Origin: Actinomycetes bacterium
GTDB lineage: Bacteria > Actinomycetota > Acidimicrobiia > Acidimicrobiales > Bog-793
NCBI GenBank assembly: GCA_021803215.1
Contig: JAJZLV010000049.1
Location: 1 to 42,258, forward strand
Direction: 5' to 3'
Length of the DNA stretch: 42,258 nt
Position numbers and translations under genes: made by a program. Below the pieces are notes generated by a model. It saw only the letters and a program-made list of their open reading frames with translations, had not been told where the DNA came from and made no database searches. The stretch's first letter is position 1. Every line of letters starts with the position of its first letter. This document shows, piece after piece, positions 1 to 42,258 of this stretch.

Positions 1-95
1 GGCCGTCAGGACCCACCAAGCCGCTTCGACGTGTCGGCGCACCCGTTCGGATCGGTTGAGACAGGCCTGTACCGTCGGAATCGCTTGTTTTAGGA

Positions 96-989
96 CTAGA
101 CGCGCCGCAGCGGTACCTCTGGGGCGCCGTCGCGGCATCGAAGCCGAGCAGCCGTCAGGGCGCGCTCCACCCACACCCGCACCATCTCCCGTCGGTACCA
201 GGACGAGCCACGTGCGTCCTCCAAAGGCTTGACTGCCTCGGCGTAGGAGCCCCCGAGGGCTGCCGGATCGAGAGGCAGCCCGACAGCGGATGCCTCCAGC
301 GCGGGCAGGCGCACCGGCGCCGCGGTCGTGGCACCGACCGCTATCCGCACCTCAGCGCATCTCCCGTCCTGGGTTTGGCGGACGACTGCGGCCACACCGA
401 CGCAGGGTCGATCCTCGCTCGAGCGGGAGGAGTACTTGAGATAGGCGCTACCGGCGTCTGGCGGGAGCGACGGGACGATGACCTCGACGATCACCTCGGC
501 CGGCGAGAGCGCCGTCTCGTAAAACCCGAGCAGGAGGTCTGCCACCGGGATGCAGCGCCGGCCCGTCGGGCCTTCGACGGTCGCCACGGCGTCAGCCGCC
601 CGGAGCGCTGCGGGCGGGTCAGAGGCATAGTCGGCTTCGGCGAGGACGCCGCCCACGGTGGCCGCGGTGCGCACCTGGGGGTTTCCCACGACCGAGAACG
701 ACTCGGCGACGAGAGGTGCCGCCGACACCAGCATGGCGTTCTCCGCCGCCTCCGCATGGGTGACGAGGGCACCGAGGCGGACTCCTCTCCCGTCTTCCGT
801 CCGGCGCACTGCGCGCAGGTCTGCCACCCGCTGCAGCGAGACCAGAGCTGCCGGGCGGATAAGGCGGTACTGGAGCAACAGGCTCATGGCCGTGCCGCCG
901 GCGATCAGCTTCGCCTCCCCGTCATAGCCGTCGAGCATCTCGACCGCCTCCGCCACGGTGGTGGGGAAGAGCACCACCGGTGCGCTCAT
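96..989 (-). CDS. FAD-binding subunit of a molybdenum hydroxylase (CoxM/XDH medium-subunit family)
   Basis: The 297-residue protein matches the FAD-binding subunit of xanthine dehydrogenase/CO dehydrogenase-type hydroxylases, which passes electrons from the 2Fe-2S subunit to an external acceptor. Visible signatures are AKLIAGGTAMSLLLQYRL near residues 26-43 (the family's AGGT FAD-pyrophosphate motif), RTAATVGGVLAEADYASD near 107-124 (the second FAD motif TVGG), and the C-terminal CODH flavoprotein domain. Length is normal for the family. The ATG start at 989 lies 34 bp after the stop of the 2Fe-2S subunit gene, so the two are almost certainly co-transcribed. The substrate cannot be read from this subunit. 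It is intact although the large subunit of the same operon appears broken. Confidence 0.9.
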   Translation of the reverse strand: MSAPVVLFPTTVAEAVEMLDGYDGEAKLIAGGTAMSLLLQYRLIRPAALVSLQRVADLRAVRRTEDGRGVRLGALVTHAEAAENAMLVSAAPLVAESFSVVGNPQVRTAATVGGVLAEADYASDPPAALRAADAVATVEGPTGRRCIPVADLLLGFYETALSPAEVIVEVIVPSLPPDAGSAYLKYSSRSSEDRPCVGVAAVVRQTQDGRCAEVRIAVGATTAAPVRLPALEASAVGLPLDPAALGGSYAEAVKPLEDARGSSWYRREMVRVWVERALTAARLRCRDGAPEVPLRRV

Positions 990-1023
990 CGTGCGACCAT
1001 CTCTGCGGTCTTAGACGGTGCGA

Positions 1024-1635
1024 TCATCCGCCGGCCCCCTCCGGGCCCGTCTCCGTCGCGCCGCCCGGCAGCCCGGCCGCCTGCCGGGCGGCCGCCATGA
1101 TGCGCGAATAGCTGCCACAACGGCACAGATGTCCACTGAAGACCCGGCGGATAGCGCTCTCGGTCGGGTGCGGCTGGGTGGCGAGCAGAGCCTCGAGAGC
1201 GAGGATGAAACCGGAGGTGCAGTACGAGCACTGGAACGCCCGGTGCTCGAGAAAGGCCTGCTGGACAGCGCTCAGCCGGCCGTCGGGTCCGCGGAGCCCC
1301 TCCACCGTTCGGATGTCGGCTCCTTCGCAGAGAACGGCGAGCGTCAAGCAGCCGCTGACGGCCCGGCCATCTCGAAGGACTGTGCAGGCGCCGCACATGC
1401 CCACTGCGCAGCCGTTGCGGGCGCCGACGAGCTTCAGTTCTCCCCGCAGCGCTTCAAGCAGCGTCTCTGTGGTGCGCACCTGAAGACGACAAGGTCGGCC
1501 GTTGACCGTGAGCTCGACCTGGACCCGCCCCAGGGCGTCCGGCTGTTTGACGCTGTCGAGCACATCTGCGGGAGGGACGGCCTCCAGCGGAGAAGCCTCG
1601 TCTGCTGCGGCGCCGGTCGGTGTACCCCTACCCAT
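1024..1635 (-). CDS. 2Fe-2S subunit of a molybdenum hydroxylase (CoxS/XDH small-subunit family)
   Basis: Small iron-sulfur subunit that relays electrons from the molybdenum centre to the FAD subunit. Using the ATG at 1635 gives 203 residues. The plant-type ferredoxin cysteines are C76, C81, C84 and C96 (GARNGCAVGMCGACTVL and GCLTL). The second, all-alpha cluster has C136, C139, C171 and C173 (FQCSYCTSG and HLCRCGSYSRI). The start was chosen because a strong GGAGGT ribosome site stands 8 bases upstream. The open frame runs further to 1863 but that extension looks non-coding. The N-terminus before the ferredoxin fold (residues 1-38) is longer than usual. In typical operons this gene follows the large subunit directly; here 777 bp intervene. 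Confidence 0.9.
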   Translation of the reverse strand: MGRGTPTGAAADEASPLEAVPPADVLDSVKQPDALGRVQVELTVNGRPCRLQVRTTETLLEALRGELKLVGARNGCAVGMCGACTVLRDGRAVSGCLTLAVLCEGADIRTVEGLRGPDGRLSAVQQAFLEHRAFQCSYCTSGFILALEALLATQPHPTESAIRRVFSGHLCRCGSYSRIMAAARQAAGLPGGATETGPEGAGG

Positions 1636-2412
1636 GGGACCTACCTCCAGGAGTTCTGGCCGACGCCTGTCCTGCGACGACCGACGCAAGTGGGCGACAC
1701 CAGAGGGAGGCTCCGACGGCTTCGGACCCCCGCCGGCGTCGTCCTGCCAGGAGCTGTCCGTCGCCACGGCACCCGGCCCGAGACCCGGTCGGTTCGGGAC
1801 GCCAGGAGGCGACTCGCCCGGTATCGGCCTCGACCGGGCCGAAGGGCTGCATCCCCTCGCCATCGGTCGCCCCGGCTAGGGAGTGATCGAGGCTCGGCGA
1901 GCCCATCGCCGGCGCGGGTCGATGGCAGCACTCGCCCGCGGCGTTGCGATGGCAGAGCCCGCTCCGGCCGAGGTGATGGCCGTGCCGGTCGGCCCCGAGC
2001 TCACCGCCCGGCGGCAAGTCCCGGCGAGGAGGAAGGACGGGACCGAGAAGGCACCTATGGCCCGCCTCGGAGGTCTCGATCACCATGAGCGGCTCGGACC
2101 CTTGATCCGCCGCCGCGAGATGGCGGCGCGCCGGGACGACCACCCGGGAGCAAGGGGGGAGCTGCCACGACGAGCGACGGCCCCACCGCTTCCTCGACAG
2201 CGCAGCCCCGCGGTCGGCGCTCTCCGGGCGCGGGCAGCTGGCCGGGGCCGGCGAGCTCCATGAGGCCCGTCCGGCTCGCCAGGCCACGCCCTGCGGCTTG
2301 GCCCGCCCCCCAAGCGGAACCGGGCCTATCGACTCGCGCCGGCCGGAGCCGCCGGCACCCGGAGCCTCGTCAAGAGCTCCCCCCCGCCCGAGAGGGGTCG
2401 ACAGAGCCTCTC
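1636..2412 (-). other. 777-bp stretch with no recognisable gene inside the hydroxylase operon
   Basis: This gap separates the large-subunit stop from the 2Fe-2S subunit start. One minus-strand open frame (2416 to 1628) fills it almost exactly. Its ATG overlaps the large-subunit stop as ATGA, and its TAG lies 6 bases inside the next gene. Its 262-residue product is rich in R, G, P, S and A and resembles no family I know. A second frame starting at 2261 begins MELAGPGQLPAPGER, which recalls the N-terminus of CoxG/SRPBCC accessory proteins common in such operons, but it loses that resemblance at once. The stretch may be a decayed accessory gene, a novel poorly conserved protein, or non-coding. 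I cannot decide from the sequence. Confidence 0.4.
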
Positions 2413-4795
2413 TCATGCCGGTGCTCCGGGGCCGCCGCCGCCACCAGCACCTGCGGCAGCAGCCTCAGCCCGCAGGCCGCGCAGGACCTTCTCGGCGCTG
2501 ATCGGCAATGAGTGGACCCGTACCCCGGTCGCCCGGTAGACCGCGTTGGCCACGGCTGGAGCGACGGGCGGCAGGGCCGGCTCACCGAGACCGTGGATCT
2601 CGCCGCGGCCGTCCTCGGCGAGATCGAAGCCGTACTGCTCGGGCATGTCCTCCAGGCTCGGGACCATGTAGTCCGCCAGGCTGGCGTTCGTCAGCTGGCC
2701 CCGGTCAAAGACAAGCTCTTCGAACAGGGCGTTGCCGACCCCGAAGACGAGGCAGCCCTCGCACTGGTGGTCGGCGCCGATCGGGTCGACGATCTCGCCG
2801 GCGAAGACGGCGCCTGCGTAGCGGAGGACTCGCACCCGGCCGGTAGCCAGGTCTACAGCGACCTCGGCGGCACCGACGGACTGGTGCCAGTGCGCCGAGC
2901 CGACCCCCTGGCCCGTGAACGGATCGAGGCCCCCATTCGTGACGAGGGTGCCGCCGCCGTGTACGTTGCCGACCCGGCTGCGGCCAACTACCTCGGCCAG
3001 GCTGAGGCGGCTGGCCGGGACCCCCGCCACCTGGACGTGCCCCTCTGTCACCTCGATGTCGGCTGGCTCGGCTTCGAGCAGCTCGGCTGCGAGGCCCCGC
3101 ACCTTCGCGACGAGGTCCTCCGTTGCCAGCTCGAGCGCCCGTCCCATGGAGGCCATAGAGCGGCTGGCGGTGGTCTGCTGGTCGTAGGGAGTGAGATCGG
3201 TGTCGACGTAGGAGACCGCGACGAGCTGGGGGTCGACGCCTGGCCGCCAGGGCTGGGCGGATGCCCTGGCCCATCTCGACCGAGCTCGTGAGCACGTCCA
3301 GGCTGCCGTCGGCGTTGAGCCGGATCGCCGCCGTCGAGGTCGACGGGGTGATCGTCCCTTCGATGACGCATGAGACGCCCTTGGCCCGGACGATGTCCCC
3401 GTCACGCTCGACCCCGGCGGCCGGGTCCCAGCCGATCCGCTCTGCCACGGTGTCGAGCAGCTCGTGGAAGTGGAGGTGCTCGAGCCTCTCGCCGGTGCAG
3501 AAGGTGTTCCCGTCTTTGAGCAGGTTCCGCCGGCGGAGCTCGACGGCATCGATCTGGAGGGCCTCCGCGATCATGTCCATCTGCTGCTCGTAGGCCCAGG
3601 CCGCCTGGTTGATGGCAAAGCCCCGGTAGGCGCCGGCAGGCGGCGTGTTGGTGCACACCGCTTCGACGTGGATGTCGACGTTCGGGATGGCGTACGGGCC
3701 GTTGATGCCGTAGGCACCGAACATCACCTTGCGCGGGCTGATGCCGGCATACGCGCCGGCGTTGTACCGGGCGAGAGCCTGGCGGGCGACGATCCGGCCC
3801 TCTTTCGTCACCGCGGTGCGGAGCCGGACCCGCATGGCGTGCTTGGTCGAGGTGACGAACTCCTCGTCGCGCGACAGGTGGATGCGCACCGGCGCACCGA
3901 CGAGGCGCGACGCAACGGCCGCCACCGGCTCGATGGCGGCATAAGCCTTGGCCCCGAACCCTCCCCCGAGCGCGGTCACCACCACCCTCACGCGGTTGAG
4001 CGGGACGCCGAAGAGAAGGGCCAGCTGCCGGCGGACGATGTGAGGTGTCTGGGTGGCGCTCCACACCGTTATCCGGTCACCGCGTGCGTCGGCCAGCACC
4101 ACGTGGGTCTCGAGTGGAGCGGCACCGGCCGCCGGGCTGTCGAAAGTGTGCTCGAACACGTGATCGGCCGAGGAGAAGGCGGCCGCGGCGTCGCCCCGGA
4201 CGACGCTGAACACGTTGCAGACGTTGCGCTCGTACTCAGCCCGGAGCGTGACGTCGACGAAGGCGGGGTCTCGCTCGGGCTCGGATGGGAACAACCGGGG
4301 CGCTCCGGGAGCCGTCGCCTCGTCGACGTCGAACACCGCCGGCAGATGGTCGTAGGTGACCTCCACGAGATCGGCCGCCTCCTCGGCGGAAAACGGGTCG
4401 TCGGCCACCACCAGGGCCACCGGCTCGCCGATGTAGCGGACCGTGTCGTAGGCCAGCACCGGTTGGTCGCGCACGACCGGCCCGAACTCGACCTGCATGT
4501 CGCCACGGGCAACGAGCTGGGCACCCGTGAGGACGCTCACGACCCCCGGGTGGCAAAGCGCTGGGTTCGTGTCGACGGCGACCAGCCGGGCATGTGCCGC
4601 GGTCGAGCGCACCAGCCGGCCATGTTGCATGCCGGGCAGTTCCTCGTTCATGACGAAGGGCGTCCGGCCAGTGACCCGGTCCTCCGCGTCAAGGAGGGAC
4701 GAGATCGCCACCTCCTGCTGTCGGGCCTGCAATGAAGTCCTCTCCGATTGGGCGTCCTGGGGCCGTCGTATCGCCGGTGGCACACATGATCGCAT
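2413..4795 (-). pseudogene. Molybdopterin-binding large subunit of a xanthine dehydrogenase-family hydroxylase, frameshifted
   Basis: Together two frames make one large subunit of about 790 residues, the normal family size. The first (from 4795 to about 3250) carries the a/b-hammerhead domain (DAEDRVTGRTPFV), the molybdopterin loop ALGGGFGAKAYAAIEP, PPAGAYRGFAINQ and SSVEMGQG. The second (from about 3250 to 2413) resumes at GVDPQLVAVSYVDTDLTPYDQQT and ends with IHGLGEPALPPVAPAVANA, holding the conserved catalytic glutamate of the GxGE type. The frame changes between 3241 and 3262, where only 22 bases separate MGQG from GVDP; as I recall relatives, about 11-13 codons are usual, so a small deletion is likely. 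AYRGF rather than AYxCSFR argues against a form I CO dehydrogenase. The start is uncertain: ATG at 4795 is the first, but real homology begins near 4700. A sequencing error remains possible. Confidence 0.8.
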
Positions 4796-4857
4796 GGTCG
4801 GCTAGCGCTTACCACCCGTCGCCACAGCATGGGCCACCTCGGCCGGGTTCTCGCCAG

Positions 4858-4882
4858 GCTGACGACTCAGTAACTCGTCAGC
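4858..4882. promoter_or_regulatory. Perfect 8-bp inverted repeat between divergent genes, candidate operator
   Basis: GCTGACGA (4858-4865) and TCGTCAGC (4875-4882) are exact inverse complements separated by 9 bases. The repeat lies in the 170-bp region between the divergent hydroxylase large subunit (start near 4795) and pncA (start 4966), a usual position for a dimeric repressor. The cognate regulator is not evident in the window. Confidence 0.4.
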
Positions 4883-4884
4883 GG

Positions 4885-4931
4885 CTGCCTGGCCAGCTGT
4901 CCGATAGCGGCTCTCGGTACCGGCCAGGCAG
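4885..4931 (+). promoter_or_regulatory. 10-bp inverted repeat able to form a leader hairpin before pncA
   Basis: CTGCCTGGCC (4885-4894) pairs exactly with GGCCAGGCAG (4922-4931) across a 27-base loop that contains a further CCGA/TCGG pair. It ends 34 bases before the pncA start. It could be a structured 5' leader, a terminator of an upstream transcript, or a second operator. No known riboswitch class is recognised. Confidence 0.35.
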
Positions 4932-4965
4932 TCGGAGCCGGCCCAAGTGCGCTAGAAACGCCCCG

Positions 4966-5586
4966 ATGGGCAAGCTCGCTTTGCTGGTGATCGACGTGCA
5001 GCTGGACTTCTGTCCCGGGGGGGCGCTCGCGGTGGAGAAGGGCGACGAGGTAGCCGCCGCCATCGCGGCCGATCTGTTGGGCCAAGAAGCCGGCTACGAC
5101 TACAAGGTGGCGACCCGCGACATGCACGTGGCACCGGGGGATCACTTCTCCGAGATGCCTGATTTCGTCGATTCGTGGCCGATCCACTGCCTGGCAGGCA
5201 CCCCGGGGGCTGAGCTGCACGAAGCCCTCGACTCTGTGAGGACAGAGTTCGACGCAATCTTCGACAAGGGCGCTTACCACGCTGCCTACTCCGGGTTCGA
5301 GGGCGCCGCACCCTCGGGCAGCACCCTCGGACCATGGCTCTCGGCCAGAGATGTGGACCGGGTCGACCTTGTCGGTCTAGCGACCGACTACTGCGTCCGG
5401 GCCACTGCCCTCGACGCCGCCGAGCTGGGCCTCGCCGTCCGCGTGCTCCTCGGATACACGGCCGGAGTGGCCACCAGCACCACGCTGAGCGCGATCGACC
5501 GCCTGAGGACCGCCGGGGTCGAGATCGTCGGTCCGACGACGGCCAACGGCATAACCTGGGCAGCCTCCATGGACAAAGAGGCCTGA
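4966..5586 (+). CDS. pncA: Nicotinamidase/pyrazinamidase
   Basis: Hydrolyses nicotinamide to nicotinate and ammonia, feeding NAD salvage; homologues also activate pyrazinamide. The 206-residue protein shows the catalytic triad D10 (VIDVQLDF), K101 (FDKGAY) and C143 (ATDYCVRATA). The metal ligands D52, H54, H60 and H74 sit in TRDMHVAPGDHF and WPIHCLAGTPGA, in the same spacing as mycobacterial PncA, and the YSGFEG motif is also present. The start MGKLALLVIDVQ at 4966 fits the family; the open frame continues upstream to 4732, but that part is unlike any PncA. No strong ribosome site precedes the ATG. The gene is divergent from the molybdenum hydroxylase operon, which might hydroxylate nicotinate or a related N-heterocycle. 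That link is only suggestive. Confidence 0.93.
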   Translation: MGKLALLVIDVQLDFCPGGALAVEKGDEVAAAIAADLLGQEAGYDYKVATRDMHVAPGDHFSEMPDFVDSWPIHCLAGTPGAELHEALDSVRTEFDAIFDKGAYHAAYSGFEGAAPSGSTLGPWLSARDVDRVDLVGLATDYCVRATALDAAELGLAVRVLLGYTAGVATSTTLSAIDRLRTAGVEIVGPTTANGITWAASMDKEA

Positions 5587-5618
5587 CGCAGCTCGAGAGC
5601 AGGCGGCCTCAGCCTCTG

Positions 5619-5652
5619 GGCCCGGACGGCCTGTGCCGGCCCTGTCCGGGCC
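5619..5652 (+). terminator. Hairpin terminator downstream of pncA
   Basis: GGCCCGGAC (5619-5627) pairs perfectly with GTCCGGGCC (5644-5652), and an inner GGCC/GGCC pair extends the stem. It starts 32 bases after the pncA stop. There is no U-run, as is common for GC-rich actinobacterial terminators. Confidence 0.5.
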
Positions 5653-5725
5653 GGCGGGAGCCACTTTCTCGGTAGGGCTCTCGGTGCGTGCTATGACGAC
5701 ACCTCGACCGCGACGGAGGTGAGGA

Positions 5726-6412
5726 GTGCAAGACAACGTCAGACTCGACTGGCCACTCCCTGCTGTTCTGCGCATCCGCCTCTGCCGGCCCGAGCGTCAC
5801 AACGCCGTAGATAAAGCGGTGGTCGACGGAGTCAGGAAAGCTCTCGAGAAAGAGGGCCGCCGAGCTGGGGCCATCGTGCTTGGAGCCGACGGCAGCTTCT
5901 CCGCCGGTCTCGACCTCAAGCTTCCTGCCAAGGCGAGAAGGAGCGTGAGCGAGAGCCTCTACGAGCTCTACGGCGTCATGGTTACCCATGAGCGCCCGAT
6001 CATCGCCGCCGCCCGGGGCCACGCGATCGGCGCCGGGGCGCAGCTGCTGCTGGCAAGCGACCTCCGGGTGGGCTCACCTGACCTCGTGATCCGGTTCCCC
6101 GGCCCCGAGCACGGCTTGGCTGTCGCCACCTGGGCTCTGCCCGCCACGGTGGGGCGGGGCCGGGCGATCGATCTTGCTCTCACCATGAGAGAGGTCGGCT
6201 CAGATGAGGCGCTCAGGATCGGCCTCCTCGACCGCTTGGTCGACGATCCTGACCACGAGGCGCTCGAGCTGGCCCGCTCTATCTGCAGCCTCGATCGAGA
6301 GGCGGCGAGCATGACGAAGCTGCTCGTGACGAGAGCTGCTGGCCTCAACGAGGCCCTCGCCCGCGAGGCGCAGTGGAACAGCTCTGCCGGCGGTCATGCT
6401 GCCAAGCCTTGA
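5726..6412 (+). CDS. Enoyl-CoA hydratase/isomerase (crotonase) family protein
   Basis: A 228-residue crotonase-fold protein, somewhat shorter than the usual 255-265. The oxyanion-hole segments are visible: GSFSAGLDLKL (near residue 57) and RGHAIGAGAQLLLASDLRV (near 97). Of the two catalytic glutamates of enoyl-CoA hydratase, the one in the GGGCE position (Glu144 in rat numbering) is a glutamine here (GAGAQ). The one in the PE.LG position is kept (GPEHGLAV). That pattern fits an isomerase or other crotonase reaction better than a classical hydratase. The start is a GTG at 5726 behind a GGAGGTGAG ribosome site. It lies 139 bp after pncA with a hairpin between, so it is probably a separate transcript. 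It converges on guaA with a 29-bp gap. Confidence 0.85.
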   Translation: MQDNVRLDWPLPAVLRIRLCRPERHNAVDKAVVDGVRKALEKEGRRAGAIVLGADGSFSAGLDLKLPAKARRSVSESLYELYGVMVTHERPIIAAARGHAIGAGAQLLLASDLRVGSPDLVIRFPGPEHGLAVATWALPATVGRGRAIDLALTMREVGSDEALRIGLLDRLVDDPDHEALELARSICSLDREAASMTKLLVTRAAGLNEALAREAQWNSSAGGHAAKP

Positions 6413-6441
6413 GCGCTGAGCGGCGGAGGCCGCCTGGAGGT

Positions 6442-7980
6442 CTACTCCCACTCGATCGTGCCGGGCGGCTTGGAGGTGACGTCGTAGGCGACCCGGTTCA
6501 CACCGGCCACCTCGCCGATGATGCGGGAGGAGAGCGTCTCCAAAAGCTCGTAGGGGAGCCTCGCCCAGTCGGCCGTCATGGCGTCGCCGGAGGTGACAGC
6601 CCGGATGACGATGGGATAGGCGTAGGTCCGCTCGTCGCCCATCACCCCGACCGATCGGATGGCCGGAAGGACTGCGAAGTACTGCCAGAGCTCCCTCTCG
6701 AGCCCGGCCCTGTGCACCTCCTCCAAGAGGATGGCATCGGCCTTGCGGAGGATCTCGACCCGCTCGGGGGTCACCTCCCCGACGATGCGGACCGCCAGCC
6801 CTGGGCCGGGGAAGGGCTGGCGCCAGACGATCTCCTCGGGCAGCCCGAGCTCGATGCCGATCGCCCGCACCTCGTCTTTGAAAAGGAGGCGGAGCGGCTC
6901 GACGAGCTCCAGGTCCATCTCCGCGGGGAGCCCGCCCACGTTGTGGTGGGACTTGATGGTGGCCGCCGCGCTGGTGCCCGACTCGACCACGTCGGGGTAC
7001 AAGGTGCCCTGCACGAGGTAGGAGATGTCCTCTCGCTCCCTCGAGACCTCCTCGAAGACCCGGATGAACAGCTCCCCGATTATCTTCCGCTTCCTCTCGG
7101 GATCGGTCACGCCGCCGAGGGCCTCGTAGAAGCGCTCTTCGGCCTTCACATGGACGAGGTCGACGTTGAACTGGCGGCGGAAGGTCGCCTCCACCTGGCT
7201 CCCTTCGCCCGAGCGCATCAGGCCGGTGTCGACGAAGACGCAGGTGAGCTGGTCCCCGACGGCCTTGTGGACGAGAGCCGCCGCCACGGCCGAGTCGACC
7301 CCGCCCGAGAGGGCACAGAGCACCCGCTCGGAGCCGACCGTGGCCCGGACCGCCTCGGCGGCCGACTCGATGACCGAGCTGGGCGTCCAGGTGGGAAGGC
7401 AGTCGCAGAGATCGAACAAGAAGCGCTTCAACAGCTCCTGGCCGCGCTCGGTGTGAGCGACCTCGGGGTGGAACTGCACGCCGAAGATCTGGCGCTTCCG
7501 GTCCTCGAGCGCCGCCACGGGCACCTCGGAGGTGGCGGCCACGACGCTGAAGCCGGCCGGGGCGGCCACCATCGAGTCGCCATGGCTCATCCAGACGTCG
7601 CTCTCCTCGGGCCACTCCTCCAAGAGGGCCGAGGCGCCGAGGCGGCGAAGGGTGGTGCGGCCGTACTCCCCGGTGCCGGTGCGGGCCACCTCCCCGCCGA
7701 GCTGGCGGGTGAGGAGCTGGGCGCCGTAGCAGATGCCGAGCACCGGTACGCCTCTGTCGTAGATGCTCTCGTCGATGCTCGGGGCGTTCTCGGCGTAGAC
7801 CGACTTAGGGCCGCCGGAGAAGATGATCCCCTTCGGCTGCCTGGCCAGCATCTCCTCGGCCGGCATCGAGGCAGGGACGATCTCTGAGTAGACGTGCGCC
7901 TCACGCACCCGCCGGGCGATGAGCTGGGCGTACTGGGCACCGAAGTCGACGACGAGGATCGTGTCGAAGCTGCTCGTCAT
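6442..7980 (-). CDS. guaA: GMP synthase (glutamine-hydrolysing)
   Basis: Converts XMP to GMP with ATP and glutamine, the last step of guanine nucleotide synthesis. The 512 residues contain all three expected parts. The class I glutamine amidotransferase domain has nucleophile C84 (GICYGAQLL) with H171 and E173 ([11 protein letters not shown]). The ATP-pyrophosphatase domain has P-loop SGGVDS at 225-230. The C-terminal dimerisation domain ends [17 protein letters not shown], the typical last residues. The ATG at 7980 gives a full-length protein. A hairpin separates it from guaB3 upstream, so it probably has its own promoter in the 142-bp gap. Confidence 0.97.
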
Positions 7981-8084
7981 CTCCCAACCGTACTCAAAGA
8001 GCCGCTCGGAGCCTCGGGTCCGCAGACCCAGCTGGCGGCCCGTCGAGCAGTTCGAGGCGGCCAGCGCTCAGAGGGCCGCCCCGA

Positions 8085-8117
8085 GCCCTCGGCCCCAGGG
8101 CCGAGCGGGCCGAGGGC
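8085..8117 (-). terminator. Hairpin terminator after guaB3
   Basis: GCCCTCGGCCC (8085-8095) and GGGCCGAGGGC (8107-8117) form a perfect 11-bp stem with an 11-base loop, starting 5 bases past the guaB3 stop. No U-run follows on the minus strand. Confidence 0.6.
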
Positions 8118-8122
8118 GCGGC

Positions 8123-9232
8123 TCAGCGATCGGTCGCGACCACCTCGACCCTGTGGAACTCCCGCAGGTTCTCGCAGCCGCACATAGCCATGGCCGAGCG
8201 CAGAGCTCCGAAGAGATTGGCCCGGCCGTCGCTCCCCCGGGCCGGGCCGACGAGGACCTCCTCGAGCGTCCCGGCGACCCCGACACTCACCCGCGGGCCG
8301 CGTGGCAGGGTCGGATGGGAGGCGGCCGGGCCCCAGCAAAAGCCCCGTCCGGGTGCCTCCTCGGTCGACGCCAGGGCCGTGCCGAGCGCCACGGCATCAG
8401 CTCCGCAGGCGATCGCCTTCACGAGATCGGCGCCGGTGCGAAGAGGGCCGTCGGCTATGACCTGGACGTAGACCCCGCTCTCTTCCAGATGCCGTGAGCG
8501 AGCCGCAGCCGCATCGGCGATGGCCGTGGCCTGCGGGGCACCGAGGCCGAGCACATCGGCGGTGCTGGCGCCGTCGCCCGAGCCGACGCCGACGAGGACG
8601 CCGACCGCTCCGGTCCGCATCAGATGGAGCGCCGCCTGGTAGGAGGTGCAGCCGCCCACCATGACCGGGATGTCGTACTCGCGGATGAACCTCTTCAAGT
8701 TGAGCGGCTCGTTCGTCTTGGAGACGTGCTCGGCAGAGACCACCACGCCCTGGATCACGAGCAGGTCGAGCTCGGCCTGCACCACCGCCCTGGCGAACTC
8801 GAGAGTCCGTTGCGGGGTGAGGGCGCCGCAGGTGAGGGCGCCGGCCGAGCCGATCTGGCGGATCCGCTCGGTCACGAGCTCGGCCTTCACCGGCTCGGCG
8901 TAGACCCGCCGGAGGACCTCATGGGCCTCCTCCTCCGGGGCCGCCGCGATCTGCTCGTAGGCCGGGGTGGGGTCCTCGTAGCGGGTCCAGAGGCCCTCCA
9001 GGTTGAGCACTGCGATGCCGCCCAGCTGGGCGACCTCGACCGCTCTCGACGGGCTCACCACCGCGTCGAGAGGCGAGGTGAGAAAGGGCAGCTCGTGGAC
9101 GTATCCCTCGATCGCCCACGAGAGGTCGACATCTCTCGGGTCTCGGGTCCGTCGGCTCGGCACCACGGCTATCTCGTCCAGCTCGTAGCCGCGCCGAGCC
9201 GACTTGGAGATGCCGATCTCGATCTCAGCCAC
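8123..9232 (-). CDS. guaB3: GuaB3-family IMP dehydrogenase-related protein
   Basis: A 369-residue TIM-barrel protein of the IMPDH/GMP reductase superfamily, close to mycobacterial GuaB3. Signatures are MAEIEIGISKSARRGYELDE at the N-terminus, LLVIQGVVVSAEHVS, VMVGGCTSYQAALHLMRTGA, and AIACGADAVALGT. There is no CBS (Bateman) insertion. The loop that carries the catalytic cysteine in canonical IMPDH reads GVGSGDGAST, without a cysteine, so classical IMPDH chemistry is doubtful; the same loop lacks cysteine in mycobacterial GuaB3. The start is GTG at 9232, immediately after the TGA of the upstream NUDIX gene, so the two are translationally coupled. A canonical guaB, usually just upstream in actinobacteria, is absent here. 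Confidence 0.9.
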   Translation of the reverse strand: MAEIEIGISKSARRGYELDEIAVVPSRRTRDPRDVDLSWAIEGYVHELPFLTSPLDAVVSPSRAVEVAQLGGIAVLNLEGLWTRYEDPTPAYEQIAAAPEEEAHEVLRRVYAEPVKAELVTERIRQIGSAGALTCGALTPQRTLEFARAVVQAELDLLVIQGVVVSAEHVSKTNEPLNLKRFIREYDIPVMVGGCTSYQAALHLMRTGAVGVLVGVGSGDGASTADVLGLGAPQATAIADAAAARSRHLEESGVYVQVIADGPLRTGADLVKAIACGADAVALGTALASTEEAPGRGFCWGPAASHPTLPRGPRVSVGVAGTLEEVLVGPARGSDGRANLFGALRSAMAMCGCENLREFHRVEVVATDR

Positions 9233-9982
9233 TCAGCTCTCCCTGCTCTTTCCCGGCGAGCGAGCGTACCTGGCCTCGACGGCGAGGGCCTCCAGGAAGC
9301 TCACGAGGATCCGGGCGCTGAGGCCCCAGATGACGTCCTCCCCCCGGTCGAAAAAGTGCATCCGCCAGCTCTCCTCCTCGCCCGGGGCCCACTCCTCCTC
9401 CCAGTACAGGTGCGGGTCGAAGAGCTGGGCGAGCTCTATGAGGAAGGTCTCTTCGACCTCGGCCCGGTTGACGAGCAGGCGCGGCGAGCCCGCGACGAGC
9501 CCGACCACGGGAGCGATCTCGCCCGGCCGCGAGTGCTGCGAGACGGCCGGGAGCCGGCCGACGAGGCGGACGGCCGCCGGGTCGAGGCCCACCTCCTCAT
9601 GCGCCTCCCGCAGGGCCGCCTCGACGATGCCCTCGTGCGGCTCGCGGGCACCGCCCGGAAAGCCGTTGTCCCCGGGGTTGCTCCTGAGCCCGACGGCCCG
9701 GCGGATCACGAGGAGCTTGACGCCGGACCCCTCCTCCTGCCAGCCGAGCGCCAGCAGCACGGCGGCACGGGCAGCAGGCTCCCTCTCTCCCGGCAGGCCG
9801 GCCGAGAGGCGGGAGAGGGCCGACTCGATGCGGGCGGAGGTGGCGACCAGCTGGCGCTCGGCTGCAGAGAGGCCCACGAAGGCGGCGGCCGGCCCCTCGA
9901 GCCGCCTCGCCTCGGCCGGGCGGGGGAGGCCCTGGCGAAACCGGCCCACCGTCGAGAAGGGGCCGCCCGGTCGTTTCTCCAT
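9233..9982 (-). CDS. NUDIX hydrolase, CoA pyrophosphatase-like
   Basis: A 249-residue NUDIX protein. The NUDIX box reads GAREPHEGIVEAALREAHEE followed by VGL, a perfect GX5EX7REUXEEXGU. Immediately before it are LLVIRRAVGLRSNPGDNGFPGG, matching the extra signature (LLxxRxxxLRxxxGxxxFPGG) of the CoA/acyl-CoA pyrophosphatase subgroup (NudL/NUDT7-like). It probably cleaves CoA or its derivatives to 3',5'-ADP and phosphopantetheine species. About 80 N-terminal residues of uncertain role precede the domain. The gene heads a two-gene unit with guaB3 with no spacer, and is divergent from the kinase-like gene at 10140. Confidence 0.85.
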   Translation of the reverse strand: MEKRPGGPFSTVGRFRQGLPRPAEARRLEGPAAAFVGLSAAERQLVATSARIESALSRLSAGLPGEREPAARAAVLLALGWQEEGSGVKLLVIRRAVGLRSNPGDNGFPGGAREPHEGIVEAALREAHEEVGLDPAAVRLVGRLPAVSQHSRPGEIAPVVGLVAGSPRLLVNRAEVEETFLIELAQLFDPHLYWEEEWAPGEEESWRMHFFDRGEDVIWGLSARILVSFLEALAVEARYARSPGKSRES

Positions 9983-10139
9983 CCAAGCGAGGGTAGGTCA
10001 GAGCGGGGCGGCCCGGGCCGCCCCGCTCGTGAAAGCCCGCCTCCGCCTGCAAGGGGCCGAGGCGGCAACGAGCAGCTGGGGGCTCTCGCCGGCAGCTCGG
10101 GAGATGGCCCTCGTCGTGGCGGGTTGTTACCTTTCCCCT

Positions 10140-11039
10140 ATGCCAACTGCGCCCGGCGAGGTGCTCACCGAGGTGCTCTGCCGGCTCTGGCCAGGCGAGC
10201 AGCTTCGCTCCGAGCCGCTCTCGGGCGGCATCACGAACTTCAACTTCCGGGTGTTCCTCGAGGACCGGAGCGTCGTCGTCCGAGTGCCCGGCGGGCGGAC
10301 CGAGCTGCTCGGCATCGACCGGCACGCCGAGGCCAGCGCCAACGCCCTGGCTGCCGGCATCGGGGTGGCGCCCGAGATCGTGGCCTTCGACGAGGCGACC
10401 GGCTGCATTGTCACCCTCTTTGTCGAGGGGCGGCCGGTGGGAACCGACGATCTCGGGGCCGAGCCGATGCTCGGCGAGGTGGTGGCGGCCCTTCACCGGG
10501 TCCACGGAGCCGGTCATGTCAAAGCGCTGTTCGACCCCTTTGCCGTGGTCGCCGGCTACCACCGGGAGATCACCTCACGCGGCGGCCGTGAACCCTTCGC
10601 CTACGAGAAGATGGCGGCCCTCCTCGACCAGGTGGCGAAGGTCTGTCCCGTCGAGCCCTCCGCGCTCGGCCACAACGACTTGTTGAACTCGAACCTCATC
10701 TACGACGGGACGGTCCGCATCCTCGACTGGGAGTACGCCGGCATGACCGATCCCTTTTTCGACCTCGCCAACTTCTCGTCCAACAACGAGCTCGGAGACG
10801 AGCGCGACGAAGCCATCCTCCGGCACTACTTCGGCCAGGCGAGCTCCCAGTCGATCGCCAAGCTGCGGCTCATGAAGCTCGTCTCGGAGGCACGAGAGGC
10901 GATGTGGGGCGCCCTGCAGCACGTCATTTCCGACCTCGAGATGGACTTCGCCAGCTACGGAGCCGAGCGGGCAGAGCGCTTCTTCGCCCTGGCCGAGCGG
11001 CTCGACCTCGGCTCGCTTTTGAGCGCCGCCGCCCGCTGA
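10140..11039 (+). CDS. Choline/ethanolamine kinase-like phosphotransferase (APH fold)
   Basis: A 299-residue protein with the aminoglycoside phosphotransferase/choline kinase fold. A nucleotide-binding region LSGGITNFNFRVFLEDRSVVVRVPG lies near residues 28-50. The Brenner catalytic motif is LGHNDLLNSNLIYDG (H178, D180, N185) and the metal motif RILDWEYAGMTDP (D196). The SGGITNFNF start resembles choline kinases and LicA more than antibiotic kinases, and the neighbouring permease, regulator and methylamine-type dehydrogenase support a choline or amino-alcohol substrate. The substrate remains an inference. The ATG at 10140 has no clear ribosome site; the preceding TTGTTACCTTT suggests a leaderless or near-leaderless transcript. 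The open frame extends far upstream (to 9204) only as a shadow of the NUDIX gene. Confidence 0.8.
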   Translation: MPTAPGEVLTEVLCRLWPGEQLRSEPLSGGITNFNFRVFLEDRSVVVRVPGGRTELLGIDRHAEASANALAAGIGVAPEIVAFDEATGCIVTLFVEGRPVGTDDLGAEPMLGEVVAALHRVHGAGHVKALFDPFAVVAGYHREITSRGGREPFAYEKMAALLDQVAKVCPVEPSALGHNDLLNSNLIYDGTVRILDWEYAGMTDPFFDLANFSSNNELGDERDEAILRHYFGQASSQSIAKLRLMKLVSEAREAMWGALQHVISDLEMDFASYGAERAERFFALAERLDLGSLLSAAAR

Positions 11040-11143
11040 GAGCGGCCCGGGCGCCCGGACGGTCTCCCGCACGGCCATCTGCCGGCCGGCGGTGGGAACC
11101 GGGCTTGCTCGGCAGCCAACCCGAGCGGGGCGAGCTCGCTTTT

Positions 11144-11178
11144 CGGGCCTCCCGCTCCGCCTCGGACCGGGAGGCCCG
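11144..11178 (+). terminator. Long hairpin downstream of the phosphotransferase gene
   Basis: CGGGCCTCCCG (11144-11154) pairs with CGGGAGGCCCG (11168-11178), an 11-bp perfect stem. The apical part adds TCCG/CGGA around a 3-base loop. It lies about 105 bases after the kinase stop, inside the 381-bp gene-free stretch 11040-11420. The only other features I see in that stretch are a short palindrome near 11047-11058 and the operator at 11216. Confidence 0.5.
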
Positions 11179-11215
11179 CCGCCCGGCCCAGCCTGTCCGA
11201 GCTCGCAAGAATTAG

Positions 11216-11223
11216 GTCTAGAC
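11216..11223. promoter_or_regulatory. Perfect HutC-type GntR operator (GTCTAGAC) upstream of the permease
   Basis: GTCTAGAC is an exact palindrome matching the HutC-subfamily consensus GTMTAKAC. It stands in an AT-richer patch (11211-11233), about 200 bases before the permease start, and a HutC-type regulator gene lies 1.8 kb downstream. It is the likely binding site of that regulator. Confidence 0.55.
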
Positions 11224-11420
11224 AATAAGACTTGGTGGCGCTACCTTCGCGCTCGACCGCAAGCGTGGTCACGAAAGCGCACTCGGGGGAGGGAAGAGCC
11301 TCAGAACTCTTCAGCCGCAAGGGCCCAGTCCGTGGCCTGCACGAGGCTGGTCGCTTGTGAGTGAGATCCGGTTCTGCTCTTTCTGCTCTGCGGGCTGCGA
11401 TGGCCAGAGGAGCCGCTGAC

Positions 11421-12983
11421 ATGGCACGAGTCGACAACGTCGGAGCGATGACCGAGTCTGTTGACAGCAAGGACCTTGCCCGTTTTGGCTACCGACAGGA
11501 GCTGCACCGCACGCTCGGGCTCTTCAGCTCGTTCGCAGCCGCCTTCAGCTACATATCGCCCTCGACGGGGATCTTCACCCTCTTCGCCCTCGGGCTCGCC
11601 ACCGTCGGCGGCGTCTTCATCTGGAGCTGGCCGCTCGTCGCCGTCGGCCAGTTCATCGTGGCCCTCAACTTCGCCGAGGTGTCGAGCCACTTCCCCATCG
11701 CCGGCTCGGTCTTCCAGTGGACCAAGTACCTGGCCGGGCGGACCTATGCCTGGTTCACGGGCTGGATCTACCTGATCGCCGGGATCCTCACCGTGACGGC
11801 GGTCGTCGTGACGCTGCCGCTCACGATCCTGCCAGCACTCCAGAACATGGGCTGGCACCTCGACGCCGCCAGCCTGCACGACCAGGTGGTGGTGGCGGCG
11901 ATCACCCTGGTGCTGATCACGATCCTCAACATCTACTCGGTGAAGCTCGTCTCTGTCATCAACAACACGGGCGTCTTCTTCGAGATCGTCGGCATGGTGA
12001 TCTTCGCCATCGTCATGCTCATCGTCCACCGCCACCAGCCCATCTCGGTCGTCACCAACAGCGCCGGCATCCACGTCGGGTTCGGCCCCTTCTTCGCCGC
12101 CATGTTCATGAGCCTCTTCGTCATCTACGGCTTCGACACCGCCTCGACCCTCGCCGAGGAGACCAACGACCCGCGGCGCAAGGCACCGCAGGCAGTGCTC
12201 GCCTCGGTCGGGGGCGCCTTCGCCATCGGCGGCATCTTCCTCCTCGCCACCCTCATGGCGATACCGAACCTGAAAAAGGCGGTCAGCGCCGGCTGGGGCC
12301 CGGCCCAGATCATCGACGCCAACTTCTCGAAGTTCTGGGCGACGGTCTACCTGCTCGTCGTCTCGGCCGCCATCTTCGTCTGCTGCCTTTGCATCATGAC
12401 GGCCACGGTGCGGCTCTGCTTCTCGATGGCGAGGGACAACCGCCTGCCGCTCTCCAAGCCGCTCGCCAAGGTCCACTCCCGGCTCCACACCCCCATCTGG
12501 GCTTGCGTCGCGGTGGCCGTCGTGGCGGCCATCCCGCTGTTCAAGTACGCCGGGGCAGGCATCGTGGCGATCGCCGCCACCGGCATGATCTATCTGTCGT
12601 ACTTCCTAGGGAACCTGGCCATCATGAAGGCCCGGCTGCGCGCCAAGTGGCCGAAGGAGAGGACTCCCTTCCGCCTCGGGGCGGCCGGGCCCATCATCAA
12701 CTTCCTCGCTTTGGCCTACGGGGGTGGCATGCTGGTCAACTTCGCCTGGCCGCGAGCCGCCAGCAACCCGACGCCGAACCAGACGGCCGGCGCCTTGAGC
12801 CTCGGGGTCGGCTTTTTGAACCGGGTGCCGATCCTTTACACCGTGCTCTTGTTCGTCGTCGTCGTCGGCGCCTTTTACTACGGCGTCTTCGAGTCCCGCA
12901 AGAAGCTCGTGGTCGTCGTGCCGCCCGAGGTCGGCCCCGTGACCGTCCCCGCCGAGTCCGTCCCGCCCGAGGAGCTCGCCTGA
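11421..12983 (+). CDS. APC-superfamily amino acid/amine permease
   Basis: A 520-residue integral membrane transporter of the amino acid-polyamine-organocation superfamily with about 12 hydrophobic segments. The first conserved region is FSSFAAAFSYISPSTGIFTLFALGL, where SPSTGIF replaces the classic unwound TM1 motif. FMSLFVIYGFDTASTLAEETNDPRRKAPQAVL is the TM6 and following consensus region. The start was set at the ATG at 11421 (MARVDNVGAMTESVDS) because GAGGAG lies 9 bases upstream; an earlier in-frame start at 11361 is less likely. Relatives carry amino acids, GABA or ethanolamine-like amines, and the substrate is not resolved here. It converges on gntR with a single base between the two stops. 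A HutC-type operator upstream suggests repression by that regulator. Confidence 0.88.
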   Translation: MARVDNVGAMTESVDSKDLARFGYRQELHRTLGLFSSFAAAFSYISPSTGIFTLFALGLATVGGVFIWSWPLVAVGQFIVALNFAEVSSHFPIAGSVFQWTKYLAGRTYAWFTGWIYLIAGILTVTAVVVTLPLTILPALQNMGWHLDAASLHDQVVVAAITLVLITILNIYSVKLVSVINNTGVFFEIVGMVIFAIVMLIVHRHQPISVVTNSAGIHVGFGPFFAAMFMSLFVIYGFDTASTLAEETNDPRRKAPQAVLASVGGAFAIGGIFLLATLMAIPNLKKAVSAGWGPAQIIDANFSKFWATVYLLVVSAAIFVCCLCIMTATVRLCFSMARDNRLPLSKPLAKVHSRLHTPIWACVAVAVVAAIPLFKYAGAGIVAIAATGMIYLSYFLGNLAIMKARLRAKWPKERTPFRLGAAGPIINFLALAYGGGMLVNFAWPRAASNPTPNQTAGALSLGVGFLNRVPILYTVLLFVVVVGAFYYGVFESRKKLVVVVPPEVGPVTVPAESVPPEELA

Positions 12984-12984
12984 C

Positions 12985-13785
12985 TCACTGCCCGGAGAGG
13001 TGGAAGCTCCACACGACCATGCGGGTCCGGTCGCCCCGAAAGAGGTCCCGGGCGAGCTCGACCGGGGCTCCGAGCCCGTCGAAGGCGATCCGCTCCACCG
13101 CGAGCAGCGGGTCCCCGACCCCGACCTCGAGCAGCCGGGCGGTCTCCTTGCCGGCGGTGACCGGCTCGATGGTCTCGACGCCCCGGACGGGGCGGGCGCC
13201 GTAGCCCTCGGCGAGCAGGTCGTAAAGGGAGCCCTCGAGGGGACCGGCCAGCAGGCCGGGAAAGCGGGCGGCCGGGAAGCTCGAGCACTCGAGGAGGACC
13301 GGGCGACCGTTCGCCAGGCGGAGCCGCCGGATCTCGTAGAGCTCCGCCCCGGTCTCGAGCTCGAGGGCGGCGGCAGCCTCGGGAGAAGCCGGCAGGCTGC
13401 GGGCCCGCAGCACGACGGCTGTGGCCGTGAGCCCGATCCGGCGGGCGTGCTCGGAGAAGCCGGCGAAGCTCGAGAGATCGCGCTCGAGCTTCGGCTCGGC
13501 CACGAAGGTGCCGCCCCGCCGGCCGACGCTCCGGCGGATGAGCCGGCGCCGCTCCAGCTCGGCGAGGCTCTGTCGGAGGGTGAGGCGGTTCACGCCGAAC
13601 CAGGCGGCCAGCTGGCGCTCGGGCGGCAGCCGGTCGCCCGGCTGCAAGAAGCCGTCCTCGACGGCCGCCGCCAGCACCTCTGTGATCTGGGCGTAGAGGG
13701 GGCCGGCCGCGCTGCGAGGAGCCGCCACCCACGAGGGCGCCTCGAAGAGCATCTCGCGCCCGGCGTCCTTCTGGCGGCTTGGCAT
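12985..13785 (-). CDS. GntR-family transcriptional regulator, HutC subfamily
   Basis: A 266-residue regulator. The N-terminal winged helix-turn-helix (about residues 28-95) reads PLYAQITEVLAAAVEDGFLQPGDRLPPERQLAAWFGVNRLTLRQSLAELERRRLIRR in outline, with the GTFVAEP wing. The C-terminal UTRA effector domain (about 110-262) places it in the HutC subfamily, whose ligands are often amino acid or sugar metabolites. ATG 13785 was chosen for its GGGAG ribosome site 7 bases upstream and because the frame upstream (to 13947) has no homology. It is divergent from the dehydrogenase gene across a 133-bp region with tandem operator-like repeats, so autoregulation and control of the dehydrogenase are likely. 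Confidence 0.9.
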   Translation of the reverse strand: MPSRQKDAGREMLFEAPSWVAAPRSAAGPLYAQITEVLAAAVEDGFLQPGDRLPPERQLAAWFGVNRLTLRQSLAELERRRLIRRSVGRRGGTFVAEPKLERDLSSFAGFSEHARRIGLTATAVVLRARSLPASPEAAAALELETGAELYEIRRLRLANGRPVLLECSSFPAARFPGLLAGPLEGSLYDLLAEGYGARPVRGVETIEPVTAGKETARLLEVGVGDPLLAVERIAFDGLGAPVELARDLFRGDRTRMVVWSFHLSGQ

Positions 13786-13866
13786 AGTGATCTCCCGTTC
13801 TCGCTCCGCCGATTCTCCTACGAGCGAGGCCTGGCGGGACAGCCGGGCGGGGCTCGCCCTGTCTAT

Positions 13867-13894
13867 GGTATAGATGATTTGGTATAGATGATTT
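13867..13894. promoter_or_regulatory. Tandem 14-bp direct repeat with near-HutC operators
   Basis: GGTATAGATGATTT occurs twice head-to-tail (13867-13880 and 13881-13894). Each copy contains GTATAGAT, one base off the HutC consensus GTMTAKAC. Just upstream, TCTAT and ATAGA (13862-13874) form a small inverted repeat. The pair sits 25 bases before the dehydrogenase start and 82 bases before gntR, where a repressor would control both promoters. The AT-richness contrasts with the surroundings. Confidence 0.55.
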
Positions 13895-13918
13895 GACGAA
13901 GACCAAGGAGATGGGCAG

Positions 13919-16336
13919 ATGATCGAGCGAGCACGGGCCGTCGTCATCGGGGGCGGGGTGGGCGGTTGCTCGATCCTCTACTGGCTCGGCCGCCTCGGCT
14001 GGTCCGATGCCGTCCTCGTCGAGCGGGCCCAGCTGACGAGCGGCTCGACCTTCCACTCGGCCGGTCTCGTCGGCCAGCTCCGCTCGTCGCTGCCCCTCAC
14101 CCGGATGATGATGAACTCCGTCGAGCTCTACCGCGAGCTCGGGCGGGAGACCTCGCTCGAGACCGGCTGGAGAGAGGTCGGCTCGCTCCGGCTCGCCTCG
14201 TCGCAAGAGAGGATGGAAGAGCTCGAGCGCCAGGCCGCCTGGGCCGAGACCTTCGGCCTGCCGCTCCAGCTCATCTCGGCAGGAGAGGCGGCCGAGCTCT
14301 TCCCCCCGATGTCGACAGAGGGGGTGCTCGGGGCCGCCTACCTTCCGACCGACGGCTACCTCGACCCGAGCCAGCTGACGCTGGCCCTCGCCAAGGGAGC
14401 CCGCCAGCGGGGTGCGAGCGTGCTGACCGAGACGAGGGTGACCGGCATCGAGGTGGCTCGGGGCTCCGTGCAGGGCGTCCTCACCGACAAGGGCCGGATC
14501 GAGTGCGAGGTGGTGGTCGACGCCGGCGGCATCTACGCCTACGAGATCGGCCGTCTGGCCGGGGTCAACGTGCCCGTCGTGCCGATGGCGCACCAGTACG
14601 CCATCACCAAGCCGTCCGGGCTCTCGCGTGAGATGCCGACGCTGCGGGACCCGTCGCTGCTCGTCTACTTCCGCCCCGAGAGCGGTGGACTCATCGCCGG
14701 TGGCTACGAGCGCAACCCCGCCGCCTGGGGACTTGACGGGATCCCTCCGCGCTTCAACAACCAGCTCCTCCCGCCCGACTGGGAGCGCTTCGCTCCCCTC
14801 TTCGAGGCGGCCGCCTTCCGGGTGCCGGGCTTGGCCGAGGCGGAGATCATCCAGGTCGTGAACGGACCGGAGGCCTTCACGCCCGACGGCGAGTTCATCC
14901 TCGGGCCGAGCGAGGTGAAGGGGCTGTTCGTCGCGGCCGGCTTCTGCGCCCACGGGATAGCCGGCTCGGGGGGGATGGGCCGTCTCGTCGCCGAGTGGAT
15001 CGTCGATGGTCGCCCGGGCCTCGACGCCTGGGAGATGGACACCAGGCGCTTCGGCCCGCAGTACAAGAGCCGCCAGTACGCCCTGGCGCGCACCGAGGAG
15101 GTCTATGCCACCTACTACGACGTGCGCTACCCGGGCCACGAGCGGCAGGCGGGCCGCCCGCTCAAGGTATCGGGCGCCTACCAGCGGCTCTTGGAGCTCG
15201 GAGCCGTCTTCGGCGAGAAGGGCGGCTGGGAGAGGGCCAACTGGTTCGAGTCCAACGCGGCCGCCGGGGACGAGGGCCTCCGACCCTCGGGCTGGGCCGG
15301 CCGGCTCTGGTCGCCGGCGGTCGGGGCCGAGCATCGGGCCTGTCGCGAGCGGGCCGCCCTCTTCGACGAGAGCTCTTTCTCCAAGCTCGAGGTGCGAGGC
15401 GCCGGGGCGGCCGACTTCCTCGAGCGGCTGGCGGCCAACAGGGTGGCGCGCGGAGTCGGAGCGATCACCTACACCCAGCTCCTCAACGAGGCGGGAGGCG
15501 TCGAGTGCGATCTGACGGTGACACGGCTCGCCGAGGAGCGCTTCCGGATAGTGACCGGAACCGCGACGGGCAACCACGACCTCGCCTGGCTGGCGGCCCA
15601 TCTGCCCGCGGACGGCTCGGTCGAGATCGAAGACGTCACCTCCCGTTACGGCTGTCTGGCGCTGTGGGGGCCGGCGGCCCGTGAGCTCCTGCAGCCCCTC
15701 ACAGACCAGGACCTCTCGAAGGGCTCCTTCCCCTACATGCACGCCCGCCAGATGACAGTCGGGCCCGTCCCCTGCCTCGGCATGCGGGTCACCTTCGTGG
15801 GCGAGCTCGGCTGGGAGCTGTACTGCCCGGCCGAGTACAGCCTGGCGCTCTGGGACGCCCTGATGAGGGCCGGAGAGCCGTTCGGCCTCGTGCCCGGCGG
15901 CTACAAGGCGATCGAATCGATGCGCCTCGAGAAGGGCTACCGGGTCTGGGGAAGCGACGTCACCTCCGCCGACACCCCATATGAGGCGGGTCTCGGCTTC
16001 GCGGTCAAGGCCGACAAGGAGACCGAGTTCATCGGCCGCGCCGCGCTGCAGGGAGCCGAGCAGCCAGAACGCCGGCTCGCCTGCCTGCTGCTCGAAGACG
16101 ACAAGGCCGTCGTGCTCGGATCGGAGCCGGTCCGGCTGGATGGCCGCGCCGTCGGCCGGGTTACGAGTGGAGGCTACGGCTACACGATCGGGCGCTCCAT
16201 CGCCTACGCCTACCTGCCGGCCGCCGAGGCGGAGCTCGGGCGACGGGCCGAGGTCGGGATCTTCGGGCGCAACGTCGGCGCCGAGGTGGTCGCCGAGCCG
16301 CTCTTTGACCCCGAGAACCTCCGAGCGCGCTCCTGA
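13919..16336 (+). CDS. FAD-dependent dimethylglycine/sarcosine dehydrogenase-like oxidoreductase with GcvT domain
   Basis: An 805-residue flavoprotein. The N-terminal DAO domain (about 1-380) starts VVIGGGVGGCSILYWLGRLG (Rossmann dinucleotide fold). It contains TSGSTFHSAGLVG, where H46 matches the histidine that binds FAD covalently in dimethylglycine dehydrogenase. The C-terminal half (about 430-800) is the aminomethyltransferase (GcvT) fold that binds tetrahydrofolate, with YTQLLNEAGGVECDLTVTRL and VGELGWELYCPAEYSLALWD. The protein probably demethylates dimethylglycine, sarcosine or a related N-methyl amine and passes the one-carbon unit to folate. ATG 13919 has AAGGAG 8 bases upstream. The regulator gene and operator repeats upstream indicate substrate-dependent induction. 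The exact substrate is not certain. Confidence 0.88.
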   Translation: MIERARAVVIGGGVGGCSILYWLGRLGWSDAVLVERAQLTSGSTFHSAGLVGQLRSSLPLTRMMMNSVELYRELGRETSLETGWREVGSLRLASSQERMEELERQAAWAETFGLPLQLISAGEAAELFPPMSTEGVLGAAYLPTDGYLDPSQLTLALAKGARQRGASVLTETRVTGIEVARGSVQGVLTDKGRIECEVVVDAGGIYAYEIGRLAGVNVPVVPMAHQYAITKPSGLSREMPTLRDPSLLVYFRPESGGLIAGGYERNPAAWGLDGIPPRFNNQLLPPDWERFAPLFEAAAFRVPGLAEAEIIQVVNGPEAFTPDGEFILGPSEVKGLFVAAGFCAHGIAGSGGMGRLVAEWIVDGRPGLDAWEMDTRRFGPQYKSRQYALARTEEVYATYYDVRYPGHERQAGRPLKVSGAYQRLLELGAVFGEKGGWERANWFESNAAAGDEGLRPSGWAGRLWSPAVGAEHRACRERAALFDESSFSKLEVRGAGAADFLERLAANRVARGVGAITYTQLLNEAGGVECDLTVTRLAEERFRIVTGTATGNHDLAWLAAHLPADGSVEIEDVTSRYGCLALWGPAARELLQPLTDQDLSKGSFPYMHARQMTVGPVPCLGMRVTFVGELGWELYCPAEYSLALWDALMRAGEPFGLVPGGYKAIESMRLEKGYRVWGSDVTSADTPYEAGLGFAVKADKETEFIGRAALQGAEQPERRLACLLLEDDKAVVLGSEPVRLDGRAVGRVTSGGYGYTIGRSIAYAYLPAAEAELGRRAEVGIFGRNVGAEVVAEPLFDPENLRARS

Positions 16337-16355
16337 CCGAGAGACGCTCGGGAGC
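16329..16355 (+). terminator. Bulged hairpin at the dehydrogenase stop codon
   Basis: CCGAG (16337-16341) pairs with CTCGG (16347-16351), and outer GCTC/GAGC extends it past a 4-base bulge overlapping the TGA. No U-run follows. The remaining 185 bp before the convergent membrane-protein gene show nothing clear. Confidence 0.25.
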
Positions 16356-16540
16356 GGCCGGCGCGCCTCCCGGGCGCCAGAGCCGACGATCCCACCCATC
16401 GAGCGGGCGGGGCCGGCCGCCGCGTTGTCGTCCACCACCTGGCAGGCGCCCGGAGCAAGATCAGCGATCGCGCGTCGCGTCCTCTCGCCCCGGCGGGCTC
16501 TCGGTCTAAAGAGCTCCGGTCAGCTCTCGGCCGCGGCCGA

Positions 16541-17026
16541 TCACGACCCGGTGCTCGGGCCGGTCGGCTGGTAGCGCGCCACCGTGAACGACATGATCAT
16601 CGGCACGTCCAAGGCGAAGACCACGAGAGTCATGACGAGGACGGCCAGGACGGCTCCTCGGGTGTGGTCGTAGACGAAGACGAAGCCGAGGAGCCCGGCG
16701 ATCACCAGGTAGGCGAGGAACGCCCAGCGAGCCACGAGGAAGAAGGCGCCCCAGGCGAAGGGTCGGATGCGGCTCAGCATGACAAGGGCGCAGAGGGTGA
16801 GCACCCCACCTCCGGCCAGCAGCCCGATGGCCGGCGCCAGCGGAGGGGGCTTGGGGAGGTGAGCGGCCAGGTAGACCCCGCCCGCGAGAACGAGCGCCAC
16901 CGAGGTGACAGCCAGCTCGGCCACCGGAGGCAGCCGGCGCTCGAGGAGCGCCGAGGAAGGCTCCGGCTCATTCGTGCCCTGCTCGACCAGACCGTCAGGG
17001 GGAGATGGGTTCTTGTCGGCTCTCAT
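16541..17026 (-). CDS. Small integral membrane protein, about four TM helices, function unknown
   Basis: A 161-residue protein starting MRADKNPSPPDGL. The N-terminus of about 40 residues is polar, followed by four hydrophobic segments: LAVTSVALVLAGGVYLAAHL, LAPAIGLLAGGGVLTLCALV, an aromatic-rich segment around GAFFLVARWAFLAYLVIAG, and AVLAVLVMTLVVFALDVPMI. I recognise no catalytic motif. Its ATG overlaps the stop of the upstream membrane-protein gene as ATGA, so the two are translated together and may form one complex. The open frame continues upstream to 17485 only as a shadow of that gene. Confidence 0.75.
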   Translation of the reverse strand: MRADKNPSPPDGLVEQGTNEPEPSSALLERRLPPVAELAVTSVALVLAGGVYLAAHLPKPPPLAPAIGLLAGGGVLTLCALVMLSRIRPFAWGAFFLVARWAFLAYLVIAGLLGFVFVYDHTRGAVLAVLVMTLVVFALDVPMIMSFTVARYQPTGPSTGS

Positions 17027-17643
17027 GTGGTGGCGATCCTCGTCATGATCACGAGCGTGGCGACCTGCATGGCGCCGGTGATGCCGGCGGTGAAGATGAA
17101 CCGCCTCATCAGCCGGCCGATGATCTGGCCGTTCGGCTGCGGCTTTTTCAGCTCGAAAAGGACCGCGATGTTGGCCGGCTCGAGGACCCCGAGGGCGATG
17201 ACGGCCATGACCGCCACCACGATGAACGAGGCCACTATCCAGCCGTGGTGCGAGTAGCTGGAGTCGAGGTAGCCGAGGTGACGGGCGAGCTGCCACCCGG
17301 CCGCAAGGTTGCAGACGACGACGGTGGGCATGATGAGGAGCATCTTCGGCATCAACCGGGTGGTGAACTCGCTGCGCGCCGGGATCGACAGCCGGCCCAG
17401 GATGGGGCCGAGCACGAACCCGAGGAAGAGATCGAGCGAGGTCCAGATCGCCCCGCCGACCACGTGGAAGAAGTCGATCGCCCACAGCCGGTTGGTGGCG
17501 ATCGTGACGACAAGACCGACAAGGACCAGCCCGACGAACGGCAGGCCCCGCAGCGGCACTATCTGGAAGGTGCGCGGCGGCGGCGCCTCCATCACCGGCA
17601 CGCTCATCGGTGCTGCTGGCAACCTCGTGCTCAACTCTGTCAC
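17023..17643 (-). CDS. Integral membrane protein, about five TM helices, function unknown
   Basis: A 206-residue protein with five predicted membrane segments (near residues 35-53, 58-82, 100-122, 134-155 and 182-204). Segment two begins DFFHVVGGAIWTSLDLFLGF; a histidine at the head of a helix followed by small residues recalls CopD/DUF2269-type membrane proteins, which is a weak similarity only. The start is a GTG at 17643 behind GAGGGGAG, 7-9 bases away; internal ATGs at 17607 and 17592 are alternatives. Translationally coupled to the 161-residue membrane protein. The function and the relation to the adjacent catabolic genes are unknown. Confidence 0.75.
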   Translation of the reverse strand: MTELSTRLPAAPMSVPVMEAPPPRTFQIVPLRGLPFVGLVLVGLVVTIATNRLWAIDFFHVVGGAIWTSLDLFLGFVLGPILGRLSIPARSEFTTRLMPKMLLIMPTVVVCNLAAGWQLARHLGYLDSSYSHHGWIVASFIVVAVMAVIALGVLEPANIAVLFELKKPQPNGQIIGRLMRRFIFTAGITGAMQVATLVIMTRIATT

Positions 17644-18142
17644 GGTGATCTCTCCCCTCTTGCAGCGGCGCCGCCCGTGGACCCGAGAACTCGGGCGACG
17701 GCCACTCCTCTCGTCGCAGGCGCCGTGAGCCCCCTCACCCAGAGCCAGTCCGGCTCCGGCCGACGGCGCAGGCCTCCCACCACCGGGCCGCCGAGCGGCT
17801 CCGGTGGTGCTCGTCTGCTCGTCGAGCGCCAGCTCTTCTCATCACGATATCCCAGGAGCGGCCTTGGCTCCTTGCAACCGTCGAGCCCGGCCCGCCCGAG
17901 CGGCGCCGGCCCGGTCGCCTCTGGCGGCATCGAGCCGCCCCCGCTCTCCAAGAGCTCCACCTCCCAGCTCAGAGGACCCCGACCCGGGACCGCCCCGGCC
18001 GCTTGCCGGCAGACCGAGATCGAGGCCCATCCACCAAGGATGCGCCCGGACCGCCTCCGTGGCGCATCCAAGACCGACGGTCATAAAAGAGGCCGCCCAC
18101 GGGGCCGGACAGAGCGAGCTGGGGCTGCCAGAGGCCGGCAGA
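17644..18142 (-). other. 499-bp gene-free region between regulator and membrane-protein genes
   Basis: No frame here looks like a protein. It should contain the 3' end of the regulator transcript (hairpin at 18038-18069) and the promoter of the membrane-protein pair, although I could not pick out convincing -35 and -10 boxes. Confidence 0.5.
18038..18069 (-). terminator. Hairpin terminator downstream of the NB-ARC/SARP regulator
   Basis: GGATGCGCC (18038-18046) pairs with GGCGCATCC (18061-18069); an inner CGGA/TCCG extends the stem past a one-base bulge. It lies 73 bases beyond the regulator stop on the minus strand, followed there by TTGG rather than a U-run. Confidence 0.5.
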
Positions 18143-21022
18143 TCAGCTCCCGGCGGAGCTCTTCGTGAGCGTCGACTCCAGGGCTGCCACGGCGGGGGAG
18201 AAAGGCAGGCCGAGCTCCTCGGCCATGGCTCGGGCTCTCGACAGGACCGCCGCGGCGGCCGCAGGCCGCCCGGCGCCGGCGAGCAGTCCGGCCAGGGAGA
18301 GGTAGCGCCCCTCGTCGGTCGGGTCGGACTCGATGCCGACCCGCAGGCAGGCCTCGGCCTCGGCCTCGACCCCCTCGGCGCGCGCCGCGGCGGCCCAGGC
18401 GTCGAGCAGGCGCAGCCGGAAGCGTCGCAGGCGCTCGCGGGCGCTGGCGGCCCACAGCTCGTAGCGCTCCTCCGGCAGGAACTCCCCCCCGTAGAGGCGG
18501 GCGGCCGCCCTGGCCTGGCGCCGGGCGGCCGGGCCGTCCTCGCCGGCCGTGAGCGCCAGCACGGCCTGACGGGCCGCGGCCTCGAAACGCTCTGAATCGA
18601 GGCCCACCCCGCCGGCCAGCACCAGCTCCTGGCCGGCTCGGACCACGATCGGCCCGGCGGAGCGATGCAACCGAGCGAGCACGTTGCGCAGCCGGCGTCG
18701 GCCCCGCTCGCTCCCCACTCCCGGCCAGAGCTCCTCCACGGCCTGCTCCACGTGGAGGAGGCCGCCTTCGGCCACCACCAGCTTGAGAAGGAGGGCGACC
18801 TGCGGGGCCAGGTGCACCCGCTGGCCCCGGCGGCGTACCTCGAAGCGGCCGAGCGTCTCGACCGAGGCCCACGGCTCCTTCTCCGGGCCGGCCGGCTCGC
18901 CCAGCTGCCCGGCGCTTGCCCTCGCCACCGCCACGGCCGGCTCGAGGGCGGCGCCGCGCCGCTCGATCTCGTCCGCCTTCGCCCCGAGCGCCTCTCTCGC
19001 CGGCGCCAGGGCCAGCTCGACACGGGCGTCCCAGCCCACCGGGAGCCTGATCCCGACCCTCTCCTCGAGGGCGGCGGCCAACCCGGCCAGCTCCAGCGCC
19101 ACCACCGGGAGCTGGCCGGCCAGCGTGGCGGAGAGGACCAAGAGGCAGAAGGCCAGGCTGCGCTCGTCGCCCAGCTCGAGGAAGACTGCGGCTGCCTCGC
19201 AGGCGTCGTCGCGGCCGCAGTGGTGGTCTTCTAAGTAGTAGCGGGCGATGGCGCGGTGCAAGAGGCTCGTGGCCCGGCCGTGGCGATCGCCGAGCGCCAC
19301 CTGGGCGGCCACAGCAGCCCCGAGAAGCTGGCAGGCCTCCTCGAGGCGCCCCTCCTCGATGGCGACCAGGGCCAGGTTCGCCGAGATGGCGGCCACCTCG
19401 CCAGGTGAGCCGAGCCGCTCCAGCTCGGCCCGGCTGTGCTCGAAGCGCCGCCCCGCCAGGGCGACCTCCCCGGCGAAGAGCGCCACCAGACCGAGATGGT
19501 TGCCGAGGCGCGCCGCCTCGCGGGCCTCTCCGGAGCTCCTGGCGAGCACCAGCGCCTCCTCGAGGGCCGCGGTCGCGACGAGGTGGTCGCCCTGGCGCCA
19601 GGCGAGCATCCCCAGGCCGTCGAGCAGGTGGGCCCGCAGCCCGGCCGGGAGCGAGCCCTGCGCCAGCACCCGCTCCAGCCAGTGGCGGCCCTCTGAGAGC
19701 TGTCCTCGCAGCTCCCAAAACCGCCACAGCTGGCAGGCGAGGGCCCCGGCCGCCTTCTCGTCGCCGGCCTCGAGCGCGAAGCCGAGGGCGGCCCGCAGGT
19801 TGGCCTGCTCACCAGCCACGAGCTCGAGGAACCTCGCCTGATGGGGCCCGCTGATAAGGGCCTCTTCGGCCCCGGCGACCAGCTCCGAGCACCAGGCGAG
19901 CTGCAGCCGGGCGAGCCCCTCGAGGCGACCCTTCCGCTCGAGGCCAGCCTGGACGTGGCGGCGCACCACCCCGAGCAGGTCGTAGCGGGCGACACCGTGC
20001 GCGACGCTCATCGAGACGACCGACTTCTCGACCAGCCCGGCAAGGCACTCGACCAGCCCGGGTCGCACACCGACCCGAGCCGGCAGGCTGGCCAGCGCCG
20101 CCAGGTCGGCCCCCCCGACGAAGACCGACAGCACCTCGAGCAGCCGGCGCTCCCTCTCCGAGAGGAGCCCAAAGCTCCACTCCAAGGCGGTCTCCAGGCT
20201 CCGATGGCGGGCCGGACCGGCCGGCCGGCCGCCGGAGCCGGCGGGGGCGACCCCCTCCTCGACTGCGTCGGCCAGCTGCTCCAGGCTGAGCCTCTTGGCG
20301 CTCGGGGCGACGAGCTCCAGCGCGAGGGGAAGCCCGTCGACATGGCGGCAGATGCGGGCGATCGCCGCCGCCCCCGAGTCGTCGATCGCCAGGCCGGGAC
20401 AGGCGGCTCGTGCCTGGGCGGCGAAGAGCTCCACGGCCCCGTAGGCGAGCAGGCTCTCGCGGCCGAGCTCTCCCGCCTCAGGCACCGCCAGCGGGCCGAG
20501 ACGAAAGACGTGCTCGGAGGCAAGGCCGAGAACCCGCTGGCTGGTGGCGAGCACCCGCAGGCCTGGACAGGCGCGCAGCAGGGCCTCGACGAGCCCCTTC
20601 ACGCCGGCCACCAGGCGCTCGCAGCCGTCGAGGAGGAGCAGCGTCTCGCCCTCCGAGAGGGCGCGCACCACGGCCGAGTGCAGATCGGTGGCGGCGTGCT
20701 GGCCGAGCACGGCCCCCGCCAGGGCCTCGAGCGCCAGAGCGGGCTCTCCCAGGCCCTCCAAGTCGACCAGCACCACCCGCCGGGCGAGCCGCTCCGAGAC
20801 TCGCCTGGCAGTCTGGCGCGCCAGCCGGCTCTTGCCCACCCCGCCCGGGCCGGTCACCGTCACGAGGCGGGCATGGGCCAGCTCCTCTGACAGGGCTGCC
20901 AGCTCCACCTGTCGACCGACGAAGTCGCTCTCCCCGAGGCGTCCGGGCCCTTCCTGCGAGCGCTGCGGCCGCGGGGCAGTCTCGATGCCGAGAGCGGCCG
21001 GAGTCGCGCGAGCCTCGCCCAC
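18143..21022 (-). CDS. NB-ARC/TPR transcriptional regulator with C-terminal SARP-type DNA-binding and BTAD domains
   Basis: A 959-residue signal-transduction ATPase (STAND class). It opens with FVGRQVELAALSEEL, then Walker A GPGGVGKS at 58-65, a Walker B-like LLLLDGCERL near 131-140, and ATSQRVLGLASEHVFRLGPL (the usual NB-ARC sensor stretch). A GLPLALELVAP motif and about 350 residues of TPR-like helices follow. From about residue 710, VETLGRFEVRRRGQRVHLAPQ begins an OmpR-like winged helix (LLHVEQAVEELWPG), then a bacterial transcriptional activator domain (YGGEFLPEERYELWAASARERL). AfsR proteins carry this DNA-binding module at the N-terminus; here it is at the C-terminus. GTG 21022 is the chosen start, without a strong ribosome site. 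Targets are unknown; candidates are the adjacent accessory genes. Confidence 0.88.
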   Translation of the reverse strand: MGEARATPAALGIETAPRPQRSQEGPGRLGESDFVGRQVELAALSEELAHARLVTVTGPGGVGKSRLARQTARRVSERLARRVVLVDLEGLGEPALALEALAGAVLGQHAATDLHSAVVRALSEGETLLLLDGCERLVAGVKGLVEALLRACPGLRVLATSQRVLGLASEHVFRLGPLAVPEAGELGRESLLAYGAVELFAAQARAACPGLAIDDSGAAAIARICRHVDGLPLALELVAPSAKRLSLEQLADAVEEGVAPAGSGGRPAGPARHRSLETALEWSFGLLSERERRLLEVLSVFVGGADLAALASLPARVGVRPGLVECLAGLVEKSVVSMSVAHGVARYDLLGVVRRHVQAGLERKGRLEGLARLQLAWCSELVAGAEEALISGPHQARFLELVAGEQANLRAALGFALEAGDEKAAGALACQLWRFWELRGQLSEGRHWLERVLAQGSLPAGLRAHLLDGLGMLAWRQGDHLVATAALEEALVLARSSGEAREAARLGNHLGLVALFAGEVALAGRRFEHSRAELERLGSPGEVAAISANLALVAIEEGRLEEACQLLGAAVAAQVALGDRHGRATSLLHRAIARYYLEDHHCGRDDACEAAAVFLELGDERSLAFCLLVLSATLAGQLPVVALELAGLAAALEERVGIRLPVGWDARVELALAPAREALGAKADEIERRGAALEPAVAVARASAGQLGEPAGPEKEPWASVETLGRFEVRRRGQRVHLAPQVALLLKLVVAEGGLLHVEQAVEELWPGVGSERGRRRLRNVLARLHRSAGPIVVRAGQELVLAGGVGLDSERFEAAARQAVLALTAGEDGPAARRQARAAARLYGGEFLPEERYELWAASARERLRRFRLRLLDAWAAAARAEGVEAEAEACLRVGIESDPTDEGRYLSLAGLLAGAGRPAAAAAVLSRARAMAEELGLPFSPAVAALESTLTKSSAGS

Positions 21023-21105
21023 CGCCGTCAGCCTCGAGCCCGGCGCCCGGCCCGAGTCATCCTCGGGGCGCCGGCGAAAATGGCGCCACCTCGACCACGA
21101 GGCGC

Positions 21106-21135
21106 ATCGTAGCGAGCGCTAAAGGGCCATGTCAT
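21106..21135 (-). promoter_or_regulatory. Sigma-70-like promoter for the NB-ARC/SARP regulator
   Basis: On the minus strand ATGACA (21130-21135) is followed after 18 bases by TACGAT (21106-21111), about 85 bases before the GTG start. Five of six and four of six bases match the consensus boxes. Confidence 0.4.
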
Positions 21136-21256
21136 TGGAGCTGTCGCCAGTTCGCCCGTCGTCCCGCCCGAGCCCGGCGGCCCCACTCTGCCACCCGGCG
21201 GCCCGGCAGGCCGGGAGAGGCCCGACCCGACGGTGCTCGCGGGCTGGCGGGACAAA

Positions 21257-21294
21257 GACAAAGGGCCGGGGCCATCTGGCCCCGGCCCTTTGTC
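21257..21294 (-). terminator. Strong hairpin terminator after groEL
   Basis: GACAAAGGGCCGGGGCC (21257-21273) and its exact inverse complement (21278-21294) form a 17-bp perfect stem with an ATCT loop, beginning 13 bases past the groEL stop. TTTGTC follows on the minus strand. Confidence 0.85.
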
Positions 21295-21307
21295 GGTCGA
21301 TGCTCTT

Positions 21308-23229
<1,922 letters not shown>

Positions 23230-23251
23230 TCGGGGCCTCCTATGGCTTCCG

Positions 23252-23278
23252 TTAGCACTCTCACGTTCTGAGTGCCAA
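23252..23278. promoter_or_regulatory. CIRCE operator (HrcA binding site) for groES-groEL
   Basis: TTAGCACTC (23252-23260), nine bases, then GAGTGCCAA (23270-23278). The consensus right arm is GAGTGCTAA, so there is one mismatch. It lies directly downstream of the -10 box and blocks transcription when bound by HrcA. Confidence 0.92.
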
Positions 23279-23306
23279 CGATAGCAAGTCCGGGCCAATC
23301 TGGCAA
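23278..23306 (-). promoter_or_regulatory. Promoter of groES-groEL
   Basis: On the minus strand TTGCCA (23301-23306) and TATCGT (23278-23283) are separated by exactly 17 bases; CIRCE begins at the inner edge of the -10 box. The 328-bp gene-free stretch 23230-23557 otherwise holds a CIRCE half-site (23318-23326) and a hairpin after tsaD. Confidence 0.7.
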
Positions 23307-23525
23307 CCGAGGGGTGAGAGTGCTAGTTGGGCTGCTCACGGCGGTCGGAGCTGCGGTTGCAGCGGTCAAAGCTGCACATCGGCGATCTCGGAGGGCTCTC
23401 CCCCCGGCTGGGCGGCGGCCCGCCCGAGCTGCGGCGGGAGCTCTCGGGGCCTATTCGCCCTGGCGCTTCGTCCTCGACAGGCGGCGGGCCGCCTCACCAC
23501 CGGCCGGCCCGGCCGAGCGGCCATC

Positions 23526-23548
23526 GCCGAGCCGGCTGCCCGCTCGGC
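23526..23548 (-). terminator. Possible terminator hairpin after tsaD
   Basis: GCCGAGC (23526-23532) pairs with GCTCGGC (23542-23548) over a 9-base loop, 9 bases past the tsaD stop. The stem is modest and no U-run follows. Confidence 0.35.
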
Positions 23549-23557
23549 CCGCTGCTC

Positions 23558-24625
23558 TCACGAGCGGGAGAGGCTGCTGCCCGGCTCATTGAACCCGAGG
23601 CTCGGCTCGGCGCCGGCGTCGAGGGCCGTCGGCCCCTTCGATCGCAGGCGGAAGTAGCCGGCCGAGGCGATCATGGCGGCGTTGTCGGTGCACATGGCGC
23701 GCGAGGGGAGGAAGACCCTCAGCCCGGCCGCCTCGCCCTTCTCGGCCGCTCTTCTCCGCAGCTCGGAGTTGGCCGCCACGCCGCCCGCCAGGCAGAGGCC
23801 GACGGCTCTGGTCGCCTCGGCCGCCTCGAAGGTCTTCTCCAGCAAGGCGTCGGTGACCGCCCGCTGGAAGCTCGCCGCCACGTCCTCGCTCGAGACCTCC
23901 GGGTGGGCCCGGACGTAGTTGACGACTGCGGTCTTGAGCCCCGAGAAGGAGAAGTCGAAGGTTCCGGGCAGCCTGGCACGGGGGAAGGCGACCGCGTCCG
24001 GCTCTCCCCGCTCGGCCGCCTTGTCGATGGCCGGCCCGCCCGGGTAGCCGAGGCCGAGGTAGCGCGAGACCTTGTCGAAGGCCTCCCCGGCCGCGTCGTC
24101 CTTCGTCCGGCCGAGGACCGCGTAGCGGCCCGGCCCGCCCATCCGCACGAGCAGGGTGTGGCCGCCCGAGACGAGCAGCACCACCACCGGGTAGGCGAGC
24201 TCTGGGTCCTCGAGCAGCGAGGCGTAGAGGTGGCCCTCGAGATGGTTGACGCCGACGAAGGGGACCCCCCAGGCCATGGCGTAGCTCTTGGCCGCCGAGA
24301 CCCCGACGAGGAGGGCGCCGACGAGGCCGGGACCGACCGTGGCCGCCACGGCGTCGACCGGGCCTGCACCCCTGCCTGTGGCGTCGAGGCCGGCAGCTGC
24401 GAGCGCCTCGGTCACGACGGGGACGATGAGCTCGGTGTGGGCCCGGCTGGCCACTTCGGGCACGACGCCGCCGTATCTGGCGTGCAGGTCGACCTGGCTC
24501 GAGACGACGGAGGAGACGACGACGTGCCCGTCGTCGACGACGGCGGCCGCCGTCTCGTCACAGGAGGTCTCGAGGGCGAGCACCCGCCGGCCGGCGAAGG
24601 CGGCGCCGGCCGAGCTCTCACCCAT
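23558..24625 (-). CDS. tsaD: tRNA N6-adenosine threonylcarbamoyltransferase
   Basis: Transfers the threonylcarbamoyl group to A37 of ANN-decoding tRNAs, working with TsaB and TsaE. The 355 residues start the Kae1/TsaD fold at VLALETSCDETAAAVV. The metal-binding HLEGH has H128 and H132, followed by VSGGHTLLV and, near the C-terminus, TDNAAMIA with the third metal ligand aspartate. A GGAGGAGAGGG ribosome site precedes ATG 24625, which overlaps the end of rimI by 8 bases. It is the last gene of the run that begins with glmS. Confidence 0.96.
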   Translation of the reverse strand: MGESSAGAAFAGRRVLALETSCDETAAAVVDDGHVVVSSVVSSQVDLHARYGGVVPEVASRAHTELIVPVVTEALAAAGLDATGRGAGPVDAVAATVGPGLVGALLVGVSAAKSYAMAWGVPFVGVNHLEGHLYASLLEDPELAYPVVVLLVSGGHTLLVRMGGPGRYAVLGRTKDDAAGEAFDKVSRYLGLGYPGGPAIDKAAERGEPDAVAFPRARLPGTFDFSFSGLKTAVVNYVRAHPEVSSEDVAASFQRAVTDALLEKTFEAAEATRAVGLCLAGGVAANSELRRRAAEKGEAAGLRVFLPSRAMCTDNAAMIASAGYFRLRSKGPTALDAGAEPSLGFNEPGSSLSRS

Positions 24626-25184
24626 CGCCCTCTCCTCCCGGCGCCCGGCCGGCCAGAAGGTCGAGGCGCCGCCCGTACTCCTCTGACTGGATGTCGTGCG
24701 CCCACATCACGATGGCGTCCTCGTGCACCTCGGCGTAGTAGTTCTTCCGGATGCCGGCCGGCACGAAGCCGAAGGAGTGGTAGAGCTGCTGGGCGCCGGT
24801 GTTCGAGACCCGCACCTCCAAGGTGAGGTCGTCGGCCCCCCGCTCTCGGGCCGTGTCGGCCAGCTCGAGCAAAAGCCGCCGGCCGATGCCGCGGCGCTGC
24901 CAGCGGGGAGAGACGCCGAGCGTCGTCACGTGCGCCTCCCCGACGGCGATCATCATGCCGCCGTAGCCGACCACCTCGCTCCCGGCCAGGGCCACGTAGT
25001 AGGCCCGGTTGGAGCCCATCGTGAGCTCGGAGAGGTAGAGCGAGAGGGACCAGGGCGTCGGGAAGATCTGCTGCTCGATCGCGACCACCTGCTTCACGTG
25101 GCGCCGGCGCATCGGGACGATGCTTATGCCGTCTGTCGGGACCGGGCGGTGGCTCCGGCGGTGGGCCGCTCGCCTGAGGGCCAT
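24618..25184 (-). CDS. rimI: RimI-type GNAT N-acetyltransferase
   Basis: A 188-residue GNAT enzyme, the expected neighbour of tsaB and tsaD. RimI homologues acetylate the N-terminal residue of ribosomal protein S18 or other proteins. The acetyl-CoA site is VTTLGVSPRWQRRGIGRRLL (the Q/RxxGxG/A motif is QRRGIG), preceded by IEQQIFPTPWSLSLYLSEL and followed by LEVRVSNTGAQQLYHSFGF, all typical of RimI. ATG 25184 begins one base after the tsaB stop. About 20 basic residues before the domain are unusual, so a later start is possible. The C-terminal extension overlaps tsaD. Confidence 0.92.
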   Translation of the reverse strand: MALRRAAHRRSHRPVPTDGISIVPMRRRHVKQVVAIEQQIFPTPWSLSLYLSELTMGSNRAYYVALAGSEVVGYGGMMIAVGEAHVTTLGVSPRWQRRGIGRRLLLELADTARERGADDLTLEVRVSNTGAQQLYHSFGFVPAGIRKNYYAEVHEDAIVMWAHDIQSEEYGRRLDLLAGRAPGGEGDG

Positions 25185-25185
25185 C

Positions 25186-25875
25186 TCAGAGCCCCCTTCG
25201 GGCCGGCGAGTCGTGCCGGGTGGTCCAGTTGATGCGGGCGTCGGCCTCGCGCAGATAGAGGGGCGCCAGCTCGACCGGGTCTATGCCCCGCCCCCCGCAA
25301 AGAGCCGCCACCCCGAGCACGGAGAGCGAGGCTACCGGCGGAGTGGCGAGCGCCTCGCCGGCCACCCGCCCGGCCCGGCCCGAGAGCTCGGCGGCGTACC
25401 TTCGGGCGCCGTCGCCGCAAAAGAGCAGGCCGCGACGGCCCGCCAGCTCCTCCAAGAGCCGCGCCACCGGCCCGTGGCCGACCTCGCCGCCCACCTGCCA
25501 GGCCACCTCGCCCCGGCGGAGGTCGACCACCGGGACGACCTCCGCCGGCTCGGCGCCGGCGGCCACGGCCCCGTGGGCGAGAGCCTCGAGGCTCGTTATC
25601 CCGGCCACCTCGAGACCGCGGGCGGCCGCCAGCGCCTTGGCGGCCGAGACCCCGACCCGGATGCCGCTGAACAGTCCCGGGCCGACGTCGGCCGCCACCC
25701 CGTCGAGCTCGGCGACCGTGATGCCGGCGAGCGAGAGCGCCTCGGCAACGAGGGGATGGACGAGCTCGAGATGGCGCCGGGCGGCGCGCACCGTCAGCTC
25801 GACGAGGACGCCCTCCTCGGAGGCGACGGCGACGGCGACCGCCCCGGTGGCGCTCTCCAGGGCGAGCAGCCTCAT
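25186..25875 (-). CDS. tsaB: TsaB, t6A biosynthesis scaffold protein
   Basis: Inactive TsaD paralogue that dimerises with TsaD and docks TsaE during t6A synthesis. The 229-residue product starts [20 protein letters not shown] and contains LVHPLVAEALSLAGITVAELDGVAADVGPGLFSGIRVGVS, the conserved TsaB/TsaD core, but no HxxxH metal motif. ATG 25875 overlaps the tsaE stop as ATGA. The frame continuing upstream to 26010 is a shadow of tsaE. Confidence 0.93.
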   Translation of the reverse strand: MRLLALESATGAVAVAVASEEGVLVELTVRAARRHLELVHPLVAEALSLAGITVAELDGVAADVGPGLFSGIRVGVSAAKALAAARGLEVAGITSLEALAHGAVAAGAEPAEVVPVVDLRRGEVAWQVGGEVGHGPVARLLEELAGRRGLLFCGDGARRYAAELSGRAGRVAGEALATPPVASLSVLGVAALCGGRGIDPVELAPLYLREADARINWTTRHDSPARRGL

Positions 25876-26330
25876 GCGACTTCCATCCTTGCCGCAAAGC
25901 GCTCGCCCCGGGCCGAGAAAGTGACCCGCCGCTCGCTCTGGGCGGCGCCCGGTTCGAAGGTGACCACGAGGCAGTCCTTCCCGAAGAGCGGCTCGGCCCC
26001 CTCGCCCCACTCGACGAGGAGGACGCCTCCTTCCTCGAGGCCTTCGTCGAGGGCGAGATCGATCACCTCGGCCAGGCGCTCGAGGCGCCAGAGGTCGGCA
26101 TGCAGGAGGGTGAGCCGGCCCCGGTAGATCTGGCAGAGGGTGAAGGTGGGGCTCGTGACGTCGTCGGTCACCTCGAGCGCCTCGGCCACGCCTTGCACGA
26201 AGGTGGTCTTGCCGGCCCCGAGGCCGCCCACCAGCAGGACGACGTCTCCCGGCTCGAGCCCGGCCGCCATAGAGGCGCCGAGACGGCGGGTCTCCTCGGG
26301 CGAGGTGGTGGTGGCGGTCCGCGGTATCAC
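25872..26330 (-). CDS. tsaE: TsaE, P-loop ATPase of t6A synthesis
   Basis: ATPase that drives turnover of the TsaB-TsaD complex. The 152-residue protein has Walker [14 protein letters not shown], then [24 protein letters not shown] and [11 protein letters not shown], the family's fixed order of motifs. The start is GTG 26330, which overlaps the stop of the uracil-DNA glycosylase as GTGA and gives the expected length; the open frame runs on to 26840 without homology. Coupled at both ends by 4-bp overlaps. Confidence 0.92.
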
Positions 26331-26887
26331 GACGAGGCGGCCAGAAGCTGCTTGGCCCGGACGAGATCGGCCCGCATCTGGGCAGTGACGAGGCCGCCGC
26401 CCCGCAGCGCGGCGGCCGGGTGGAAGGTGGGCACGACGGAGGCTCGCCCGAGCGGGTAGGCCTGTCCCCGCAACGCCGTGATCCCCTCGCTTCGCTGCAG
26501 GAGCCAGCGGGTGGAGAAGTTCCCGAGGGTGACGATCACCCTCGGGTCGACGAGCTCGATCTGGGAGGCGAGGTAGGGCCGGCAGGCCTCGATCTCGTCC
26601 GGCAGGGGGTCCCGGTTGCCGGGCGCCCGGCACTTGACGACGTTGGCGATGTAACAGCTCGCCCGGGTGATGCCGAGCTCCTCTTCGATCAGGCGGTCGA
26701 GCAGCTGGCCGGAGCGCCCGACGAAGGGGAGGCCCTGGCGGTCCTCCTCGGCTCCCGGACCCTCGCCGATGAACATGAGGTCGGCCTTCTCGTCTCCGGT
26801 CCCGAAGACGACGCTCGTGCGGGTCTCGGCCAGCCGGCACCTCGTGCAGGCCGCCGCCGTCGTCGCAACCTCAAAGAGGGTGGGCAC
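26327..26887 (-). CDS. Family 4 uracil-DNA glycosylase (4Fe-4S)
   Basis: Removes uracil from DNA arising by cytosine deamination. The 186-residue protein has four cysteines in the family 4 arrangement for the iron-sulfur cluster: C14, C17 (CTRC), C86 ([12 protein letters not shown]) and C102 (EACRPYL). The active-site motif is [20 protein letters not shown] near residues 41-60 and the second motif is [12 protein letters not shown] high-GC genome makes such repair useful, though its operon position between cell-wall and tRNA genes gives no extra clue. It begins 21 bases after the hydrolase stop. Confidence 0.93.
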
Positions 26888-26908
26888 AGGCGGCGATGGT
26901 AGCTGGGC

Positions 26909-27946
26909 TCAGCGAGCCGCCCCGGTGCCGGCCGCCGCCCGGCTCAGCTTCTCGATGAGCGAGTCGAGCTCCGCCCGCCGCTCGTACATGAGCATGTGGC
27001 CCGCCCCCGCCCAGGTGACGAGGCGCGAGCCGGGCAGGCTGGCCGCGAGCGCCTCGGCGCTCGCCGGCGGCGTCAGGCGGTCCCGGTCGCCGACGGCGAT
27101 GGCGACCGGCATGCCGAGCTCCTCGAAGGCGGCCCGCTCGTCGAAGCCGGCCAGCTCGGGCAGCAGCTCCACCAGGGTTGCGGGGTCCATCGCCCGCACG
27201 ATGTCGGCCGAGCGGCGGAGCGCCAGGGGGTCTGGGGCGGCCCCGAAGGCAACCCGCATCATCCTCTCGCCGACGCCGGAGGCGGGGAGGAAGGGGCGGT
27301 TGCTGCGGTTGAAGACCCGGTGGCCGGCGACTGCCAGGGCGGCCGCCCCGGGGGCGAAGTTGTGCCAGTTGGAAAGAGGCGGCCGGATCCCGCCGCTCGT
27401 CGCCACGAGGGCCACCGCCCCGACCCTGGAGGAGAGCGGCCCGGGGTGGCGGCGGGCGAAGCGGAGGACGGTCATGCCGCCCATCGAGTGGCCGACGAGC
27501 GTCACCTTGCGCAGGTCGAGGGCCTCGAGGACGTCGGCCAGGTCGTCTGCCATGGCGGCGATGCTCGTGCCCGACTCGCCCGGCTGGGAGTGGCCGTGGC
27601 CCCGCAGGTCGAGGGCGATGGTGCGGTGCGAGCCGCCGAGGTCGTGGAACTGGTAGGCCCAGACCTCCGAGCTGAGCGTCACCCCGTGCAGGAAGAGGAC
27701 CGGCCGGCCCTCGCCCCAGTCGGCCAGGTGGATGCTCCCGCCGTCCCTCACCGGGATGTCGAGGTGCCTCGTCCCGGCGGGGAGGTCGAGGTCGGTCGGC
27801 ATGACGAACCTCGCTTGTCGGGCCGCCCGCCGCGACCGGGCGAGGGCGTAGCCGGCGCCGGCGGCTGCCAGAGCGGCGCCGGCGGCTCCCAGTCCGACGG
27901 CGAGGCCCAGGTTGGTACGGGGCTTCTCGCCCGCCTGTGGGCTCAT
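26909..27946 (-). CDS. Membrane-anchored alpha/beta hydrolase
   Basis: A 345-residue alpha/beta hydrolase. The N-terminus has a hydrophobic stretch [24 protein letters not shown] (residues about 13-36) followed by SRRAARQAR, which suggests a membrane anchor. The catalytic elements are the oxyanion region [15 protein letters not shown], nucleophile elbow GHSMGG, acid in [14 protein letters not shown] and histidine in [14 protein letters not shown] 27946 overlaps the alr stop as ATGA. The same arrangement, with a hydrolase beside alr, occurs in other actinobacteria, but the substrate is unknown. Confidence 0.88.
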
Positions 27947-29127
27947 CTCACCTCCAAGCTGTCGACGAAGCGGCGCGGAACCCGCGGCCCGATGCGGGTG
28001 ACGATCTCGTAGGGGATTGTGTCGAGCCGCTGCGCCCACTCCTCGGCCGTTATCTCCTCCTCGCCGTCGCTCCCGATGAGGACGGCCAGGTCTCCCGGGC
28101 GCACCGCGGCCTCAGGACCGCAGGAGACCACGATCTGGTCCATGGTCACCGAGCCTGCGAGCGGGCAGCGCCGCCCGCCTATCAGCACCTCTCCCCCGGC
28201 CTGGAAGTAGCTCCGCTGCACGCCATCGGCATACCCGAGCGGGACGACGGCGACAACTGAGCGGCTCGGGAGGGCAAGCCTCCGCCCGTAAGAGAGGCGC
28301 TCTCCCGCCTCGTACTGCCTGGTGAGGGTGACCCGCGCCTTCCAGGAGAGGACGGGCCGCAGCCGGTCGTGGCCGACCCGGGCCAGCTCGGCCGCGAGGA
28401 CGGGGCCCAGCTCGGGTGCCGGGGCGTAGCCGTAAAGGGCGATGCCGCAGCGGACCATGTCGTAGCGGGCCTCCGGCCAGGCGATGGTGCCGGCCGAGTT
28501 GGCGGCGTGCACGTGGTCCGGCTCGGGCAGGCCGCTCGCCTTCAGCTCGGCGCGCACCTTTTCGAAGCGGGCCACCTGCTCGGCCGTGAAGCCGTCCCCG
28601 CGCTCGTCGGCGACGGCGAAGTGGGTGAAGAGCCCGGCGTAGGCGAGCTCGTCGGCCGCCACGACCGCCTCGACGATCTCTCCCACCTGCTCGGGCGAGG
28701 CGCCGACCCGGTGCATCCCGGTGTCCACCTTCACCTCGACCTCGAGGGGGGCTTCGAGGCCCGCCCCGGCGACGGCCCGCCGGGCCGCCGCCACACCCTC
28801 GAGGGTGTAGAGGGCCGGCGAGAGGTGGTGGGCGACGACCTCGTCCATCGCCTCCGGCGCCGGCTCGGAGAGGACAAGGATCGGGGCGGTCAGTCCGCCC
28901 CTGCGGAGCTCGACGCCCTCGTCGACCAGGGCGACGGCCAGCGCCGAGGCTCCTCCCTCGAGGGCGGCCCGGGCGACCGGCACGGCCGAATGCCCGTAGG
29001 CGTCTGCCTTCACCACCGCACAGAGGCGGGCCGGCGCCGCGATGGCCGCCAGGGCGGCGGCGTTGTGGCGGAGCGCTTCGAGGTCGATCTCGACCCAGGC
29101 CGGGCGCCGCGCCCCCTCAGCCGGCAT
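27943..29127 (-). CDS. alr: Alanine racemase
   Basis: PLP enzyme that makes D-alanine for peptidoglycan. In the 394 residues the PLP lysine is K40 in AVVKADAYGHSAVPVA. The second catalytic base, tyrosine, lies in LSYGRRLALPSRSVVAVVPLGYADG. VEVKVDTGMHRVG and MVRCGIALYGY are the usual conserved stretches. It overlaps nnr by 11 bases at its start and the hydrolase by 4 at its end. Confidence 0.96.
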   Translation of the reverse strand: MPAEGARRPAWVEIDLEALRHNAAALAAIAAPARLCAVVKADAYGHSAVPVARAALEGGASALAVALVDEGVELRRGGLTAPILVLSEPAPEAMDEVVAHHLSPALYTLEGVAAARRAVAGAGLEAPLEVEVKVDTGMHRVGASPEQVGEIVEAVVAADELAYAGLFTHFAVADERGDGFTAEQVARFEKVRAELKASGLPEPDHVHAANSAGTIAWPEARYDMVRCGIALYGYAPAPELGPVLAAELARVGHDRLRPVLSWKARVTLTRQYEAGERLSYGRRLALPSRSVVAVVPLGYADGVQRSYFQAGGEVLIGGRRCPLAGSVTMDQIVVSCGPEAAVRPGDLAVLIGSDGEEEITAEEWAQRLDTIPYEIVTRIGPRVPRRFVDSLEVR

Positions 29128-30511
29128 CGCTCCCGCGCCTCTCGCCGCCCGAGAGCACCTCGGCCACGAGCTCGGGCAGGTCGCCCGCCAGCAAGCCGAC
29201 GCGACGGCCGAGCTCGGCGGCCCGGCCGTGCACGTGGGCCGCCAGGGCGGCGGCCTCTGTCGGCGGGAGGCCGCGGGCGAGGAAGGCTCCGATTACCCCC
29301 GAGAGCACGTCGCCCGTCCCGGCGGTGGCGAGGCGGGAGGAGCCCGAGCAGGAGAGGAGGACCCGCCCCCCCGGCTCGGCCACGACGGTGGTGGAGCCCT
29401 TCAGCAGGACGACGGCCCCGCTGGCCGCCGCCAGCCGGCGGGCAGCCCCGATCCGGTCGGCCTCGGGCGGGCCCCCCGCCAGGCGGGCGAACTCGCCGGC
29501 ATGGGGGGTGAGGATGGTCGGGGCGACTCGCGGGACGATCAGCTCGGCGACCGAGTCCGACTCCCCGAGCGCGGTCAACCCGTCGGCGTCGATCACGACT
29601 GGGACGGGGGCCGACGAGACGATCCGGCGCACCGAGGCTCGCGTCGGGCGCTCGGTCCCGAGTCCCGGCCCGATGACGAGCGCCCGGCACCGCTCGAGAC
29701 CGTTCAAGGCGGCCTCGTCGAAGCCGGCGGCGGGAAGTGCCCGGCTGACGGCCTCTGTCACCGGGAGATCACCCGGGCCCGCCCCCGGGATGCCGAGGCG
29801 GACCATGCCGGCGCCGGCCCGGCCGGCCGCCCGCGAGACGAAGGCCGGGGCGCCGTACATGCCGGGCGAGCCGGCCACGACCGCAAGAGCGCTCTGCCAC
29901 TTGTGGGCCTCGAGCGGGCGGGCCGGCAAAAGCGCCATGTCGCCGTCGTCCATGAGAGCCATCTCGCAGTCCTGCGGCTCGGGCACCGGCAGGCCGATCG
30001 GGGCCAGGAGGAGCCGGCCCGACCGGCGCCTTCCCTCCCCGAGGAGCAGGCCCGGCTTGTAGCTGCCGAAGGTGACCGTGGCGTCCGCCCAGACGGTCTC
30101 GCCGCCCGCCTCGCCGGTGAGGGCGTCGAGCCCGCTCGGCACGTCGACCGCCAGCACCTTTGCCCCGCACGGGTCGGGCGCCCGGTACTCGCCTCGAAAG
30201 CCGGTCCCGTAGGCGGCGTCGATCACGAGGTCGAAGCCCTCGAGGCGGGCCGGGGCCTCGCCGGCCGGGAAGGCCACCACCCGGGCACCCCGGCGGGCGA
30301 GGAGCCGACCGGCCACCTTGCCGTCGTTGCCGTTGTTGCCCCGGCCGGCCACGACCGCCACGTGGGCGCCGTAGGCGCCGCCGAGCATGGCGACGGCCGC
30401 CTGGGCGACGGCCGTGCCGGCCCGCTCGATGAGACGCTCGACCGGCACGCCCGAGGAGGCTGCCTTGGCGTCCACCTCTCTCATCTCGGCTGGACCGAGC
30501 ACCGGGCGCAT
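29117..30511 (-). CDS. nnr: Bifunctional NAD(P)H-hydrate epimerase/dehydratase
   Basis: Repairs damaged NAD(P)HX. The N-terminal YjeF-type epimerase domain (1-195) contains VAVVAGRGNNGNDGKVAGRLL near 51-71 and VLAVDVPSGLDALTGE near 119-134. The C-terminal ADP-dependent dehydratase domain (205-464) has VIGPGLGTE at 279-287, TILTPHAGEFARL at 332-344 and GTGDVLSGVIGA from 398. The 464-residue length is normal for the fused form. ATG 30511 lies 9 bases after the acpS stop. It sits just before alr as in mycobacteria. Confidence 0.95.
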   Translation of the reverse strand: MRPVLGPAEMREVDAKAASSGVPVERLIERAGTAVAQAAVAMLGGAYGAHVAVVAGRGNNGNDGKVAGRLLARRGARVVAFPAGEAPARLEGFDLVIDAAYGTGFRGEYRAPDPCGAKVLAVDVPSGLDALTGEAGGETVWADATVTFGSYKPGLLLGEGRRRSGRLLLAPIGLPVPEPQDCEMALMDDGDMALLPARPLEAHKWQSALAVVAGSPGMYGAPAFVSRAAGRAGAGMVRLGIPGAGPGDLPVTEAVSRALPAAGFDEAALNGLERCRALVIGPGLGTERPTRASVRRIVSSAPVPVVIDADGLTALGESDSVAELIVPRVAPTILTPHAGEFARLAGGPPEADRIGAARRLAAASGAVVLLKGSTTVVAEPGGRVLLSCSGSSRLATAGTGDVLSGVIGAFLARGLPPTEAAALAAHVHGRAAELGRRVGLLAGDLPELVAEVLSGGERRGSDAG

Positions 30512-30520
30512 CGAGAGCTC

Positions 30521-30886
30521 CTAGCTGGCTATGACGACCGCCGAGGCCGTCTCGGCGGTGTGGGTGAGCGAGAGGGCGAAAGCGGCCACCCCCTGCTCTC
30601 TCGCCAGCACGGCCGCCCGGCCGCCGAGGCTCAGCTCCGGGGCGCCGCTTGCCAGCCGGCGAACCTCGACGTCGCCGAAGCCGAAGGCACCGAGCCCGAC
30701 GCCGAGAGCCTTCATGGTGGCCTCCTTAGCCGCGAAGCGGGCCGCAAGCCCGGGCACCGGGTCGTGGCGGCCTGAGAGCGAGAGCCGCTCGTACTCGGTG
30801 AAGAGGCGCTCTCGCACCTTCGGGCGGCGCTCCAGCAGGCGGCGGAAGCGGTCGACCTCTACGAGGTCGATGCCGACCCGGATCAC
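30521..30886 (-). CDS. acpS: Holo-[acyl-carrier-protein] synthase
   Basis: Transfers 4'-phosphopantetheine from CoA to acyl carrier protein. The 121-residue protein begins (GTG) MIRVGIDLVEVDRFRRLLER with metal ligand D7 and continues with RFAAKEATMKALGVG, where the second ligand glutamate lies, ending FALSLTHTAETASAVVIAS. The GTG start at 30886 overlaps the glmS TGA as GTGA. The frame continues far upstream only as an antisense-like shadow of glmS. Confidence 0.94.
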   Translation of the reverse strand: MIRVGIDLVEVDRFRRLLERRPKVRERLFTEYERLSLSGRHDPVPGLAARFAAKEATMKALGVGLGAFGFGDVEVRRLASGAPELSLGGRAAVLAREQGVAAFALSLTHTAETASAVVIAS

Positions 30887-32724
30887 TCGACCGTTACCAC
30901 CTTTGCCAGGTTGCGCGGCCGGTCGACGTCGTTGCCGCGCTCCCGGGCGACCGCGTAGGCGAGCAGCTGGAGCGGGACGACTGCCACGACCGGCGTCAGG
31001 AGCTCCTCGGTCGGCGGCACCTCGAGGACCAGCTCGACCAGGCCGGCCGTCTCGGCGTCGCCCTCGTCGGTCACCGCCACGACCGTCGCCCCGCGCGCCC
31101 GCAGCTCTTCGATGTTGGCGAGCAGCTTGGGCCAGAGCGGTCCCCGGGTGGCGACCACGACCGCCACGGAGTGGCGGTCGATGAGCGAGATCGGGCCGTG
31201 CTTCATCTCGCCCGCCGCGTAGGCCTCGGCCCGGACGTAGGCGAGCTCCTTCAGCTTGAGGGCGCCCTCGAGGGCGATCGGGTAGCCGATGTTGCGGCCG
31301 AGGAAGAAGACGTCGTTCACGCCCGAGAGCTCTTCGGCCACCTTCTCGTAGCGCTCCGCCTTCCCGAGGGCCTCTTCGACGAGGCCGGGGAGGGCCTCGA
31401 TGGCACCGGCCAGCCGGGCCGCCTCCTCGGGCGGGAGCGCCCGGCGGATCCGCGCCAGGTGGAGAGCGAAGAGCTGGACGAGCAGGATCTGGGCGACGTG
31501 GCACTTGGTCGAGGCGACGCCGATCTCCGGCCCGGCCCGGGTGTAGAGGACGCCGTCTGCCTCTCTCGCCATGAGCGAGTCGACGACGTTCGTGATCACC
31601 AGGGTGCGCCCGCCCCTTCTTCTCGCCTCCCTCAGAGCATGGTAGGTGTCGACCGTCTCGCCAGACTGGCTGATCGCGACTACGAGCGTCGAGCCGTCGA
31701 GGACGGGCGAGCGGTACCGGAACTCGCTGGCGATCTCGGCGTGGGCGGGGATGCGGGCCCACTGCTCGAGCGAGGCCGCCCCGATGTAGCCGGCGTGGTA
31801 GCTCGAGCCGCAGGCGATCACGACCACCCGCTCGATCGAGGCCAGCTCCTCGTCGCTGAGAGCCAGCTCCTCGAACTCGGTGAGGCCGTCGTGGACCCGC
31901 CCGATGAGCGTGTCGGCGAGAGCCCGGGGCTGCTCGTGGATCTCTTTCGACATGAAGTCCTCGTAGCCCTCGCGCCGGGCCGCCTGGACGCCCCACGAGA
32001 CCCTGATCGGCGTCGGCTCGAGCGGCTGGCCGTCGCGGTCGACCACCTCGACCGAGCCGGGCCCGACGGCGGCCACCTGGCCGTCTTCGAGGGCGTAGAG
32101 CTCCCGGGTGGTCTCGAGGAGCGCCGAGATGTCGGAGGCCACCACCCCGAGCCCTTCGGCCCGCCCGACTATGAGAGGTGAGGTCTGCCGGGTGGCGACG
32201 ATGAGGTCGGGCTCGCCGGCAGAGACGATCGCCAGGGCGAAGTCGCCCCGCAGCCTCCGAGAGCAGCGCTGCACCGCCTCGAACAGGCCGGCGCCCCCGG
32301 CGAGCTCCTCTTCGACGAGGTGGGCCACCACCTCGGTGTCGGTCTGCGAGCTGAGAGTGTGGCCGCCAGCGACCAGGGAGGCCGAGAGCTCCCTGTAATT
32401 CTCGATGATGCCGTTGTGGACGACGGCGACCTCTCCCCGGCAGTCGAGGTGGGGATGGGCGTTCTTCTCGGTCGGAGCCCCGTGGGTGGCCCAGCGGGTG
32501 TGCCCGATCCCCGCCCGGGCGGCCGGCGGGTCGGCGGCGGCCTTGAGCTCTGGGATCGACTGGGCTCGCACGGCGGCCCGGGAGCGCCAGATGCCGCCGG
32601 ACTCGCTCGGGTTGACGAGCGCCACCCCGGCCGAGTCGTAGCCTCGGTACTCGAGGAGCGTGAGGCCGTCGAGGAGGGCGCCGAACGGATCGTCGCTGCC
32701 GGTGAAGCCGATGATCCCGCACAT
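30883..32724 (-). CDS. glmS: Glutamine-fructose-6-phosphate aminotransferase (isomerising)
   Basis: Makes glucosamine-6-phosphate from fructose-6-phosphate and glutamine, the first step to UDP-GlcNAc. The 613-residue protein starts MCGIIGFTG with the N-terminal nucleophile Cys2 after methionine removal, and has EYRGYDSAGVAL and GHTRWATHG of the glutaminase domain. Two SIS sugar-binding domains include VIACGSSYHAGYIG and ISQSGETVDT. The C-terminus RPRNLAKVVTVE is canonical. First gene of the tightly packed run ending in tsaD. Its partner glmM is 6.6 kb away, across an insertion. No glmS ribozyme is seen in the 160-bp upstream gap. Confidence 0.97.
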   Translation of the reverse strand: MCGIIGFTGSDDPFGALLDGLTLLEYRGYDSAGVALVNPSESGGIWRSRAAVRAQSIPELKAAADPPAARAGIGHTRWATHGAPTEKNAHPHLDCRGEVAVVHNGIIENYRELSASLVAGGHTLSSQTDTEVVAHLVEEELAGGAGLFEAVQRCSRRLRGDFALAIVSAGEPDLIVATRQTSPLIVGRAEGLGVVASDISALLETTRELYALEDGQVAAVGPGSVEVVDRDGQPLEPTPIRVSWGVQAARREGYEDFMSKEIHEQPRALADTLIGRVHDGLTEFEELALSDEELASIERVVVIACGSSYHAGYIGAASLEQWARIPAHAEIASEFRYRSPVLDGSTLVVAISQSGETVDTYHALREARRRGGRTLVITNVVDSLMAREADGVLYTRAGPEIGVASTKCHVAQILLVQLFALHLARIRRALPPEEAARLAGAIEALPGLVEEALGKAERYEKVAEELSGVNDVFFLGRNIGYPIALEGALKLKELAYVRAEAYAAGEMKHGPISLIDRHSVAVVVATRGPLWPKLLANIEELRARGATVVAVTDEGDAETAGLVELVLEVPPTEELLTPVVAVVPLQLLAYAVARERGNDVDRPRNLAKVVTVE

Positions 32725-32826
32725 GGGCCAAAGGCTACCGAGGAGCGCCCTCGCACCGGCGTTCTCGCGTACCTCTCACGCAGGCAGCCAACCTCCCCCG
32801 GGAGCCGGGGCTGATCCCGGGCCCCG

Positions 32827-32872
32827 CCTCGCCGCCTGCCGGCGAGGAAGAAGGCTCTCGCCCTCCTTCTTC
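32827..32872 (-). terminator. Two adjacent hairpins after the XRE/LuxR regulator
   Basis: CCTCGCCG/CGGCGAGG (32827-32834 and 32840-32847) and GAAGAAGG/CCTTCTTC (32847-32854 and 32865-32872) form consecutive 8-bp stems that share one base. The second begins 12 bases past the regulator stop. They would insulate glmS from read-through. Confidence 0.5.
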
Positions 32873-32884
32873 GCTGTCGCCGGC

Positions 32885-35365
32885 TCAGGCGCCTGCCCCG
32901 ACCAGGCCGTGGGAGAGAGCCCACCTGGCCGCTGCGACCCGGCCGCTCGCTCCCAGCTTGCGGTAGATGCTCTCCAGGTGGTGCTCGACCGTGCGCACCT
33001 TGAGCCCGAGCGATCCGGCGATCTCCTTGGTCGACGAGCCGAGAGCCAGCAACCTCAGCACCTCGGCCTCCCGCTCCGTGAGGCCGCCCGGGAGCGGGGA
33101 GCGGGCAGCCTCCCCGGTCTCGGCGAGGGCGGCCCGGCTCTTGTTGAGCCCGGTCAGGTTCCCGGTGGCGGCTGCCAGGGCCTCTGCCTCCCGCAGGCGA
33201 TCGAGCGCCGCGGCCCGCCGCCCGAGACGGGAGAGGGCACGACCCATCCCGATCAGCGCCACCACCTCGTCGTGGGGGTTGCCCCCCTTGCGGATGGCCT
33301 CGAGCGAGGCCTCGAAGTGCGAGAGGGCCGCATCCTGGTCGCCTCTCGCGGCCGCCAGCTCGCCGAAATTGGCTGCGAGCGAACCGTCGAGCTGCGGGTT
33401 CCCGAGCTCGCCGGCCATGGCGCTCGCCTCCTCGAGCACCCCCTCGGCCTCGTCGAGGCGGCCCTGGCGGACCAGCACGGTGGCGTAGTTGGAAAGGCCG
33501 ACGGCGAGCGAGCCCTTGCTCTTGAGACGGCGCTTGGCCGAGATCGAGTCGGAGAAGAGCCGGGCCGCCTCCTCATACGAGGCGGCGTCGAGGGCGAGCA
33601 GGGCGAGGTTGTTGAGCGCCACGGCGATCCCCCGCTCGTCGGCCAGCTTGCGCCTGAGCGCCAGGGCCTCCGAGAAGGCCGCCCGCGAGCCCTCGACGTC
33701 GTCCAGGTAGCGGCAGGCGGAGCCTATGACCGTGGCCGCCATGGCCGTGTCGGCCAGCCGGCCGTGGCGCTCGAAGGTCCGCTTGGCCCGCGCCGCCCGC
33801 GAGCGGGCCTCGTGATAGGCGCCGTGCTCGGCCGCCAGCACGGCGGCGGCGCAATTCGCCCGGGCCACGAGCTCGTCGTCCCGCCCGCCCGCCAGCGAGA
33901 GGAAGGACCCGAGCTCTGCCCGCCCGAGCACCAGCCGGCCGCTCGCCAGCCACCAGGGCCAGAGGGCGGTCGCCGCCTCGAGCCCCTCTTCGAGCCGGCG
34001 CTCGGCCGCCAGGTGGTGGAGGGCCACCTCGATGTCCGGCCAGGCGAGGGAGAGGTGCTCGGCCCGCGAGAGGGCGCCCGGCGCGAGCATCGCCTGGCCG
34101 CCTGACCGGGCGATGGCGGCGAAGTGCCCGGCGTGCCGGGTGCTGGCCGCCTTGGAGAGGGCCTCGTCCATCTGGGAGGAGACGAACGCTCGCATCGTCT
34201 CGAGCATCTGGAAGCGGTTGGCCGCCACACCCGGGCGGACGACGAGAAAGGAGGAGTCGACCATCTGGCGGAGCAACCGGGCCGCCTCGACCGGCTCCGA
34301 GGCGGTGATCGCCGCGGCGTCGTCCAGCTCGAACGAGCCCCGGATGACCGAGAGCTGGGCGATGAAGTCCTGCTGCTCAAAGGTGAGCAGCTGCCAGCTC
34401 TGGGCGAGAACCTCGCGAAGCCCGCTCGCTTGGCCGGACGGCTCCGCCTCGAGCAGGAGGCTGGCCCGCTCCAGGATCTCGTTGACAGACAGGGTGCCGG
34501 CCCAGCCGGCCATCAGCTCGATGGCGAGCGGGAGGCCGTCGAGGCGGTGGCAGAGAGCTGCCAGCTTGCCGGCTTCGAGGTCGGTCGGCTCGAGACGGGG
34601 AAGGCGCTCCCGGGCGCGGGCGAGAAAGAGCCGGACCGCCTCCGAGGAGAGCACGGCATTCACCGGAGCCCCGGGGTCCGGACAGGAGAGGGGGCCGAGG
34701 GGGAAGACGACCTCGCCTGCCACCTCGAGCACCCGGCGAGAGGTGACGACGATGCGGCACTCGGTCGTCTCCCGCAAAAGTCGCGAGACGAGCTCGGCGA
34801 CTGCGTCGCGCCAGCGCTCCGCCCCGTCGAGGACGAGGACGGAACCGGCCCCCTCCACTGCGAGCGCCACCGCCTCGAACGGCTCGGCCCCGGGCCGGTC
34901 TCGCACCTTCAGCTCGGCGGCGACGGCGCTCAGCAGCCCCTCCTCCTCGGGAACGGGCTCGAGCGCCACGAATGCCGGCCTGGCGCCATCGCCGCACCGG
35001 ACCACCTCGGTCGCCAGCCTCGTCTTTCCGACTCCGCCCGGGCCGACGACGGTGACGAGCCGGTTCTCGTCGAGCAACCGCTCGAGCTCGGCCATCTCCG
35101 CCTGGCGCCCGACGAAGCTCGTGAGAAAGCGGCTCTCGAGCCTGGCCGGCCGCCCGGCCGGCCGGCTCCGCTCGAGCTCCGCCAGGCGCTTCAGCCCACC
35201 GGCCGAGATCCTCGCCTTGCCGCTCTCCCAGCGGTTGACGGTGACGAACGAGACACCGATCTCCCGGGCGAGCTGCTCCTGGGTCAGGCCGAGCGCCTGG
35301 CGGAGGTGGCGAACGCGCTCGGCCAACCCCGCTTCGTCCGGAAGGTCCGTCGCGCGGCCGCCCAC
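32885..35365 (-). CDS. Large regulator: XRE HTH, NB-ARC ATPase, TPR, LuxR HTH
   Basis: An 826-residue STAND-class regulator with two DNA-binding domains. The N-terminal XRE-type HTH (about residues 15-60) includes LRQALGLTQEQLAREIGVSF and VNRWESGKA. The NB-ARC ATPase follows: FVGRQAEMAELERLL, Walker A GPGGVGKT, Walker B-like VLVLDGAERW, VTSRRVLEVAGEVVFPLGPL and LDGLPLAIELMAG. A TPR region spans roughly residues 430-740. The C-terminal LuxR HTH reads LTEREAEVLRLLALGSSTKE onward. GTG 35365 was chosen because a TATAAG box lies 43 bases upstream; the open frame extends to 35590 with ATGs at 35590 and 35509, but its product there looks non-coding. It is divergent from the secreted repeat protein, its likeliest target. 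Confidence 0.88.
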   Translation of the reverse strand: MGGRATDLPDEAGLAERVRHLRQALGLTQEQLAREIGVSFVTVNRWESGKARISAGGLKRLAELERSRPAGRPARLESRFLTSFVGRQAEMAELERLLDENRLVTVVGPGGVGKTRLATEVVRCGDGARPAFVALEPVPEEEGLLSAVAAELKVRDRPGAEPFEAVALAVEGAGSVLVLDGAERWRDAVAELVSRLLRETTECRIVVTSRRVLEVAGEVVFPLGPLSCPDPGAPVNAVLSSEAVRLFLARARERLPRLEPTDLEAGKLAALCHRLDGLPLAIELMAGWAGTLSVNEILERASLLLEAEPSGQASGLREVLAQSWQLLTFEQQDFIAQLSVIRGSFELDDAAAITASEPVEAARLLRQMVDSSFLVVRPGVAANRFQMLETMRAFVSSQMDEALSKAASTRHAGHFAAIARSGGQAMLAPGALSRAEHLSLAWPDIEVALHHLAAERRLEEGLEAATALWPWWLASGRLVLGRAELGSFLSLAGGRDDELVARANCAAAVLAAEHGAYHEARSRAARAKRTFERHGRLADTAMAATVIGSACRYLDDVEGSRAAFSEALALRRKLADERGIAVALNNLALLALDAASYEEAARLFSDSISAKRRLKSKGSLAVGLSNYATVLVRQGRLDEAEGVLEEASAMAGELGNPQLDGSLAANFGELAAARGDQDAALSHFEASLEAIRKGGNPHDEVVALIGMGRALSRLGRRAAALDRLREAEALAAATGNLTGLNKSRAALAETGEAARSPLPGGLTEREAEVLRLLALGSSTKEIAGSLGLKVRTVEHHLESIYRKLGASGRVAAARWALSHGLVGAGA

Positions 35366-35407
35366 GCCCCGGAGCGTACTCAGATGCGCCCGAGCGTGAC
35401 GGGCCGT

Positions 35408-35413
35408 CTTATA
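35408..35413 (-). promoter_or_regulatory. Candidate -10 box for the XRE/LuxR regulator
   Basis: TATAAG on the minus strand stands alone in a GC-rich divergent region, 42 bases before the GTG start. No good -35 box is seen 16-18 bases upstream. Confidence 0.3.
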
Positions 35414-35574
35414 GCACGACCGGCCGAAGACCACTGTGAGGGCCCGAACAAGCACCAACAGTGTCAGAACCAGGCGGAGTTGTCGGCATCGGTGGCGGAA
35501 CTCCCCCATCGACCGGCCCCTTTGCTGAGAGTTCGCTTGAGGCTGGAGCAGCCTGTGAAGAGGGGGACAGCAAG

Positions 35575-38500
35575 ATGGCGTCGTGCGCACCTGGCAAGCG
35601 AGGGCTCGGCTTCATGAGCCGGCTGGCGGTCGGACTCGTCACAGCTCTCTCCACCATGCTGATGACCGGTGGGATGGCGGCGGCCTCGGCCGCCCCGAGC
35701 AGCCCCTCCGCCAGCGTGGTGGCCCGCCGCCATCACCCGGCCCCGCACCGGCTCCCGGAAGGCCACAGCAAGCCCCGCCGGGCCATCAAGCCGGTCGTCT
35801 CGTCGTTCTCCGCTCACCCCTCGAGGCTCGGCGCCAAGGGGGGGTTCGTCACCCTCACCGGCCGCGTCCTCCATGCCTCCGGCTGCATCGTCACCGCAAC
35901 GCCGCACCTGGGCGGCTTCCCGCGGCACTTGAAGTGCTCGAACGGCATCGTGCGGACGAGGCTGAAGCTGCCCGCCAGCTCGCTCGCGACCGGGCGGAAG
36001 TTCTCTTTCACCCTGAAGGCGGTGAACGGCCGTCTCGCAGGATCCAAGACGACAGCCGTGCTCGAACGACCGGCTCCGCCGACAGCAGGGGGCCTCGTCG
36101 CCCAGCCCTCGACCCTCGCCTCGGGCGGCGGGAGCATCCTTCTTTCCGACCATGTCTCCCGGGCGCATAGCTGCCGCTTCTCCTCCTCGCCGTCACTGAG
36201 CGGCCTCCCGAAGACGGTCGCCTGCAAGAGCGGTACCGTCAGCCTCAGAGTCTCTATCCCGGCCAGCACGAAGGCGACGAGCTACCAGTTCGCGCTCGAG
36301 GTGAGCGGGCCGGGCGGAAGCCTCTCTCGCACGACGGCGGCCGATCAGTCGGGACCGGCGGCTCCTCTCGTCGGAACGGTGACAGCTGATCCGACTGCAC
36401 TCGGCGTCTCGGGCGGCTCGGTCGCCCTCTCGACGGCCGTCACGGACGCCACCAGTTGCACCTACTCGGTCTCGCCGGCGATCGCAGGCTTCTCGGGCAG
36501 CGCTCCGTGCTCGTCGGGCACGGCGGCCTTGTCGGTCAGCATCCCGGCCAACCAGACGGCGAACGCCGAGACCTACTCCTTTACTCTCACCGCCAGCGGG
36601 CCGGGCGGCACGACCTCATCTGCCGGTTCCGCCAAGGTGACCGTGGCCGCCCCTCTCCCGACGGTCGGTGCTGTCACCGCCAGCCCGGCCACCCTGGCAG
36701 CCGGCGGCGGTTCGATCTCCCTCTCGACCCCGGTCACGAGCGCCACCAGCTGCACCTACTCGGTCTCGCCTGCGATCACGGGCTTCTCGGGCACCACGCC
36801 GTGCTCGTCGGGCACGGCACAGTTGTCGGTCGCCGTCCCGGCCAACCCGACGGCAAGCGCGGTCAGCTACGTCTTCTCGCTGACGGCAACCGGCTCGGGC
36901 GGGACGACCGGCTCCTCGCAGTCGGCCACCGTCACCGAGGCGGCCGCGCCGCCGACGGTCGGAGCGGTCGAGGCGAAGCCGAGCACGCTCGCCTCGAGCG
37001 GCGGCTCTGTCTCTCTCACGACGAGCGTGTCGAACGCCAGCAGTTGCACCTACTCGGTCTCGCCGGCGATCACGGGCTTCTCGGGCACCGTCTCCTGCGC
37101 CTCGGGGACCGCCTCGTTGTCGGTCACCCTGCCGTCCAACACGACGGGGAGCACGGAGAGCTACACCTTCTCGCTTGTTGCCAGCGGGCCGGGCGGCACG
37201 ACCTCCTCGCTCAGCCCCGCCAACGTCGCGGTCGAACCGCCGGCACCGACGGTCGGAGCGGTGACGGCGAGCCCGACGGCTCTCGCCTACGCCGGCGGCT
37301 CTGTCTCTCTCACGACGAGCGTGTCGAACGCCAGCAGTTGCACCTACTCGGTCTCGCCGGCGATCACGGGCTTCTCGGGCGCCACCTCGTGCTCGTCGGG
37401 CACGGCACAGTTGTCGGTCGCCGTCCCGGCCAACCCGACGGGGAGCGCGGTCAGCTACGTCTTCTCGCTGACGGCGACGAACTCGGGCGGGACGACCGGC
37501 TCCTCGCAGTCGGCCACCGTCACCGAGGCGGCCGAGTTCTCCCTCGCCTGGTCCTCGGGGAGCTCGCCCGAGCCGCCGCCGGTCGACTACACGCTGATCT
37601 CCTGTCCGACCACGGGCTTTTGCGCCGCCGCCGACACCTCGGCCGGGAACGTCGTCACCGTCTCCGGGTCCTCCTGGTCGCGCCCGACCCAGATCGAGAA
37701 GACGACCGGCAACCAGATCATCACGCTCTCGTGTGCCAGCAGCTTGCTCTGCCTGGCGAGCGACGGCTCGACTCTCTGGCTGTACAACGGGACGAGCTGG
37801 TCGGCCACCACCCCACCCAGCGCGCTCGGGAGCTACATCGATCAGATCTCGTGCGCCCCAGGGGGCGATTGCACGGTGATCGGGGGCAGCACCGCGAGCG
37901 GGGGCGCCGTGGAGAGCACCACGAACGGGAGCAACTGGCAGGCCGAGGCGTCGCTCCCGTCGGGCTACAACCCCGACTACCTCAGTTGCCCCTCCTCGAC
38001 GGCCTGTGACGCCCTCTTGGTCAGCCAGTCCTCGGGCTCGCTCTCGTTCGACACCTTCACCCCGACGGCGGGCTGGACCCCCGGCCCCAGCCTCCCGAGT
38101 GGGACCATCGTCTTCAACTTCTCGTGCGGGACGGCCATTTTCTGCGCCCTGACCGCCGCTTCCTCAGGTTCGAACCCCGACTTCTTCGTCTACAACGGCA
38201 ACTCCTGGACGGCCGAGAACCCGAGCGGTGTCGAGCTGCTCACGCTCAACTGCACCTCGGCCAGCCAGTGCTTCAGCTCCGAGGTCGACCCGACCACAGG
38301 AGCCCAAGGCGTCTGGCAGTACAGCGCCAGCACCACCTCTTGGGGCGCCCTTGCCGACGGGACACCGCCGCTCACCGCGAGCGGAAGCGGCCTCTCGTGT
38401 GTGTCGAGCTCGTTCTGCGGCGGCGTGTCCGGTGGTATGGGCGAGGTGCTGCAACAAGGCGCCTGGACCTCGGCGACCCTCGGTTGGCAGAACACCGTCA

Positions 38501-39333
38501 CGGCCATCTCCTGTCCGACGGCCAGCTTCTGCATGGCCGGCGACTCCGGGGGGGACTTCGAGACCTACGACGGCACTAACGGCACCTGGAGCTCTCCTGT
38601 AGCCGGGCCGGTGGCCAGCGGAGACTTCGGAGGGATCAGCTGTCCGAGCGCCACCTTCTGCGCCGCTGTCATCTCCGGTGCACTCGCCACCTGGAGCTCG
38701 AGCTCTGGGAGCTGGACCGTGAGCAGCCTCGCCATTACCCCCAGCCCAGTTGGCCAGGGCGGGGTGAGCTGTACCAGCTCCAGCTTCTGCGTGGCCGTCT
38801 CGGGCTCCCAGGCATCGATCTACGACAACGGCACCTGGGCCTCCCCGAGCAGCATCGACTCGACCAACGGCGACCTTGCGAGCGTCTCCTGCACGAGCAC
38901 CACCTACTGCGTGGCGCTCGACGCGAGCGGGGCGGTCCTCACCTACAACGGCACCTGGGGCTCCCCGAGCAGCATCGACTCGGCGGCGCAGCCCTACTAC
39001 TTGGCCAGCATCTCTTGCATCACCGCCGGGGTCTGCGTGGCCGTTGACCAAGACGGGAACGCCGAGATCCTGCAAGGCGGCAGCTGGTCGAGCCCGACCC
39101 AGCTCGCCGGCGGCGGCGCGCTCGGCGAGGTCGCTTGCAACGCGACAGCCGGCGACTGCGTGATCTCAGGGCAAGGCGGCGTCTACTACGTGCAAGAGAC
39201 GGGCGGCAGCTACGCCTTCAACCAGACGCCTGAATCGGTCGGAGCTCCCGGCGACTACTGGTCGCTCGTGTCGTGCAGCGCCTCGAGCTGCGTGGTGGTG
39301 TCGGAGGAGAACACCGCCGAGTACGGCTCCTGA
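35575..39333 (+). CDS. Secreted repeat protein: six Ig-like modules and fourteen two-cysteine propeller-like motifs
   Basis: A 1252-residue exported protein. ATG 35575 follows an AGAGGGGG ribosome site and opens a signal peptide with a hydrophobic core RLAVGLVTALSTMLMTGGMA and a likely cut after AAASA. About six Ig-like modules of 95-98 residues follow, each with a cysteine pair (type SCTYSVSPAITGFSG then PCSSGTA). The C-terminal half (from about residue 670) has 14 motifs of the type (I/V)SC-P/T-S-x-x-F-C-A/V-A separated by about 40 residues, often with YNGxxW. Fourteen suggests two seven-bladed beta-propellers with a disulfide per blade. No LPXTG, C-terminal TM anchor or enzymatic motif is seen. 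Adhesion, glycan binding or surface coating are possible but unproven roles. Regulation may come from the divergent regulator. Confidence 0.88.
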   Translation: MASCAPGKRGLGFMSRLAVGLVTALSTMLMTGGMAAASAAPSSPSASVVARRHHPAPHRLPEGHSKPRRAIKPVVSSFSAHPSRLGAKGGFVTLTGRVLHASGCIVTATPHLGGFPRHLKCSNGIVRTRLKLPASSLATGRKFSFTLKAVNGRLAGSKTTAVLERPAPPTAGGLVAQPSTLASGGGSILLSDHVSRAHSCRFSSSPSLSGLPKTVACKSGTVSLRVSIPASTKATSYQFALEVSGPGGSLSRTTAADQSGPAAPLVGTVTADPTALGVSGGSVALSTAVTDATSCTYSVSPAIAGFSGSAPCSSGTAALSVSIPANQTANAETYSFTLTASGPGGTTSSAGSAKVTVAAPLPTVGAVTASPATLAAGGGSISLSTPVTSATSCTYSVSPAITGFSGTTPCSSGTAQLSVAVPANPTASAVSYVFSLTATGSGGTTGSSQSATVTEAAAPPTVGAVEAKPSTLASSGGSVSLTTSVSNASSCTYSVSPAITGFSGTVSCASGTASLSVTLPSNTTGSTESYTFSLVASGPGGTTSSLSPANVAVEPPAPTVGAVTASPTALAYAGGSVSLTTSVSNASSCTYSVSPAITGFSGATSCSSGTAQLSVAVPANPTGSAVSYVFSLTATNSGGTTGSSQSATVTEAAEFSLAWSSGSSPEPPPVDYTLISCPTTGFCAAADTSAGNVVTVSGSSWSRPTQIEKTTGNQIITLSCASSLLCLASDGSTLWLYNGTSWSATTPPSALGSYIDQISCAPGGDCTVIGGSTASGGAVESTTNGSNWQAEASLPSGYNPDYLSCPSSTACDALLVSQSSGSLSFDTFTPTAGWTPGPSLPSGTIVFNFSCGTAIFCALTAASSGSNPDFFVYNGNSWTAENPSGVELLTLNCTSASQCFSSEVDPTTGAQGVWQYSASTTSWGALADGTPPLTASGSGLSCVSSSFCGGVSGGMGEVLQQGAWTSATLGWQNTVTAISCPTASFCMAGDSGGDFETYDGTNGTWSSPVAGPVASGDFGGISCPSATFCAAVISGALATWSSSSGSWTVSSLAITPSPVGQGGVSCTSSSFCVAVSGSQASIYDNGTWASPSSIDSTNGDLASVSCTSTTYCVALDASGAVLTYNGTWGSPSSIDSAAQPYYLASISCITAGVCVAVDQDGNAEILQGGSWSSPTQLAGGGALGEVACNATAGDCVISGQGGVYYVQETGGSYAFNQTPESVGAPGDYWSLVSCSASSCVVVSEENTAEYGS
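36364..37539 (+). repeat. Four tandem 294-bp repeats encoding 98-residue Ig-like modules
   Basis: Equivalent positions recur at exact 294-bp steps: module starts at 36364, 36658, 36952 and 37246, and the Cys-Thr-Tyr motif at 36454, 36748, 37042 and 37336. Long stretches are identical at the DNA level, so duplication or gene conversion is recent. Two more diverged modules lie upstream (35.8-36.36 kb) and are out of the 294-bp register. Confidence 0.9.
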
Positions 39334-39361
39334 GAGCTGGAGGCTCTCGTACGAGGCGGGC

Positions 39362-40693
39362 TCAGCCGAGCTCGTCTCGTACGACGGCCGCCAGCCGTTC
39401 GGCCATGGCGCTCGCCTTCTCGTCGCTCGTCGCCTCGACCATCACCCGGACGCACGACTCGGTGCCGCTCGAGCGGAGCAGCACCCTGCCCGAGCTCCCG
39501 AGCTCTTCTCGCACGGCGTCGGTCTCTCGCCACACCCGGTCGGCATCCGAGAGGCGGTCGGTGTCTGGCACCGGGACGTTCAAGAGAACCTGCGGGAGGC
39601 GCACCATGGCCGAGGCGGCCAGCTGCCCGAGAGGCTCTTGGGCCCGGCCGAGCAGGTCGATGAGCTTGACGGCGGTGAGCAGGCCGTCCCCGGTCGGCGA
39701 GTGGCGCCGGAAGATGATGTGGCCGGACTGCTCGCCTCCGAGGGAGTAGCTGCCGGCCTCGAGGGCGTCGGCCACGTGCCGGTCCCCGAGGGGCGTCTCG
39801 ACCGTCTTGATACCGAGCCCGCCGAGCGCCCGGTGAAGCCCGAGGTTGCTCATCACCGTCACCACGACCGTCTCGTTGTCGAGCTCCTTGGCGCCCAGCA
39901 TGTCGGCCGCGAACAGAGCTATGAGCTGGTCGCCGTCGACGAGCCGTCCCTCCTCGTCGACGGCCAGCATCCTGTCGGCGTCGCCGTCGAAGGCGATCCC
40001 CAAGGTGGCGCCCCGGCGCAAGACCTCCCGCTGCAGAGCCTCGGGGTGCGTCGAACCGCAGCCGGCGTTGATGTTCCGCCCGTCTGGGCTGGCATGAAGG
40101 AGCCGGTGGCTGAGCTCGAGCCGCTCGAAGACCTGCCGGGCCACCTCGAAAGCCGCCCCGTTGGCACAGTCGATCACGACCTCGCCGGCCGGCCTCTTTC
40201 CTCCGAACAGCCCCGCCAGGGCCTCGGCGTAGCGGGAGAGGGTCTGGCGGTCCGACTCGATCGGCCCGACCGCATCGGGGTCGGAGCCTCCCGCCCCCCA
40301 CTCCAGCAGCTTCTCGAGCTCGGCCTGGACGGCCGCCTCGGCTTCGAGCGAGAGCTTCGAGCCCTCGGGCGAGAAGAGCTTGATGCCGTTGTCGCGGTAG
40401 GGGTTGTGCGAGGCCGAGATGACGGCGGCCGGCGCCTGGCGCTCCCGGGCCGCCCAGGCGACGCCGGGGGTCGGGATGACTCCGAGGTCCACCACCTCCC
40501 GCCCCTCCGATGAGAGGCCGGCCGAGAGGGCCGCCTGCAGCAGGGGACCGGAGATCCGGGTGTCGCGCCCGATCAAAAAGGGGCCGGCGGAAAGGGTGCG
40601 AGCGGCCGCCCGACCGAGCGCCAGGGCGATCTCGGGCGTCAGCTCCGAGTTGGCGACGCCCCGGATCCCGTCGGTGCCGAACCGAGGGGGCAA
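39362..40693 (-). CDS. glmM: Phosphoglucosamine mutase
   Basis: Interconverts glucosamine-6-phosphate and glucosamine-1-phosphate for UDP-GlcNAc. The 443-residue protein starts RFGTDGIRGVANSELTPE and has the phosphoserine loop VISASHNPYRDNGIK (S95). The metal loop FDGDADRML, the sugar loop GGEQSGHI and the phosphate loop RSSGTESCVRVMVEA complete the active site. The start is a TTG at 40693 with GGAGAG just upstream; it begins 13 bases after rpsI, so it is probably co-transcribed with rplM and rpsI. It converges with the secreted repeat protein with a 28-bp gap. Confidence 0.96.
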   Translation of the reverse strand: MPPRFGTDGIRGVANSELTPEIALALGRAAARTLSAGPFLIGRDTRISGPLLQAALSAGLSSEGREVVDLGVIPTPGVAWAARERQAPAAVISASHNPYRDNGIKLFSPEGSKLSLEAEAAVQAELEKLLEWGAGGSDPDAVGPIESDRQTLSRYAEALAGLFGGKRPAGEVVIDCANGAAFEVARQVFERLELSHRLLHASPDGRNINAGCGSTHPEALQREVLRRGATLGIAFDGDADRMLAVDEEGRLVDGDQLIALFAADMLGAKELDNETVVVTVMSNLGLHRALGGLGIKTVETPLGDRHVADALEAGSYSLGGEQSGHIIFRRHSPTGDGLLTAVKLIDLLGRAQEPLGQLAASAMVRLPQVLLNVPVPDTDRLSDADRVWRETDAVREELGSSGRVLLRSSGTESCVRVMVEATSDEKASAMAERLAAVVRDELG

Positions 40694-40706
40694 CGAAGCT
40701 CTCCGA

Positions 40707-41099
40707 TCAGCGCTTGGAGTACTGCGGAGCCTTGCGAGCCTTCTTGAGCCCGTACTTCTTGCTCTCCTTCTCGCGGGCGTCCCGGGTGAGCATCCCGGCT
40801 CGCTTCAGCCTGGTGCGAAGCTCCGGGTCGATCTCGGCGAGAGCCCGGGCGATGCCGAGGCGGAGCGCCCCGGACTGGCCGGAGATGCCGCCACCGTCGA
40901 TGGTGACGTCGACGTCGTAGTCCTCGGCCCGCTCGACGAGGCGGAGCGGCTCGCTCGCCAGCATCCGGTGGGAGGCGGAAGGGAAGTAGTCCTCGAAGGA
41001 GCGCTTGTTGACCGTGATGGTCCCCTGGCCGGGCCGGAAGCGGACCCTGGCGACGGACTCCTTGCGACGACCGGTCGTCTGCACGAGCGGCTTCGGCAT
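40707..41099 (-). CDS. rpsI: 30S ribosomal protein S9
   Basis: The 130-residue protein begins [20 protein letters not shown] and ends [17 protein letters not shown], the classical S9 C-terminal tail that reaches the P-site t[22 protein letters not shown] is the conserved central block. ATG 41099 has AAGGAG 9 bases upstream; upstream frame to 41192 lies over the rplM end. It follows rplM by 34 bases. Confidence 0.97.
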
Positions 41100-41133
41100 C
41101 AGCGGGGGCTCCTTCTCATCTGCTCGATCTGGC

Positions 41134-41586
41134 TCAAGAGGCCCGGCGGGCGCTCTCGGGCAGCGGGAGCGGCGTCGGCATCTGGGCGGCATGCGGGTGC
41201 TCGGGGCCGGCGTAGACCTTGAGCTTGTTGATCATCTTGCGGCCGAGGCGCCCCTTCGGGAGCATGCCGCGGACCGCGTTGCGGACCAGCTCCTGCGGCT
41301 TCTCGCGCAGCAGGACCGCGTAGCTGGTGGCCGTCAGGTGGCCCGGGTAGCCGCTGTGACGGTAGTGGAAGGACTGGTCGGCCTTGTTGGCGGTGAGGAC
41401 CACCTTGGCGGCGTTCACCACGATGACGTGGTCGCCGGTGTCGACATGGGGAGCGAAGATCGGGCGGTGCTTGCCCCGCAGCACGCGGGCCACCTCGGTC
41501 GCCAGGCGCCCGAGAACGACGTCCTCGGCGTCGACCACGTACCAGACGCGTTCGATCTCGCTCGCCTTGGGGGAATAGGTGCGCAC
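41134..41586 (-). CDS. rplM: 50S ribosomal protein L13
   Basis: The 150-residue protein begins (GTG) [20 protein letters not shown] and contains [32 protein letters not shown] and [21 protein letters not shown], all typical of L13. GTG 41586 has AAGGA 7 bases upstream. First gene of rplM-rpsI-glmM. Confidence 0.97.
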
Positions 41587-41654
41587 GGTCGTCCTTATCA
41601 GAAAGTGTCCTTGCGGCGCGAGGCAGCGCAAAAGCAGCCTCACGCAGCTCAAAC

Positions 41655-41683
41655 AGGATAATCGCCGCCGAAGCGATCGGCAA
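41655..41683 (-). promoter_or_regulatory. Promoter of rplM-rpsI(-glmM)
   Basis: On the minus strand TTGCCG (41678-41683) and TATCCT (41655-41660) are separated by exactly 17 bases, giving a 5' leader of about 60 bases before the rplM GTG. The rest of the 296-bp gap 41587-41882 shows nothing else I can name. Confidence 0.65.
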
Positions 41684-41882
41684 ACGGCCCTCTCAGGCTA
41701 GCCGCTCTGGCAAAGGCCTCGGCGCTCGGCCCGTCCTCCTCTCCTGCTCGCCGCCCCGCGACGGCTTTGCCTGGAGGCAGCCGCTCGAGGAGCCAAGCTG
41801 GGGCCCAGAGCCTTCGGCGAGCAGCCGACGGCCGCTCCGGGATCGAGCCCGGCGCCTGACCGTGGCCGGCCCGCCCCGGCGC

Positions 41883-42258
41883 TCAGGGAGCCGGGCAGCT
41901 GGCTGCGTAGGCGCAGTCCTCGAACTCGTTCCCGCCGACGGGGAGCGAGGCGGTGGCGAGTGGGTTGCCGTTCGGCTCGACCAGCTGGAGCGCCTCGGCC
42001 GGGGCGAGGTCGGCGTCGGCGCCGTTCACCGTGGCCTTGTGGAGCTGCACCGTCGACAGGTTCGCAAGGGCTGCGAGCGAGGCGCCCGAGGTTCCGGTCT
42101 CGGTCGGCGTCTCCTTGGTCCACTCGGCGGTCGACTCGTCAAAGGCGTACGGAGCCGTCTTGGTGAAGCTCTGGCCGTCGGTGCTGTCCTTCAAGGTGAC
42201 GGTCCAGAGCCCCGGGGTGCTCGAGGAGATCGAGCAGTCGCTGACGTCGCCTGGACGG
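41883..42258 (-). CDS. Glutamic (G1/eqolisin-type) endopeptidase, 5' end outside the window
   Basis: The last 124 codons of a gene that enters the window from the right edge. The order PGDVSDCSISS, STPGLWTVTLKDSTDGQSF, then DESTAEWTKETPTE matches the G1 peptidase core (PGD, W.V.L.D, AEW-x-x-E-x-P). The glutamate in AEWTKE fits the catalytic glutamate of that family; the catalytic glutamine should lie upstream, outside the window. Such enzymes are secreted, acid-active proteases. It ends EDCAYAASCPAP with two cysteines near the C-terminus. Confidence 0.72.
   Translation of the reverse strand, partial: RPGDVSDCSISSSTPGLWTVTLKDSTDGQSFTKTAPYAFDESTAEWTKETPTETGTSGASLAALANLSTVQLHKATVNGADADLAPAEALQLVEPNGNPLATASLPVGGNEFEDCAYAASCPAP

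Follow-up and report, generated by a model that had tools for sequence, protein, structure and literature searches.

In STAND proteins, the nucleotide is normally a switch cofactor and not the signal that is sensed. STAND regulators are autoinhibited until they are activated by an inducer together with ATP, as described for AfsR (PMC10936776), and a family of LAL regulators has also been described (PMC3282765). The extracellular propeller of the plant protein CRINKLY4 is secreted and has seven repeats, and every blade carries a pair of cysteines (PMC4617170).

Here we compare these systems with a divergent gene pair that lies between glmM and glmS in the window (the whole stretch of DNA that was analyzed, a 42-kb contig from a 2.64-Mb draft genome). 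One gene encodes a regulator (REG) and faces away from the other, which encodes a large protein that is predicted to be secreted (SEC). The coordinates and the contents of this pair are as a sequence-only reading of the window had given them (Table 1). The best reading of the evidence is that REG-SEC is a real accessory locus, at the level of the genus, in a permissive gap between glmM and glmS. It is a local arrangement and not a widespread new system. The literature that we searched contains no account of this locus or of the propeller family that is represented by SEC. Rfam yielded no credible RNA (one sub-threshold miRNA match was put down to chance), a scan with the sigma-70 consensus returned zero promoters, terminator-like sites were near the chance level, plasmid records gave no match, and scans for viral contigs gave nothing relevant (the lone match was an unrelated tail-fibre-like repeat protein).

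Table 1. Positions in the window of REG, SEC, the spacer between them and the flanking genes.
Feature	Position	Strand	Remarks
glmS	30883..32724	-	Downstream flank; conserved -10-like TAGCCT 7 nt before ATG
REG	32885..35365	-	826 aa; XRE-STAND-TPR-LuxR; GTG start; from Pfam and homolog alignment
Divergent REG/SEC intergenic region	35366..35574	.	Alignment with sister species
Candidate -10 of REG, TATAAG	35408..35413	-	TATAAA in sister species; inference from alignment
Candidate operator TGGCGGAACTCCCCCAT	35493..35509	.	17 bp; identical in sister species; imperfect palindrome TGGCGGA-AC-TCCCCCA
SEC	35575..39333	+	1252-aa predicted secreted protein; homolog in sister species
SEC predicted signal peptide, MASCAPGK...MAAASA	35575..35691	+	Read from sequence
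SEC six tandem ~98-aa repeats	35806..37560	+	Two invariant Cys each, 17 residues apart
SEC fourteen ~42-aa blades	37573..39330	+	One CX5C-type Cys pair each; two predicted 7-bladed propellers
glmM	39362..40693	-	Other flank; convergent with SEC

Like AfsR, MalT, and SCO0877/SCO7173, REG combines a STAND/NOD ATPase with a TPR region and a DNA-binding domain. It also shares a C-terminal LuxR helix-turn-helix (HTH) with MalT and the LAL proteins, but it differs from AfsR, MalT and the LAL proteins by an extra HTH of the XRE type at its N terminus. The presence of two DNA-binding domains, which had been claimed earlier, is borne out by Pfam: HTH_3 matches the N-terminal domain (E = 1.9e-12) and GerE matches the C-terminal domain (E = 8.8e-18, or 64 bits against a cut-off of 23.5). 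Between them are the ATPase (AAA_16, E = 3.2e-7; NB-ARC, E = 4.7e-5; both are slightly below the curated cut-offs) and the TPR region (TPR_12, E = 1.2e-18). The STAND motifs are a Walker A motif (GPGGVGKT, which is kept in three homologs with V/I variation), a Walker B-like VLVLDGAE, a sensor VTSR, and GLPLAIEL. So REG has the P-loop STAND/NB-ARC-type ATPase with Walker A, the LuxR/GerE HTH and the TPR-type region of the STAND/LAL proteins. Because a STAND protein normally uses the nucleotide to switch and does not take it as its cue, the description of REG as "nucleotide-sensing" was unwarranted and should be dropped.

We aligned REG with its homologs from the sister species (66%) and from genome G007 (47%), and we placed its start at 35365, a GTG, since the ATG of the sister gene aligns with that codon. 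We sampled 107 STAND ORFs of over 350 aa (the sister gene is counted twice, under two locus ids), and only the sister gene had both types of HTH at the threshold used. The REG-SEC locus is a clean, small test case for this double-HTH STAND architecture, because its two genes come with a single candidate operator and a single exported product. (The window also encodes a second STAND-type regulator, at 18143-21022 on the minus strand, which has AAA, TPR and C-terminal BTAD (SARP-type) domains. Its domain order is inverted relative to AfsR.)

SEC begins at the ATG at 35575, which aligns with an ATG in the sister species. A His/Arg-rich linker separates the signal peptide from the ~98-residue repeats. 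These repeats may be Ig-like, given their length, their strand-like sequence and their cysteine pairs. In the putative mature protein, all 40 of 40 cysteines are paired in the sequence of the repeats and blades, and the two cysteines per blade that the sequence-only reading had pointed out are present in each of the 14 blades. The protein looks secreted, as had been proposed, since it has a predicted signal peptide. The proposed surface location is not supported beyond this: by sequence reading we found no LPXTG motif or transmembrane anchor at the C terminus (which ends in ...VSEENTAEYGS), so SEC may be released.

No model from Pfam or NCBIfam passed its cut-off for SEC, and there was no match to WD40. 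Searching the PDB by sequence gave no match for SEC; its relatives had weak PDB matches only, and they likewise matched other propeller models weakly. We modeled blades 8-14 with AF2, using blades 1-7 as a second row of the alignment, and obtained a pLDDT of 75.5 and a pTM of 0.81. (A model of all 14 blades from the single sequence had a pLDDT of 39 and was discarded.) The best PDB matches to the model of blades 8-14 were 7-bladed WD40 domains, with Z = 27 and an rmsd of 2.6 over 271 of 283 residues. RRP9 (4jxm), a Thermomonospora WD40 protein (5yzv), the designed nvWrap-T (7bie) and AIP1 (1nr0) all had Z of 26-27, with an rmsd of 2.6-2.8 over 265-273 residues. By prediction, blades 8-14 close into a WD40-like propeller of seven blades with four strands each. 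AIP1 resembles SEC further in having two 7-bladed propellers, as is predicted for SEC. However, these WD40-type propellers are only 7-13% identical to SEC in sequence, and SEC differs from them in its predicted secretion and in its one cysteine pair per blade. CRINKLY4 also has a cysteine pair per blade, but this is an analogy only, which does not draw on sequence: its motif is CX10C, and it belongs to a receptor kinase.

Of the 296 genomes that were sampled from the class, 7 encode a propeller of the SEC type (E <= 1e-20), and the window's own genome is one of these. In complete relatives, the uninterrupted runs of the blade motif peak at 7 (12 cases) and at 14 (10 cases), which is independent evidence for seven-bladed propellers. 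This family, with a CX5C pair in each blade and blades in multiples of seven, is common in some of these uncultured actinobacteria and appears to be undescribed.

We now turn to the site. The gene order rplM-rpsI-glmM-glmS-acpS-nnrD-alr is conserved across the family, and the gap between glmM and glmS is just 36-110 bp in 21 genomes of the family from outside the window's genus. This agrees with the earlier view of the pair as an accessory insertion. In three other genera (G007, G010, and G008; loci L088, L090, and L091), the gap is filled by unrelated single genes, which are all antisense to glmM and glmS. The product is a putative membrane protein in G007 and a small predicted secreted protein in G008, neither of which has a Pfam match, and an S9 peptidase in G010. 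These unrelated genes suggest that the gap accepts DNA freely. Furthermore, a genus-mate of G008 (G024) has no inserted gene in its gap, so this spot has been filled repeatedly. Its occupation by unrelated genes in other genera also fits a possible, though less favored, explanation for REG and SEC: they could be two unrelated accessory genes that became neighbors by chance, with REG acting only on distant targets or on itself.

The gap may tolerate insertions because of the promoter of glmS. All 19 of the 19 genomes compared, whether or not their gap is occupied, have TAGCCT (or a variant that differs by one base) 6-8 nt ahead of the glmS start codon. The position and conservation of this element suggest that it is probably the -10 element of a leaderless promoter. 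With its own -10-like element just before the start codon, glmS need not be disturbed by the inserted DNA, and the glmM-glmS gap is an example of how a promoter at the start codon could make the gap upstream tolerant of insertions. We considered whether the insertion breaks a glmM-glmS operon and rejected this because of the conserved element. The sequence-only reading had the insertion splitting glmS from glmM; a gene pair does intervene, but glmS is not cut off. REG and glmS are codirectional and are 160 bp apart in the window (about 63 bp in the sister species), which would also be expected if the insertion had re-wired glmS, so that REG and glmS formed a transcription unit and amino-sugar synthesis followed the promoter of REG. 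We consider this improbable, as the -10-like element in all 19 genomes indicates that glmS probably has a leaderless promoter of its own.

The pair seems to be common to both genomes of the genus, at the same site between glmM and glmS. In the sister species (G001, JAJYQK010000131.1, "Actinomycetes bacterium isolate DS4.bin24"), glmS, REG and the start of SEC are on one contig, while SEC and glmM are on another. The ends of these contigs share an overlap of 265 bp but are only 87.5% identical in it, which suggests that they are from different haplotypes or copies, so the adjacency of REG and SEC in the sister is inferred. The window's genome has a single copy each of REG and SEC, and its further matches to REG are distant paralogs.

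The spacer between REG and SEC is just 52.8% identical between the two species overall, yet it contains a perfect run of 17 bp (TGGCGGAACTCCCCCAT). A run of 17 was reached in 19 of 20,000 shuffles of the columns of the spacer alignment. No second copy of the run, at up to 1 mismatch, occurs in the genome of the window or of the sister. This run is a candidate operator, with the caveat that a comparison of two species cannot fully separate an operator from slow divergence. At 66-82 bp ahead of the SEC start, the run is nearer to SEC than to REG, which favors SEC as the target. Two observations argue against neighbors by chance: both genes are kept together, and divergent, in both species, and the most conserved block of their spacer is a near-palindrome that is absent elsewhere in the genome.

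Our preferred explanation, which we hold to be moderately probable, is that REG and SEC form an accessory pair at the level of the genus, in which REG controls SEC as its target, and that the pair was inserted in a permissive gap ahead of the glmS promoter. As a STAND switch like those of the MalT, LAL and AfsR proteins, REG would be inactive until its ligand is present. The ligand, probably a sugar, a peptide or a protein partner, would be bound by the TPR region, and ligand-bound REG would undergo ATP-dependent activation. Active REG might then use its LuxR domain (perhaps also the XRE domain) to bind the 17-bp palindrome between the two genes and control SEC, and possibly itself. SEC would be exported as an extracellular, disulfide-stabilized binding protein, in which a stalk of six Ig-like repeats carries the two 7-bladed propellers. 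A more specific version, which is improbable, is that the unusual double-HTH switch responds to a cue from outside the cell or from the envelope and activates just one secreted product, a disulfide-rich double-propeller binder, as a genus-specific module. Given the location of REG between glmM and glmS, such a cue might be related to cell-wall amino sugars or muropeptides.

Outside the genus, we did not find co-occurrence of this regulator and the propeller in related genomes, although both genomes within the genus have the two together, so the conserved co-occurrence that the earlier reading had set as its test is borne out only within the genus. First, just 3 of 35 genomes of the family have homologs of REG at E <= 1e-60, namely both genomes of the window's genus and G007. 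In G007, the homolog adjoins ribonuclease J-like and ftsK-like genes (names from sequence reading), with no SEC or other propeller gene. That the only other close homolog of REG lacks SEC is consistent with neighbors by chance. (In this homolog, at L087 10685-10850, an apparent frameshift and a TAG in frame break the XRE-coding sequence, so that the XRE HTH seems to be lost; a caveat to this apparent loss is that the G007 assembly is a draft with gaps.) Second, no ORFs with propeller blades were found at 80 STAND loci from the named genome collection (1.35 Mb in total), which include the sister locus, cut before its blades. Third, the genes upstream of about 55 SEC-type ORFs in relatives are unrelated, with no consistent regulator among them, which again is as expected for chance neighbors.

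These neighborhoods also bear on the idea of a general surface-expression system, which they leave unsupported, as propeller genes outside the genus have no consistent regulator beside them. It would be very improbable that SEC belongs to a widespread system whose type of regulator varies by lineage. The expansion of the propeller family in some relatives would fit this idea, and so would L105 in G054, the one locus among the ~55 where a propeller gene is beside, and divergent from, a MalT-like AAA-TPR-LuxR regulator. But a rough calculation gives about 0.15 cases expected by chance, so this single case is not significant, and the genes upstream of the other propeller genes are unrelated.

The L105 protein (289-5490, on contig G054:C34) is of the SEC type with 7 blades, and its arrangement is possibly due to chance. 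Two-cysteine propeller proteins are greatly expanded in some relatives (L112-L155; G054, G042, and others). G054 alone has more than a dozen such ORFs, with motif runs of up to 28 and without a curated family name.
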